Positions 1 to 50,566 of a stretch of DNA of 50,566 nucleotides are shown here, in pieces (the stretch's first letter is position 1; the number at the start of each line of letters is the position of its first letter). Origin of the DNA: a virus; the IMG/VR virus record IMGVR_UViG_3300011118_000009, positions 1 to 50,566 of that record. One strand, 5' to 3'. Made by a program: the position numbers and the translations under genes. The notes below the pieces were generated by a model, which did no database searches, was not told where the DNA came from, and was given only the letters and a program-made list of their open reading frames with translations.

Positions 1-7
1 CACTCAA

Positions 8-934
8 ATGACTTACGCCAACGGCTTTAGATTCCGCAGTACCGATATGGTTTCTGGAAATCATTGCATTGATGGAGACTCAGACGGTAAATCAAACGGT
101 GAGGGCAGAGCTTGGTATGTTGACAGTGATAACGGGGTCGATACCAACTCCGGTCGTTCTTGGGGCCAAGCGAAATTAACTATCGCGGCGGCAGTTGCCC
201 TTTGTGCGGATTATGATACTATCTATCTTCGAGGTGTTACAGGTTTTGCAGAGAGTGTAGTTACCACTCCGGCAATTACTAACGTAAAAATAATTGGAGT
301 AGACAGTACAAAGAGACGACCTGAATGGAAATCGGCGGCACAAGGATCTTATGCTTTACAGATAAGGAGTTTGGATTGGGAAGTGCATAATATTCGATTT
401 TCGGGAAATCTCACCAATACAGTCTGCCTCGTCAAAGTTACATACGACCTCTCTACCTATTATGGTGCTGGTGTTCTAATTAAGGATTGTTACTTCCACG
501 GTGGTGGGGATTCAGTTGGTGGAATAGAGTTCAATGGTGGTGGATTCCAGAACGATGTCATTGGTTGCCACTTCACAGATTTTGGTGGAGTCGGTGCTGC
601 CGGGATTTGGACTACCAACCATCTTAATTATTTCCTTCATGCCAAGATTGTTGGCAACTGGTTCTCAGAAAATGTTAACTGTCTCAGAATTAATGCTCAG
701 ACGTGTCTCGTTAAAGACAATGTTTTTCAGACCGAAGGTGCTGAGAGAGATGCAACTGTTGTCTGTGATTTAGTCAACAGTGGTGGTAGCGGTTGTAAAG
801 GTAATTGTTGTGTTGGCAACTACTTCGGTGATGTTACTGCAAATATTACCTCAACCTATGGTTACTATGGCGGTACGGGGGATTTATGGGTTAATGAGAC
901 GGCAGATGCCAAAGATTATGGCGTTCCAACCTAA
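8..934 (+). CDS. Tail spike/fibre, right-handed beta-helix type (5' end may be cut)
   Basis: A 308-residue protein. Residues 35-60 carry the phrase WYVDSDNGVDTNSG followed by a W and a TI..A segment. This is typical of the first turn of phage and bacterial right-handed parallel beta-helix proteins. The rest is rich in short G/N/V strands (IIGV, IRFSGN, IKDCYFHGG, VGNWFSENVN), as in such helices. Spikes of this type usually bind or cut host surface polysaccharide; that role is inferred from the fold and no catalytic residues are identified. The frame is open to the window edge and ATG 8 has no visible ribosome site, so the true start may lie upstream or at ATG 47. A strong terminator follows. 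Confidence 0.6.
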   Translation: MTYANGFRFRSTDMVSGNHCIDGDSDGKSNGEGRAWYVDSDNGVDTNSGRSWGQAKLTIAAAVALCADYDTIYLRGVTGFAESVVTTPAITNVKIIGVDSTKRRPEWKSAAQGSYALQIRSLDWEVHNIRFSGNLTNTVCLVKVTYDLSTYYGAGVLIKDCYFHGGGDSVGGIEFNGGGFQNDVIGCHFTDFGGVGAAGIWTTNHLNYFLHAKIVGNWFSENVNCLRINAQTCLVKDNVFQTEGAERDATVVCDLVNSGGSGCKGNCCVGNYFGDVTANITSTYGYYGGTGDLWVNETADAKDYGVPT

Positions 935-949
935 GATGAATTTTAATGC

Positions 950-987
950 GTGCCCCCTTGAGGATATGGGGGGCACCTTTTTCTCTT
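950..987 (+). terminator. Intrinsic terminator after the tail spike gene
   Basis: GTGCCCCC (950-957) pairs perfectly with GGGGGCAC (969-976) across an 11-base loop. It is followed by CTTTTTCTCTTT. It lies directly after the spike stop codon, and the next gene starts only a few bases beyond it. That gene therefore needs read-through or an unseen promoter. Confidence 0.85.
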
Positions 988-993
988 TGAAAT

Positions 994-1380
994 ATGATAG
1001 AGCTTCGTCAAAATACCGAGCAAATAATTAGAGTCGGCGTGCTTTTAACTAAGCAACCAAAGTTGTCTGACCCGCTTGACCCCATTTACGGGGCTTTACT
1101 TGAGTGGTATTATTGGCGATACATTATAAAAGCCAACGGATTTGTTCAAGATATACTAACACGAACTTGGATAGATATTCCAAATTGTACTGGTTGTTAT
1201 TTCTTGACTCTGACAGCCGGGGATACAAGTGAATTAGGCTCAATGGTATTATACATTTATGATGCAGGCTCTTTAGGAAGGCCGATTTTTATGGAATTTG
1301 AAGTGGTATCCCAATATTTTTGGGATGCGAAGTATAATAATGATTGTTTGGTTATTGAGTCTCAGGCTCAAAAGGGGTAA
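994..1380 (+). CDS. Hypothetical virion-region protein
   Basis: A 128-residue protein I do not recognise. It is rich in aromatic residues (LLEWYYWRYI near residue 37) and beta-prone in its second half. There is no signal peptide or convincing membrane helix. It starts 7 bases after the terminator T-run with only a poor ribosome site, and its stop codon is 2 bases before the next start, so it is probably co-expressed with the next gene. By position it may be a small tail or fibre accessory protein; this is inference only. Confidence 0.5.
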   Translation: MIELRQNTEQIIRVGVLLTKQPKLSDPLDPIYGALLEWYYWRYIIKANGFVQDILTRTWIDIPNCTGCYFLTLTAGDTSELGSMVLYIYDAGSLGRPIFMEFEVVSQYFWDAKYNNDCLVIESQAQKG

Positions 1381-1382
1381 TT

Positions 1383-1976
1383 ATGTCACAAGGAATTTAT
1401 AAAACAGGGGAAGCAATTGATGTAACATACCAAGCTACTAAGGCTACATCAGGACTTATTGATGTTACAATGGAAATTTACGATGAAACCAGAGCTTTAG
1501 ATGGTGTAAATTTTCCAGATATTACTATGACTGAAATTGGTTCAACTGGTCGGTATTACGGCTCATTTACTCCCGATGCCGAGGGTGTTTGGAGTGTGAT
1601 GCTTGACAGTGCTACTAAGAGTGGTAAAGTCGTCAAGACCTTTTTAGTTGTAGCACATAATATTGATAGTATCGGTGACGCCATTGCTGCCCTCAATAAT
1701 CTTTCTACCACCGATGTCAATGCAGAAGTTGACACAGCACTGGCAGATTATGATGGGCCTACAAAAGCTGAATTAGATTCGGGGTTAGCTGCTCTTAATG
1801 ATATTTCCACTGCGGAGGTAAATACTCAGGTAGATACTGCTCTTGCTGATTATGATGGTCCAACTATGGCCGAATTAGCCGCATCAGAATTAGCTATTCG
1901 CGGTGCAGATAGTGATACGTTAGAAACATTATCGGATCAACTTGACGATATTGGAGGCTCCCCGATGTTGGGATAG
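1383..1976 (+). CDS. Putative tail/fibre protein with Ig-like N-terminus and duplicated helical segment
   Basis: A 197-residue protein, start supported by AAAGGGG eight bases upstream. Residues 1-95 are beta-rich and carry GRYYGSFTPDAEGVW, a phrase seen in small phage Ig-like domains. Residues 112-180 contain a near-exact internal duplication: VDTALADYDGPT(K/M)AEL occurs twice, about 34 residues apart, each preceded by an LxDxST or LNNLST stretch. Such amphipathic repeats occur in phage fibres and baseplate spacers. One CTGCGGAGG copy (1810) falls in the second repeat unit and is read as T-A-E-V. The function is inferred from layout and composition. Confidence 0.5.
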   Translation: MSQGIYKTGEAIDVTYQATKATSGLIDVTMEIYDETRALDGVNFPDITMTEIGSTGRYYGSFTPDAEGVWSVMLDSATKSGKVVKTFLVVAHNIDSIGDAIAALNNLSTTDVNAEVDTALADYDGPTKAELDSGLAALNDISTAEVNTQVDTALADYDGPTMAELAASELAIRGADSDTLETLSDQLDDIGGSPMLG

Positions 1977-1988
1977 AAGTTTATATGT

Positions 1989-2264
1989 ATGGCTATATCT
2001 ATCACAATTCGACATCACGAAAAAGTATTCCAATTATTTTATGCCTCCGCGGGTTTCTTGGAGGGGGTAGAAGTAACAGGATATATAATCTATCCCGACA
2101 TGACAAAATCTGATGTATTACAACTTGATGAATTAGGCGACGGAATATATTCTGGATTTTTTCCGTTTATAAAAAAATCAAATAAATTGATAGAAAGATA
2201 TGGAATAGTAATGAAAGAAAACGGAGCAACAAAACTTTTCAAAATTATTAATTTAACAACTTAA
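1989..2264 (+). CDS. Small beta-rich protein related to the upstream gene
   Basis: A 91-residue protein of unknown function. Residues 46-56 (LDELGDGIYSGFF) resemble the TEIGSTGRYYGSF segment of the preceding protein. The two may share a small Ig-like fold and derive from duplication. Codon use is more A/T-rich than in the neighbours. No Shine-Dalgarno sequence is clear; the start is chosen as the first ATG in the frame. A variant of the nonamer (CCTCCGCGG, 2044) lies inside it. Confidence 0.5.
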   Translation: MAISITIRHHEKVFQLFYASAGFLEGVEVTGYIIYPDMTKSDVLQLDELGDGIYSGFFPFIKKSNKLIERYGIVMKENGATKLFKIINLTT

Positions 2265-2275
2265 AGGACCTTAAA

Positions 2276-3379
2276 ATGCCACAGGAAACAAGACCTGGAA
2301 AAAGTGAAGCCAATTGGCCAATTGTTCATAAGAACGGCACTACGGCTAAATCTACTACTCTATTAAATGGTTCCGGGGGCCGAAGTAGTCATTGGATAAC
2401 CGGCTACCAACTCGACGGAGCTCTTGCCACCGCAGACGGATTTCACCTCTTGCGGAGGGCTTGCGTTCATATTAATGGAGCCGATACATGGACTGTAACG
2501 GATGATAATATATTTGATTGGGCGTCTGATACTGATGGAACTGATGGACACTTTGCCTTGGAGATGTGGGTTTATGTTCCCTCCGCAGGTGGGGCTGTAG
2601 CTGGTCTTTTGAAGCGAGGAACAGCCACTAATGGGTGGGTTTTATCTGTTGGAACAACTGGATTAGTAACCTTTACAGTAGATGACAATACAATTGCTTC
2701 GGCTCTAACAATAACAAGTACCAATTCTATTCACGATGGATGGCATCTGATAACAGTAAGGTGTATAAGAAATTCTGCGACCGGCTTAAATCTGGCGATA
2801 GACGGAGTGGCCGATGCAGATGCGAAACCTACCACCGCTCTCGATGCTGCTGTAGCTGGTGGGGATGATATTACAATTACAGGGGAAACCGGCGATGATT
2901 TGTGGGTGGGTCCAATCGGCATGTATGAAGGTTCCTCCGCAGAGTTATCTGCTGCGACTGTATTGGCTAATTACAATAAGGGAATCGGTCGTAAATATGA
3001 CGGAAGTGAAACGGGATTGATTGCTGCATGGAATAACGATGAGGGGGTTGGAACTGCTTGTTATGATATTCTGAATAATGATTCCGCGAAAGCCGCCCTT
3101 AGTGTAGAGTTGTGGTCTCCTACCAAACAGTCTGGAGCAACTGCCGCCGTTGAGAAGTGTGGACCTCCATTCCCAAAAAAGAGTGAGGGTAATTCCGAAG
3201 ACCCGTTGCCGACTGTTGGCTTTTTCAGTACGGGAGTTGCTGCCGCTGCGGGGGTAATGCAGCCTGTTTGTGTGACTTTCCCACAAGCAATTCAGATCGG
3301 TCGTGATAATCCGGTACGAATTTTAGAAACCGATGGTGGATTTGGTTTGATTTTGTTTGGACATACAACAAACGCATAA
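2276..3379 (+). CDS. LamG/concanavalin-like jelly-roll tail protein
   Basis: A 367-residue protein with AAGGA eight bases before ATG 2276. Residues 90-235 have the layout of a LamG-type jelly roll: HFALEMWVYVP at the first strands, GWVLSV, then DGWHLITVRC and LNLAIDGVADAD, ending with an assessment-like strand DDLWVGPIGMYEG. These are the usual hallmarks of laminin-G/concanavalin-like domains in phage fibres, which bind glycans. The C-terminal 80 residues are unassigned. It sits among fibre and virion genes, so a role in host attachment or as virion decoration is likely. It contains two exact nonamers (2580, 2934), both read as S-A. Confidence 0.65.
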   Translation: MPQETRPGKSEANWPIVHKNGTTAKSTTLLNGSGGRSSHWITGYQLDGALATADGFHLLRRACVHINGADTWTVTDDNIFDWASDTDGTDGHFALEMWVYVPSAGGAVAGLLKRGTATNGWVLSVGTTGLVTFTVDDNTIASALTITSTNSIHDGWHLITVRCIRNSATGLNLAIDGVADADAKPTTALDAAVAGGDDITITGETGDDLWVGPIGMYEGSSAELSAATVLANYNKGIGRKYDGSETGLIAAWNNDEGVGTACYDILNNDSAKAALSVELWSPTKQSGATAAVEKCGPPFPKKSEGNSEDPLPTVGFFSTGVAAAAGVMQPVCVTFPQAIQIGRDNPVRILETDGGFGLILFGHTTNA

Positions 3380-3391
3380 AAGAGTAATATA

Positions 3392-3613
3392 ATGGGTGTT
3401 AGAAGTTGGCAGTATGGACGGGAAATTGATAAAGAAGGGAAGTCCCTTTCAGCTACTCATAAACGAGCCGTCCATAAATCTTCGATGGCTACAAAGCCGA
3501 ATAAATTTAATCGGCCCTCCACAGGGGATAGGCTAATCTTGGCTCTGTTGAAGGCCCTTAAAAGTAAAAAGAAGGTGAAACATGGCAAAGTCAGTAAAAC
3601 CAACTCTCGTTGA
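3392..3613 (+). CDS. Small basic protein, unknown function
   Basis: A 73-residue, Lys/Arg-rich protein (KSKKKVKHGKVSK near the C-terminus) starting 12 bases after the previous stop. No known domain is recognised. Its last 32 bases overlap the next gene in another frame. The pair of small basic proteins could bind DNA or package into the virion, but nothing in the sequence proves it. Confidence 0.45.
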   Translation: MGVRSWQYGREIDKEGKSLSATHKRAVHKSSMATKPNKFNRPSTGDRLILALLKALKSKKKVKHGKVSKTNSR

Positions 3614-3779
3614 GAAACTTCTTATTCAAAAGAGACTCCGGGCCAAGTACCCCCAGATGTTCAAAAAAGGGTGGGGGAAAAAGAAACCGTTAACGACAAA
3701 GAGACATTCGGATATAGCGAGCCAGCTACGTAAGGCTGGTATCGACCAGGCAACTATTAATCGTATGAAAGGAAAATAG
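3582..3779 (+). CDS. Small basic protein, unknown function
   Basis: A 65-residue, strongly basic protein with AAGGTG six bases before ATG 3582. It overlaps the preceding small gene by 32 bases. The C-terminus (IASQLRKAGIDQATINRMKGK region) looks like a short helical bundle. Unknown function. Confidence 0.5.
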   Translation: MAKSVKPTLVEKLLIQKRLRAKYPQMFKKGWGKKKPLTTKRHSDIASQLRKAGIDQATINRMKGK

Positions 3780-3781
3780 AA

Positions 3782-3976
3782 ATGAACCCAGTAGAACAAG
3801 CACACAAAAATTTGCAACATTTGTTACGCAATGGGCGTATGACCCTCAATGGAGCCGCTTTGACTGGCACTGAAATGATACAAATACTTCAAGATGAACA
3901 GCTATTGTATGAGCAAGCAAAGGAACTTGAAGCGACTAAATTCGTAGTTAAGCCCCCCGCAGAAAAGAAAGGATAA
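3782..3976 (+). CDS. Small helical protein, unknown function
   Basis: A 64-residue protein, start 2 bases after the previous stop, with AAAGGA seven bases upstream. Mostly alpha-helical by composition (EQAHKNLQHLLRNGRMT, then LQDEQLLYEQAKELEA) and ending in a charged tail. No domain is recognised. Confidence 0.5.
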   Translation: MNPVEQAHKNLQHLLRNGRMTLNGAALTGTEMIQILQDEQLLYEQAKELEATKFVVKPPAEKKG

Positions 3977-3979
3977 TCC

Positions 3980-4366
3980 ATGTTAAATATGGTCAGTCAT
4001 TATTCACTGGATGAACACACGATTGTCCCCACTGACCTTGCTCGATGGTGTAATCGAATGGTGGAAGGCGACCCCTTGCGAGAGGGGAAGTTTTTCACTA
4101 TTCGTTATAACAAGCTTGGGGTTTTCGTACTCGCGGAGTGGCTTGCAGAACCCCGCAGTAGATTTGTCGATGTAATGAATCTCGGTAACTCCATTGGTAT
4201 AACCAGAGAGCAGGGAAACGAACTCAAACGTAGGATTCTCGCCCCCCTCACTGCGGAGGAAACGATTCTTCAAACCACCCAAGCCGACAGTGACTATCAT
4301 CATGGGTTACAGGATGAGAACGAGGAAGAGACTGAACGGTGGGAGAGAGTAGCGAGGGGAGAATGA
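3980..4366 (+). CDS. Hypothetical protein
   Basis: A 128-residue protein with AAAGGA upstream of ATG 3980. The middle is mixed alpha/beta (GKFFTIRYNKLGVFVLAEWL, residues 36-55) and the C-terminus is very acidic (DENEEETERWERV). No family is recognised. It is part of a run of short, closely spaced genes and its stop codon overlaps the next start. One exact nonamer (4251) is read as T-A-E-E. Confidence 0.5.
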   Translation: MLNMVSHYSLDEHTIVPTDLARWCNRMVEGDPLREGKFFTIRYNKLGVFVLAEWLAEPRSRFVDVMNLGNSIGITREQGNELKRRILAPLTAEETILQTTQADSDYHHGLQDENEEETERWERVARGE

Positions 4367-4614
4367 AACGAAAAAAGAAGAAATTTGGGGATCAGATTTA
4401 TTTAGAATGGTTTGATGCTTGCGAGCGAACCGGTTGGAAACCTCTTTTTGATGCAATGACAATAGATGACGAAGTCTTTTGTAAAACTACTGCATTTTAT
4501 CTTGGGGAAAATAAAGACTTTGTAATTGTTGCTCATACCATTGGAAAAACAGATAAGAATGATATTACCGGAATTTTTCAAATACCAAAAAAATGGATTA
4601 CTAAATGGAAATAG
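4363..4614 (+). CDS. Hypothetical protein
   Basis: An 83-residue protein. I place the start at ATG 4363, which overlaps the previous stop (ATGA) and has GAGGGGAGA just upstream, rather than at the in-frame GTG 4339. It begins with a basic cluster (KRKKKK) and contains a beta-rich stretch FVIVAHTIGKT. No domain is recognised. Confidence 0.5.
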   Translation: MKRKKKKFGDQIYLEWFDACERTGWKPLFDAMTIDDEVFCKTTAFYLGENKDFVIVAHTIGKTDKNDITGIFQIPKKWITKWK

Positions 4615-4617
4615 CTA

Positions 4618-4773
4618 ATGACGAATGCAGACCGAGATAAATTAGCAATAGAGACTGCAAACGACGTGAAGTGGATAAAAGCGTGGACAGTTGAACATAA
4701 TCAAAAACACGCAAGATATGTGTATTATTTTATCACAACTTTTATTGCCATCGGATTAAGTTGGTTTCGATAA
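4618..4773 (+). CDS. Small C-terminally anchored membrane protein
   Basis: A 51-residue reading frame. The N-terminal 34 residues are hydrophilic and charged. The last 16 form one hydrophobic segment (YYFITTFIAIGLSWF). This layout resembles XhlA-like or other small phage membrane proteins, so it could be part of a lysis system; no endolysin is recognised nearby. The start follows the previous stop by 3 bases without a strong ribosome site, so translational coupling is likely. Confidence 0.4.
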   Translation: MTNADRDKLAIETANDVKWIKAWTVEHNQKHARYVYYFITTFIAIGLSWFR

Positions 4774-4791
4774 AATAGTAGGAAGGAAAAT

Positions 4792-5697
4792 ATGGCATAT
4801 ACTGAATCATTTCTAACTCGGGCAATTGCGGATGTTCGGGAAGATACGGACGAACCTATTATCAAGGCTAAATATCCAGATGCGAGGATTATATTGCACC
4901 TGGAGACAGCCTATATCCTGGCACTCAATGAGATGAATAGAAATTCTAAAACCCCCGCAGTGGCAAGGGTTACAAAAACAATTGCATCCGGTATAACTGC
5001 TTATGCCTTACCTCATACCGTTGGATCGGTTTATGGTATTTATAAGGCCGGGGACTCTGGGGGCAAAGTGTTTTATGATTCTCGAAGTCGGAATAATCAA
5101 TTGGGTCGAGGGATGTGGCTGGAAGGAAATACTCTCCATGTCCAAACTGCCGACTTATATGGGGCAGGAACTGAACTGACAATTGAATATATTCCATCTG
5201 GTATCGCTCGACTTCATAATGGGGAGTGTACATTAAATGCTGCTGGAACCGTTGTGACATTTGGGGCCACACCGAATGCCGGTACTATGGATACTCATAT
5301 CGAAGCTTATACAGGGGGTATTTTTCGACATCTGGAAACCGATGGAACTACAGTCACCGGGAATATTATGCAGGAGCGGATAATTACCGCTTATAATGCA
5401 GCTACCCGAGCAACTACTTTGGATGTTGCTCTTGATCCCATTCCCATAACTAATGACGGCAAGATATATTATGAGATTGCCCCGGCGATAAGCAAGGGGA
5501 TGGATACGGTGGTTGCTTTGTATGCTGCCTATCGAATTGCAATAAAAGAAGGAAACCGAAAACGAGCGGGGGGAATTTTAGAAGCGTACCGGAATGAAAT
5601 GCGAAATGTAAAGTTGACCGCATATTATTCCAACATGCCGGATGCTCCCTTAATGGACTCCGACAGTCACGATAACCGAAGATATCGCAGGTTCTAA
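4792..5697 (+). CDS. Putative head-tail adaptor / tail tubular protein
   Basis: A 301-residue protein with AGGAAGG upstream of ATG 4792. It has an N-terminal helical part (residues 1-60, FLTRAIADVREDTDEP...HLETAYILALNEMNR), a beta-rich middle with an inserted loop, and a C-terminal helical part containing VVALYAAYRIAIKEGNRKRAGGILEAYRNEM. A helix-beta-helix plan with this C-terminal AA.RIA.KEG.R.RA....Y.NE pattern is typical of podoviral adaptors (T7 gp11-like role joining portal to nozzle). I infer that role from pattern and neighbourhood, not from a certain family match. Confidence 0.5.
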   Translation: MAYTESFLTRAIADVREDTDEPIIKAKYPDARIILHLETAYILALNEMNRNSKTPAVARVTKTIASGITAYALPHTVGSVYGIYKAGDSGGKVFYDSRSRNNQLGRGMWLEGNTLHVQTADLYGAGTELTIEYIPSGIARLHNGECTLNAAGTVVTFGATPNAGTMDTHIEAYTGGIFRHLETDGTTVTGNIMQERIITAYNAATRATTLDVALDPIPITNDGKIYYEIAPAISKGMDTVVALYAAYRIAIKEGNRKRAGGILEAYRNEMRNVKLTAYYSNMPDAPLMDSDSHDNRRYRRF

Positions 5698-5699
5698 AT

Positions 5700-7655
5700 A
5701 TGGCGGAAGTCTTTGTCAACTCCGGTGACAGCGAATCACTTGCAAGTGCTCCTGCCCCTGCATTACAGGGAAGTTTTATTCCCGGAATAGATATCCCCGA
5801 TGCCCAGGATGGCTTCGGACTTGTTACCCCCCTTGGAGGAGGCCCTACCGCAAGACGATATGGAGAATACGGCGTCTCTGCGGAGGTGTCGGCTCAAAAT
5901 ACACAACTAAATGGATTAGCTCTGGGGGGACTCGGTGGGGGCTTAACTTATGATTTAGGGGGATTTGCAGAACAAGGCCCCAGAGGATTTCCAGGACCAC
6001 AGGGACTGCCGGGGATTACTACGGTAATTGGACTCCCTGCTTATAACTCAAATTTTCTGACCGATCTTCCATATAACTTGGATTCAATTAATGATCTCGG
6101 AACAGCCGCCAACAAGCTGCTCTATACAAGTGCCTATACGGGGTATTTAACATTTACTTGGTTTAATAGTGGGCACACTATCGGGGCGGGGAGTAAAAAC
6201 TGGGATGGAGTTGCATCTGATTCTGATGGGTCTAATTTAATTATCGGAGAAACTTACATCTATATATCAGACGATAGTGGGACCACTTGGACGGAAAGAA
6301 GACCGGCTGGGGCCGCATCAAAAATTTGGAAGGCAATAGCATCAGATGACGATGGTTCCCATTTAATTGCTGGAGCAACCCCGGGCAGATTATATACATC
6401 CTCCGACGGAGGAGTTAACTGGACGGAGAGACAACCTGCGGGAGCCACTGATGTATATTGGCAGTCGGGAGCCTCAGATGGCGATGGGTCTAACTTGATA
6501 GTATGTGAGGCGGGGGCGGGGTTGGGTGGCGGTAGAATTTGGACATCTTCCGATGGGGGGATTAATTGGGTAGAGAGACGGCCTATAGATGATAATGATT
6601 ATGTTTGGAGAAAAGTAGTTTCGGATAACGATGGTTCTGTTTTAGTAGCTACCTTAAATGGTTCCGGGGATGTATATATTTCAGTCAATTCTGGGGGTAC
6701 TTGGACTGCGAGACAACCGGGCGGAAGTTCTGCAAGTTGGCATGGTTTAGCTTCTGATTCGGATGGCTCGAACCTAATAGTGGCGGGATACAATGGGAGA
6801 CTATATACCTCCTCCGATTATGGAGTTAATTGGACGGAGCAGCAACCGGCAGGGGATGCTAATAAACAATGGGCGACTGTGGCATCGGATGCTGATGGGT
6901 CTCATTTAGTAGCAGGGGGTTATAATACAAAATTATGGGTATCTGGGGACTCAGGTGCAACTTGGGTACAACAACGTCCAACTGTTTGGACAGGAATTTA
7001 TACCTGGTGGGCCGTTGATTTAGATAATGACGGGTCTAATTTAATTATAGCACAGAACAACGGACTCTTATACACGGGGATTCTTGCTACCACTTATCAA
7101 CTGGCTACGTGGGCTGAATCTGCAATTACCTCCGCAGGGAGGGCGTTACTCGATGATGCCACCGCTGCTGCCCAGGCCACTACACTCGGGTTGGGAACTA
7201 CTGATAGCCCCACACACGTAGGGTTGACCTTATCAGGCATTACTGCGGAGGGTTCAGATGTCGATAAGTTTTTGGTAGATTCTACGGGGGTTATAAAATA
7301 TAGGACAGGGGCTCAAGTATTGTCTGATATAGGGGCTCAGGTACAGAGTGACGCTCTCGATTCTATAGCAGCACTTGGAGCAATCGCTGATAATGAGTTT
7401 ATTGTTGGCACTGGTGCGGGGACTTATGCTTATGAGGACGCTGCTACTGCTGCAACATCTATGGGATTGGGGGAGTTGACAGCGTGGCTGGACGATGTTA
7501 CACTTGAAAATGGGGGAGCTATTACCACCACTCAAGTAGCTACATTTGCTCAATTAGTTTTAACACCCAGGGCTGCGGCGTTGTCTGCGGTAGAGGGTGC
7601 GATGTTTTATGACAATGATGACAATAATGTTTATGTTTGTACGGAAGGGGCTTAA
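5700..7655 (+). CDS. Tail fibre with collagen-like segment and seven-repeat Asp-box propeller
   Basis: A 651-residue protein starting 2 bases after the adaptor gene. Residues 93-105 form a short collagen-like GxP segment (GPRGFPGPQGLPG), often used to trimerise fibres. About residues 155-467 hold seven repeats of roughly 44 residues. Each has SDxDGSxLI, a short strand, then SSDGGxxWTERQPAG, the Asp-box/BNR pattern of beta-propellers found in sialidases and adhesins. After the repeats come modules typical of phage fibres (LSDIGAQVQSDALDSIAAL, then DNEFIVGTGAGTYAYED). The C-terminus (GAMFYDNDDNNVYVC) resembles that of the next fibre gene. Likely role: receptor binding; sialidase activity is not claimed. 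Confidence 0.7.
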   Translation: MAEVFVNSGDSESLASAPAPALQGSFIPGIDIPDAQDGFGLVTPLGGGPTARRYGEYGVSAEVSAQNTQLNGLALGGLGGGLTYDLGGFAEQGPRGFPGPQGLPGITTVIGLPAYNSNFLTDLPYNLDSINDLGTAANKLLYTSAYTGYLTFTWFNSGHTIGAGSKNWDGVASDSDGSNLIIGETYIYISDDSGTTWTERRPAGAASKIWKAIASDDDGSHLIAGATPGRLYTSSDGGVNWTERQPAGATDVYWQSGASDGDGSNLIVCEAGAGLGGGRIWTSSDGGINWVERRPIDDNDYVWRKVVSDNDGSVLVATLNGSGDVYISVNSGGTWTARQPGGSSASWHGLASDSDGSNLIVAGYNGRLYTSSDYGVNWTEQQPAGDANKQWATVASDADGSHLVAGGYNTKLWVSGDSGATWVQQRPTVWTGIYTWWAVDLDNDGSNLIIAQNNGLLYTGILATTYQLATWAESAITSAGRALLDDATAAAQATTLGLGTTDSPTHVGLTLSGITAEGSDVDKFLVDSTGVIKYRTGAQVLSDIGAQVQSDALDSIAALGAIADNEFIVGTGAGTYAYEDAATAATSMGLGELTAWLDDVTLENGGAITTTQVATFAQLVLTPRAAALSAVEGAMFYDNDDNNVYVCTEGA

Positions 7656-7657
7656 AA

Positions 7658-8218
7658 ATGGCTGAAACTTGGAAGACAGTAGCTTATGTAGAAGATGTTG
7701 TATCAAATACTTTATTTGATGCTCAATCAGTCTTGGCTGCTACGGTAGATAATACACCTGCTGTCCTTGTAGTTGCCGAGCAAGAACTCGTGGGCCGTAT
7801 TACCGGGGGCAATGTTGATGGCATAGCTATTGGCATAGCCCAGAACAACATAGTACAAATGGACTCGGCGGAGGCAGCAACAGGAGAATATGCAAAATTT
7901 ACTGCGACGGGTCTTGAGAGCAAGACGGTTGGCGAGGTTCTATCCGACATAGGTGTGACTTCTGGGGCGGATGTAACCGGGGATAACGCACCCCAGGCAC
8001 ATGCCGCCAGTCACAAAGATGGAGGAAGCGATGAAATCCTACTCAACGAATTTGGAGAACCTACCGCAGCAGTTGATTTCAATGGACAGGAATTGCAAAA
8101 CACTATCATACATACTGTGGCGGATGACGCAGCTAAAACTGCTTTGACGGCTGCGGTTGGTATGGTTTGTTTTCAGACCGATGAACTGGCAATAAGGGTT
8201 TGTACAGTAGGTGAATAA
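7658..8218 (+). CDS. Tail fibre-like protein
   Basis: A 186-residue protein. I choose ATG 7658, just after the fibre stop, because GGAAGGGG lies upstream. It begins MAETWKTVAYVED, nearly identical to the start of the fibre gene at 8543 (MAEIWKTVAYAED), suggesting a shared attachment module. The C-terminal 30 residues (GMVCFQTDELAIRVC) match in pattern the end of the preceding fibre. It contains HAASHKDGGSDEI, a phrase common in phage fibre trimer regions. Probably a structural accessory of the tail fibre. Confidence 0.55.
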   Translation: MAETWKTVAYVEDVVSNTLFDAQSVLAATVDNTPAVLVVAEQELVGRITGGNVDGIAIGIAQNNIVQMDSAEAATGEYAKFTATGLESKTVGEVLSDIGVTSGADVTGDNAPQAHAASHKDGGSDEILLNEFGEPTAAVDFNGQELQNTIIHTVADDAAKTALTAAVGMVCFQTDELAIRVCTVGE

Positions 8219-8550
8219 TGGTGGAGAAAAAACCCAAAAAGACAGTGTCTAAAAAGACTATGCCTAAAAAAACTGCTACACTTGATGAAGTTCGTCTGAG
8301 GAACAGGGAAATTCAGAGGCAACAAATGGCGAAGTTAGCTCAAATCTATGAAGACTCCCTTGAGCCAAAAATCGTTATCTTGTATCGTCGCCTGGAGGAA
8401 ATGATTGCACGATCTAAAATGCCACTAATCCACATTTCTCTAATTCTGGATATGCTCAAACAAAGTTGTATAGAACAAGCTACGGATAAGTATGTCACTA
8501 ACGGCTATAAGAAATTAGACGGTATAGGTCTGGAGAAAAAAGATGGCTGA
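8218..8550 (+). CDS. Small basic/helical protein between fibre genes
   Basis: A 110-residue protein whose start overlaps the previous stop and whose end overlaps the next gene by 8 bases. The first 23 residues are Lys-rich (KKPKKTVSKKTMPKK). The remainder is predicted helical (LRNREIQRQQMAKLAQIYED). No family is recognised. It could be a fibre chaperone or connector, given its position between two fibre genes with the same N-terminus. Confidence 0.5.
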   Translation: MVEKKPKKTVSKKTMPKKTATLDEVRLRNREIQRQQMAKLAQIYEDSLEPKIVILYRRLEEMIARSKMPLIHISLILDMLKQSCIEQATDKYVTNGYKKLDGIGLEKKDG

Positions 8551-9676
8551 AATATGGAAAACAGTTGCTTATGCGGAAGATATAACCAGTATAGTTCACG
8601 GAGGTACTGGAGAAAGTTCTGCTCAAGCTGCTATAGATGCTTTAACGGATGTAGCTGGCGGAACTAATGAACATGTGCTTACAAAGGACACAGGTTCTGG
8701 CAATGCTATATGGAAAGCGGCTGGGAGTGGAATAGACGCTTTCACGGTTAAAGTAGACGCTGCTGCTACGGCTGGTTATCTCGGTGCTGCTTCTAATGAT
8801 GGGGTGTTACGAGTAGATGGCAGTAACATCACTTACACTGATGGTGGTGATTTTGTTACACTAACAACCGCTCAAGGGATTCAAATAACAAGCACTCCAA
8901 CATTTGCAGGTTTGACTGTAGCTGCCGGAGGGATAGGAATCCTGACTGCGGAATATGTAGATGAAGGTGGTGATGTAGAAGCTTGCCGCTTGCGATTGTT
9001 GAACGATAATACAGTAGTAACGCAATTTTCTTCTGTAACAACTGATGATTCTTATATAAACAACGGAGGCGGTTTGGCTATAGGGAGGGGTTCAGCATAT
9101 TCTAAACTCACTGTTGAAGGTACTATAACATTAAAAGAACAAGCTGATGCTGGTGAGGATACTGGTGGTTATGGACAAATATGGGTACATGATGACGATC
9201 CTAACACTCTTTGGTTTACCGATGATGACGGTACTGACGTTCAATTAGGTGTAAGCGGTTTTGAAAGTTGTAGTTTAACATTATTTCCGTATATGAGAAC
9301 CGCTGAAATTCAAGGTACGTGGGTTATTATTCAAAATTCCACCTTCCTTCACGATATATCTTGTAGTAACAGTTCCCATAATGACGGTGATGAGATTAAT
9401 TTTGAAGCCTATATACCCGCTGGAACCTATACTGTTCATTTAACTGGGCAACGAAATACTAATCGTGGCCTTATTGATATATATGTGGGTGTTAATGAGG
9501 TTACTTCCTTCGACCAGTATGGTGTATCAAATACTGATCATTGGTGGACGAATACAGGGGTAACAATCGCCACTTCTGGGGTTCAAACTATTCGGATGGT
9601 CATAGACGGAAAAAATGGGGCGAGTAGCGATTATTGGATGAATATTGGCAGCTTATCTTTTTTTCGGACAGCATAA
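8543..9676 (+). CDS. Tail fibre protein
   Basis: A 377-residue protein with GGAGAAAAAAG upstream of ATG 8543. The N-terminal MAEIWKTVAYAED motif is shared with the gene at 7658. Residues 20-240 contain typical fibre modules (GGTGESSAQAAIDALT; TLTTAQGIQITSTPTFAGL; GYGQIWVHDDDPNTLWFTDDD). The last 130 residues form a separate beta-sandwich-like domain (ATSGVQTIRMVIDGKNGASS), probably the receptor-binding head. Like other fibre genes it is Gly/Thr-rich. It lacks any exact copy of the nonamer. Confidence 0.65.
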   Translation: MAEIWKTVAYAEDITSIVHGGTGESSAQAAIDALTDVAGGTNEHVLTKDTGSGNAIWKAAGSGIDAFTVKVDAAATAGYLGAASNDGVLRVDGSNITYTDGGDFVTLTTAQGIQITSTPTFAGLTVAAGGIGILTAEYVDEGGDVEACRLRLLNDNTVVTQFSSVTTDDSYINNGGGLAIGRGSAYSKLTVEGTITLKEQADAGEDTGGYGQIWVHDDDPNTLWFTDDDGTDVQLGVSGFESCSLTLFPYMRTAEIQGTWVIIQNSTFLHDISCSNSSHNDGDEINFEAYIPAGTYTVHLTGQRNTNRGLIDIYVGVNEVTSFDQYGVSNTDHWWTNTGVTIATSGVQTIRMVIDGKNGASSDYWMNIGSLSFFRTA

Positions 9677-9724
9677 TGAAAAAGTTTAATTATTGACAAC
9701 AGTATAATTTATAGGAGAATTAAA

Positions 9725-10723
9725 ATGAAAAAACTTGGGTTGACAACAATAATAATTGTACTCTTGTTTGTTGGATTTTTCCGTTGGAGTCAATATCAAT
9801 CTGCGGAGATAGAAAATATAAATCAAAAGAACGCTAAGATTGCTATTGAGTCTTATGAACGCAATGTTGATATACTCTCAGAGATCAAAGAGCTTAAAGA
9901 GTACAATCGTAGGCTTAATATTTTAATAAATATAAGGGATGATGAAATTGAAAATTATGAAACAGATATTAGCGGTTGGATAGATAAATCTGTTGAATTA
10001 CAAAAAGAATTGAATGCAGCACAGCCAAAAACTCCGCTTCTCGTTGATCTAATCCCGGGCATTAAAGCTGGGGTAGTTCACCTCCAGTGTCCAAACTGGC
10101 AAGGTAGTGCTTTTGTGGTTGGACCACGCATTTTAGTAACAGCGGGACACTGCGTTGAGAACGTTATTGATTTTAAGCTTACTACTGATGACGGACACTT
10201 ACTTCATGCGACCAGAGCCATATCCAGTAAGAAGCATGATATTGCATTTATTTACATTGATGACCTTACATGCCAGAATAACGTTGTAGAACACGGTTGC
10301 CAAAAGAATGCACATGAGGTTGTGCTGAAACCCCTCAAACTCGGCAGTATTGCAGAGTGCCAACTCGGGCAGAGGATAATTACAATAGGGTCTGGATTTG
10401 GAAAGGTCAACTTTAATTCGGTTACGCTTGGTATTATATCTGGGCTTGGTCGTGACTATGATAAGTTGGGTAAGGACTATCACTGGAGTGTTGCTTTCCA
10501 GACTGATAGCCCGGGATTCCCCGGAAATTCAGGATGCCCAGTCTTCACGACAGACGGAATAGTACGAGGAATATTAGTCGGTGGTTTTGATTCCAGTCTT
10601 ATTATCTGTATGCCATGTGATTTATTCATTGACGACATCGAAGAAATAAACCGGATGTTTGTTCGGGGAAAATACTACAGTGAAAAAGAAACAGATGTCG
10701 CGGAAGAAACTTGGGAATATTGA
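9725..10723 (+). CDS. Membrane-anchored trypsin-like serine protease
   Basis: A 332-residue protein with AGGAG upstream of ATG 9725. Residues 5-20 form a single N-terminal hydrophobic anchor (LTTIIIVLLFVGFF). Residues 25-98 are a charged coiled coil. From about 115 there is an S1/S7-type chymotrypsin fold: LVTAGHCVENV gives His142, KKHDIAFIYIDD gives Asp172, and GFPGNSGCPVF gives Ser269, the complete triad. The family cleaves peptide bonds. The target could be virion proteins, a host surface protein or a defence protein. It lies between the fibre and nozzle genes. A- and T-rich codon use and the absence of any exact nonamer fit, but do not prove, recent acquisition. Confidence 0.8.
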   Translation: MKKLGLTTIIIVLLFVGFFRWSQYQSAEIENINQKNAKIAIESYERNVDILSEIKELKEYNRRLNILINIRDDEIENYETDISGWIDKSVELQKELNAAQPKTPLLVDLIPGIKAGVVHLQCPNWQGSAFVVGPRILVTAGHCVENVIDFKLTTDDGHLLHATRAISSKKHDIAFIYIDDLTCQNNVVEHGCQKNAHEVVLKPLKLGSIAECQLGQRIITIGSGFGKVNFNSVTLGIISGLGRDYDKLGKDYHWSVAFQTDSPGFPGNSGCPVFTTDGIVRGILVGGFDSSLIICMPCDLFIDDIEEINRMFVRGKYYSEKETDVAEETWEY

Positions 10724-10744
10724 TATATTGGACAAGGTGAAATT

Positions 10745-13393
10745 ATGCCGGAAGATAGGATTTATTTGCCATATAGATTTCAGACTCCGAGAATGGATCA
10801 ATCGGTTCCCTCGAATCAAGTAAAGCCGGGTTCGTTTGGAAGACTTTCCGGTGTCGATGGTAGGTTCAATGGAGGACTTCATAAGTTCTATGGAATGAAA
10901 GAAGTTCTGGATTTAGATGATGAAGCTGTTATTGATATGGGAGCCATTGATACCCACAGTGGCCCGAGTTTCTTTAAGTATGTTACATTTCAAAAAAGAA
11001 ATACATCTACAGTCTATAGAGGTTTCGTTATCCGATGGGACAATACAGGGAGTACAACCGACCAGCAAGTCGATTTAATATATACTTTGGACAATGGAAG
11101 CAATTGGTTGAAGCTTGCTATCTGGGCAAGTGGGGCTGGGAATGGAATTACATCCAGTCTCGAAATAGATTGTGTAGTTGATCGTGGTTACTTAATTGTA
11201 TCAGTTGATACCAAGGCTTCCAAAACAATCTATTGGAATGGGACTGCTTTAGTAGCCATAGATTCGGGTCCAGGTGCTTTTGATTCTGAGTTAGGGGCCA
11301 TGACTTTCGATACCTCCGCAGTGGATACGGATTATCAACTTCATGGATCGGGGACTTATCAAGTTGCCTATCGATTTTATTCATCTACTCGTGGGATTTA
11401 TAGTGCTTTGAGTGATCCAATGACAATTCACCTGGATCATCTCAAGACAACAAAAGCAACGGGAACTGTTAGTCTCTCCACTGCGGGGGATGACGCTGGT
11501 TTAATGATAGAGGGCGATATTATTACAATCAATGGTCGAACTTATGAATATATTAGTTCGGGGTCAGATGTAACTGTCGCTGCCGCTGCGGGGGCTACCG
11601 TTGCTCAACATGCTACGGCTTTGGCGGATGCCATCAATGGAGATAGTTCGGCAGTCGTAACAGCTTCGGCACAGGCTTCCAGTGTTCTCTTGGAATCCAT
11701 AGTTAGGGGAACTGCTGGTAATGCTTATACTTTAACTAAAACAGAGGTGGCCCCATATCAAACAGATATATCCGTGTCTGGGGCTACACTATCCGGGGGT
11801 GGTGTTATAACCACAGAATCCGAAACCCAAGTAAAAGCAACAATAGATTTTCCTGCTAATGACGCTGTTATATCTGGACAAGTTTATGCAAATATTACTG
11901 CACTATTTGATACGGTTGATGTGTTTCGCACGATAGACCTCGGAGAATCTTTCACGGGGCAAGGTGCAATATTTTACTTGGAACAAACAATCGCCAAGAC
12001 TGGTAATTGGGCTACATCTGGAACTTGGGATTCTCTACAAGTCAATATTGGAACCCTTGTCGATGACGCTCTTCCATTCCAGACCATGTATGATCCTGAA
12101 AAAGATATTATTGCTGCACCTCCGCAGAGTGGAACTATTGGGCGGTATGCTGGAATTACATTTATGGCCCAGGCTTCGGATACCGATGGGGGATACGATA
12201 CGCTCTGGAGTAGTGTCGAACATACTTCCCCGGAATATTTTAGTACCTATAATCGGCGAGTGGGGGACCCCGAAGACGGTAGGCCACTTCGGTTTATTCC
12301 TGCGGGAGATTCTTTGTTTCAACTTGGGTATAATTCCATTACTCATATATATAAATCGGGAAAATTAAAACCGATTCAGTTTACCCGGCTACATCGAAAG
12401 CGTGGCCCCGTGGGGAAAGAGGTTGCCCACTCCTCTGGGAATAGTGTCTTTATGATTTCCGGCCTCGGGCTAATTGTCTTGAATGCCACAGACGGGGGAA
12501 TGGGAAGTGTCTCTACCGCCGACCGAGTAATCTTTGACGATTGGAAATCCAATATCTCCGATGTTAAAAGCTGTTATGATGCTATAATGAATGCATCCTT
12601 CTTCCTTGAGCCCACTGCGGAGGAGGTGCTTATTCTTTGGCATTCTACTCAAGTTTGTTCCATGTTGGATGGGGCAAACTTTGTGGGGGCTACATCGGGA
12701 CCCGACATAGCAACTGGCAAAAATGATCGGGCGTTCTTTATTACGGCAACGGGACTCATAGTTAGCCCGGATAACTTGGAGGCAGGTAGTGGAACGATGT
12801 GGGATATAAGCAGTTCTTATACTATCAATGGCACTGCAACTGCTACATCCAGTACAACCCTGACAGACGAAGATGCTACACTGAACGCTGATATGGTTGG
12901 AACTAAATTGTATATGGCGAGCGGCGACAACGCCGGAGATTCCCGAGAAATATCGGGAATAGATAATGATACAAAAGTGGTTACATTCACTTCCGCGTTT
13001 GACAATGATATAACTACCGGCGATAGATACGCTGTCAGCCCTATACCTTTTTCCGCCAGGGCATGGCCATTGCAGGTTCCAGAACTATCTAAATTCAATC
13101 GGTGGATTACCACAGGCGTGGCCTTGAAAGTACGGAAACTGTCAGGATTTGACGGTAATGTGAATGACCATTGGCGAGTGGGGGCATATCGTAACAGTGG
13201 AACAACCATTGAAAGCACAACCGCGTATCCCAGTGTTGATTCAAATCCATCCGAATCTGCGGAGGCTTTGAACATAGCGGGGATTGATTTGGAGCCTTAT
13301 ATAGAGCAGATTGCCTCAGGGGTTAAGTTTGAATTGACAGATGCCGAATTCCCAGTATGCTTAACCGATTCAAGAAAAGTAAATAGCTCTTGA
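10745..13393 (+). CDS. Putative tail nozzle / hub structural protein
   Basis: An 882-residue protein starting at ATG 10745 with a weak GACAAGGTG site. The N-terminus (YLPYRFQTPRMDQSVPSN, then KPGSFGRLSGVDGR) resembles large podoviral nozzle proteins that define their own start with a chain of RFxTPxMDQ-type residues. Residues 245-345 carry a small domain common in phage structural proteins (GDIITINGRTYEYISS and ATALADAINGDSSAVV). The rest is beta-rich with many short repeats. Its position between the adaptor/fibre genes and the internal virion proteins supports a tail-tube or nozzle role. Contains exact nonamers at 11313, 12119, 12615 and 13257. Confidence 0.5.
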   Translation: MPEDRIYLPYRFQTPRMDQSVPSNQVKPGSFGRLSGVDGRFNGGLHKFYGMKEVLDLDDEAVIDMGAIDTHSGPSFFKYVTFQKRNTSTVYRGFVIRWDNTGSTTDQQVDLIYTLDNGSNWLKLAIWASGAGNGITSSLEIDCVVDRGYLIVSVDTKASKTIYWNGTALVAIDSGPGAFDSELGAMTFDTSAVDTDYQLHGSGTYQVAYRFYSSTRGIYSALSDPMTIHLDHLKTTKATGTVSLSTAGDDAGLMIEGDIITINGRTYEYISSGSDVTVAAAAGATVAQHATALADAINGDSSAVVTASAQASSVLLESIVRGTAGNAYTLTKTEVAPYQTDISVSGATLSGGGVITTESETQVKATIDFPANDAVISGQVYANITALFDTVDVFRTIDLGESFTGQGAIFYLEQTIAKTGNWATSGTWDSLQVNIGTLVDDALPFQTMYDPEKDIIAAPPQSGTIGRYAGITFMAQASDTDGGYDTLWSSVEHTSPEYFSTYNRRVGDPEDGRPLRFIPAGDSLFQLGYNSITHIYKSGKLKPIQFTRLHRKRGPVGKEVAHSSGNSVFMISGLGLIVLNATDGGMGSVSTADRVIFDDWKSNISDVKSCYDAIMNASFFLEPTAEEVLILWHSTQVCSMLDGANFVGATSGPDIATGKNDRAFFITATGLIVSPDNLEAGSGTMWDISSSYTINGTATATSSTTLTDEDATLNADMVGTKLYMASGDNAGDSREISGIDNDTKVVTFTSAFDNDITTGDRYAVSPIPFSARAWPLQVPELSKFNRWITTGVALKVRKLSGFDGNVNDHWRVGAYRNSGTTIESTTAYPSVDSNPSESAEALNIAGIDLEPYIEQIASGVKFELTDAEFPVCLTDSRKVNSS

Positions 13394-13417
13394 CAAATTT
13401 TGGAAATGTGGTAGAAT
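13390..13417 (+). promoter_or_regulatory. Sigma70-like promoter TTGACA-16-TAGAAT
   Basis: TTGACA at 13390-13395 and TAGAAT at 13412-13417, 16 bases apart. It overlaps the stop of the nozzle gene and drives the virion-protein run that begins at 13441. The box pair and downstream bases resemble the promoter at 41500-41527. Confidence 0.65.
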
Positions 13418-13440
13418 AATAGTAGCAAGGGATAGTATAT

Positions 13441-13656
13441 ATGACAGGAAAGGCAATTTTTATGAGAGAACCCAAACTTTTTGGACAAGATAAATATGAA
13501 GTTGAAAACGCTGCTGATACTTTATCTCGGGCTCACGAATTGGAAAGTATAAAACCCGAAATTTATGCGGCGGCACTTAAATTATTGAAGAAGCGACAAA
13601 TAGCTATTAGTGCTGTACTTAGGGCATCTGCTTCTAAAAGGAGTAACAATGGCTGA
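13441..13656 (+). CDS. Small helical protein, first gene after a promoter
   Basis: A 71-residue protein with AAGGGA about 9 bases before ATG 13441, directly downstream of a sigma70-like promoter. Mostly helical and charged (YEVENAADTLSRAHELESIK, then ALKLLKKRQIAISAVL). Its end overlaps the next gene by 8 bases. No family is recognised; perhaps a small virion or morphogenesis protein. Confidence 0.5.
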   Translation: MTGKAIFMREPKLFGQDKYEVENAADTLSRAHELESIKPEIYAAALKLLKKRQIAISAVLRASASKRSNNG

Positions 13657-14647
13657 TATAAATACTACAACTCCTACAACCACTACGCCTACAGATTATC
13701 AATCTTATTTAGATAAGCTAAAACAGTCTGCGGCTCAAACACGGAAGGTTGAGAAATCGGATGTTCCTTATGGTATTTCTAAACTTGTTGCGGATGCTCC
13801 CGAGGGAGGAGATAAATTGAAGGGTCAAGCTGTTATATCCCAATATGAACAACAAGTAAAGACAAAAAAGAAACAAGCTGCAAAAGCTGCCACTGGACTT
13901 GAGATGGTGGGAGAATATACTGGAAAGTATATGGAGAATCTCGAAGCCATTCAAGGTCAGGTTAGAGCACAAACTGAGAGTGCCAAAGATTCCTGGGGGG
14001 CGGCGGCTGAGAAAGCGGATGAATATGTACAGGCGGCTCGGGGTAGGGTAGGAGAAGTTCTGGGAAAGATTGATGAAATCAATGCACAAATCGGAAAGGA
14101 TCGGGATTTCTCTAAGGCTCATGCAATGCAAGCGTCTGTCCAGGCTACACTTGGTTCTATGAAATCCGAAGAACGAAACATAATGGAAACCTATGGTACG
14201 GATAGTAAGGAGTATCAACAATTTACGGCAAGTAAAAAAGTGGCCTTGGGGGCAGTACAGAGTAATATACATGCTACGTATGCCCAACTTGCCGAACAAC
14301 AGGGCTTATCATATTTGAATGCAACATCCGATGCCATGACAAAATCAAATATGTATTTGGGATTCCAAGAACAGCAACATGTTGAGATGTTGAAATATAA
14401 AGACAGTGCCAAGAATGCGTACAACCTTCAAGTTGCTCAATTTCAAACCGGAGTAGAACAATTAAAGATGGCGGGGATGGAAAACCTTGCCAACTGGATA
14501 ATCGAAACCCCTACGTTTTCTATGGATATGACCCCGTTAGTAACTCTAATCACTGAATTAGATTTGGGACCTCCGCAAAGGGGGGAGGCTCCTGTTGGTC
14601 TATCTGCTCGTCAGAAGACAATGATGACTCCTGGAATAAGGAAATAA
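13649..14647 (+). CDS. Putative internal virion protein (coiled coil)
   Basis: A 332-residue protein. ATG 13649 is chosen over the upstream in-frame ATG 13610 because AAAAGGAG sits 6 bases before it. The N-terminus is a Thr/Pro-rich linker, followed by a long Ala/Gln/Lys-rich helical region (QYEQQVKTKKKQAAKAATGL; KADEYVQAARGRVGEVLGKI). Such Ala/Gln-rich coiled coils in the genes just before a very large virion protein are the usual composition of podoviral ejection (internal virion) proteins. The role is inferred from composition and order. Confidence 0.5.
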   Translation: MADINTTTPTTTTPTDYQSYLDKLKQSAAQTRKVEKSDVPYGISKLVADAPEGGDKLKGQAVISQYEQQVKTKKKQAAKAATGLEMVGEYTGKYMENLEAIQGQVRAQTESAKDSWGAAAEKADEYVQAARGRVGEVLGKIDEINAQIGKDRDFSKAHAMQASVQATLGSMKSEERNIMETYGTDSKEYQQFTASKKVALGAVQSNIHATYAQLAEQQGLSYLNATSDAMTKSNMYLGFQEQQHVEMLKYKDSAKNAYNLQVAQFQTGVEQLKMAGMENLANWIIETPTFSMDMTPLVTLITELDLGPPQRGEAPVGLSARQKTMMTPGIRK

Positions 14648-14648
14648 T

Positions 14649-15950
14649 ATGGCAAGAGGAAAAGATGCTCCGGCGATAACCGGGGGACAAATTGATCCTT
14701 ATGTTGCGGGTACATTGCAGCGAGGGAAAGAAATGAAACAGAGTAGGCTCTTGGCTGCTATGAAAGAGAAGGGTGCAACAGAACGAGCGGGGATTGCAAG
14801 TTCTACTCAATTGCAAACTGCTGGTATACAGCAGGAGACCTCTCTTAAAATGCAGGCGGCTCAATCTGCGTCAGATGATAGACGTGCGGCAGAAGCGGAG
14901 CGAGGTCGCCGAGAGGATATGAAATTCACTGAGACCATGCAACAGTCTACCCGAACATTTCAAGCAAAACAAGCTGAGTTGTCTAAAGAGCATCAGTTAG
15001 CAATGGTCAAAGGAGATCGGGACTTCGCAGAAAAAATCAGAGCCAAACAAAAATCCCTCCGCAGGTTTGCAATTGAAAAACAGACCGCTGCCCAAGAGCG
15101 TAGTACGAATGCTATCTTGTCTGTTGTGAAGGGAAGTCTCAACCGGGAGTCCGCAAAAGAAAAAGCTCTTACGGTTCTAAGTCAAGAAGCCGATAAGTTT
15201 GATAAAGACAAAACAATTTATGAGCGAACTAAAACCCGAGTTATAGAAAATGTAGGGACAGATAGGCGACTTGATTTACCCATCGTAGGTAAATTTACCT
15301 TGGGGAAAGCTCGTGGATTTGCCATTCTCCCCGGAGTTGCACCTCCCGTAGGGAAAGAACTTATACCGGGGACTCAAGCCGATCCAATGGGGGTTCTTCA
15401 AGATCAGTTTGATAAAAACAAAGCGGGTGTGTCTGTTGAACAATTGGCCCCGGAAAATATACATCTAATAGAGGACGCCCTACAAAACGGAACTCTTTCT
15501 GCGGAGGAAATTAGAAGTACACTCGGGGTACTGGAAGGAATGAAGGATGTCTTGGAACAAAAGCGAAAAGCTAATCCCCTGAGTGCAGGAGAAGATGCTT
15601 ACGATTTTTGGAACGGGTCTTATCAATCTATAATTGATATGCGAGATGCCGTAGAGGGACTTGCGGATAGTCCAAAGAAAGTAACTGATAATGAACAGGA
15701 AACAGTAGGCTCTCGGGTTCAATATGCTCTTGGGGTTATACGAGATAATTCTTTGGGGGGACGAGCTTCCCGACTTCGAGAACTTAGTAGTGGTAATTTT
15801 GAAGCTGTCTTTGAAGACATGACAAAACAACTTCAAATCCCCTCGCTTTGGGATATCAACCCAGAAATGACTGATTATGAACGAGAGATAAGAGAAGATG
15901 AAAATGCAATGTTAATGCGATTATATCCTAATCTTGGAGGTGCTGAATAA
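14649..15950 (+). CDS. Putative internal virion protein (coiled coil)
   Basis: A 433-residue protein starting 1 base after the previous stop. Residues 20-165 are a highly charged Ala/Gln/Lys/Glu coiled coil (QSASDDRRAAEAERGRREDM; FQAKQAELSKEHQLAMVKGD). The C-terminal half is mixed helical with QLAPENIHLIEDALQNGTLS. No enzyme motif is visible. It forms a run with the neighbours on both sides, suggesting an ejection-protein complex. Exact nonamers at 15056 (read L-R-R) and 15499 (S-A-E-E). Confidence 0.5.
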   Translation: MARGKDAPAITGGQIDPYVAGTLQRGKEMKQSRLLAAMKEKGATERAGIASSTQLQTAGIQQETSLKMQAAQSASDDRRAAEAERGRREDMKFTETMQQSTRTFQAKQAELSKEHQLAMVKGDRDFAEKIRAKQKSLRRFAIEKQTAAQERSTNAILSVVKGSLNRESAKEKALTVLSQEADKFDKDKTIYERTKTRVIENVGTDRRLDLPIVGKFTLGKARGFAILPGVAPPVGKELIPGTQADPMGVLQDQFDKNKAGVSVEQLAPENIHLIEDALQNGTLSAEEIRSTLGVLEGMKDVLEQKRKANPLSAGEDAYDFWNGSYQSIIDMRDAVEGLADSPKKVTDNEQETVGSRVQYALGVIRDNSLGGRASRLRELSSGNFEAVFEDMTKQLQIPSLWDINPEMTDYEREIREDENAMLMRLYPNLGGAE

Positions 15951-16399
15951 TGCCTGCTCCTATTGCTTATGGTGCTGGTCTTGCTGTTGGTAAGGCTTTG
16001 CCATTCATTTCAAAACACTTGTTGTCTCTTCTTATCGGCGGAGGAATTATTGGGGGCCAGGCCCTTGGGGAAATTGGTCGAAGCGGGGAACGTAAATTGG
16101 CTCGGGGACAAATGGAGTTGGAAGCTACTCTTGCCAAGAGTTCTGCGGAGGCAGGAAAGAAAGCCACTGCGGAGTCTCGTGCTCGGGCCAAAGAATATAC
16201 GGAACAACTTTTGAAGGCTAAAAGAGAAGAACGCAGAGAATCTCGGGATATAGCTGCAATGGAATCTTTCACACAGAGTCAAGATCGACAAATGGCTTTG
16301 ATTTTACAGGCGATACAAGCGATGTCTGCCAAACCAATGGGAGCAGGAACACAGGCTCCCGGTGGGGGTGGCATGCTTGGGTTGATGAGGGGAGCGTAA
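15950..16399 (+). CDS. Small virion protein with N-terminal membrane-like segment and coiled coil
   Basis: A 149-residue protein overlapping the previous stop. Residues 2-40 are hydrophobic and glycine-rich (AYGAGLAVGKALPFISK; LLSLLIGGGIIGGQALGEIG), probably membrane-active. Residues 50-110 are a charged coiled coil. The tail is a Gly/Met-rich linker. Membrane-inserting small proteins of this kind occur in genome-ejection complexes, so a channel role is plausible but not shown. An exact nonamer at 16143 is read S-A-E-A. Confidence 0.5.
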   Translation: MPAPIAYGAGLAVGKALPFISKHLLSLLIGGGIIGGQALGEIGRSGERKLARGQMELEATLAKSSAEAGKKATAESRARAKEYTEQLLKAKREERRESRDIAAMESFTQSQDRQMALILQAIQAMSAKPMGAGTQAPGGGGMLGLMRGA

Positions 16400-16400
16400 T

Positions 16401-16778
16401 ATGCCGATAGATTGGAATAATTTATACGGGAAAAAAACAAGTGTAACATCCTCTCCAACTCCAACAGGGGGGCATTTGAGTGGAGTAAAGTCCAAGTTAG
16501 GTGGGATGGGATTAAAAGGAATAGGAGCCCAGTTAATTGGATTGTTTATGTTAGATAAGATACTCCAGACAAGACACCAATCGGGGATGCGTGGAATACA
16601 AGCAGAGGGAATGAGTCGGCAAGCTGAAATGGCTACTCCTGAAAATCTACTTACACAGGCGGCTCTTCCACAGGCACAAGAAGAAGAATCTATGGCAAGG
16701 AACGCTTTGTTACTACAGTTATCCGGGGGAGTCATAGGTCCCACCGTAGCTAAAGGAAACCGGATGATTGGAGGGTAA
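16401..16778 (+). CDS. Small virion-region protein
   Basis: A 125-residue protein starting 1 base after the previous stop. The middle (KGIGAQLIGLFMLDKILQT) is hydrophobic, and the rest is Ala/Gln-rich with GMSRQAEMATPENLLTQAA. It has no recognised domain. Position and composition place it with the ejection proteins. Confidence 0.45.
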   Translation: MPIDWNNLYGKKTSVTSSPTPTGGHLSGVKSKLGGMGLKGIGAQLIGLFMLDKILQTRHQSGMRGIQAEGMSRQAEMATPENLLTQAALPQAQEEESMARNALLLQLSGGVIGPTVAKGNRMIGG

Positions 16779-16781
16779 CGG

Positions 16782-19700
16782 ATGCCTAAATATGATCCTT
16801 CTACAGACGTGCCCTTTGGGATTGCTGGAGCCGATTTTCCAATTTCTGTGTACGACAGGCCTCAGCTTGCATTCGGCAATCTACTTAAAGGCAATGTAGA
16901 TGCAGCCACCCGTGCTATTTTTTCTCCCCAAACTTTAACTCCTTCGGAAATGAAGACAGTTCGGGACACTCTTTTCCGAGGAAAAAAACCAAATCTAATT
17001 CTTAAAACTATTACAGATATCGCCACTAACCCACTTGTAATCATGGGATTAGCCGTGGGGTTATGGAAATTTCCTCTTGGGACCGCTCAACCACTACTTG
17101 AATTACGTCGTGGACTCATTCCTAAATCGGCAGCTATGGGAAAGATGATGTCTGGTTTACATGGAGCCATGATGAACCTCCGCAGTATTCCCGGGATGTT
17201 TGAGTCATTGCTTGGGGTTACTACAGAGACTACTAAGTTTATGGCTAAGTATGGAGATGATGCCAATGCTATTTTCTTAAAGACTGGCCGACTTTCCCGG
17301 GCGGAAGGTGCATTGGTGTCGGCGAGATTAGATGGGCTCCATAAATCTTCTCATTACATGGTTAAGGCTCTTCGGAATGAACCGGAATGGCTTGCTTTTA
17401 TGGGGGGAAAAGATGTCCCTATTGCATCTAATATACAAGGGGTTATGGATTCTCGGTTAGTGGGACTATCAGATCGACTCCGGGGATGGTATAATGCGAC
17501 GCGTAAGACTGTAAGTAAATCCCCGGAAGTTTTGGGTCGAGTTAGAAAGGCAGTAGAGAAAAAAGGGTTGCAGTTTGGAGACGACGTTGAAGATTATTTT
17601 CCTCGTCACGGTCAGTATAATAAATACTATAAGCGATCCATTCGAGGGACAACCGGAATTCAATATCGTACTTGGTTGCACAAGGAAACCGGAGCGATGG
17701 TTGGGAAAGAACAAATAGCTCGAACAGGTGGGTTATTTGCTAATCTGGACGACATACAGATGCTCGAACAATCCGGGGCAATTAAGCCGGGCTTTTCAAA
17801 AATGGTCAAGTCTATTATGACTCGAAGAAGTCAAGCATCCTCCGCAAAGGCAGGTGAAATTTGGGGAGATATTACACGAATAGGTCTGGACGAATCTCAA
17901 GCCCGGGTTGAATTTGTACGTAGAATGAGAGAATATTATACAAAGGGGGGCGGAAAACATCTCGACTTTGTTCGTCGGCTTGGTAATCCAAAGATGGCAG
18001 ACGATACTTTAGATTCAATGGCGGGGGCTTTGCAAGATGCAACATTTAAGGGCGGTGGTAAACTACAGAAAGAACTTTTTGAAATTGGAAGAGTTCTCGC
18101 GGAGCCAGCCCAATATACTTTGAATCCTTGGGACGCGACGGGTAGATATTTGAGTTCTATGGCGTCCTCGTATGCCTGGCATGGGACAGGCCTTGGTGAC
18201 AAAATTATGACCATTGCCAAGAAACCAGGGGTCTATAAAAATGCTCCCTATCTCGAATCATACCTATATGATGATATAATTCCCCATGTGCGGGGGTTGA
18301 AATCATATCAAGAACTCCAACGATCCATTTCTTTCTCTTCGGGGAAAGAGAAAATCTATAACTGGTTACAACAAACTCCAATAGCAGATCAGGTCTTGGG
18401 TAAAAAAGGAAAAGATTGGCTCCTGAAATATTTTGGGGATACATCTAAATCCCTATCTGCGGAGGGGGTCGGATCAAAAATAGCTCATTCTTTTTATCTG
18501 TCTACTCTTGGAACTAATATTTCTCCGGCCTCTAAGAACCTGCTACAAAACTTTCTTACCACGATGAATACTCCAGGAATTGGACCACAAGGTATTTATA
18601 GGGGATTGATGGGGGTTCGAGGGGGCGAAGGTGCATTGGGAAAGATGCAAGAATATCTCCGCATGATTACAACGGGGACAGGAACAAAAGCAGCTTTCCG
18701 CAAGGCATTCCCAGAATATATAGATGATATGGGCGATGCTTCTCAAATCGTAGAGTCAATGCTTGCCGGGGATGTCGCAAAAGAAGGAATAGCGGGGAAA
18801 TTTCTCGGGGTAAAAGGGAAATGGGAACAAATTAAGACGGCTATGCTCATGCCTTTTAGTACCTCGGAAGGGTTTAATAGGATAGTGGGGTATTATGCGG
18901 GGAGAAATTCACACCTGTTCCATAATGCAAGGAAACTTGCGGGGGCGTCCAATGCAGTAAAGAGTCAAATATTCAAAGAGGCGGGGCAAGTAGGTCAATC
19001 TCTTACAATGACCTCGCACTTTACTGGTGGTCCGTTGGGGATACCAAAAGCCCTAATCAATACATGGGCTCCTTGGCGACAGTTTATGCACTTTCCCACG
19101 CGATTTGCTGGTTTCTTACATGGTTCTCTTCGCATGGGGCCAGACCCCTCAAAGTTGGATTGGGGGACGATAGGGAGAACAGTCGCTGGTTCTACCGCCG
19201 CTTATGTTGGAGCGAGAAACTTGGCGGGGGTAGATATTTCATCAGGACTTATGACAGGAGCTTTGCCTGTTCCAACCTATGAAGGGGCTCCATTCTATCC
19301 CTGGCCGCTTGTACCACCGGCCTTGAGCGTAGCTGGTACGGCAGTTAAGTCTTTATTAACGGGGTCAACTGAGGGATTGGAGGGGGCAGCTTCTTTATTG
19401 GTCCCAGGCGGCGTTGCTGCACGTAAGGCATACCGTAGTTTGGCCCCTAAGTATGCCGATTATAAGAATAGAACGCCGGATGGCCGCATCCCACTCTATA
19501 ATGATTCTCATGCCTTGATAGGTACGATGTCGCCTATGCAGCTAACCCTTCGGGCGTTGGGCTTAAAATCATCTGGTTTAGCAGCGGAACAAGGGGCTGC
19601 TAAGTGGCTCTTGGCACAGCGAGAGAAACTCAGGGCCTATCGTCGGGATTATCTACAGGCTCTCACAGAGAACGACAACCGAAAAGCCGAAGACATACAA

Positions 19701-19928
19701 AGAGAATTTAGACGGGCATACCCTGAACTTGGACCGCTCCAGGTTAAGAAGTCCGATATTAGAGCTATTGAGAACCGAAGAGAAATATCCAGACTCCACA
19801 GGATTGAGAAAGGAGTCCCCTCGGCGTATCGACCGCTCTTTAGTCAAGTCCTCGGAGAGGCCAGCCTTGCTCGTGTCACAGAAGATATCGAATCCGGGTC
19901 AACGGGCCTCGAAGCTTATCTACAATAA
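16782..19928 (+). CDS. Large internal virion protein
   Basis: A 1048-residue protein, the largest in the window, with GGAGGGTAACGG before ATG 16782. It contains a hydrophobic segment near residues 85-95 (NPLVIMGLAVGLWKF) and several Gly/Lys/Arg-rich helices. The C-terminus (residues 930-1048) is a basic helical bundle with EKLRAYRRDYLQALTENDN. I see no lytic transglycosylase, polymerase or protease motif. A single very large protein at the end of a run of coiled-coil proteins is the usual place of the podoviral inner-core or ejection protein, so I assign it there by context. Exact nonamers at 17177 and 18457. Confidence 0.5.
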   Translation: MPKYDPSTDVPFGIAGADFPISVYDRPQLAFGNLLKGNVDAATRAIFSPQTLTPSEMKTVRDTLFRGKKPNLILKTITDIATNPLVIMGLAVGLWKFPLGTAQPLLELRRGLIPKSAAMGKMMSGLHGAMMNLRSIPGMFESLLGVTTETTKFMAKYGDDANAIFLKTGRLSRAEGALVSARLDGLHKSSHYMVKALRNEPEWLAFMGGKDVPIASNIQGVMDSRLVGLSDRLRGWYNATRKTVSKSPEVLGRVRKAVEKKGLQFGDDVEDYFPRHGQYNKYYKRSIRGTTGIQYRTWLHKETGAMVGKEQIARTGGLFANLDDIQMLEQSGAIKPGFSKMVKSIMTRRSQASSAKAGEIWGDITRIGLDESQARVEFVRRMREYYTKGGGKHLDFVRRLGNPKMADDTLDSMAGALQDATFKGGGKLQKELFEIGRVLAEPAQYTLNPWDATGRYLSSMASSYAWHGTGLGDKIMTIAKKPGVYKNAPYLESYLYDDIIPHVRGLKSYQELQRSISFSSGKEKIYNWLQQTPIADQVLGKKGKDWLLKYFGDTSKSLSAEGVGSKIAHSFYLSTLGTNISPASKNLLQNFLTTMNTPGIGPQGIYRGLMGVRGGEGALGKMQEYLRMITTGTGTKAAFRKAFPEYIDDMGDASQIVESMLAGDVAKEGIAGKFLGVKGKWEQIKTAMLMPFSTSEGFNRIVGYYAGRNSHLFHNARKLAGASNAVKSQIFKEAGQVGQSLTMTSHFTGGPLGIPKALINTWAPWRQFMHFPTRFAGFLHGSLRMGPDPSKLDWGTIGRTVAGSTAAYVGARNLAGVDISSGLMTGALPVPTYEGAPFYPWPLVPPALSVAGTAVKSLLTGSTEGLEGAASLLVPGGVAARKAYRSLAPKYADYKNRTPDGRIPLYNDSHALIGTMSPMQLTLRALGLKSSGLAAEQGAAKWLLAQREKLRAYRRDYLQALTENDNRKAEDIQREFRRAYPELGPLQVKKSDIRAIENRREISRLHRIEKGVPSAYRPLFSQVLGEASLARVTEDIESGSTGLEAYLQ

Positions 19929-19941
19929 TCTTATTTTTTTG

Positions 19942-19970
19942 TTGACTTTCCTCCGCAGAAGTGGTATAAT
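19942..19970 (+). promoter_or_regulatory. Sigma70 promoter TTGACT-17-TATAAT with nonamer in the spacer
   Basis: TTGACT at 19942-19947 and TATAAT at 19965-19970, spacing 17. The spacer holds an exact CCTCCGCAG (19950-19958), 2 bases after -35 and 6 bases before -10. The promoter at 31924 has the motif at the same place. It precedes the replication gene run starting at 20014. Confidence 0.85.
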
Positions 19971-20013
19971 ATACACATAATCGAACCCAAAATATATTTG
20001 AAAGGAAAAGAAA

Positions 20014-20373
20014 ATGAAAGAACGAATTGAAATTACAGTTAAAGTAAATGGGGAAGTAGTGCCGCTATCCTCTCTCTCGGATGAGGCCATTAGCAATATC
20101 AAACAGCAAGAAAGACAGCAACTGGAGAAGAACGTTCCGGTATTCAGTAAACTCTCGAATCGTCTCGTTGTAAAATTGACTCCTACCGTAATAAAAACAA
20201 TGCGAGAATTAATAAGGCAACTGGACAGTGAGAACTACTACCCAGAAAAGGGAAGTTATATGTCTTTTGAGCCGAATGGGCTTGTTGGTACATATTATCT
20301 GGGAAAAACGCAAGCAGATGTTTTGTCGTCCTATTCCGGTGGATATCTGGAAGCTATTTTTCCGGGAAAATAA
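20014..20373 (+). CDS. Hypothetical protein, first gene of the polymerase operon
   Basis: A 119-residue protein with GAAAGGAAAAG before ATG 20014, about 40 bases after the promoter. It begins with a beta strand (IEITVKVNGEVVPLS) and ends with VGTYYLGKTQADVLSSYSGG. No family is recognised. Its last base is the A of the next gene's ATG, so it is coupled to DNA polymerase and may act with it. Confidence 0.5.
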   Translation: MKERIEITVKVNGEVVPLSSLSDEAISNIKQQERQQLEKNVPVFSKLSNRLVVKLTPTVIKTMRELIRQLDSENYYPEKGSYMSFEPNGLVGTYYLGKTQADVLSSYSGGYLEAIFPGK

Positions 20374-22982
20374 TGATTGAGTTTGAATCACATCCTGATT
20401 GTACGGAATGCCCACTGCACGAGATGGCAGTGCATCCGGGGATAGCTACTCGTCCGTTGTATGATAATCAAACCATTCAAAAGGATAGGGCTATTCTATT
20501 TGTTGGACAACATCCAGGGGGACTTGAAGACCGGGCTAACAAAGGATGGATTGGATACGGTGGGGGACTTCTTCGTACAATAATAGAGACCACTGGCTTG
20601 CAGAAGTTGTGTGATGTATTTCTATCGAATGCCTGTCGGTGTAAACCTCCGCAGGATGGTAGTATATCTCAAAGTCAAATTAGGATATGCCGAACTTTGT
20701 TGCAAATTGATGTTGAAGACTTACAGGCTCATTACAAAGAAGTTATTTTGGTAGGGCTGGGGGCAAAAGCAGCTTACAGTATTGCCAAGCTTAGTTCACT
20801 CAATAAAGCCCTGAAACAACAGGGAAGCATGGCAACTATGTTTACTATGCAGGGAGGTCCCAATGTCCATCCTCGAATGTTCTTTACTTATCACCCCGCC
20901 ATGCTCCATCCAATGAGACAACCTGCGAAAGTACGAGCAGTTGAATCACACTTTACACTTCTGAGGAGGTATCTCAAAGGAGAATTTATTCCAAATGATA
21001 TGGTAATAAACCCGGAGTTAGGAATACCTGTTCCAATTTGGTTGCCAACTCATGTTGCTTGTGATATTGAGACCTACGGAATTCTGGCGGGGAATGAACA
21101 GACTGTTTTCAATCCCATAAAGTCGAAGTATGTGGACGGATTTGATTTTGATGAACAGGTTGTAACTGTCAACTTTACTTGGCGTAGTTTGTCAAATGAA
21201 TTACGAACCGCTGTTTACGTTGTCAAAGACAGAAGACACATGCGGATTATTAGGGAGTGGTTTAAGCAATTGAGTCGGGGATATCATGTTCTTGTTGGTC
21301 AGAATATCAAATTTGATTTGGAGTTCCTTACTTGCTCAGATAAGGAACTCCGATATTGGATAGACCCCCGCAGGTTACGTGTTGATGATACAATGATTCT
21401 CAGTTTCTTGTTATATGAACAACAACCAGAAAAAGGATTAAAGGAACTGGCAATCTTACATGGAATCTCCGACTATGGAAAAGAAAAAGTGACCGGAAAA
21501 TCTGGGAATGCTAAGTCCCCTTGGGATAAGAACTTACATCACTATAATTGTTTGGATGGTGCAACAACGCTCGTTCTTTATTTTGAACTTCTGCGGAGGA
21601 TTGCCAAGAAGTATGGTGACAAGTCGGAGAAGTTATCGAAAGTTTGTGCTGATGTTCGCAACATGATTATTTGGGACACATTCGATTTGGATTTGAATGG
21701 TAGTTCTTTGGATATAAAAAAAGTAACTAAGTTTCATAATAAGCAAAAAAATTTATGCACTCGCATCTTTGATAGGGCAGAAAAAAAAGGATTAAAACTT
21801 GGGGGGAAAGGATCGGACAAACCATTGCGGGAATTTATGTTGGGGTGTTTAGATGAGGCTGGGTTATTGGATGACCCTCAAGTAGAGTGGACAAAGAAAA
21901 TGGGAGGCGTTTCTATTGGAGTTGAAAATGTAAAGCTTCTAAAGAAAAATTCTTTTGCAACTTCCAAGAAAAACTTAATTGCTCTTTTTCAGGGATATAA
22001 AGAACATAGTAAACTTGTTACTACATATACAAAACCACTTCTTGAAGATTCTCGGAAGGGAATTGTTACACGCTCTGACAATATTGGAATGGTCTATCCG
22101 TCTTGGTATCCAATCCCGAGTTATTTCGAGCGAGGAAAAAAAGAAGCCGAGACCAAGGGGCAAATACAGGGACGGTTTAGTTGTACGAAACCTGCACGAT
22201 TAACTGAACCCCATTCAATTAGGGATTGTTCTATATCACGGTGGAAAGGTGGGACGATTGCAGAATGGGATGTGTCCCAAGACCACCTGCGGATGGCAGC
22301 TATATTATCCGGCGATCCTCTTTTAATGGATGCCTATTTGAATCCAAAGGGAAGTATCCATACACAAACTGCTCTTACCTTATTTCCAGACGCGGATCCA
22401 ACTGATCCCGGGTGGAAAAAATCAGATATGTATAAATTGGGGAAGACCCTTAATTTTTTGGTTATATTCAAAGGGGGACCGGGAGCATTTCAATCGACTG
22501 CGTTAAGCGATGCTGAAGTAGAAGTTCCAATTAAATTCTGTGCGGAAGCAATTAACACATGGTATGAAAAACATCCTGTGTATAAACAATGGCAGGATTC
22601 AATGATTGACTTAGCAGCCGAGCAGGGATACCTTGTTTTACCTACGGGATGGAGTCGGACATTTGCATTAGGTCCGCAGGGAGTAGCAAATTATACCAAC
22701 GAGATTTGTAATTTCCTCCATCAATGTCCGTGTAGTCAAATAACACAATCCGCACAGTATCAGATAATGTGTACACTGCGGAGGTATCATTTGAAAACAG
22801 TCATTCCCTTGCAGATATATGATGCGGTATTTGCCGACATTTATCCCGGGGAAGAAAAAAATGTGGATGAAATCTATGGAGAAGCCATGACCCATCCCCC
22901 ATTGTTGAAAGTATTTGAAGAGTGGACGGGGCGATCAGTTCCATGGCTCTGGGAAAAGAAAACTTATGATACTATTTCCTAA
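20373..22982 (+). CDS. Uracil-DNA glycosylase / family A DNA polymerase fusion
   Basis: An 869-residue protein. Residues 1-195 resemble a family 4-type UDG: Cys10, Cys13, Cys90 and Cys106 are spaced like an iron-sulphur ligand set, GQHPG (45-49) is motif A and FTYHPA (172-177) carries His174. Residues 225-420 form a 3'-5' exonuclease with Asp231/Glu233 (ACDIETYG), Asn311/Asp315 (GQNIKFD) and Tyr391/Asp395. Residues 560-869 are the PolA polymerase: motif A EWDVSQDHLR with Asp633, motif B around Lys691 (GKTLNFLVIFKGG), motif C QIYDAVFAD with Asp817. Two usual residues differ: the arginine four before the motif B lysine is Tyr687, and the motif C histidine is Tyr816. It likely replicates the genome; the UDG part may check or limit uracil. 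Exact nonamers at 20646, 21591 and 22776. Confidence 0.88.
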   Translation: MIEFESHPDCTECPLHEMAVHPGIATRPLYDNQTIQKDRAILFVGQHPGGLEDRANKGWIGYGGGLLRTIIETTGLQKLCDVFLSNACRCKPPQDGSISQSQIRICRTLLQIDVEDLQAHYKEVILVGLGAKAAYSIAKLSSLNKALKQQGSMATMFTMQGGPNVHPRMFFTYHPAMLHPMRQPAKVRAVESHFTLLRRYLKGEFIPNDMVINPELGIPVPIWLPTHVACDIETYGILAGNEQTVFNPIKSKYVDGFDFDEQVVTVNFTWRSLSNELRTAVYVVKDRRHMRIIREWFKQLSRGYHVLVGQNIKFDLEFLTCSDKELRYWIDPRRLRVDDTMILSFLLYEQQPEKGLKELAILHGISDYGKEKVTGKSGNAKSPWDKNLHHYNCLDGATTLVLYFELLRRIAKKYGDKSEKLSKVCADVRNMIIWDTFDLDLNGSSLDIKKVTKFHNKQKNLCTRIFDRAEKKGLKLGGKGSDKPLREFMLGCLDEAGLLDDPQVEWTKKMGGVSIGVENVKLLKKNSFATSKKNLIALFQGYKEHSKLVTTYTKPLLEDSRKGIVTRSDNIGMVYPSWYPIPSYFERGKKEAETKGQIQGRFSCTKPARLTEPHSIRDCSISRWKGGTIAEWDVSQDHLRMAAILSGDPLLMDAYLNPKGSIHTQTALTLFPDADPTDPGWKKSDMYKLGKTLNFLVIFKGGPGAFQSTALSDAEVEVPIKFCAEAINTWYEKHPVYKQWQDSMIDLAAEQGYLVLPTGWSRTFALGPQGVANYTNEICNFLHQCPCSQITQSAQYQIMCTLRRYHLKTVIPLQIYDAVFADIYPGEEKNVDEIYGEAMTHPPLLKVFEEWTGRSVPWLWEKKTYDTIS

Positions 22983-23562
22983 TAAAAAATACCAAATAAT
23001 AGTAGTTGATCCCCCTTGGCCGATAAAGAAAATAACACGCAAGAAACGTCCAAATCAAACAACTATGGATTATCCAACAATGCCAATAACAGATATTGAA
23101 AAGTTACCGATAGCTAAACTTGCTGAAGAAACCTGTTGGTGTTTTCTATGGACGACACAAAAATTCCTTTTTAATAGTAAGTCAATTTTGGAGGGTTGGG
23201 GCTTTTCCCACTTACTTACAATGGTATGGGAAAAAACCTATGGTCGTTCGGCGGGGATGCCCTTATTTGGATTTAGATATAACGCCGAATTTATCCTTGT
23301 TGGGTATAAAACTAAACCTACTCTTTGGCCTAAAAGAAAACTTATACCGGCAGTATTTCAGGCCGAAAATATTAGACATTCTCAAAAACCCGATAGGTTT
23401 TACAGTATGATAGAGGTATTGGGGTCAACTCGTATAGATTTATTTGCAAGAAATAAACGCCAAGGGTGGGATGTTTGGGGAAATGAAGTCGAAGTATCCC
23501 AGCCGAACGTAGAAAGCAAACAGGCTACTATTAACGCCGCATTAAAACGATTGGGGAAATAG
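22966..23562 (+). CDS. MT-A70 family adenine DNA methyltransferase
   Basis: A 198-residue protein. ATG 22966 lies inside the last 17 bases of the polymerase gene, with GGGAAAAG upstream; the longer start at 22915 would need 51 extra overlapping bases. VDPPWPIKK near residue 15 is the DPPW catalytic motif of MT-A70-type N6-adenine methyltransferases, and RHSQKPDRFYSMIEVLG near 150 is the typical C-terminal phrase. It probably protects phage DNA by adenine methylation. No cognate restriction enzyme lies nearby. It contains no exact nonamer, unlike the polymerase gene. Confidence 0.85.
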   Translation: MILFPNKKYQIIVVDPPWPIKKITRKKRPNQTTMDYPTMPITDIEKLPIAKLAEETCWCFLWTTQKFLFNSKSILEGWGFSHLLTMVWEKTYGRSAGMPLFGFRYNAEFILVGYKTKPTLWPKRKLIPAVFQAENIRHSQKPDRFYSMIEVLGSTRIDLFARNKRQGWDVWGNEVEVSQPNVESKQATINAALKRLGK

Positions 23563-23566
23563 AAAT

Positions 23567-23866
23567 ATGTCGATTAAAGTAACCAGGGTTGTAAATATTC
23601 GTACTTCGGAGTTCGATGTTTTCATTGGTCGTCCAAGTCGATGGGGCAACCCCTTCTGGATAGGGCCTTATAGGTCCAGAGATGCTGCAATTAAAGACCA
23701 CATGGATTGGTTAGATGGAAAATTAAAATCCACCGCAGGGCGGGAACCGCCTACAAAAGCAGAAATTAAAAAACATTTAACTGGCAAGAGACTTGGTTGC
23801 TATTGTAAACCCCAAGCTTGTCACGGGGATAATTACGTTGCAATATGTAGGGGGAAACATGGCTAA
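23567..23866 (+). CDS. DUF4326-type protein
   Basis: A 99-residue protein. FDVFIGRPSRWGNPFWIG near residues 17-35 and LTGKRLGCYCKPQACHGDNYV near the end match the DUF4326 pattern (IGRxSxWGNPF ... LxCxCxPxxCHGD). This family is widespread in phages. Its function is unknown, although the conserved Cys/His set suggests a metal- or nucleotide-related role. The end overlaps the next gene by 8 bases. Confidence 0.8.
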   Translation: MSIKVTRVVNIRTSEFDVFIGRPSRWGNPFWIGPYRSRDAAIKDHMDWLDGKLKSTAGREPPTKAEIKKHLTGKRLGCYCKPQACHGDNYVAICRGKHG

Positions 23867-24455
23867 AATACGAAAGACGGACATCTATCGTAGGTATAAG
23901 ATACCCACAGAGATAACAATACAGATTGATACTCGCGAGCAGTTTCCTATGTTGTTTCCAGACATGATAAAGATTGCCAATCCGGAACAGTCTTATTTAT
24001 TCCTGCCCATTCAAGTTGTGTCCCAACGAATCGGACTTGATTGCGGAGACTATAGGCTTAAAGAATATCCAACGGATTGTATTATTGAACGTAAAGCTGC
24101 CCAGCTTGAGATATACAAGAACCTAAATGAATCTCATGATCGTATCAGGCAAGCAAAAGCATTCCGTAAATTATCAGGGGCTTGTAAATATCCACTCTTA
24201 TTAATCGAAGCCTCCGCAGGGGAGTTGCTTTCTCCGAGTCCACGTATAAAGAACCCAGAGATTGTCCCACATCGCTTAGCTCTTGCCATTGCTAAATACA
24301 AATTCAATGTGATGTTTATTCCCTGGAAGAGTCGAAGTTCCATGACACGTAGGAAGGTTGGCACACTGTTGATCCATTTAATGTTGGGGTACTCACTTCA
24401 ATCTACTTTTGATGTACCACCAGTCTTGTTAGATAACCCTGCGGAGGAGGGATGA
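23859..24455 (+). CDS. ERCC4/XPF-type nuclease
   Basis: A 198-residue protein. ATG 23859 has AGGGGGA upstream and overlaps the previous gene by 8 bases, so it is preferred to the earlier in-frame start at 23793. QIDTREQ (residues 22-28), LDCGDYRLK (61-68) and IIERKA (75-80) make up the ERCC4 catalytic signature (D...GDY...ERK) of structure-specific or flap endonucleases. It likely processes branched replication or recombination DNA. Exact nonamers at 24211 (A-S-A-G) and 24439 (P-A-E-E). Confidence 0.85.
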   Translation: MAKIRKTDIYRRYKIPTEITIQIDTREQFPMLFPDMIKIANPEQSYLFLPIQVVSQRIGLDCGDYRLKEYPTDCIIERKAAQLEIYKNLNESHDRIRQAKAFRKLSGACKYPLLLIEASAGELLSPSPRIKNPEIVPHRLALAIAKYKFNVMFIPWKSRSSMTRRKVGTLLIHLMLGYSLQSTFDVPPVLLDNPAEEG

Positions 24456-24530
24456 TTTTTTAATGTGCACTGGGGTTTTGTTTGATAAATAGGAAACTAA
24501 AATATATTTCAAGAAAATAACTTTTTAGGC

Positions 24531-24558
24531 TTGACTATATGTGTAAATTTGGTATAAT
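24531..24558 (+). promoter_or_regulatory. Sigma70-like promoter TTGACT-16-TATAAT
   Basis: TTGACT at 24531-24536 and TATAAT at 24553-24558, spacing 16, with the preceding 75 bases A/T-rich. Transcription would start near 24565, at the foot of a long hairpin, with the next gene at 24711. Confidence 0.8.
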
Positions 24559-24568
24559 AAAGGTTGAT

Positions 24569-24692
24569 AGGGATTGAACGTTAAACCCAAACTAAAACAT
24601 AATATAAAGAACGTATTCGATCCCTTATTTTTAGACCTCCGCAGGATAGGGAGTCGATGATACAGTAGTACATTGGCTCCCTTCCATTTTTT
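24569..24692 (+). ncRNA. Hairpin-rich leader or small RNA with two terminator-like stems
   Basis: First stem: AGGGATTGAACGTT (24569-24582) pairs with AACG plus TTCGATCCCT (24610-24625), leaving a 2-base bulge; it is followed by TTATTTTTA. Second stem: AGGGAGTC (24648-24655) pairs with GGCTCCCT (24675-24682, one G-U) and is followed by T6 at 24687-24692. An exact CCTCCGCAG (24636) lies between the stems. The RNA may be an attenuated leader for the genes at 24711 onward or a short non-coding RNA of about 65 or 130 bases. Confidence 0.5.
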
Positions 24693-24710
24693 CTTTGAAA
24701 GGAAAGAAGA

Positions 24711-24911
24711 ATGAGCAAGAACCCCAAAGTGAAAAAATCAAGATACAAATCTCCGCCTGTGATCTTCGTCCCCGACGATACCTACGTAGATGATACAGGT
24801 CACTTAATCGGCACAAACGGTATATTCGTTGTAAGCCCAAAACACTACCTGGACATCCGGGCCGCACTCAAGTCATCACAGGAGGCCAAACATGATAAAT
24901 CCCAATCGTGA
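24711..24911 (+). CDS. Small hypothetical protein
   Basis: A 66-residue protein with GAAAGGAAAG before ATG 24711, downstream of the hairpin leader. It has a basic N-terminus (KNPKVKKSRYKSPP) and then VIFVPDDTYVDDTGHLIG. No family is recognised. Its end overlaps the next gene by 20 bases. Confidence 0.5.
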   Translation: MSKNPKVKKSRYKSPPVIFVPDDTYVDDTGHLIGTNGIFVVSPKHYLDIRAALKSSQEAKHDKSQS

Positions 24912-25188
24912 CGCGAGCGAGGAAGTTCTACAGCAACACAAACAAGAATCCTACGAGCGGTTCCGGGTTCAGTTCGCTATGGCGGTCGAACAGAAGCTGA
25001 TTGACTTTGAAATGACGTGGGGTGATTTAGCTACTTGCATTAAAGGTCAAAAAACAGACGGTATTTTCATAAAAACACGCATTAAAAATGGGAGTTTATC
25101 TGCGGAGGGGATGAACGATATAGCCCATGTCTTTAGCTGTGAACCATATATTATACTCAGACCTCGACTTCCTTGGGTACAAACTTAA
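24892..25188 (+). CDS. Putative XRE/Cro-like regulator
   Basis: A 98-residue protein with AGGAGG upstream of ATG 24892. Residues 38-90 have the layout of a helix-turn-helix domain of Cro/XRE type: MTWGDLATCIKG, then FIKTRIKNGSLSAEGMNDIA and a short C-terminal helix. The fold assignment is by pattern only. If correct, this is a phage repressor or activator and a candidate to bind the dispersed nonamer or the TTCTA-N5-TAGAA dyad. An exact nonamer (25100) lies inside the domain, read as S-A-E-G. Confidence 0.5.
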   Translation: MINPNRDASEEVLQQHKQESYERFRVQFAMAVEQKLIDFEMTWGDLATCIKGQKTDGIFIKTRIKNGSLSAEGMNDIAHVFSCEPYIILRPRLPWVQT

Positions 25189-25196
25189 TTTTTCCC

Positions 25197-25225
25197 TTGA
25201 CTTTGGTTTACCAATATGATATAAT
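25197..25225 (+). promoter_or_regulatory. Sigma70 promoter TTGACT-17-TATAAT
   Basis: TTGACT at 25197-25202 and TATAAT at 25220-25225, spacing 17. Start expected near 25232, with ATG 25249 close behind. It serves the nuclease/lipoprotein/Sak4/SSB run. There is no nonamer in this spacer. Confidence 0.85.
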
Positions 25226-25248
25226 ATACACATATTAAAAAGAAGATA

Positions 25249-26265
25249 ATGAACATTAATGAAATCCAACCAAGGCCATTTGAATGTCACCAGTCCAGTA
25301 TTGCAACTGCACATGGTTGTGAACGATGTTTCTTTTTTAAGGAGCGGTGGGGCGTCGTACTGCGAGGTGTCAAGGTAAAAACAGGGGCATCTCTTGGCAA
25401 ACTCTACCATAGATTTCAACACTTGGGTCCGGGACACGAGCAGGAAGTTCGAGCCGAGGTCCAGGGAATGCAAACAGACTTGATGGCCCGAGCGGACAAA
25501 GGCGAGGATTTGGATGGCGAGATGGTTCGGTTTGCAACTCTACTCACGACGCTTTACAACAAAGCCGAAGTGATGGCCCACTTATTCTGGGAACGCTACC
25601 CAACCCCGGATTATTTGAAAACAATCGGAACTGAAATCAAACATTCCATGACAATTCAAAACGGTCCTTTAGATGGAATGGTGTTGACTGGAACCATCGA
25701 CAAATTAACCCAAGACATTCGTAATGGAAATATTTGGGATCGGGACCATAAGAGTACCGGGCGTTCGCTGGATACTATCTTTGCTGGATTTCCTTGGTCA
25801 ACTCAAGCCAGAATCTACCGAATCTTGGCCGAGGATTGGATAGGCCAACACGAACAATCTAAAGTTGTGGGCTTTATTCTGGATGGGATATTAACACCGG
25901 GGATTAAACTCTGCAAGAAAGATGTCAAAAATGCAAAAGATTGGAATTGTTCCGAATCAGAAGCATACCTCCGCAGGGTTAAAGAGTGGTATGCTGCAAC
26001 TGGAACGGCCTCGATTCGATCCGAAGCGATGATGTACAATGAACCACTGTACTCTCGCGAGTTGCTGCATGAGTTGATGTTCATGAAAGAGCTCAGCAGT
26101 CGAGCCAATGATCCTAATGAATATAATCGGGACCCGTCGAGATTTCATTGTTTCCTCTACGATTCTCAGTGCGTTTATTATGACCTGTGTTCGTCGCCGA
26201 AAGTCAAGTGGCCGGAATTATTTGAAAACAAATATAAAATCAAATCTGCGGAGGAATCCAAATGA
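25249..26265 (+). CDS. PD-(D/E)XK nuclease, RecB/Cas4-like
   Basis: A 338-residue protein. GTIDKL (Asp151), WDRDHKST (Asp166 and Lys168) and STQARIY (Gln186, Tyr190) form the D...DxK...QxxxY signature of RecB/Cas4-type exonucleases. Cys24 and Cys27 (HGCERC) at the N-terminus and two or more cysteines at the C-terminus (CFLYDSQCVYYDLC) could hold an iron-sulphur cluster, as in Cas4 and AddB relatives. It probably resects DNA ends for recombination with the Sak4-like and SSB-like proteins downstream. Exact nonamers at 25968 (Y-L-R-R) and 26246 (S-A-E-E). Confidence 0.8.
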   Translation: MNINEIQPRPFECHQSSIATAHGCERCFFFKERWGVVLRGVKVKTGASLGKLYHRFQHLGPGHEQEVRAEVQGMQTDLMARADKGEDLDGEMVRFATLLTTLYNKAEVMAHLFWERYPTPDYLKTIGTEIKHSMTIQNGPLDGMVLTGTIDKLTQDIRNGNIWDRDHKSTGRSLDTIFAGFPWSTQARIYRILAEDWIGQHEQSKVVGFILDGILTPGIKLCKKDVKNAKDWNCSESEAYLRRVKEWYAATGTASIRSEAMMYNEPLYSRELLHELMFMKELSSRANDPNEYNRDPSRFHCFLYDSQCVYYDLCSSPKVKWPELFENKYKIKSAEESK

Positions 26266-26360
26266 AAAAATTGATTTGTAGTATACTTACTCTGCGGAGA
26301 CATTGGTTCAAACATTATCCCGGAGAGAAACGATATGTGCGGTGTCGCCTGTGTGGGTAG
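26262..26360 (+). CDS. Tiny basic protein with CxxC end
   Basis: A 32-residue frame overlapping the nuclease stop (ATGA). It is basic and ends RYVRCRLCG, a zinc-ribbon-like half knuckle. Such mini-proteins occur between phage replication genes, but this one is weakly supported. Confidence 0.35.
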   Translation: MKKLICSILTLRRHWFKHYPGEKRYVRCRLCG

Positions 26361-26411
26361 ACGCCGAAAAGTATGTGGAAACAAAGAGAAAAGATTTTGA
26401 GGAGAAAAGTA

Positions 26412-27035
26412 ATGAGTGCGTACAAAACAATAATAATAACTTGGATCATAGCTGCAATAATTATAGCCTTTTTATGTTTATTCTGCGGAGGTTGTCAGGA
26501 TTCCTTTGGGTTGCGGTTTTCGCCGACTCAGGAGCAGAAACAATCTGCGGAGTTGACCAATCAGTTGGCCCGAAAAGTAAATGTGGATGGCACTGATCCC
26601 CTAAGTCCGGCGAGTAGAAAGCTCGTAGACGGCACAGCGACTTCCCTTGCTTATACCGGTAGGCCGCAGGTAGCTCCAAATCTCGATGAGTTTGATACGA
26701 TTAACAATCAGGCACAGGATGATGCGGTAAAACGACCCGATGTTGCAGGGACGATGGATTCTGCTTTGGAGATTGGACTCGGCATTGCGGCTTTGATGGG
26801 TGGGGCTGGGGGGATTAAGTTGGCCCAGGGAATAAAGAAGATTCATGGGAAGGCCAAAGCATTTAATGAGATCGTGTCCCAAAATGATTTGTACAAACGA
26901 ATGGCCTCCGCAGAGGAAGCCGTTAGATTCAAAAAAGCTTTCGCCGGGCAAACGGAAACCACGAGAAAATTCGTAGCAGAAGCTCGTGTCATAGATAAAA
27001 CCAGAATGGTAACTATTCCGAAGGAGAACGTATAA
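26412..27035 (+). CDS. Putative lipoprotein or membrane-anchored protein
   Basis: A 207-residue protein. ATG 26412 has GAGGAGAAAAG just upstream, so it is preferred to the longer in-frame start at 26373. Residues 6-25 are a hydrophobic signal (TIIITWIIAAIIIAFLCLFC) followed by GGC, which resembles a lipobox (LFCGGC). The middle has a Gly-rich hydrophobic stretch (EIGLGIAALMGGAGGIKLAQ), and the rest is charged. It could be an envelope protein; a lysis or exclusion role is possible, but it sits between a nuclease and the Sak4-like gene. Exact nonamers at 26483 and 26905. Confidence 0.5.
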   Translation: MSAYKTIIITWIIAAIIIAFLCLFCGGCQDSFGLRFSPTQEQKQSAELTNQLARKVNVDGTDPLSPASRKLVDGTATSLAYTGRPQVAPNLDEFDTINNQAQDDAVKRPDVAGTMDSALEIGLGIAALMGGAGGIKLAQGIKKIHGKAKAFNEIVSQNDLYKRMASAEEAVRFKKAFAGQTETTRKFVAEARVIDKTRMVTIPKENV

Positions 27036-27952
27036 TGGCCGAGCAACCAAAAACCACACCTGCGGAGGGAAATGTTACGATGGCTACGGCTCCAAATAAC
27101 GTCCCTGATATTCCAGCGGATTGGAAGAATCTGGCGGTTGCGTCCGGTTATAAGCCGAAGAAAGCGGAGGATTTGAACTTATGGATAGTTGGCCCGAGTG
27201 GAGAGGGAAAGACTACTTTTGAATCCAGTATTCCCAATCAACTCATCTTGGATTACGACAATGGAGCGGCAGGAATCCCTGGAACTCGTTCCAATCGAGT
27301 TTATGTCCAAAATTATGAACATTATATGCAAATTATGGACAAGCTCATTGTGGAGGGATTAGCGGGAAAGGCTCATTGGCATCGTATCTCAACAGATACC
27401 GTTGATGAATGGGTCGGGATGATTAAGAACCAGTTGCAGAAAGAGAAAGGAGTCGAGGACATTACAGAGTTCGGGAGTCAGGGACATGGATGGGGAATGA
27501 TTCGAGAGCGGTGTTGGTCGAAGCTACGAGAGTTGGAGAACGCCGGTTATGTCTGGTCTTGTGTGGGACATTTAACTACGAAGACAGAGACGAACCCATC
27601 GACTCACAAAGAGCGGACTGTTATTCGGGAATCTGTATTTCCATCTTTTGCCAAACAGATTACAACCCGAAGTGATTTCAAGTTGACGATTTATTGTGTC
27701 AATAAGGAGACTGAGAAAACAAAAAAACGGACGCTTCCGAGTGGTCAGGTCATTGAAGTTCCCGATGGAGTAGAACAGAAAGCAACCTATTACGTGGATT
27801 CTCTGACCACTGCGGAGAGAGATGGGAAGAGTAGGGGGGCTCTTACGATGGAGCGTAAATTTACCATTCCTCCTGTTAACGCCTGGGATTTATTTGTCGA
27901 GAAGTATAATACGGCGATAGAGCAAGCTAAAAAACAATACGGGCAATTGTGA
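27035..27952 (+). CDS. Sak4/RecA-like ATPase (AAA_24 type)
   Basis: A 305-residue protein. VGPSGEGKTTF (residues 52-62) is a Walker A motif and LILDYDNGAAG (70-80) is the typical following strand of Sak4/AAA_24 single-strand annealing/RecA-like ATPases. STDTVDEWVGMI near residue 125 resembles their Walker B. This family works with a phage SSB in recombination and replication, and an SSB-like gene follows. It lies in one operon with the RecB-type nuclease. Exact nonamer at 27060 (P-A-E-G). Confidence 0.8.
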   Translation: MAEQPKTTPAEGNVTMATAPNNVPDIPADWKNLAVASGYKPKKAEDLNLWIVGPSGEGKTTFESSIPNQLILDYDNGAAGIPGTRSNRVYVQNYEHYMQIMDKLIVEGLAGKAHWHRISTDTVDEWVGMIKNQLQKEKGVEDITEFGSQGHGWGMIRERCWSKLRELENAGYVWSCVGHLTTKTETNPSTHKERTVIRESVFPSFAKQITTRSDFKLTIYCVNKETEKTKKRTLPSGQVIEVPDGVEQKATYYVDSLTTAERDGKSRGALTMERKFTIPPVNAWDLFVEKYNTAIEQAKKQYGQL

Positions 27953-28023
27953 AGAAACGTAGTTGGTCTCATCTTTGGGATTAACAAAGAAACAATATCA
28001 ATAATTTTTTGGAGAAAAGACAC

Positions 28024-28593
28024 ATGAGTGACATTAACTTTGAGCAAATGCTCGCACAATTCAATCAGGATTACCGCGAGGCCGAAGTATTTAATGACAG
28101 GATGCCGGACGATGGGAAGTATATCATTTCCCTGATTAAGTTGGATACTGGGACGGCAAAAGAAGGCGGAGCTCCCTGGATGAAGCTACGCGGTCGGATT
28201 GAAGACCCGCAGGATGCAACGTGGGGCGGCTTTGAATTCCCCGTTGGATTCTACTCTGCAAAGGCATTCGGCATTCTCAAGGGAGCGGTTAACGTATTGG
28301 CCGGAAAATCCGTCAATGATTTGGCCGAGGCTTATGAAGTCCTCAAAGCATCTCTTGGCAAGATCATCGAGGGAGAAGTCAAGACAACAACCTCCGCAAA
28401 GAACGGTAAAGACTATACAAATTGCTACATCCTGAAAGTGATCGACGAGGTGGCCTCCGCAGATGCCCAACAAGCCGAAGCTCCTGCCCAAGACCCAGCC
28501 ATAGTGGACCCGGCGACCGACGTTAATGATATTCCATTTACCGGCGACGGCGATGCTTCTGTTGGCGATACGAATCCCACAGAAGTTGGGTAA
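28024..28593 (+). CDS. SSB-like protein (DUF669 type)
   Basis: A 189-residue protein. ATG 28024 follows TTGGAG. Residues 1-130 match the layout of DUF669-type phage proteins beside Sak4 (FEQMLAQFNQDYREAEVF; GGAPWMKLRGRIEDPQ; GFYSAKAFGILKGAVNVLAG). The C-terminus is acidic and contains VNDIPF, like SSB tails that recruit partners. It probably coats single-stranded DNA and loads the ATPase encoded upstream. A 71-base gap separates the two genes without a clear promoter. Exact nonamer at 28454 (A-S-A-D). Confidence 0.65.
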   Translation: MSDINFEQMLAQFNQDYREAEVFNDRMPDDGKYIISLIKLDTGTAKEGGAPWMKLRGRIEDPQDATWGGFEFPVGFYSAKAFGILKGAVNVLAGKSVNDLAEAYEVLKASLGKIIEGEVKTTTSAKNGKDYTNCYILKVIDEVASADAQQAEAPAQDPAIVDPATDVNDIPFTGDGDASVGDTNPTEVG

Positions 28594-28605
28594 CCGGAAC
28601 AGCCA

Positions 28606-29133
28606 GTGTCGGGGCGGCGGTGTAAGGTACACCAAATATCATGCAATCAGATGTTCGCTGCCTGCCCCAATACTGGTTTTGTTGAGGAAGAAAAAATAGA
28701 ACCAATTAAGATTCCAATTTCGATATGTCCTCATTCCTCCGCAGGGAAGATTCGTGGGTGGTATGTGTTGGCTAAGCGATTGTTTCGTGGGGACGATCCT
28801 ATTCTGTTTAAGCATCAGTTTTTGGGGTTCAATGGGAACTTGATAGTTTCAGTCCAGCAAGCCGCGATTAGGTCGTTATTTCAAATGGCTACGAAATATC
28901 CGAAGTTGGAAGACAGAGATATTACCTGGCTGGGGAAAGTTTCCCTGTTTCGATTGAAGGGAGGATTTAAGGTATACATTCCTGGGGAGTATTTGGAGGT
29001 TGAAAACCCAACTCGGGTTGAAACCGTTGGTATTTTTAGATGTCATACCGCGTATAATCGAAAATTATTTTATTATCTGGAAATCCCCGCTATTACTGCG
29101 GAGGTACTTTTGGGTAGAAAGGCGTTAAAATGA
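28606..29133 (+). CDS. Hypothetical protein, start uncertain
   Basis: Up to 175 residues. The frame opens at GTG 28606 with a poor ribosome site; ATG 28651 is an alternative, leaving about 160 residues. Sequence is mixed alpha/beta (ITWLGKVSLFRLKGGFKVYI; FYYLEIPAITAEVLLG) with several cysteines at the start (CNQMFAACPNTG). No family is recognised. Exact nonamers at 28736 (S-S-A-G) and 29096 (T-A-E-V). Confidence 0.5.
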   Translation: MSGRRCKVHQISCNQMFAACPNTGFVEEEKIEPIKIPISICPHSSAGKIRGWYVLAKRLFRGDDPILFKHQFLGFNGNLIVSVQQAAIRSLFQMATKYPKLEDRDITWLGKVSLFRLKGGFKVYIPGEYLEVENPTRVETVGIFRCHTAYNRKLFYYLEIPAITAEVLLGRKALK

Positions 29134-29173
29134 AGAAACAAGGTTTAGTGATACATGATGGGAGAGTGATAGA

Positions 29174-29821
29174 ATGACAGCTAAAGTAAGACATTCAGAA
29201 ATGGATTCAAACAATAGTTTATGGGTAGTAGACAATGATCATGCAGATTATTATATTCAACCAGACGGAAGTGAAGGACCCTATTTTGTATATGATACCG
29301 AAGCCGAAGCTCAGGCAGCACTTGATTTGTATTTGGAGAAGCAACCACAACAGTGCCAAGTAACGCCAGGTGTTGTAGAGACAATGCGTGAGTTCAAAGG
29401 TGGTGCTACGCGGGATACGCTTCGGGGCAAACTCAGTTATGTCAAGGCTTTGTCTCCAATAGTTTTACAACGATACGTTCAATATCTCAATGTCCATAGA
29501 TTGCAGCCTGATGGTTCTATGCGTGATTTCGATAACTGGAAAAAAGGCATACCGAAAGACGTTTATTTTGATGGGCTTGGGCGTCACTTTTTAGCTGCGT
29601 GGTTGTTGGCACAGGATTTTCCGGCAGAGGATAATCATGGCCCAGTTACACTCGAAGATTCTTTGGCGGCAGTTATCTTTAATGCAAGTGGTTGGCTCCA
29701 CGAGCTTGTTAAGGAAAGAATAAATTACCAAGCAGCCATAGACCACGAGATGGGAACTGAAACCAAGCCAAGCTACGGTGGTAAGATCGACCGCACTAAA
29801 CTAACTCCAGGAGGTTACTAA
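29174..29821 (+). CDS. dATP/dGTP diphosphohydrolase-like protein (MazZ-related family)
   Basis: A 215-residue protein with GGGAGAG upstream. Residues 75-178 match the phage dATP/dGTP diphosphohydrolase N-terminal pattern (GGATRDTLRGKLSYVK; FDNWKKGIPKDVYFDGLGRH; ITLEDS-type helix), an all-alpha MazG-related fold whose S-2L member is MazZ. MazZ-like enzymes hydrolyse dATP/dGTP to monophosphates and help make diaminopurine nucleotides in Z-genome phages. No PurZ gene is seen here, so I infer only nucleotide-pool editing. Overlaps the next gene by one base and leads an operon with an HD hydrolase. Confidence 0.65.
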   Translation: MTAKVRHSEMDSNNSLWVVDNDHADYYIQPDGSEGPYFVYDTEAEAQAALDLYLEKQPQQCQVTPGVVETMREFKGGATRDTLRGKLSYVKALSPIVLQRYVQYLNVHRLQPDGSMRDFDNWKKGIPKDVYFDGLGRHFLAAWLLAQDFPAEDNHGPVTLEDSLAAVIFNASGWLHELVKERINYQAAIDHEMGTETKPSYGGKIDRTKLTPGGY

Positions 29822-30090
29822 TGTGGCAGGATAACGTAAACGGAATGTTTGAATTTCTTAGTGCGTTCTTTGTCCTCTTGCATTGTGTAAAAATGTATAA
29901 GGATAAGAAGATCAGGGGCGTAAGCCTGTTGGCTGCTATTTATTTTACTGCTTGGAGCTACTGGAATTTGCATTACTATCCGCACCTTGAACAGTGGTGG
30001 AGTTTCGGTGGAGGGGCAACTACTACTATGGCCCACACTATCTGGTTTTCTATGATCGTTTACTATATTTGGAAGGAAAAACATGAATAA
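29821..30090 (+). CDS. Small multi-spanning membrane protein
   Basis: An 89-residue protein with GGAGG before ATG 29821. Three or four hydrophobic segments (FLSAFFVLLHCV; GVSLLAAIYFTAWSYW; TIWFSMIVYYIW) separated by short charged loops. The pattern MWQDNVNGMFEF...HLEQWWSF occurs in small phage membrane proteins of unknown function. It overlaps both neighbours, so it is translated with the nucleotide genes. Confidence 0.55.
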   Translation: MWQDNVNGMFEFLSAFFVLLHCVKMYKDKKIRGVSLLAAIYFTAWSYWNLHYYPHLEQWWSFGGGATTTMAHTIWFSMIVYYIWKEKHE

Positions 30091-30658
30091 TAAAATAGTG
30101 ACCTACACGGGAAAGGTTTTCGACCTACTTGATCCGAGACCGGAGACAGTGTGTATTGAAGATATTGCACACGCTCTGGCTCATATCTGTAGGTATACGG
30201 GGCATGTGCGGAAGTTTTATAGCGTGGCCCAACATTGTGTGTTAATTGCCCAGGCTGATCTACCGGGGGGAGCTTTACAGAGATTACTCCACGATGCCGC
30301 GGAGGCCTATATTGGAGATATGGCAAGTCCTTGGAAACAATTACTAAAGGTATTTGAATCACGTAATTGTTCAACATTGGGCAGCGGATTTCCGATATGG
30401 GTCAATGAATATGAACAAAAAATCCAAGACGTGATTGGAATAGCTTTAGATATTGACCTTTCTTTTTCTGCGGAGGTCAAAGAGGCAGATAATAGAATGT
30501 TTTCCACAGAAATACGGGATTTAATGCCACCTTCTAAGGAGTTTAAGTATTGGAAAGATAATCTGAAACCCCTGGATATTACGATAATTCCCCAGGACAC
30601 TGAACTCGCTGAGGCAGCTTTTCTAAACGAATATTGGAGGTTGAAAAAAAATGAGTAG
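30083..30658 (+). CDS. HD-domain nucleotide hydrolase (YfbR/DatZ-like)
   Basis: A 191-residue protein with AAGGAAAAAC before ATG 30083. It carries IAHALAHICRYTGHVRKFYS, then AQHCV with His51, LLHDAAEAYIGD with His70/Asp71 and a later Asp (KEADNRM). This is the metal site of HD-fold phosphohydrolases common in phages. Relatives include 5'-deoxynucleotidases and DatZ, which removes dATP triphosphate in Z-genome phages. Coupled by 8-base overlaps to the membrane protein and the metallophosphoesterase. Substrate unknown. Exact nonamer at 30468 (S-A-E-V). Confidence 0.75.
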   Translation: MNNKIVTYTGKVFDLLDPRPETVCIEDIAHALAHICRYTGHVRKFYSVAQHCVLIAQADLPGGALQRLLHDAAEAYIGDMASPWKQLLKVFESRNCSTLGSGFPIWVNEYEQKIQDVIGIALDIDLSFSAEVKEADNRMFSTEIRDLMPPSKEFKYWKDNLKPLDITIIPQDTELAEAAFLNEYWRLKKNE

Positions 30659-31346
30659 AGTTTTAACCGTAGGTGATTTACATATTCCCTGGGAACGTAA
30701 GGGCTACTTTCAATTCTGCTGTGACCTATATGAAGCCTGGGATTGTAATACCGTGGTATTTATTGGAGATGTAGTTGACTCTCACGCGGTATCTTTCCAT
30801 AAGAAACATCCTGATATGCCGGGGGCATTGCAGGAGTATGAACAAGCTAAGAAACAGGTCAAACGCTGGTATAAGCGATTTCCAAATGCTGTAGTGACTA
30901 TAGGAAACCACGACGAGCGGATTATTCGTGTGGCCAGAGACGCCGGTATCCCGGAAGTTTATCTAAAAAGCTATGAGGTGAATTGGGGAACATCCGGTTG
31001 GAAATGGAAACAAGATCATATCATAGACGGCGTGTATTATTATCACGGTACAGGTCAAGGCGGGGAATACCCGGCATCTAACGCTGTGCGTAAAATGCTT
31101 ATGTCGTGTGTTCTCGGACACAACCACACAGCTTCCGGGATAAAATATTTTGTCAATCCTGCCAATAGGTTCTTTGCATGTGATGTGGGATGCGGAATAG
31201 ATGATAAGAGAATGGCCTTCGCCTATGCCATTAATAATAAACGGCGGAGCGTTCTTAGTGCCGCAGTAATTATCGACGGCGTACCTTATGTCGAGCCGAT
31301 GAAGTGTGGCCGCGGCGAAAAATACCATGATTCGGGGTTCAAATAA
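30651..31346 (+). CDS. Metallophosphoesterase (calcineurin-like)
   Basis: A 231-residue protein with TTGGAGG before ATG 30651, overlapping the HD gene by 8 bases. VGDLHIP (Asp9/His11), FIGDVVDSH (38-45), TIGNHDERI (83-91) and a later GHNH form the full metal-binding set of calcineurin-like phosphoesterases. In phages these may cut nucleic acid or nucleotide phosphoesters. Operon position suggests nucleotide metabolism. It overlaps the next small gene by one base. Confidence 0.85.
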   Translation: MSRVLTVGDLHIPWERKGYFQFCCDLYEAWDCNTVVFIGDVVDSHAVSFHKKHPDMPGALQEYEQAKKQVKRWYKRFPNAVVTIGNHDERIIRVARDAGIPEVYLKSYEVNWGTSGWKWKQDHIIDGVYYYHGTGQGGEYPASNAVRKMLMSCVLGHNHTASGIKYFVNPANRFFACDVGCGIDDKRMAFAYAINNKRRSVLSAAVIIDGVPYVEPMKCGRGEKYHDSGFK

Positions 31347-31519
31347 TGAGTGTAAAGGGAACGTGGCCGAGGCCATTTACGACAACACGGGAAGAACGGG
31401 ACCTCCGCAAAGACCTTATGTGTGGCGAGATCACGCGGGCGGAGTACAACAAACAATATGAACGGCTCAAGAACCAGGGGCTCATTCAAAGAAATGGACG
31501 AGTTATGAAAAAGGATTAG
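31346..31519 (+). CDS. Small basic protein
   Basis: A 57-residue frame beginning at the overlapped ATG of the metallophosphoesterase stop. It is charged and helical (TTTREERDLRKDLMCGEIT; EYNKQYERLKNQGLIQRNG). No family is recognised. A one-base variant of the nonamer (CCTCCGCAA, 31402) lies inside. Confidence 0.45.
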   Translation: MSVKGTWPRPFTTTREERDLRKDLMCGEITRAEYNKQYERLKNQGLIQRNGRVMKKD

Positions 31520-31526
31520 GAATAAT

Positions 31527-31703
31527 ATGGATACACACTTTCTCAAAGAGAAGATACAAGAGTTGAAAGAGCAGCTGGCAATCATAGAAGAGGAGAATAA
31601 ATCCCTTCGAGATTACATTCACGATCTGGAGGCCAATCAAACCACGAGCAAAATTTCACGCAGTCTAACTGAAATTCCTTCCGAATTTGGTTACGTCCCA
31701 TAA
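31527..31703 (+). CDS. Small coiled-coil protein
   Basis: A 58-residue frame with AGGA before ATG 31527. Residues 3-38 are a heptad-like coiled coil (FLKEKIQELKEQLAIIEEEN). The tail has no known motif. Last gene of the nucleotide operon. Confidence 0.45.
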   Translation: MDTHFLKEKIQELKEQLAIIEEENKSLRDYIHDLEANQTTSKISRSLTEIPSEFGYVP

Positions 31704-31923
31704 TAGTTAGAACCCGATAGACGCCCGATAACTGCGGAGGTCGGCGGGCTTGGTATTTTCGGACGTAGGGAGGTTGTCATTTGGTTTCTTGTTTTACGGT
31801 GGTTTCCTGTATAGGATATGTTAGGTTTTTGGGAAATTCATTATCCTATTATACCATATTTGCAAGTAAAAAGCAAGTAAAAACCCGACCGGAAAAAATA
31901 TTCAGATTTTTTTTATTTTTCAC
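31704..31923. other. Non-coding stretch with nonamer and 11-bp tandem repeat
   Basis: No gene is seen. An exact CTGCGGAGG lies at 31732. GCAAGTAAAAA occurs twice in tandem (31862-31872 and 31873-31883). A weak minus-strand promoter can be drawn through these repeats (TTGCTT-17-TATAAT, + coordinates about 31851-31879), but with no clear gene downstream I do not call it. Confidence 0.5.
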
Positions 31924-31952
31924 TTGACATACCTCCGCAGATAGTGTATAGT
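31924..31952 (+). promoter_or_regulatory. Sigma70 promoter TTGACA-17-TATAGT with nonamer in the spacer
   Basis: TTGACA at 31924-31929 and TATAGT at 31947-31952, spacing 17. Exact CCTCCGCAG at 31932-31940 begins 2 bases after -35 and ends 6 before -10, exactly as at 19942-19970. It reads towards the small gene at 32034. Confidence 0.85.
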
Positions 31953-32033
31953 TTACGTATGAGTATGGAATGGCGAAATATAATCAAGTTGGCAATATGG
32001 GCATATATTTCTTTACTGTAATTGGAGCTTAAA

Positions 32034-32168
32034 ATGAAGCAAGCAATTCGCGAATGCCCGGTTGATCCGAGTATGCCGGACGAAGAACGAGACGACTTCT
32101 ATGAGTATTTTGACGATGACCTGGACTTTGATCCGTCGGACGATTATGGTGGACTTGATAGTGATTAG
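32034..32168 (+). CDS. Small highly acidic protein
   Basis: A 44-residue frame behind its own promoter and before a strong terminator, with TTGGAGC upstream of ATG 32034. About half the residues are Asp or Glu (PDEERDDFYEYFDDDLDFD). Its DNA-mimic-like charge resembles small phage inhibitors of host DNA-binding or defence proteins, but no family is recognised. The isolated promoter-gene-terminator unit supports it being real. Confidence 0.6.
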   Translation: MKQAIRECPVDPSMPDEERDDFYEYFDDDLDFDPSDDYGGLDSD

Positions 32169-32212
32169 CTGTCCGTCCGAGGGTGAACGATAGACACTAC
32201 CTCCTATCCCCC

Positions 32213-32260
32213 ACCTCCGCAGGTTTTTATGGATAATTACACTGCGGAGGTATTTTTTTT
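32213..32260 (+). terminator. Intrinsic terminator whose stem is an inverted pair of nonamers
   Basis: ACCTCCGCAG (32213-32222) pairs perfectly with CTGCGGAGGT (32242-32251) across a 19-base loop, and T8 follows at 32253-32260. Both arms are exact copies of the dispersed nonamer plus one flanking pair. Confidence 0.85.
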
Positions 32261-32273
32261 CTAATAATTAGAA
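32259..32273. promoter_or_regulatory. TTCTA-N5-TAGAA dyad, operator-like
   Basis: TTCTAATAATTAGAA is a near-perfect palindrome 8 bases upstream of the -35 box at 32282. Two further copies of TTCTA-N5-TAGAA occur only at 36702 and 36718, also non-coding. Size and placement resemble a repressor or activator site. Confidence 0.5.
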
Positions 32274-32281
32274 TTTTTTAC

Positions 32282-32310
32282 TTGACATGGGGATTGGGAT
32301 AGTGTATACT
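32282..32310 (+). promoter_or_regulatory. Sigma70 promoter TTGACA-17-TATACT
   Basis: TTGACA at 32282-32287 and TATACT at 32305-32310, spacing 17. The bases before -10 (GATAGTGTATA) match those of the promoter at 31924, but the nonamer is absent. Serves the accessory genes from 32366. Confidence 0.8.
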
Positions 32311-32365
32311 TTAGGTAGTTGTTGTGGTGGGTTTTCGGTTTTTTATTTTTTTTGGAGGCGGTAAA

Positions 32366-32962
32366 ATGAGAATCAAAGAAACAAAAGTTTACCCGTTTGG
32401 CGAGCTGTCAGACGATGTGAAACAAGAAGTTGTTGAAGATATGGCTGATATAAATGTCGATTATGACTGGTGGTATGATTATGACGACAAAAAGGAAATA
32501 GTTAAACTAATGGGCATAGATATTGATAATATCTATTTTTCCGGCTTTTCTTCCCAAGGGGATGGGGCTTGTTTTGAAGGGAGTTATGAGTATAGAAAAG
32601 GATGCGTTAAAGCCATAATGGATTATGCCCCAAAAGACACTGAATTGCATAGGATCATCAAGGAATTGCAATCCATTCAGAAAAAGTGCTTTTACTCGGC
32701 AAAAGCAAGTGTTAAGCAGTCCGGCCACTATATGCACAAGTATTGTACCGAGATTTCCGTAGACTTTGAAAATCGGAATACCAGCATTGACTATTACAAT
32801 CAAGAACATGAGGAGAACATCACGGAATTACTTCGTGATTATATGGAATGGATATATAGGAGTCTGGAGAAGGACTACGAATACTTAACCAGTGAGAAAG
32901 CTATAATCGAAACAATCGAAGCAAACGAATACGAATTTACAGCGGACGGTAAACTACAATAA
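32366..32962 (+). CDS. Phage protein of the ELSDxxK...SGFSSQGDGA family, unknown function
   Basis: A 198-residue protein. ATG 32366 follows TTGGAGGCGG, almost the same ribosome site as the next gene; the longer start at 32324 is less likely. YPFGELSDDVKQEVVEDMAD near the start and IYFSGFSSQGDGACFEGSYE near residues 50-70 are phrases of a common, uncharacterised phage family. Acidic overall. No catalytic set is recognised. First gene after the promoter at 32282. Confidence 0.65.
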   Translation: MRIKETKVYPFGELSDDVKQEVVEDMADINVDYDWWYDYDDKKEIVKLMGIDIDNIYFSGFSSQGDGACFEGSYEYRKGCVKAIMDYAPKDTELHRIIKELQSIQKKCFYSAKASVKQSGHYMHKYCTEISVDFENRNTSIDYYNQEHEENITELLRDYMEWIYRSLEKDYEYLTSEKAIIETIEANEYEFTADGKLQ

Positions 32963-32979
32963 TCTGTGGAGGTGGTAAA

Positions 32980-33360
32980 ATGAAAAAAATTAAATTTAAT
33001 TGCCGAAATATTGTTGGTGGCTATGATTCACAGCTTAAATTGCAAACTGAATTAAAAGAAACAATTGGCTATTATTTTAGATGGAGTGACTGGCATTTTG
33101 TTATTCACAAGTCCTTTTCTACTTCTGGTTATTACGGTGGGTGGCGAGTTACTGAATTATCCACAGGATGCGGAATTACAGGACTTAGCCTAACACGTAA
33201 AGAAGCACTACAGCAATTTGAAGAAATGAAATTGAAAAGTTTCAAAAAATATGGCAAGTTTGCAACAAATAGTTTTCAAATGGAATTAAAAAGGCGGGTA
33301 AACAATATGTTTGAAGATTATGGTATTGCTAATGATGTTAGTCAATTTTGCGGAGATTAA
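32980..33360 (+). CDS. Hypothetical accessory protein
   Basis: A 126-residue protein with GTGGAGGTGG before ATG 32980 (the site contains CTGTGGAGG, one base off the nonamer). Beta-rich N-terminal half (FRWSDWHFVIHKSFSTSGYY; GGWRVTELSTGCGITGLSL) and a helical C-terminus. No family is recognised. Confidence 0.5.
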   Translation: MKKIKFNCRNIVGGYDSQLKLQTELKETIGYYFRWSDWHFVIHKSFSTSGYYGGWRVTELSTGCGITGLSLTRKEALQQFEEMKLKSFKKYGKFATNSFQMELKRRVNNMFEDYGIANDVSQFCGD

Positions 33361-33363
33361 TTA

Positions 33364-33570
33364 ATGTCAAATAACAATGGCAATCTAATCAACAGAAAAA
33401 ATTGCAAGGAGTTTACGCTAAAGTGGGCACAAGCGAACAGGGCAGGATGGCGGCCTACACAAGTGAGTGAGCAATTTATTGACGACCTGAATGCACGGGT
33501 TCGGTTGTTGGTACAAGGTGCTGTGGATAAGCATAGGAGTGTGGGACGGACTGTTAAAGATTTGTTTTGA
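33364..33570 (+). CDS. Small hypothetical protein
   Basis: A 68-residue protein 3 bases after the previous stop; GGAGATTAATTA precedes ATG 33364. It is basic and mixed (CKEFTLKWAQANRAGWRPTQ; NARVRLLVQGAVDKHRSVG). The ending resembles small phage proteins that bind chromatin or histone-like partners, but no family is certain. Confidence 0.5.
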   Translation: MSNNNGNLINRKNCKEFTLKWAQANRAGWRPTQVSEQFIDDLNARVRLLVQGAVDKHRSVGRTVKDLF

Positions 33571-33603
33571 GGAAATAATAGAAGAAAAAATAATGGTAGG
33601 AGA

Positions 33604-33750
33604 ATGATTAAAATGACAATAGACGATGTAAGAGATATGAGTGTGGATCGATTTTGTTCTATTATTATGACGGCGTTGGACGCTGGACAAATAACAGGAG
33701 GAGAAGCGATAGAATTGATAACCGAGTTTTGGCCCCACTTCTGTGTATAA
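33604..33750 (+). CDS. Small hypothetical protein
   Basis: A 48-residue frame with GTAGGAGA before ATG 33604. Acidic and helical (MTIDDVRDMSVDRFCSIIMT). Ends 36 bases before the methyltransferase gene. Confidence 0.45.
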   Translation: MIKMTIDDVRDMSVDRFCSIIMTALDAGQITGGEAIELITEFWPHFCV

Positions 33751-33786
33751 TCACAGGTAAAAACAAAGTTATGAGCAGGATATGAT

Positions 33787-34611
33787 ATGCGAAGGCGCGT
33801 ACTAACAAACAATATAATATGTGATGACTGTGAAGATGTGATAAGGGATTTCCCGGATAACTGCATTGACCTCATTGTTACCTCACCACCTTATGCTGAC
33901 CGTCGCAAGAAAACCTATGGTGGAATTCACCCTGACAAGTATGTGGACTGGTTCTTGCCCAAGTCAAAGGAGTTCTTGCGAATCCTCAAGCCCTCTGGAA
34001 CGTACATTCTCAACATTAAAGAGAAGGCAGAAAATGGAGAAAGGCACACCTATGTTATCAACCTTATTCTGAGAATGAAGGAACAGGGTTGGCTCTGGAC
34101 AGAGGAGTTTGCCTGGCACAAAAAGAACTGCTACCCTGGAAAATGGCCAAATAGATTTCGTGATGCTTGGGAGCGGTGCTTACAATTCAACAAACAAAAG
34201 AAGTTCAATATGTATCAGGAGGCGGTGATGGTTCCGATGGGAGGCTGGGCTAAGACACGCCTTCGGAATCTTAGTGATACTGACAAACGTCGGGACGAAT
34301 CAAAGGTCGGGAGTGGATTTGGGAAAAATATCTCCAACTGGATTGGAAGAGACAAAGCGTATCCGAGTAATGTCCTTCACTTGGCTACTGAGTGTGCAAA
34401 CAAGAATCATAGTGCTGCTTTTCCTATGGATTTGCCCACGTGGTTTATCAAACTTTTTACAAAGAAAGGCGATGTAGTTTTAGACCCGTTCTTGGGGTCT
34501 GGAACGACGGCCATTGCGTCAAAGCAGCTCGGTCGGAAGTATGTTGGAATTGATAATAATATGGAATACTGCAAAATGGCAGAGGATGCACTGCAAAAGG
34601 TGTCATTGTAG
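33787..34611 (+). CDS. Beta-class DNA methyltransferase (N4-cytosine or N6-adenine)
   Basis: A 274-residue protein with GCAGGATATG upstream. IVTSPPYADRR (residues 30-40) is the SPPY catalytic motif, and DPFLGSGTTAIASKQLGRKY near residues 232-251 is the cofactor motif; the SPPY-first order makes it beta class. SPPY in this context can mean N4-cytosine or N6-adenine. The next gene is a truncated restriction endonuclease, so this is probably the methylase of a former restriction-modification pair. No exact nonamer is present. Confidence 0.88.
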   Translation: MRRRVLTNNIICDDCEDVIRDFPDNCIDLIVTSPPYADRRKKTYGGIHPDKYVDWFLPKSKEFLRILKPSGTYILNIKEKAENGERHTYVINLILRMKEQGWLWTEEFAWHKKNCYPGKWPNRFRDAWERCLQFNKQKKFNMYQEAVMVPMGGWAKTRLRNLSDTDKRRDESKVGSGFGKNISNWIGRDKAYPSNVLHLATECANKNHSAAFPMDLPTWFIKLFTKKGDVVLDPFLGSGTTAIASKQLGRKYVGIDNNMEYCKMAEDALQKVSL

Positions 34612-34622
34612 GATAGTAATGT

Positions 34623-34925
34623 ATGAAAAAGCTGAATATAAAAAACGTGTCACAATACGTTGAGCGGAATATTGGGTCTTTTCATCAAAAACGCATAAAA
34701 AGTCTCGATAACTTGGAGCTCTTAAAAATCCTTAAACGGAAGAATCCTTATCTGTTCAAAGCAAAATATGTGCTAACAGCCGAAGAAATTATCCGTGCAT
34801 TGGTTGACGCCCATATTTCATCAAACGAAGAAACAATTTTTGGGGATTGGCTCGAAGGTGCCTTGCTTTATCAACAAACAAATACAGCCAGTGCTGCCAT
34901 TGTAGAGGCCGAACAATCAGTATAG
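34623..34925 (+). pseudogene. Truncated PmeII-like type II restriction endonuclease
   Basis: A 100-residue frame. The first 75 residues (NIGSFHQKRIKSLDNLELLK; KRKNPYLFKAKYVLTAEEII; SSNEETIFGDWLEGAL) match from memory the N-terminus of PmeII-family type II restriction endonucleases. The frame then diverges into LYQQTNTASAAIVEAEQSV and stops, while the family is normally about 250-300 residues. The rest is not found downstream; the HNH/immunity cassette begins 73 bases on. It follows a methyltransferase gene by 11 bases, as in a restriction-modification operon. The residual peptide may be inactive or serve another role. Confidence 0.6.
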
Positions 34926-34969
34926 AGCTTACAAGGCCGTCCTGTACCTCCGCAGAGTAGGTATAGGAT

Positions 34970-34995
34970 GGACTTATATAGTTTATAAATGAGAG
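34970..34995 (+). repeat. 26-bp direct repeat, copy 1 (5' side of HNH/immunity cassette)
   Basis: GGACTTATRTAGTTTATAAR followed by TGAGAG; 24 of 26 bases match copy 2 at 35936-35961. A hairpin with the nonamer in its loop (CCTGTACC 34941-34948 paired with GGTATAGG 34960-34967) sits just upstream. Confidence 0.75.
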
Positions 34996-34998
34996 GAT

Positions 34999-35730
34999 AT
35001 GAATATGGGCAAGCGAATTGATTTGACAGGGCAGAGGTTTGGTATGTTGAGGGTGTTAGAGCCTGCTCACAATCATAAGAAACATGGATGGTATTGGAAA
35101 TGCCTTTGTGATTGCGGAAAAACTACAGTTGTAGTTAATTGTGATATACGTAATGGCCACACTAAGACTTGTGGTTGTTCCCACAAAAGAACACAACGGA
35201 TAGATTTGAAAGGAAAAAGATTTGGAAGATGGTTTGTGTTGGATTATGCTTTTAATGATAGCCACCATAAATCATTTTGGAAGTGTCGATGTGATTGTGG
35301 AGTAATCAGAAATATAAACGGTACTCAATTACGGGCTGGCCGATCAAAGTCTTGCGGGTGTGGCCGGATAGATGCAATTCAATTATCACCAACAGTAGCG
35401 GCTTTTAATGCTTTATATTCTCAATATAAATTAGGAGCAAAACAACGTGGATATAGTTTTAGGCTATCTAAAAAGAAATTTCAAAGGCTAACAAAGCAGA
35501 ATTGCTATTATTGTGGTGTAAAGCCAAGTAATATATTTAATCCACATCGTAGGTCAAACGGAGTTTATATTTATAGCGGCATTGACCGTGTAGATAATTC
35601 TAAAGGATATAAGAAAGATAATGTTGTGGCTTGTTGTGCAATGTGCAATCGAATGAAAATGGTTTATTCTCAAGAGGAGTTTCTTGAGCAAGTGAAGAAG
35701 ATTTACGAACACTCAATGGAAGGAAAGTGA
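34999..35730 (+). CDS. HNH endonuclease with tandem zinc-like DNA-binding repeats
   Basis: A 243-residue protein; ATG 34999 (or 35005) follows GAGAGGAT. Residues 1-120 contain two copies of a repeat: DLTGQRFGMLRVLE...WKCLCDCG...GHTKTCGC and DLKGKRFGRWFVLD...WKCRCDCG...GRSKSCGC, typical of phage mobile endonucleases. Residues 165-225 form the HNH domain with CYYCG, then GIDRVDNSKGY and NVVACCAMCNRMK. Such proteins cut DNA and can spread themselves with neighbouring genes. It lies between two 26-bp repeats together with the immunity gene. No exact nonamer inside. Confidence 0.8.
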   Translation: MNMGKRIDLTGQRFGMLRVLEPAHNHKKHGWYWKCLCDCGKTTVVVNCDIRNGHTKTCGCSHKRTQRIDLKGKRFGRWFVLDYAFNDSHHKSFWKCRCDCGVIRNINGTQLRAGRSKSCGCGRIDAIQLSPTVAAFNALYSQYKLGAKQRGYSFRLSKKKFQRLTKQNCYYCGVKPSNIFNPHRRSNGVYIYSGIDRVDNSKGYKKDNVVACCAMCNRMKMVYSQEEFLEQVKKIYEHSMEGK

Positions 35731-35731
35731 A

Positions 35732-35902
35732 ATGAGTTTAATTGCAGCTATAATATTTTTGGTGGTATATTTTCTACCAGCACTTGTAGGCTGTCTTAAT
35801 AAGAAGAAAAATGCAGGTGGTATATTTATGCTTAACCTGTTACTTGGTTGGACAGGAATCGGGTGGATCATTGCCCTTATATGGGCTGTTTGTATGGATT
35901 AA
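35732..35902 (+). CDS. Superinfection immunity (Imm-like) membrane protein
   Basis: A 56-residue frame, too short for many gene callers, starting 1 base after the HNH stop with AGGAAAG upstream. LIAAIIFLVVYFLPALVGC is the first membrane helix, and IFMLNLLLGWTGIGWIIALI the second, the diagnostic phrase of the superinfection-immunity family (T4 Imm). These proteins sit in the host inner membrane and block DNA entry by later phages. It is likely translated with the HNH gene. Confidence 0.75.
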   Translation: MSLIAAIIFLVVYFLPALVGCLNKKKNAGGIFMLNLLLGWTGIGWIIALIWAVCMD

Positions 35903-35935
35903 ACCCTACAACACCCTGCCAGATAGCAAGGGCAA

Positions 35936-35961
35936 GGACTTATGTAGTTTATAAGTGAGAG
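35936..35961 (+). repeat. 26-bp direct repeat, copy 2 (3' side of HNH/immunity cassette)
   Basis: Matches copy 1 at 34970-34995 in 24 of 26 bases. It also follows a short hairpin-like stretch (CCCTGCCAGATAGCAAGGG, 35914-35932). Together the copies bracket about 940 bases. Confidence 0.75.
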
Positions 35962-35966
35962 ATAAT

Positions 35967-35975
35967 CTGCGGAGG
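35967..35975 (+). promoter_or_regulatory. Nonamer acting as ribosome binding site
   Basis: CTGCGGAGG ends 5 bases before ATG 35981; GGAGG within it is the Shine-Dalgarno core at a usable spacing. A second case is at 40332-40340. Confidence 0.65.
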
Positions 35976-35980
35976 TAGGA

Positions 35981-36235
35981 ATGAAAGGTTCACGAGTAAC
36001 AAGGCTGTCGGCGATGGGATCGCTGGATAGGTTGGATTGCAGGGACTTGATTCAGTTGTATTGTAATGTGGCGAATTTGTTGCCGATAGATGAACGTATG
36101 TTGTTTCACCTGTATTATAAGCACGGGTATTCTACTATTGAAATTGCACAATTGCTGATGAAACATGATGGGACGATTCATAGGCGGTTGATGAAAATAG
36201 GTAGGAAATTGACAGATATGTTGGAGGTAAAGTGA
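35981..36235 (+). CDS. Sigma70 region 4-like regulator
   Basis: An 84-residue protein whose start is set by the GGAGG inside a nonamer. Residues 35-80 (LPIDERMLFHLYYKHGYSTI, then EIAQLLMKHDGTIHRRLMKI) have the pattern of sigma70 region 4 (helix, turn and recognition helix). It may switch host RNA polymerase or bind DNA directly. The stop overlaps the next ATG (TGATG). Confidence 0.55.
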   Translation: MKGSRVTRLSAMGSLDRLDCRDLIQLYCNVANLLPIDERMLFHLYYKHGYSTIEIAQLLMKHDGTIHRRLMKIGRKLTDMLEVK

Positions 36236-36315
36236 TGGATATTGTGGAGTGTTTTATTGCCGTGGGCTTGTTGTTGGCGATGTGTTTGAAACCAGACAAA
36301 CGTAGGCAGCAATAG
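36235..36315 (+). CDS. Tiny membrane peptide
   Basis: A 26-residue frame overlapping the sigma-like gene by 1 base. One hydrophobic segment (VECFIAVGLLLAMCL) followed by KPDKRRQQ. Weak but plausible. Confidence 0.3.
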   Translation: MDIVECFIAVGLLLAMCLKPDKRRQQ

Positions 36316-36339
36316 TGCTACTATATGAAAGGATTTGAT

Positions 36340-36504
36340 ATGGATTACACAATTACAAAGAATCACGACGGCAGCGTTACAATTAGTACAATTTACGACG
36401 GAGTAAGACGGCATAAACAGTATTTTGGGTATACTGAAAAACAAGCTGAATCGTTATTTCATCAGTCTTTAATAAAGTGCCGTATTGAAAGGGTAATAAA
36501 ATGA
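36340..36504 (+). CDS. Small hypothetical protein
   Basis: A 54-residue frame. ATG 36340 follows AAAGGA (inside the alternative start at 36325). Beta-rich N-terminus (YTITKNHDGSVTISTIYDG) and helical end (KQAESLFHQSLIKCRIE). Overlaps the next gene by 4 bases. Confidence 0.5.
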   Translation: MDYTITKNHDGSVTISTIYDGVRRHKQYFGYTEKQAESLFHQSLIKCRIERVIK

Positions 36505-36647
36505 AGACATACCACTTTACAATTACATTAGGCGGCTCAGGAGAAGATGAAAGTGCTGCGTGGGTTGATGCGTGTGAATCATTCGCACTTGATCCAGGGA
36601 TGCCTGATACTGAACTGGTAGAACTTGTGGAAGACGACGAGGAATGA
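36501..36647 (+). CDS. Small acidic protein
   Basis: A 48-residue frame starting inside the previous stop (ATGA). KTYHFTITLGGSGEDESAAW, then an acidic end. Similar small acidic proteins occur among phage accessory genes; no function is known. Confidence 0.45.
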   Translation: MKTYHFTITLGGSGEDESAAWVDACESFALDPGMPDTELVELVEDDEE

Positions 36648-36701
36648 TGTGCTATGTATGGTGTGTCCGGGGTTGGGGGGCATACTATATGTAGTGTGTG
36701 A

Positions 36702-36732
36702 TTCTAATAGTTAGAAATTCTAAACGGTAGAA
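36702..36732. promoter_or_regulatory. Two tandem TTCTA-N5-TAGAA dyads
   Basis: TTCTAATAGTTAGAA (36702-36716) and TTCTAAACGGTAGAA (36718-36732), one base apart. Same element as at 32259. Confidence 0.5.
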
Positions 36733-36803
36733 TTTATGGGGATATGATCTGATTCAAGGAATTTATCAATCCCCACTAAATCAGTAGGAAATCACTTCAC
36801 CCG

Positions 36804-36849
36804 GCCCGATTGCTGTCCACCACCCAGTAGTCGGGCTTTCCCCTTTATA
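36804..36849 (+). terminator. Weak terminator-like hairpin
   Basis: GCCCGA (36804-36809) and TCGGGC (36831-36836) could pair with a 21-base loop, followed by a broken T-run (TTTCCCCTTTAT). A candidate end for the accessory transcript, about 150 bases past the last gene. Confidence 0.35.
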
Positions 36850-36985
36850 CCTCCGCAGAATTGGATCAATACCGTCATGAATTGACAGTTATAGTCCGAT
36901 AACCATAGTCTGATTCACCAAGTGTCCATTCGCTAAGTCCAATAATCACCACGCCTTAATCGGTATTCCTTCCCCAGTTATCCAC

Positions 36986-37023
36986 CTGCGGAGGTGGCAG
37001 TCCAATAATCCATACTGCGGAGG
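36986..37023. repeat. Two close nonamers, one within a short dyad
   Basis: CCACCTGCGGAGGTGG (36982-36997) is a dyad around an exact copy. A second exact copy lies at 37015-37023, also followed by TGG. Both share the context CTGCGGAGGTGG. Confidence 0.6.
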
Positions 37024-37401
37024 TGGGAATTGATTGGATGTTATCGGACGTAGCCCAGGAGCGACCCCCCCTCGGCCCCCTGCGGGATTTTGTTATTGTT
37101 AGATCAAAGGTCTCACCCGCATTAATCCGATTCAGGCTTCCAAGCGGCATTTCACGCAGTACCTACCCCAACTCTGCGGAGGAATCCCCAATGCTCGTTA
37201 CCAAAATTCCCTTGGGTAACAATAGGGTGAAAACCTAATCCCCACGGTTTCAATGGGATATCCGATCCCCAAAAAATTTTCAAAAATCCCCGTGGTTTCT
37301 CTTGACTTCATGCCCCGACTGCTCCTCATAACCTCTACAATCCCTACAACTGATTTTGACCCAAATATACATAGTGTAGGCAAGGCGTCTATACAACTAC
37401 T

Positions 37402-37428
37402 ATAACCCCTACAACCCCTATAACCCAA
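37402..37428. repeat. 9-bp tandem repeat ATAACCCCT/ACAACCCCT
   Basis: Three successive 9-base units (37402-37410, 37411-37419, 37420-37428, the last degenerate). Similar CTACAA(T)CC phrases lie at 37336-37352. Iteron-like, but the function is unknown. Confidence 0.5.
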
Positions 37429-37445
37429 CTATTTGTGTCCCATAT

Positions 37446-37538
37446 GTCCCATACGTCCCATAGCCCTTTCTTCTTCCTAAAGGAAAGAAAAATATATATA
37501 AGGGGGGGAGGAATAAGGAGCTATGGGACGTATGGGAC
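37446..37538. repeat. 19-bp perfect inverted repeat built of GTCCCAT units
   Basis: GTCCCATACGTCCCATAGC (37446-37464) and its exact complement (37520-37538) are 55 bases apart. The left arm is extended by another GTCCCATAT unit (37437-37445). GTCCCA-N6-TGGGAC lies at 37582-37599. The space between is A/T-rich with a poly-G stretch. It could form a long hairpin, a regulator site or an origin element. Confidence 0.75.
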
Positions 37539-37633
37539 ACCCCCTGATTTTGTGGATTATTACGCCAGAAATGGCGATTTTCTTGTCCCATTGGTTTGGG
37601 ACACATATGGAAATGTGGCTTTTAAGTCTAAAA

Positions 37634-39013
37634 CTAAAGATTTATAATATCAGCGTGGACAGCCAATTGCACTCCAGCATACGCCCAATATCGCTTTTTT
37701 CCTTTTTGGTATCGAGTTCTCTTCGCTGTTTTGAAGACTCGTTTTAGCTCTCGACTAAAATTACGATCCGACAACGGGTTATATCCCTTCGCCCTACACC
37801 AGTTCCTGTATGTCGTGTATATGGTCTGGGTTGCAACCCCTCCTACGGAGTTTAGCTTAAACACATAATTCTCCGTCAGGAACACACCAGCGGGGTTAGC
37901 AGCGGCCTTAAACTCGCCCCACATCGTATTACTATGCTTAGGCGTAACAAATATCCCCTGTTTGGTTAAGTCCTGGAGCCCGCGGACCGCCCAATTAAAG
38001 ATACCAGGTAACTCGGCCTCCAACTTCCCCTTCAACTTAATATCCATATACTCGGGATTTTCCCTGTCAAAGAACGCCAACTTCAACCGTCGCCACGTCC
38101 CATTCGACTTATCCGTAAATGCAGGGAACGAATTGGCCGAAATCATTAGCTTCGCCGTTGGACTGGCCGTGAAGGGGGGCAGATACTTCCGTTCATACGT
38201 CATAAGGTCTTCCCCGGTCCACTCCTTAATCAACCCCTCCGCCTGCGGAGTAATTTCTTCCTCGGCATCCCCCGCAATATTAACCATCTTCCCATACGAA
38301 ATACTCATTGAAAATCTATCACTAAACCTCCGAATCGGAACCGCACAACAATTAGTCTCCCCCAGCATCTTCTTAATCATGTGAGCATACGTGCCCTTCC
38401 CTGTCCCCGCATCTCCTATACACAGTAAAAAACTCTGATACTCATTCGTTGGCAGTAGCAAATACCCGGCCCACTGCTGCAATAGCCTCTCCGTAGCCTT
38501 ATCGCCCCTGGTAACCTCCGCAAGAAACTGTATCCATCTTGGGCATTCAGCTTGTGGTTTATAGCCATAGGGTAGTTTGACTACGGAAAAGAAGTCCGGT
38601 GTGGCTTTTGTAAAGCTGAGTTCAGAAACTTCATCAAACAAAACAATGCCATTTTCCATCGTAATTGCTCGAATCGGAACCTGTATTGTGTCCTTGTCTG
38701 TCTCCGTAAGCCATGTATTTAATACCCGGGCTTTCATTAAGTATGTGGGAATATTAAGGTTATGTTTTACCAATTTAACTAAATCGGGGGTTGAAAGCAT
38801 TCCGATACTACTAATAAATCCCGATAATTCAGCATCTATATCCGATGCAACGCTATAAACCCCATTATCCCATACGTAAAACTCATCCCGCCAGGAAACC
38901 AATTTCTGCTTCCCCCCAAGATCATCGTTGGTCTTAATCGTTCCAAAACACTGCAAATAACTATCTGCAATCTCTTTCGGCGATTTAGCTTTCTTCTTCT
39001 CTTCCTTACTCAC
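37634..39013 (-). CDS. D5-family/SF3 helicase (P4-type primase-helicase, helicase part)
   Basis: A 459-residue protein, the only minus-strand gene. GTG 39013 is preceded by AAAGGATAGAAT on its strand. Residues 1-190 resemble the D5 N-terminal domain. GDAGTGKGT (200-208) is Walker A, KMVNIAGDAEEE (242-253) Walker B, KLMISANSFPAF (288-299) motif C with Asn294, and NGTWRRL (304-310) the arginine-finger segment. These features define SF3 helicases of P4/D5-type replication proteins. The usual N-terminal primase domain is missing and no other primase is recognised. It likely unwinds DNA at an origin. It contains only degenerate nonamers. Confidence 0.85.
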   Translation of the reverse strand: MSKEEKKKAKSPKEIADSYLQCFGTIKTNDDLGGKQKLVSWRDEFYVWDNGVYSVASDIDAELSGFISSIGMLSTPDLVKLVKHNLNIPTYLMKARVLNTWLTETDKDTIQVPIRAITMENGIVLFDEVSELSFTKATPDFFSVVKLPYGYKPQAECPRWIQFLAEVTRGDKATERLLQQWAGYLLLPTNEYQSFLLCIGDAGTGKGTYAHMIKKMLGETNCCAVPIRRFSDRFSMSISYGKMVNIAGDAEEEITPQAEGLIKEWTGEDLMTYERKYLPPFTASPTAKLMISANSFPAFTDKSNGTWRRLKLAFFDRENPEYMDIKLKGKLEAELPGIFNWAVRGLQDLTKQGIFVTPKHSNTMWGEFKAAANPAGVFLTENYVFKLNSVGGVATQTIYTTYRNWCRAKGYNPLSDRNFSRELKRVFKTAKRTRYQKGKKRYWAYAGVQLAVHADIINL

Positions 39014-39184
39014 TATTCTATCCTTTCAATAAAGAGAGGGGGAGCCGAAGAGAACAGGGCAGTAAACTGGCTCCCCCCCTCTATAAACCCATAAAAAGAG
39101 AGGCCGCCAAGGGCATTCCCAAGGCGACCTTACTCTGCGGAGGTCTGAAAATATAATGTCGTTTTGTTTGCCCTGTACCTTCAT
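39014..39184 (-). promoter_or_regulatory. Helicase mRNA leader with two hairpins and a nonamer
   Basis: On the minus strand from the expected start near 39185: exact nonamer (39135-39143), hairpin CGCCTTGGG/CCCTTGGCG (39105-39126) with T5 (39093-39097), then GAGGGGGGGAGCC paired with GGCTCCCCCTC (39081-39069 with 39046-39036) before the ribosome site. It looks like an attenuated leader of about 170 bases. Confidence 0.5.
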
Positions 39185-39191
39185 TACCTCT

Positions 39192-39219
39192 ATTATATCA
39201 CATTTGTCCCTTGTGCCAA
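39192..39219 (-). promoter_or_regulatory. Minus-strand sigma70-like promoter TTGGCA-16-TATAAT
   Basis: On the minus strand TTGGCA (39219-39214) and TATAAT (39197-39192), spacing 16. Diverges from the + promoter at 39256. Drives the helicase gene. Confidence 0.7.
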
Positions 39220-39255
39220 CCCCTAAAATAAAAAATATTTCTCCGCAGAATTGAC

Positions 39256-39284
39256 TTGATTTTGGATTTCAAATATGCTATAAT
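39256..39284 (+). promoter_or_regulatory. Sigma70-like promoter TTGATT-17-TATAAT
   Basis: TTGATT at 39256-39261 and TATAAT at 39279-39284, spacing 17. A one-base variant of the nonamer (TCTCCGCAG, 39240-39248) lies just upstream, between this and the divergent helicase promoter. Confidence 0.65.
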
Positions 39285-39339
39285 ATGGTTATAAATAAAA
39301 GAGAAAATAAAGGATTGAATTATTGAAAGGAACAGATCG

Positions 39340-39918
39340 ATGTGTAATGCGGGAACACCCAGAATACCCCAAGAAGAAATTAATGGATTTAGGAAAGTCT
39401 GTAAAAACGAAGGTGATGATAGTAGAAGATGTCGCAGAATAATTGGTCAGCTTCTATATGACATCGGCTGCCTGACAGTCGAGAAGAGAGAGTTAAAGGA
39501 AAAATATGAACAATATACCAAAGGCAAGGCAACATACTATCATGATATTTGGTGTAATGCCAGTCGTCAAAAGCCAGTCGGCGAGGGCGGTTGCTCTTGC
39601 ACTCTTGGTAAGAAGCTAAAACATTTCCAAGCCGAGAACGAACAACTCTGCAATCTAATCGGGGAAGTCCTGGACGAAGCCGCCCAAGTCAAACAGGATT
39701 ATAAGACGGACGCTGACCTCAAAGCCAAGAACGCCAGACTGACAAACATGCTTGAAGATGTAGTCAATGAGCTTGATTTATCTGAAATTGCTATTGAGAA
39801 GCATGGGCCCCTTGGCACGCCACCGGCAGAGCTTGTGAAAGAAGTCCTCGCCGAAAAAGACAGGAAAATAATAATACTAAAACAGGGATTTCACGAGATA
39901 GCCCTGAAAGGAGAATAG
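39340..39918 (+). CDS. Cys-rich coiled-coil protein
   Basis: A 192-residue protein with TTGAAAGGAACAG before ATG 39340, behind its own promoter. It has scattered cysteines (CKNEGDDSRRCRR; WCNASRQKPVGEGGCSC) and two charged coiled coils (LTVEKRELKEKYEQYTK; DADLKAKNARLTNMLEDV). No family is recognised. Confidence 0.55.
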   Translation: MCNAGTPRIPQEEINGFRKVCKNEGDDSRRCRRIIGQLLYDIGCLTVEKRELKEKYEQYTKGKATYYHDIWCNASRQKPVGEGGCSCTLGKKLKHFQAENEQLCNLIGEVLDEAAQVKQDYKTDADLKAKNARLTNMLEDVVNELDLSEIAIEKHGPLGTPPAELVKEVLAEKDRKIIILKQGFHEIALKGE

Positions 39919-39919
39919 A

Positions 39920-40324
39920 ATGAGTAAAAAAAGAAAAATAATATTATGGGATGCGGAAGGCTGTGAACATCTAACGCACACCGAAATGGACGTCGCAATA
40001 GAAGCTGCCTTGGACGGCATGGACGATATAAACAATTTACCTGAGATTCTAACAGTCCGCGGGTATGCCCGGATGGAACTGCCAAGTGCAAAATCCTTAG
40101 CAATCAATGCGTTGGATAGTATGCTGGAGACTTTGGACGAAGAGCATAGTAACCCGGAAGGTGATGGAACGGCTCGTACAGACGAGATGCAAAAAGCTGC
40201 TGTGGAATTCGCAACCGTCGTCTTGGATGGTTATACAAGTTGGGCTTGTGAAATCGTGAAAACCGAAACAATCAATGTACAAGAATGGATAAAAGAAAAC
40301 CGACCTGATTGGCTTGAACAATAA
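39920..40324 (+). CDS. Hypothetical phage protein
   Basis: A 134-residue protein 1 base after the previous stop, with AAGGAGAATAG. Acidic and helical; TSWACEIVKTETINVQEWIK and the end RPDWLEQ form a phrase common in small phage proteins of unknown function. Confidence 0.5.
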   Translation: MSKKRKIILWDAEGCEHLTHTEMDVAIEAALDGMDDINNLPEILTVRGYARMELPSAKSLAINALDSMLETLDEEHSNPEGDGTARTDEMQKAAVEFATVVLDGYTSWACEIVKTETINVQEWIKENRPDWLEQ

Positions 40325-40331
40325 AATAACT

Positions 40332-40340
40332 CTGCGGAGG
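40332..40340 (+). promoter_or_regulatory. Nonamer acting as ribosome binding site
   Basis: CTGCGGAGG is 6 bases before ATG 40347. GGAGG is the Shine-Dalgarno core and decides that start over ATG 40314 or 40344. Confidence 0.65.
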
Positions 40341-40346
40341 AAGATG

Positions 40347-40622
40347 ATGGGTACTCGAAAAGTAATTGTAGTCGAGGTATTTAGTCATAATTCTACAAGA
40401 GTAGTAGTGACTGCCAGATATCAATCGACCCATGAATATATATTTATGCTTGTTCCCAATAAACCCGTCGTAACATTTGGGGACCAGCTTAAAGTAGAAG
40501 TTGACTCCAATGGTGAATGTAGTCGTATTACCTTATATCGAAATGAGAAATTAACTTATAATCTCCACCCCGAGAACATTCCCACAGAAGTTCTCCGTCA
40601 ATTAATTGAGGACAGACTTTAA
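40347..40622 (+). CDS. Small beta-rich protein
   Basis: A 91-residue protein. ATG 40347 is chosen because the nonamer supplies GGAGG 6 bases upstream; ATG 40344 would leave only 3 bases and the far start at 40314 has no site. Beta-rich (VIVVEVFSHNSTRVVVTARY; YIFMLVPNKPVVTFGDQL) with a helical end. Unknown function. A second nonamer begins right at its stop (40623). Confidence 0.55.
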   Translation: MGTRKVIVVEVFSHNSTRVVVTARYQSTHEYIFMLVPNKPVVTFGDQLKVEVDSNGECSRITLYRNEKLTYNLHPENIPTEVLRQLIEDRL

Positions 40623-40645
40623 CCTCCGCAGAGGAAGGAATTAAA

Positions 40646-41503
40646 ATGAAATATTTTTCAATGTTTAGTGGGATTGGAGGATTTGAGCTTGGAATCAAAA
40701 CTGCTTTTGCCAAACGAAACAGCACCTGCGATCAGAGCAACAAATACAAGAAGCAATCAGAATCCTGTATTGGTTTCTCCGAAATTGACAAATATGCCAC
40801 ACAAATCTACAAGTCTCACTTCCCCAACCACAAGGAGTACGGAGATGTTTCAAATATTACATGGTCAGATGTGCCAGATTTTGAATTACTTTGTGGAGGA
40901 TTCCCGTGCCAATCCTTCTCCATCGCGGGAAAAAGAAAGGGCTTCTCGGATACAAGAGGTGCACTCTTTTTTGAAATCGCTCGGGCTGCACAGGAAAAAC
41001 AGCCACGCCTTTTATTTCTTGAAAACGTTAAAGGGTTGCTATCTCACGATAAAGGGAAAGTCTTTGGAACTATCCTCAATACGCTGGATGAACTTGGGTA
41101 TGACCTGCAATGGCAAGTGCTTAACAGTAAAAACTTCGGCGTCCCCCAAAACAGAGAACGGGTGTTCATTATCGGACATCTTAGAGGAACAAGTAGACCC
41201 CAAATATTTCCTATCAATGGATTCGGAATGGGTAAAACGCATCCAGCGGTTTGTCTTACAAAAAGAGGATATGGGTCTCAAAGGAATGGCACTTATGTTG
41301 CAACATACTCCAAAGAAACTAAAATCCGCCGACTCACCCCAACCGAAAGTGAACGACTCCAAGGATTCCCCGATGGATGGACAGAAAAAGGAATTGATAT
41401 AAAAGGCAACTGTGTGGCAATATCGGATACACGGCGTTATTGTTGTTTGGGGAATGCCGTAACCGTCCATGTAATTACAGCTATCGCTGAAAAAATCTCT
41501 TGA
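40646..41503 (+). CDS. C5-cytosine DNA methyltransferase
   Basis: A 285-residue protein with AGAGGAAGGAATT upstream. FSGIGGFELGI (residues 7-17) is motif I, CGGFPCQSFS (83-92) the catalytic motif with Cys88, LENVKGLL (125-132) the ENV motif, and PQNRERVFIIG (167-177) the QxRxR motif. GNAV near the end is motif X. The target-recognition region is short (about residues 180-230), so the recognition site is probably short. No endonuclease partner is nearby, so it is likely a solitary protective methylase. Confidence 0.92.
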   Translation: MKYFSMFSGIGGFELGIKTAFAKRNSTCDQSNKYKKQSESCIGFSEIDKYATQIYKSHFPNHKEYGDVSNITWSDVPDFELLCGGFPCQSFSIAGKRKGFSDTRGALFFEIARAAQEKQPRLLFLENVKGLLSHDKGKVFGTILNTLDELGYDLQWQVLNSKNFGVPQNRERVFIIGHLRGTSRPQIFPINGFGMGKTHPAVCLTKRGYGSQRNGTYVATYSKETKIRRLTPTESERLQGFPDGWTEKGIDIKGNCVAISDTRRYCCLGNAVTVHVITAIAEKIS

Positions 41504-41527
41504 CAAAAAATGGATTTATGGTAGAAT
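41500..41527 (+). promoter_or_regulatory. Sigma70-like promoter TTGACA-16-TAGAAT
   Basis: TTGACA at 41500-41505 and TAGAAT at 41522-41527, spacing 16, overlapping the end of the cytosine methylase gene. It is nearly the same box pair as at 13390. Serves the packaging genes. Confidence 0.75.
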
Positions 41528-41549
41528 GATTTTATAGGAAAGGAAGAAG

Positions 41550-41972
41550 TTGGATTTTAATCTACCAAAAACTTTTAATTTTGGCTCGGGCGAGTTGGCT
41601 GAGATCGATCATCTCTGTCAGACCTTTGGAATTTCCAGGAGAACTGCATTTCTTTACCTTAAAGCCCTACGGATAAATCCTATTTATTCCGGGGATGAAT
41701 CTTTTTTTTCTTTGCCAACTTTCAATAGATTGATGTATATCCTAACTAAGCCCGGAAGCCCCGGATTTATTTTCCCCGGCTCCACTGCAAAGAACAACAA
41801 ACATATCCGTGATTCGGGATGTCTCACAGAAGTTACAGATGAAATTATTGACGAAGCCATGAGACCTGAAACCCTCGCAGAAATGGCGGCCTCCGCAGGG
41901 AAAGACCCTTCGCTACTCCGCAAGTTCGCATCATATAGAGGAACCCCAAAGAAAGGAAAAAAGAAAAAATGA
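41550..41972 (+). CDS. Putative helix-turn-helix protein (small terminase or regulator)
   Basis: A 140-residue protein. TTG 41550 follows AAAGGAAGAAG, the best-placed start near the promoter. Residues 14-45 (ELAEIDHLCQTFGISRRTAF, then LYLKALRI) form a helix-turn-helix-like segment. The middle holds a Pro/Gly-rich part (KPGSPGFIFPGSTA). Upstream of the large terminase this could be a small terminase subunit or an operon regulator. Exact nonamer at 41890 (A-S-A-G). Confidence 0.45.
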   Translation: MDFNLPKTFNFGSGELAEIDHLCQTFGISRRTAFLYLKALRINPIYSGDESFFSLPTFNRLMYILTKPGSPGFIFPGSTAKNNKHIRDSGCLTEVTDEIIDEAMRPETLAEMAASAGKDPSLLRKFASYRGTPKKGKKKK

Positions 41973-42151
41973 AATGGATAAACTGTTTTGAAGCAATGCC
42001 TAAGAAACATGAGAAAGCACTTGTATTTGGTGTTTATGCGAATGGAGATGCATTTTATACCTTATCCTGGATTGGTGATGACGGATGGGCTATGGGTTCC
42101 GCCAAAGGATTTACAGTCACTCATTGGATGCGAATAGAGGAACCAAGATGA
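41969..42151 (+). CDS. DUF551-type small protein
   Basis: A 60-residue protein overlapping the previous stop. MKWINCFEAMPKKHEKALVF at the start and FTVTHWMRIEEP at the end are the two anchor phrases of the DUF551 family of phage and prophage proteins. Function unknown. It is coupled to the next gene by ATGA. Confidence 0.7.
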   Translation: MKWINCFEAMPKKHEKALVFGVYANGDAFYTLSWIGDDGWAMGSAKGFTVTHWMRIEEPR

Positions 42152-42765
42152 ACCCACTCAGTAAAGAAATGTCCCCGGATGAAATAACCAATGTCCTTTT
42201 GTCTTTCAATGATCCGTCGTTGATTGCCAATGTGTTCAAGCACATGGGTTGGTCCCCTACCTTGGAGATTACGGAAACTCTTAAGATGGCAAAGCAAGAT
42301 AATAACCTGAATGTTAAGCTCCGGGCCATCAAACATCTTCGGGAACTAATGAAAGAAGCTGGGGAAGCTTCGGGGCTCATAGCGAATATGTCACAATCAC
42401 GTCCTCTTCCCGGGGGAGGTAGTCAAACTTTTCATGCCAAGCGAATTATGGCGGCAATGAACCCAACAAAAAAAATAGAATCCACTCAAATAGGAGAAGC
42501 AGAAAATGTCGAAGAAAAAGCAGAACCCAATCGAACAAGCAATAGGCCCGAGAGCCAAGGAATCGACTCCGCAGAGGGAAACGACAATCCACTCGGGGGA
42601 TGTGCCGACGCCGAAGGAGATGGTGGACCTGGAGACTCTCAACCAGAAGACGGCGGAACGCCTTGCACAACCGAATCCGCCGACACCCCCTGCATCAAAT
42701 CCAGAAAACCAGACTGTGACCAATCACTCTTCCCCGGAATCTCCGAGTCCTCCGCAGGGAATTGA
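42148..42765 (+). CDS. Putative small terminase-like protein with out-of-frame overlapped tail
   Basis: A 205-residue protein. ATG 42148 follows AGAGGAACC and overlaps the previous stop; the longer start at 42085 lies within the DUF551 gene. Residues 1-85 are helical (MSPDEITNVLLSFNDPSLIA; LKMAKQDNNLNVKLRAIKHL), of a type seen in small terminase or adaptor-like phage proteins. The last 87 residues are disordered and Glu/Ser/Gly/Pro-rich, read from DNA that also encodes the start of the next gene. It shares 260 bases in another frame with that gene. Exact nonamer at 42749 is used by both frames. Confidence 0.45.
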   Translation: MNPLSKEMSPDEITNVLLSFNDPSLIANVFKHMGWSPTLEITETLKMAKQDNNLNVKLRAIKHLRELMKEAGEASGLIANMSQSRPLPGGGSQTFHAKRIMAAMNPTKKIESTQIGEAENVEEKAEPNRTSNRPESQGIDSAEGNDNPLGGCADAEGDGGPGDSQPEDGGTPCTTESADTPCIKSRKPDCDQSLFPGISESSAGN

Positions 42766-43246
42766 ACCCGATATTTTGAAACCAAGTAAAACACTTTTGG
42801 ATAGTGCAAGAGAATTTAATCCACCTGCGGAGGAAAACAAAGGGGCTGTAATGTATCATACGGATGAAAATGGTAATGATACACGGGTTCCAGTAATTAA
42901 CCCTGCGGAGGAAATAGGATTGTCTATGCTCAAAGAGCACATCATGTCGAATGGGTTCAATGAGGCTGTGGTGTCGATGTACTTGAATCTTATTTGTGCT
43001 TCGCCGAATATGGTCCCGTCTACTACGACTTGGAATATGCCGAAGAGAGAGCGACTTCCGGCGATGGTTTATAAGACTCTTATTGCTCCGGGATTCTTGG
43101 ATACTATTTATCCGGCTCTGAAAATTGTTATGGGGTCGAATATTGGCAATACGGATTGGACGGCTTCGACTTCCATTACGTTTGCATTCTTCGGTGTGAT
43201 CTGGACCTTGCCATATATTCTTGAAATGGAAAAGAATGGAGGATAA
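42506..43246 (+). CDS. Hypothetical packaging-region protein, N-terminus overlaps previous gene
   Basis: A 246-residue protein with GGAGAAG before ATG 42506. Residues 1-115 are Pro/Ser/Thr/Asn-rich and disordered, encoded over the previous gene for 260 bases in a different frame. Residues 120-246 are mixed with a hydrophobic segment (STSITFAFFGVIWTLPYILE). No family is recognised. The order before the large terminase fits a small terminase or packaging accessory. Exact nonamers at 42749, 42825 and 42903. Confidence 0.55.
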   Translation: MSKKKQNPIEQAIGPRAKESTPQRETTIHSGDVPTPKEMVDLETLNQKTAERLAQPNPPTPPASNPENQTVTNHSSPESPSPPQGIEPDILKPSKTLLDSAREFNPPAEENKGAVMYHTDENGNDTRVPVINPAEEIGLSMLKEHIMSNGFNEAVVSMYLNLICASPNMVPSTTTWNMPKRERLPAMVYKTLIAPGFLDTIYPALKIVMGSNIGNTDWTASTSITFAFFGVIWTLPYILEMEKNGG

Positions 43247-43247
43247 A

Positions 43248-43643
43248 ATGAAACTTGCAATCGTAGGCGGAAGAGATTTTGACGGCTATGAAAAATTAGA
43301 AGATGTAATGAACTTCTTTCGTGTAGAAGATTTTCAAGAAGTTGGTGTTATTATTTCTGGGGGGGCGAAAGGAGCCGACTCTCTCGGGGAACGATATGCA
43401 GAAAATTGGCAGATACCAATTAAAAGATTTTTACCCGACTGGAATAAATTTGGGAGGTCGGCGGGATTCAGGAGGAATCAGCAAATTGTGGATGCCTGTG
43501 ATATGGTCTTGGCTTTTTGGGATGGGAAGTCACGGGGGACGAAGGACACGATAGACAAGGCACGGATAGCAAAAAAACCAACTTTTATCATATACTACGA
43601 CAAACCTAAAATTAAAAAACCAATAGAAATGAAAGGGTTGTAA
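43248..43643 (+). CDS. DUF2493/SLOG-family nucleotide-binding protein (YspA-like)
   Basis: A 131-residue protein. ATG 43248 has GGAGG 8 bases upstream, so it is chosen over 43221. IVGGRDFDGYE, then VIISGGAKGADSLGERYAEN, then RFLPDWNKFGRSAGFRRNQQ and WDGKSRGTKDTIDKA form the complete pattern of DUF2493/SLOG Rossmann-like proteins. The family is thought to bind nucleotides or their derivatives, and it is common in phages. Unknown substrate. Confidence 0.85.
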   Translation: MKLAIVGGRDFDGYEKLEDVMNFFRVEDFQEVGVIISGGAKGADSLGERYAENWQIPIKRFLPDWNKFGRSAGFRRNQQIVDACDMVLAFWDGKSRGTKDTIDKARIAKKPTFIIYYDKPKIKKPIEMKGL

Positions 43644-43644
43644 G

Positions 43645-43884
43645 ATGAGATTACCAGAAAAGAGTGAGGACCTTCGTGGTAAGGTCTGTGTATGCACAGT
43701 AGGGCGGCCTTTTATCGTAACAGGCACAAAGGAATTTGCTTGGGGAGATGCTTGGGTAGGTCTTGGTCTTGATGGGAAAGGGACAGCATGTAGTTCTGAA
43801 CCATGTGTCATAGCAGAATCCGGGCAAGAGTTCCATGATAAGTTATTGGATAGATTTGGTGGAAAGATGTCATATAACGGATGA
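43645..43884 (+). CDS. Small hypothetical protein
   Basis: A 79-residue protein 1 base after the previous stop. Beta-rich (LRGKVCVCTVGRPFIVTGTK; WGDAWVGLGLDGKGTACSS). Its stop overlaps the terminase ATG (ATGA). No family is recognised. Confidence 0.5.
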   Translation: MRLPEKSEDLRGKVCVCTVGRPFIVTGTKEFAWGDAWVGLGLDGKGTACSSEPCVIAESGQEFHDKLLDRFGGKMSYNG

Positions 43885-45725
43885 TTATTGAGCGACCATA
43901 TCCCCTGTATCCACTATGTCAGGATTATGAATCCTTAACTGCGGAGGGTCAATGTCAGGCGAGGCTTGCGGTGTTATGTGACCAGTCTACGCCGAAGAAG
44001 TTGGTACTGGCTTGGGACTTTTTTCGTAGAATTTATCTTGGGGGTGAGGACGCGGCTTTTTATAAAAATGGATTTGAGGAGAGCCCGGAGTTTCATCACG
44101 ACATGGTACATTCGCTGGGGCAGTATGCTCGTAATGCGTGGGCGGCTCCACGAGGATATGCAAAGTCCACTGTGCTTGTTTCGGAGATTCCATTACTTCT
44201 TGCTTTGACGAGACCGAATTATGATCTTACAACCAGTTTCTCGACTGATAAAATGGTTGAGGATCGGTTTGATATATTGATGCAACAGTTGACCCAGAAT
44301 AAAATGATCTTGCAGGATTTTGGGGAAATGCGACCGAAGCGTGGACGTGCGATTTGGAACCATCATCATTTACATTTGAATAATGGGGCGATTATTCGTG
44401 GGATGAGTGTGATGGGGAAAAAGAGAGGGGGGCGTCCGAGGTTGTTTATTTTGGATGACCCCGAATATGATCCTGATTCTCCGTCTCAAGCCGCCGCTCA
44501 AATACTTATTGAGAAATTTGAAGGTATTTTGTTCAAGCAAGTTATTCCTATGCTTGAGAAAGGGTCCTCGATTTTTTGGATCGGGACGTTGATAAGTAGG
44601 CGTTCTTTTTTGCATCATGCTACACAGGGGGACGACAAGCGGTTTGATAATTGGAACCGAAAAGTTTTGCGGGGGATTGCCACGGAGAGCGACGGCACGG
44701 TTCATTTATTGTGGCCGGAGAAGTGGCCGAAGGATTTTCTGGATGCTCGAAAGAAAGAGATAGGGCCATCTGCTTTTGCAAGTGAATACTGTAATGATCC
44801 CATTAGTGACCAGGAGAAGATATTTGTTGTAGACCCGCGTAAAAATGAATATTCTGTTGATGATGAATTTGATTGGAATAACCCCTTAAATCATACGGGG
44901 CTTATTCACTGGAATGAGCGAATAGATAAGCCAGGACAACACAGGACGTATAAGGAGTTTGAAAAACCATTCAAGGACCATGTTGCCCCTATGTTTAGGA
45001 TTCTCCTGTTTGATTACGCTTCTGGAATGGGGCAATACAATGATTTTTCCTGTATTGTTGTTCTCGGATACGATACCTACAATACAATGTGGATACTGGA
45101 TGTATGGGAAGGCAGGGCTAAGGATGCCACTCTTGAGAGGATGATTTATGAGAAGGGCGTGGCGTGGCGTCCCCGGGTTTTGGGTATAGAGGCAACCAGT
45201 ATTCAAATTGCCTTTGCGGAGGCCGTACAGGAATATATTGATGAAGCCGCTATTCAAACCCCTAATCCCTGGAGAATTAAAGTCTTTCCAATTACATATC
45301 CCGCCCGAGTTTCTAAAGCCCAACGGATAGCGGGACTTGAATGGAGATTTGCCCCGGGTCGGATTAAGTACCCAGCCCATCTTGCCCATGTATGGCCATA
45401 TACCGACTTGTATTCTCAGACCACTGATTTTACCCCCGACCTCGCATTGCTTCCCCATGATGATGTCATTGATACGGTTTCGATGTCTCAGTTTGTGGTT
45501 AAATCTCGTGGGGGGCAGTATCGACCGGAGACCCCGAGATCGAATCTCTTAAAGCGAATCATGGAAAATAAACCGGGAGCACAAGGGCAACCTATTTTGT
45601 CGGGGGTTCCCACGGCACAAATTACGGATGAGATGATTAATGTTATGAGTCAAAACGCACGAAACCGGAAAGTCAATCCCCGAGACCGGAAACTCCGCAG
45701 GGGGAAAAAAAACATAATAGGTTAG
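43881..45725 (+). CDS. terL: Terminase large subunit
   Basis: A 614-residue protein. WAAPRGYAKSTVLV (residues 87-100) is a Walker A motif of the terminase type, GRPRLFILDDPEYD (184-197) Walker B, and the C-terminal half carries the nuclease pattern (FRILLFDYASGMGQYNDF; then LLPHDDVIDTVSMSQF) with metal-binding aspartates. It packages the genome into the capsid and cuts the concatemer. The start is coupled to the previous gene. Exact nonamer at 43939 (T-A-E-G). Confidence 0.9.
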   Translation: MIIERPYPLYPLCQDYESLTAEGQCQARLAVLCDQSTPKKLVLAWDFFRRIYLGGEDAAFYKNGFEESPEFHHDMVHSLGQYARNAWAAPRGYAKSTVLVSEIPLLLALTRPNYDLTTSFSTDKMVEDRFDILMQQLTQNKMILQDFGEMRPKRGRAIWNHHHLHLNNGAIIRGMSVMGKKRGGRPRLFILDDPEYDPDSPSQAAAQILIEKFEGILFKQVIPMLEKGSSIFWIGTLISRRSFLHHATQGDDKRFDNWNRKVLRGIATESDGTVHLLWPEKWPKDFLDARKKEIGPSAFASEYCNDPISDQEKIFVVDPRKNEYSVDDEFDWNNPLNHTGLIHWNERIDKPGQHRTYKEFEKPFKDHVAPMFRILLFDYASGMGQYNDFSCIVVLGYDTYNTMWILDVWEGRAKDATLERMIYEKGVAWRPRVLGIEATSIQIAFAEAVQEYIDEAAIQTPNPWRIKVFPITYPARVSKAQRIAGLEWRFAPGRIKYPAHLAHVWPYTDLYSQTTDFTPDLALLPHDDVIDTVSMSQFVVKSRGGQYRPETPRSNLLKRIMENKPGAQGQPILSGVPTAQITDEMINVMSQNARNRKVNPRDRKLRRGKKNIIG

Positions 45726-45733
45726 GAGGAATG

Positions 45734-45925
45734 ATGAAAGCGTTTAAGAAATGTTGGAGTGAAAATTCAGGTCCTCACAGGTTTATAGATTCTAATCACT
45801 GTGAAATAGCAGAGTATTATTGGCGTGCAGCATTAGAACAGGTAAATAGTAAGTTGCGGCTTGCAGACGGGCAGGTTGCTAATGAAGTCAAAGAATGGAT
45901 TAAACAAGAACTGGAGGAGAAATGA
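45734..45925 (+). CDS. Small hypothetical protein
   Basis: A 63-residue frame. TTAGGAGG lies 4 bases before ATG 45734 (ATG 45731 is too close). Helical and charged (CEIAEYYWRAALEQVNSKLR; VANEVKEWIKQELEEK). Overlaps the next tiny gene. Confidence 0.5.
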   Translation: MKAFKKCWSENSGPHRFIDSNHCEIAEYYWRAALEQVNSKLRLADGQVANEVKEWIKQELEEK

Positions 45926-46014
45926 AACTGTTTGCTGTTATTATGGTTCCCTTTCTCTTGTATGAAGTGTTTCTTTGTATAAAGCGAATACAACAAAAAA
46001 TGAAAGGAAAATAA
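45922..46014 (+). CDS. Tiny membrane peptide
   Basis: A 30-residue frame with CTGGAGGAG before ATG 45922. One hydrophobic helix (LFAVIMVPFLLYEVFLCI) with a basic tail. Possibly a holin-like or immunity peptide; not established. Confidence 0.4.
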   Translation: MKLFAVIMVPFLLYEVFLCIKRIQQKMKGK

Positions 46015-46044
46015 TGAATGTTGACGCTGCGGAGGAATAGGGGG

Positions 46045-46072
46045 TTGACAAAAGCTGGATTTGTGGTAAGAT
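46045..46072 (+). promoter_or_regulatory. Sigma70-like promoter TTGACA-16-TAAGAT beside a nonamer
   Basis: TTGACA at 46045-46050 and TAAGAT at 46067-46072, spacing 16. An exact CTGCGGAGG (46027-46035) ends 9 bases before -35. Serves the portal/scaffold/capsid genes. Confidence 0.65.
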
Positions 46073-46099
46073 AAAGATAATGAAAGGAAAGGTCTTTAT

Positions 46100-46405
46100 A
46101 TGAATCTGACATCCCTGTGGCTTATCGTTTTAATTGGTTTATTGGTACTGTTTCTTTACAGCCTGGTAATAGCGTTCGGCACGGTAAAAAGGATGGCCGA
46201 TCGATTGATGGAGACCAATAAGCAGTTGATGGTAATGATTTCACACCGGGATGGGGGATCGGATGCCGCCCGAGCACTATTAGCTGCTTCAAAACCTCCG
46301 CAGAGGGATTTGCAGGGGATTTCGGGGAAAAAGGCAAAACAGAAGCCTTTGAATTCCAAGGAAGAAAAGAATGCTCAATTTTCTATTGATGTTAAGGTTC
46401 CATAA
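46100..46405 (+). CDS. Small membrane protein before the portal
   Basis: A 101-residue protein with GGAAAGG upstream of ATG 46100. Residues 5-27 form a membrane helix (LWLIVLIGLLVLFLYSLVIA). A helical region (RMADRLMETNKQLMVMISHR) and a Lys-rich tail follow. Function unknown; it is co-transcribed with the portal gene. Exact nonamer at 46295 (K-P-P-Q-R). Confidence 0.55.
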   Translation: MNLTSLWLIVLIGLLVLFLYSLVIAFGTVKRMADRLMETNKQLMVMISHRDGGSDAARALLAASKPPQRDLQGISGKKAKQKPLNSKEEKNAQFSIDVKVP

Positions 46406-46407
46406 TT

Positions 46408-48441
46408 ATGTCATATAAGTTTTCCTTGCCGGAAGATACACCGGGGAATAAGAAACAGACGGAAAATATTTTCAGCTATCTTGTCGCTGCGGGAAAATCA
46501 AGACGGAACCCCGTTGCGGTTAATTGGTTAATTAATCATTACTATATGCGGGGACTGCGGAATTTTACAGCCCTTGATTATGGGAAGGGGTCTCTGAATG
46601 TTTCTTATATGGATGAATCGGGGGTCCTGAAATTCAAGTATGAGGAGATTTTATCGAAGTATCAGGCCCAGCTTGGCCGGTTACTTTCGATTAATCTTGC
46701 CCCGGCTGTCTCGCGGAAAGGGGTCAGTCTCGATGGCCTGAGAAAAGCAAGTACGGCACAGGTAGTTTTGGAGTCAGCATTTCCACAGGATAAAGTCGCC
46801 CAACTTGGACTTAACTTATTCCCCCCTCTTTTGCAATATGGAACAGTTGGGTTGGGATTGTGGGTAGAGGGGGAAGATAGTATCGGTATTGATACCATTA
46901 TGCCCTGGGAGTTGATTCCAATTCCAGTGGATATTTCCTCCCCTGCGGAGGTTAGAGGTTTAATTAGGACTCGATTTGTACCTATGGATTGGGTGAAGAA
47001 TTTATCTATAACACCGGGACGGGGCTCAAAAGCATACAAGGGCATAGATGATTTCAAGGTTCCAGTTGGGGATTTGCCCGCCGATGTTACATCTAAATTT
47101 CATGGGTCGGCATCAATGACCTATACAAACAGTGGATTCTTTATTCGGGATTCCAATAGTCAGGTCGAAACACAATGGCCTGGGCGGGGGACCAAGAAAG
47201 ATAAAACTCACATGGATGTAACCCAATTGACGGAGGTGTGGTTGGAAACACCAGATGGGTATTTGGGAGAGTATTTAGTATTTATAGGAACGGATAAGTT
47301 TACCCAGCTTTATCGACAAGATCATAGCCTCAGTAAATATCACATGCCGGTAAGAATTGTACGAGATGTTACGGTGGGTGGATTTTGGGGTCGGTCTTTT
47401 GTAGACCAGTTGATTCCTTTGAATACTGAGACGGAATATGCTTTGAGTAGTGTCTTTCAATCCGTGGCTGATTTTGACCTGTATGGTCTTATGATGTGGC
47501 CCACTACAATGGGAACCCCACCGGAAGCTCAACGGGGTCGGGATGGTATTAAGTATATTCGATATGAACAGGATTACACGGCGAGTAATGATAAGCCATT
47601 TAATATTCAACCTTCTAAGATGCAAAAACCACAGATTGACGCCGTTATGATGGCCGTTAATCTCGCGGATAAAATAGCCAATCAGCCCGGGGAAATGATG
47701 AGGGGGGAGGCTCCGGGGCGAGTTGATTCGGCATCCGGGTTAGGGTTATTGTATGAGACCTCTGGTGTGCCTTTATCTCCTACGGCCAAGAATACGGCCA
47801 CTGCCATAGCTGGAATCTATAGGGCGATGTTGGGAGTTTGTGGAGACCTTTGGCGGTCTGGTAAAGTTATTGATATGACATGCCTTGATGATTCACTGGC
47901 TGGAATTATTCTTGACACTGAAACCGGTCAGATTAGTCTTGGTGAAAATTCGATCCCATCGCCGGATGAGGTCATTGTTAACGTGGCGTCGGAAGTACCG
48001 GTTTCAAAAGAACAACAGAAAATGGAACTCAAAGAGGCCCTCAAAGACGGGGTAATTACTCTCGATGAATATAGTTTTAAGGTTAGGAAACAGGGGCTTG
48101 ATCTCCCCGTTGGAAACGAACAGGCGTGGCAAAATCACCGCCGAGCAATGCTTGAAAATATTATTTTGTTTGGGGACGGAGAAACCCCCGGTAAAGTAAT
48201 TGTCAGTGCCCGTGACATGCACATGATTCACAAACAGGTTCTTGACGAATTTATGGCTCGTCCAGAATTTTATGCAGCCAAGGTTGTTGTTCAAGATAAG
48301 TTTGTTGAACACTATGAGGAACATCTTGTCGGTCTTGGGGCCATGCCTGATGAGATGGAACAACCCGATGAAGCAGCGGAGTTGGAATTAATGGCTCCTC
48401 CGCAGGGTCCCGGTCCAATAGAACCAGGGGCAGAATTTTAA
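46408..48441 (+). CDS. Portal protein
   Basis: A 677-residue protein. The sequence has the usual portal plan: N-terminal helices, FPPLLQYGTVGLGLWVEGED near residue 135 (tail-facing beta segment), a long helical crown (TEYALSSVFQSVADFDLYGL; PQIDAVMMAVNLADKIANQP) and a C-terminal region with an acidic end. It forms the ring through which DNA enters. Gene order terminase-portal-scaffold-capsid supports it. Exact nonamers at 46943 and 48397. Confidence 0.75.
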   Translation: MSYKFSLPEDTPGNKKQTENIFSYLVAAGKSRRNPVAVNWLINHYYMRGLRNFTALDYGKGSLNVSYMDESGVLKFKYEEILSKYQAQLGRLLSINLAPAVSRKGVSLDGLRKASTAQVVLESAFPQDKVAQLGLNLFPPLLQYGTVGLGLWVEGEDSIGIDTIMPWELIPIPVDISSPAEVRGLIRTRFVPMDWVKNLSITPGRGSKAYKGIDDFKVPVGDLPADVTSKFHGSASMTYTNSGFFIRDSNSQVETQWPGRGTKKDKTHMDVTQLTEVWLETPDGYLGEYLVFIGTDKFTQLYRQDHSLSKYHMPVRIVRDVTVGGFWGRSFVDQLIPLNTETEYALSSVFQSVADFDLYGLMMWPTTMGTPPEAQRGRDGIKYIRYEQDYTASNDKPFNIQPSKMQKPQIDAVMMAVNLADKIANQPGEMMRGEAPGRVDSASGLGLLYETSGVPLSPTAKNTATAIAGIYRAMLGVCGDLWRSGKVIDMTCLDDSLAGIILDTETGQISLGENSIPSPDEVIVNVASEVPVSKEQQKMELKEALKDGVITLDEYSFKVRKQGLDLPVGNEQAWQNHRRAMLENIILFGDGETPGKVIVSARDMHMIHKQVLDEFMARPEFYAAKVVVQDKFVEHYEEHLVGLGAMPDEMEQPDEAAELELMAPPQGPGPIEPGAEF

Positions 48442-48462
48442 TTCAAATTGAAAGGATAGAAA

Positions 48463-49440
48463 ATGGACAAATTATTCAAACTATTTGGTTTTCACACGCC
48501 TTTATGTATGATATTTGACGGAGATGATGGTGCGGGAAATGCTAACGATTCCAACGCAAGTGGGGGATCGGATAATTCCTCCGCAGGTGGCGGTGGGGGT
48601 GATAACAATGGAGCTAATAAGGACGATAATTCATCCTCGAAAAAGGAAGGAACCCATACAATTAAAGTAGATGGGGAAGACCGGCAGGTATCACTGGAGG
48701 AGCTTAAAACACTGGCATCCAAGGCTGGGGGGGCGGATGCTCGCTTCCAGGAAGCCGCCGATATCAAGAAAGCAGCAGAGAATGGGACCAGAATCGGGGC
48801 ATTGATCGAGAGTCTTTCCGGCGACGGAGACCCCAAAGAGTCTGATGTCCGGGAATTGTCATCCCTGATTGGGGTGAATCCTGATGAGTTTCTTCAATTT
48901 CTTAACGAGGATGAAAAAAAACCAGCAAAAGCCGCAGACGGTAAAATATCCACAGAGGCTCTAACAGAGGCATTAGGTGTTTCCCCTGCGGAGGTTAAGG
49001 CTATTTTGGAGCATTCTAATAAGAGGCATGTTGCGGATGCTCAAAAAGAATTACGAGAAATATCGGATATAGCGGTTGACAAAGATGAGATAATTGGTAA
49101 AATGATAGTAGGTGAGAACAAAGATGAGGTTCTTACCGCTGTTAAGGATATGGTAGCTGAGGATGTTCTTAGGAAGATTCAAGATGGAATGCCGTATGGG
49201 GCCGAGATGGTTGCTGCAAGCGTACAGAGGGTGCGGTCGCAATTGACTAAGCTTGGTATCCCGAATAAGCCGGGCCAGCAACCCATAGTTTTGGGCCTGG
49301 GACCAGGACAAGGAATTCCGTTAGATGTCCAAGCCGACGAACCAATTAAGCGAATTTCTTCGACTCAGGATGGTGGTGAGGAGAATATTGTTAAGCGATA
49401 TCTCCAAGCGGCTGTTAAAGTTGCGAGACGTGGGAAATAG
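48463..49440 (+). CDS. Putative capsid scaffold protein
   Basis: A 325-residue protein with GAAAGGATAG before ATG 48463. Residues 20-65 are a Gly/Asn/Ser/Asp linker, and the remainder is acidic and helical (KVDGEDRQVSLEELKTLASK; EALGVSPAEVKAILEHSNKR). Acidic, helical proteins of this size between portal and major capsid genes usually are scaffolds. No protease motif is seen. Exact nonamers at 48578 (S-S-A-G) and 48986 (P-A-E-V). Confidence 0.65.
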   Translation: MDKLFKLFGFHTPLCMIFDGDDGAGNANDSNASGGSDNSSAGGGGGDNNGANKDDNSSSKKEGTHTIKVDGEDRQVSLEELKTLASKAGGADARFQEAADIKKAAENGTRIGALIESLSGDGDPKESDVRELSSLIGVNPDEFLQFLNEDEKKPAKAADGKISTEALTEALGVSPAEVKAILEHSNKRHVADAQKELREISDIAVDKDEIIGKMIVGENKDEVLTAVKDMVAEDVLRKIQDGMPYGAEMVAASVQRVRSQLTKLGIPNKPGQQPIVLGLGPGQGIPLDVQADEPIKRISSTQDGGEENIVKRYLQAAVKVARRGK

Positions 49441-49531
49441 CTTGGATTGGGCAGTCCTTTTTGCTATATACGTATTGGTTTTAGTGCCAATAGAACAAGA
49501 AACGTGTATATAGTTTTTAGGAGATATTCAA

Positions 49532-50566
49532 ATGGCGTCTGCCGTTAGTGTACTTGACAACTTAGTTAGAGAAGAGTTGCCGATGATGATTACGGAGATA
49601 GGGCCTCAGATTGCCCCGGTCTTCGATAAGATCAAATCAACTGCGATGGGGGTTAAGAGTCAGGAAGGTGTTGGAAGAGGTTTTAAGGTTATACATCTGT
49701 ACGAGACAGGTGTTGCGGGTCTGATGGAATCAGGTGATCCCATGGGTCCGGGTATGCACACGGTTTCCGGGAATCAGGTTAATACGTTGCTCCAAGGTAC
49801 GGCGGCTACGAATTTGAGCGTGTTCCCGAATGCCAAAGAGTCGCCACATACCGGTGATTTGAAGCGGGAATTGGTGTTGCATAAGATCGTAGGTAACTTT
49901 AGCATTCCGGCAACATGGAAGACGATGGATATGTTGAATGCAACCCAGATTAAGAAGGTTGCCCGGGATATGAAGGCCGTTGCAAAGCTGAAAGCTATTT
50001 ATGAGGCTTCGAGTTTCTTCAGTCATAGTGTAACAAATAGTTCGACTTACCAGAATCAGGTACTTGGAAGGGTTAAGACCGTTGGACATAATGCGACATG
50101 GACTACCTATTTGGATATTACGATTGACGAAGCCTATGGCCGAATTGCTAATTTCCGTAAGGGTATGCGAATTGATGTCGTAGCCGACAGTGCTGGTGTC
50201 TTGCAGGATGGGTCTACGATGGATACTTCGCAAACTCGTAATGTCGATGCGTCTGAGAGTTATGTTTCTCTGACTATTGTCAATGTTGATTTTCTTGGGA
50301 AGAAGATTACGTTAATGCCTATTGATACCGGTGATGGTTCTACTCCCGCCGCATCGACTGGTTGGTATGGTGGGACTACATTTGCGGGAGCCGCTGATGA
50401 CTGGCTGACAATGGCAAAGACAACTCGTTATCAGTCGGGAAGCCGTCCTCAGTTTAGTTGGGGAATCAATGATTGGGTTAAGGCGTCCGGCCAAATTCTT
50501 GGCGGAGCAGACGCAGCCCAGGCCCTGGACCTTGACCTTTATCAGCAGTTTAAGTCTCAGGTTCAG
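49532..50566 (+). CDS. Major capsid protein (3' end outside window)
   Basis: A 345-codon open frame running to the last base, so partial. ATG 49532 follows TTTTAGGAGATATTCAA. Sequence has the features of tailed-phage coat proteins: an N-terminal helix (VREELPMMITEIGPQIAPVF), KVIHLYETGVAGLMESGD, VLGRVKTVGHNATWTTYLDI and long beta stretches. It follows the scaffold gene. If the window end joins its beginning, the frame continues nine codons to a TAG at 28-30 (see findings). No nonamer inside. Confidence 0.7.
   Translation, partial: MASAVSVLDNLVREELPMMITEIGPQIAPVFDKIKSTAMGVKSQEGVGRGFKVIHLYETGVAGLMESGDPMGPGMHTVSGNQVNTLLQGTAATNLSVFPNAKESPHTGDLKRELVLHKIVGNFSIPATWKTMDMLNATQIKKVARDMKAVAKLKAIYEASSFFSHSVTNSSTYQNQVLGRVKTVGHNATWTTYLDITIDEAYGRIANFRKGMRIDVVADSAGVLQDGSTMDTSQTRNVDASESYVSLTIVNVDFLGKKITLMPIDTGDGSTPAASTGWYGGTTFAGAADDWLTMAKTTRYQSGSRPQFSWGINDWVKASGQILGGADAAQALDLDLYQQFKSQVQ

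What the first reader, a model, noticed from the sequence alone, without database searches (positions are those of the whole stretch)
19942..31952. Nonamer at the same position inside two promoters
Both promoters (19942-19970 and 31924-31952) have -35 and -10 boxes 17 bases apart, and the CCTCCGCAG copy begins 2 bases after -35 and ends 6 bases before -10 in each. A protein bound there would block RNA polymerase, so the nonamer may be an operator. The promoters at 24531, 25197 and 32282 lack it, so it is not merely part of the promoter consensus. This resembles repressor stoperator networks of mycobacteriophages, where many dispersed sites silence the genome.
Basis: partly seen in the sequence, partly recalled or inferred. 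Interest (0 to 1): 0.8.

Follow-up and report, generated by a model that had tools for sequence, protein, structure and literature searches.

The report
Genome-wide nine-letter watermark in phages

Summary
In detail: both promoters have a 17-nt spacer with CCTCCGCAG 2 nt after the -35 box and 6 nt before the -10 box. The motif is not mainly a promoter element. It occurs 57 times in 50.6 kb (0.2 expected), on both strands, about three quarters of it inside genes. Relatives not chosen for the motif mostly carry the same nonamer as their top repeated word down to about 53% terminase identity. More distant relatives lack it, but the full records examined have their own iterated asymmetric words (GCCCCGCAG, GGGACCACC, CAGTGGGGG and others). 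In-gene copies are kept at orthologous positions in 40-100% of amino-acid-compatible cases, against 5-18% for other 9-mers, so selection holds them. Promoter placement is real but limited to one subclade: 9 of 72 strong promoters against 0.65 expected, in both orientations, always 1-2 nt after -35. The L5 stoperator reading fails two tested features: orientation following transcription, and location in promoters or intergenic spaces. An unrelated phage lineage with another capsid carries the same nonamer, which points to a reader shared through the host, but no bacterial genome with a matching density was found. The reader protein is unknown.

The parts
19942..19970 (+). promoter (TTGACT-17-TATAAT) with nonamer in spacer, upstream of gene 20014 and the UDG-PolA gene
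19950..19958 (+). CCTCCGCAG in promoter spacer
31924..31952 (+). promoter (TTGACA-17-TATAGT) with nonamer in spacer
31932..31940 (+). CCTCCGCAG in promoter spacer
32214..32222 (+). left arm of inverted nonamer pair, terminator-like hairpin
32242..32250 (-). right arm of inverted nonamer pair, followed by T run
35967..35975 (-). nonamer whose complement (GGAGG) lies 5 nt before the start of gene 35981, as a Shine-Dalgarno
1810..1818 (-). nonamer site
2580..2588 (+). nonamer site
2934..2942 (+). nonamer site
4251..4259 (-). nonamer site
5878..5886 (-). nonamer site
7129..7137 (+). nonamer site
7243..7251 (-). nonamer site
11313..11321 (+). nonamer site (sheath-like gene)
12119..12127 (+). nonamer site
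12615..12623 (-). nonamer site
13257..13265 (-). nonamer site
15056..15064 (+). nonamer site
15499..15507 (-). nonamer site
16143..16151 (-). nonamer site
17177..17185 (+). nonamer site
18457..18465 (-). nonamer site
20646..20654 (+). nonamer site (UDG-PolA gene)
21591..21599 (-). nonamer site
22776..22784 (-). nonamer site
24211..24219 (+). nonamer site
24439..24447 (-). nonamer site
24636..24644 (+). nonamer site, intergenic
25100..25108 (-). nonamer site
25968..25976 (+). nonamer site
26246..26254 (-). nonamer site
26483..26491 (-). nonamer site
26905..26913 (+). nonamer site
27060..27068 (-). nonamer site
28454..28462 (+). nonamer site
28736..28744 (+). nonamer site
29096..29104 (-). nonamer site
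30468..30476 (-). nonamer site
31732..31740 (-). nonamer site, intergenic
34947..34955 (+). nonamer site, intergenic
36850..36858 (+). nonamer site, intergenic
36986..36994 (-). nonamer site, intergenic, close direct pair
37015..37023 (-). nonamer site, intergenic, close direct pair
37174..37182 (-). nonamer site
39135..39143 (-). nonamer site
40332..40340 (-). nonamer site
40623..40631 (+). nonamer site, intergenic
41890..41898 (+). nonamer site
42749..42757 (+). nonamer site
42825..42833 (-). nonamer site
42903..42911 (-). nonamer site
43939..43947 (-). nonamer site in terminase gene, also present at this position in relative G001
46027..46035 (-). nonamer site, intergenic
46295..46303 (+). 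nonamer site
46943..46951 (-). nonamer site
48397..48405 (+). nonamer site
48578..48586 (+). nonamer site
48986..48994 (-). nonamer site
24892..25188 (+). candidate DNA-binding protein (98 aa, HTH/XRE-like by eye), present in the carriers aligned and in G022; reader role not shown

Best explanation
CCTCCGCAG is a genome-wide recognition sequence (a watermark), about one per kilobase on both strands, that selection maintains in this phage clade and that a sequence-specific DNA-binding or DNA-processing protein reads. Shown: the density, the selective maintenance inside genes, the clade-specific dialects, the mostly random spacing, the lack of orientation relative to genes, the presence in an unrelated phage lineage, and the extra placement beside the -35 box of some promoters. 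Also inferred: in the window's subclade some promoters use the bound site as an operator.
For: 57 exact copies against 0.21 expected. Same nonamer in relatives not chosen for it: it is the leading 9-mer in most loci with terminase identity 53% or more, over GC 38-55%, though a few short fragments have 0-2 copies. Distant relatives lack it, and the full records examined carry other iterated asymmetric words; unrelated viral contigs show no comparable word. In-gene copies kept at orthologous positions: W to G003 11/14, to G008 13/15, to G019 12/14, to G010 7/7, to G006 2/5, against 5-18% for other 9-mers under the same amino-acid condition. Spacing indistinguishable from random in most records and no strand preference. 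The same nonamer at about 0.8 per kb in L055, L445 and L444, whose major head protein is of another (WO-like) kind; L444 was not chosen for the motif. Contigs of both lineages share metagenome prefixes 3300031673 and 3300031539. Promoter copies 9 against 0.65 expected.
Against: Promoter-spacer enrichment is not predicted by a pure host mark. Dialects follow phage phylogeny, which a phage-encoded reader also explains. In the WO-like lineage, L289 has only 2 copies in 21.7 kb and L446 none, and its carriers are short contigs, three of them (G004, G005, G011) found through a motif pair.
Confidence: 0.42

Rival explanations
1. Phage-encoded operator/silencer network: a phage DNA-binding protein binds the dispersed sites, blocks RNA polymerase at promoters where the nonamer sits beside -35, and roadblocks or compacts the rest of the genome, as P1 C1 or L5 repressors do.
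For: Promoter copies 9 against 0.65 expected, always 1-2 nt after -35; close pairs prefer one inverted arrangement (37 against 10 within 250 bp); dialects track phage phylogeny and 3' flank preferences differ between phages; an HTH-like protein at 24892-25188 is conserved in the carriers compared.
Against: 85% of sites are inside genes with no orientation preference; no promoter copies found in G006, G009, G010, G022 and only one in the other dialects; no integrase or repressor seen in the scan of 65 proteins; the same word in an unrelated lineage; the likely recognition region of the 24892 protein varies among carriers.
Confidence: 0.33
2. Site for a phage DNA-processing function (lagging-strand priming, recombination or packaging) read by a phage enzyme, with promoter copies incidental.
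For: Mean spacing of about 0.8-1.7 kb in carriers, on both strands; the family encodes PolA, a Sak4-like protein, SSB-like, ERCC4-type and PD-(D/E)XK nucleases.
Against: The window's primase-helicase gene has detectable relatives only in G010, G022 and weakly G027, while carriers without one keep the word; promoter enrichment unexplained; spacing random.
Confidence: 0.15
3. By-product of codon usage, mutation bias or repeat expansion without a function.
For: Frame bias towards S/T/P-A-E and S-A-E/G codons.
Against: Copies lie in all frames and between genes; the reversed-letter control is 0 in the window; orthologous retention far above other 9-mers.
Confidence: 0.03

Closest known systems
Cluster A mycobacteriophage (L5-type) stoperators
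   Same: Asymmetric short site, tens of copies per phage genome, some in promoters, sequence diverging with phage phylogeny (PMC6550527, PMC9283540).
   Different: Here most sites are inside genes, on both strands without regard to transcription; no lysogeny genes or repressor identified; exact words differ strongly between clades.
DNA uptake sequences (DUS/USS) of Neisseriaceae and Pasteurellaceae
   Same: 9-12 nt asymmetric word, of the order of one per kilobase, inside and between genes, inverted pairs at terminators, dialects between relatives (dialects: PMC3630211; other points from general knowledge).
   Different: Found in phages; no host genome with the word found; no uptake function tested.
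Chi sites of RecBCD/AddAB
   Same: Asymmetric, G-rich on one strand, host-specified, can be enriched in phages (PMC3784561).
   Different: Chi density is about 0.2 per kb and about 2.3-fold over expectation in the E. coli genome (PMC3784561); here about 0.5-1.1 per kb and roughly 100-fold or more in most carriers.
P1 C1 and phiC31 repressor operators (from general knowledge)
   Same: Dispersed operator sites at phage promoters.
   Different: Those are promoter-associated and fewer; here promoters hold only 2 of 57 copies.

Membership tests
L5-type stoperator network | more than 20 asymmetric sites dispersed in the phage genome | tested here: met
   57 copies in the window, 23-43 in the longer relatives
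L5-type stoperator network | sites in promoters and short intergenic spaces | tested here: not met
   248 of 290 sites in eight clade records are inside genes
L5-type stoperator network | orientation correlates with transcription | tested here: not met
   117 sense and 131 antisense in genes, 21/21 between genes
L5-type stoperator network | immunity repressor (HTH plus stoperator domain) and lysogeny genes in the phage | tested here: inconclusive
   no integrase or known repressor in a scan of 65 proteins, with the phrogs table cut at 25 of 75 families; unannotated HTH-like proteins exist
L5-type stoperator network | repressor binds the site and stops transcription | not testable with these tools
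   needs binding and reporter assays
DUS/USS | about one copy per kb, both strands, inside and between genes | tested here: met
DUS/USS | enriched in a competent bacterial genome | tested here: inconclusive
   about 750 genomes checked, none enriched to this degree; host unknown
DUS/USS | inverted pairs as terminators | tested here: inconclusive
   window pair 32214-32250 with T run; other pairs mostly without T run
Chi | asymmetric site enriched in host and phage | tested here: inconclusive
   enriched in phage; host not identified
Chi | modulates RecBCD/AddAB | not testable with these tools
   needs biochemistry
HIP1-type palindrome | palindromic octamer | tested here: not met
   CCTCCGCAG is not palindromic; its complement CTGCGGAGG differs
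iterons | clustered copies at one origin | tested here: not met
   copies spread over the whole window, spacing like random

The most novel reading that the evidence does not exclude
A phage-encoded self-marking system: an uncultivated phage family with a contractile-tail sheath carries its own genome-wide address word, with a different dialect in each branch and a co-evolving phage reader that separates own from foreign DNA (for replication, packaging, nuclease protection or exclusion of rivals), part of it also used as operators.
Probability: 0.3. Interest if true: 0.9.

Novelty: new variant of a known kind. Interest (0 to 1): 0.72.

Why it matters
Densities of about one 9-mer per kilobase with dialects are known from bacterial uptake sequences. 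Finding the same architecture in phages, held inside structural genes by selection and switching word between clades, suggests that some protein reads phage genomes kilobase by kilobase. Identifying it would show either how hosts recognise permitted DNA and phages imitate it, or how a phage marks its own genome.

Tried and rejected
Terminase search with the single window protein found nothing; the alignment search worked. Sheath, portal and a distant terminase had no match in cultured phages. The sigma-region-4-like protein at 35981 has no detectable relative in other carriers, so it was rejected as reader. The 140-aa winged-helix protein (41550) is in most lineages tested but missing from G006, which keeps 30 sites, so it was demoted; its distribution instead resembles that of a second word, GTCCGATAA. 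The 98-aa protein (24892) is predicted mostly helical at moderate confidence; no fold search was run on it. EndoVII-like genes are the only relatives found between the window's family and L289, and are common mobile genes. Host search by inverted-pair scan and by sampled phyla found no dense genome. Direct-pair hits without enrichment were set aside as chance. Unrelated carriers of the CAGTGGGGG dialect were not found.
Full report
Observation. Both promoters are as described. The nonamer occurs 57 times in the 50,566-base window, 25 on + and 32 on -, against 0.21 expected. With one mismatch there are 89 matches against 6.7 expected, so the word is sharp: 57 exact copies and 32 one-off. No extended consensus is fixed, but C is nearly absent in the three bases after it.

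Where the copies are. With hand-chosen genes, 43 of the 57 count as inside genes and 14 as between genes, and genes cover 88% of the window; the script's listing in that call puts the split at about 41 to 16, so the figures are approximate, and mechanical gene calls give 45 to 12. In genes the frames are biased to S/T/P-A-E and S-A-E/G contexts, as expected for a word placed where proteins tolerate it. One inverted pair (32214-32250) followed by a T run looks like an intrinsic terminator, and the copy at 35967 supplies the Shine-Dalgarno of gene 35981. In eight clade records with mechanical gene calls, 248 sites are in genes (117 sense, 131 antisense) and 42 between genes (21/21). Spacing is indistinguishable from random in most genomes; G006 and G023 are more regular than random.

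Relatives. A scan of viral contigs for an inverted pair of the word found contigs with 0.6-1.0 copies per kb. Those examined by protein comparison share 9-36 proteins with each other and the window, at about 39-67% mean identity; G004, G005 and G011 are the exception (below). To avoid selection on the motif, a terminase profile was used. Most loci with terminase identity of 53% or more have CCTCCGCAG as leading 9-mer; the exceptions are mainly short fragments with few copies, L237 and L238 with few copies, and L243 with none and another word. Loci at 46% or less have 0-3 copies. Full records show other words: G021 GCCCCGCAG, G023 GGGACCACC, G024 AGGGTCCTT, G025 CTGCCGCCC, G026 CCCGACCCG, G027 CAGTGGGGG, with about 16-37 dispersed copies each. 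Top 9-mer scores in unrelated viral and cultured-phage contigs are about 8-16, against 20-140 in most carriers of these words; one 8-kb bacterial contig reached 56.5 and was not examined. Several distant loci (for example L251, L258, L259, L262, L264, L270) show no clear word in the stretch held, so the trait is not proven for every branch.

Selection. For sites inside genes, the aligned codons of relatives were examined. Where the relative's amino acids could encode the word, the word is present in 11/14 (G003), 13/15 (G008), 12/14 (G019), 7/7 (G010), 6/7 (G009), 6/8 (G022) and 2/5 (G006) cases. Codon usage predicts about 0.1-0.25 per comparison. Under the same condition all other 9-mers are identical in 6-18% of cases, and GC-rich ones in 5-15%. 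Selection on DNA sequence therefore keeps most in-gene sites, weakest in G006.

Promoters. In 26 clade records, some of them overlapping or partial, 72 strong intergenic promoters were found (TTGAC, spacer 16-18, near-consensus -10). Nine carry the word in a 17-nt spacer, 6 forward and 3 reversed, always 1 or 2 nt after -35; 0.65 are expected from intergenic site density. Two further G003 promoters were seen with looser rules. Several of the nine are probably orthologous, so the count of independent events is lower. Promoters in this clade also show TG before -10, which limits where a 9-mer fits. No promoter found in G006, G009, G010 or G022 carries it, and among other dialects one in G021 does.

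Pairs. Neighbouring copies in opposite orientation within 250 bp are CCTCCGCAG...CTGCGGAGG in 37 cases and the reverse in 10. Several of these records were found through one such pair, so the unselected excess is smaller (about 29 to 10). Other dialects show too few pairs to judge.

Unrelated carriers. L055/G004, L445/G005 and G011 carry 6, 5 and 3 copies in 6.4-6.9 kb. G004 encodes a major head protein and tail genes of another kind; the head protein is closest to Wolbachia phage WO among cultured phages (45%). These contigs were found through a motif pair. L444, from a profile search not using the motif, has 2 copies in 2.7 kb; L289 has 2 in 21.7 kb and L446 none. Contigs of both lineages share metagenome prefixes: 3300031673 (G001, G011) and 3300031539 (L241, G004). 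This favours a shared, host-linked factor, on short contigs.

Reader. No reader was identified. The 140-aa protein 41550-41972 is predicted as a winged helix (weak matches to BldC and Xis), present in most lineages, and falls off faster than terminase between G022 and G021; but G006 lacks it while keeping its sites, and other genes fall off as fast. The 98-aa protein 24892-25188 is in the carriers compared, but its middle region varies and its model is of moderate confidence. The fold search of the 140-aa protein gave no match at E 0.001 or better.

Host. About 750 genomes were counted: 38 chosen ones plus samples from four phyla. None exceeds about 0.07 per kb. The host remains unknown.

Conclusion. 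What is shown is a selected, clade-specific, genome-wide word with a small promoter subset. The mechanism is inferred: host-specified mark (0.42), phage operator/silencer network (0.33), phage DNA-processing site (0.15), no function (0.03).

Noticed in passing
window 36894-37049 and relatives (G001, G003, G008, G009, G010, G019, G020, G022): A second word, GTCCGATAA, occurs 3-10 times in most clade records, often in clusters, some with 16-nt steps as in iterons; it is absent from G006 and G021, where the 41550 protein is missing or diverged.
   Followed up: partly
L200, L201, L186 or L187 (G010 or G003) loci: One of 65 scanned proteins matches the restriction endonuclease EcoO109I family (PF14511, E 2e-32).
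   Followed up: no
window 20373-22982: Uracil-DNA glycosylase domain and family A DNA polymerase in one ORF.
   Followed up: no
window 35981-36235: 84-aa sigma-70 region 4-like HTH protein whose Shine-Dalgarno is a nonamer copy.
   Followed up: partly
window 42085-43246: Two ORFs overlap by about 260 bases and both have relatives across the clade.
   Followed up: no
G001 (L184, L185): GATGCCGCC occurs 25 times, not examined.
   Followed up: no
one of the 8-kb GTDB contigs L066-L145: A top 9-mer score of 56.5, as high as in the phages, in a bacterial contig.
   Followed up: no
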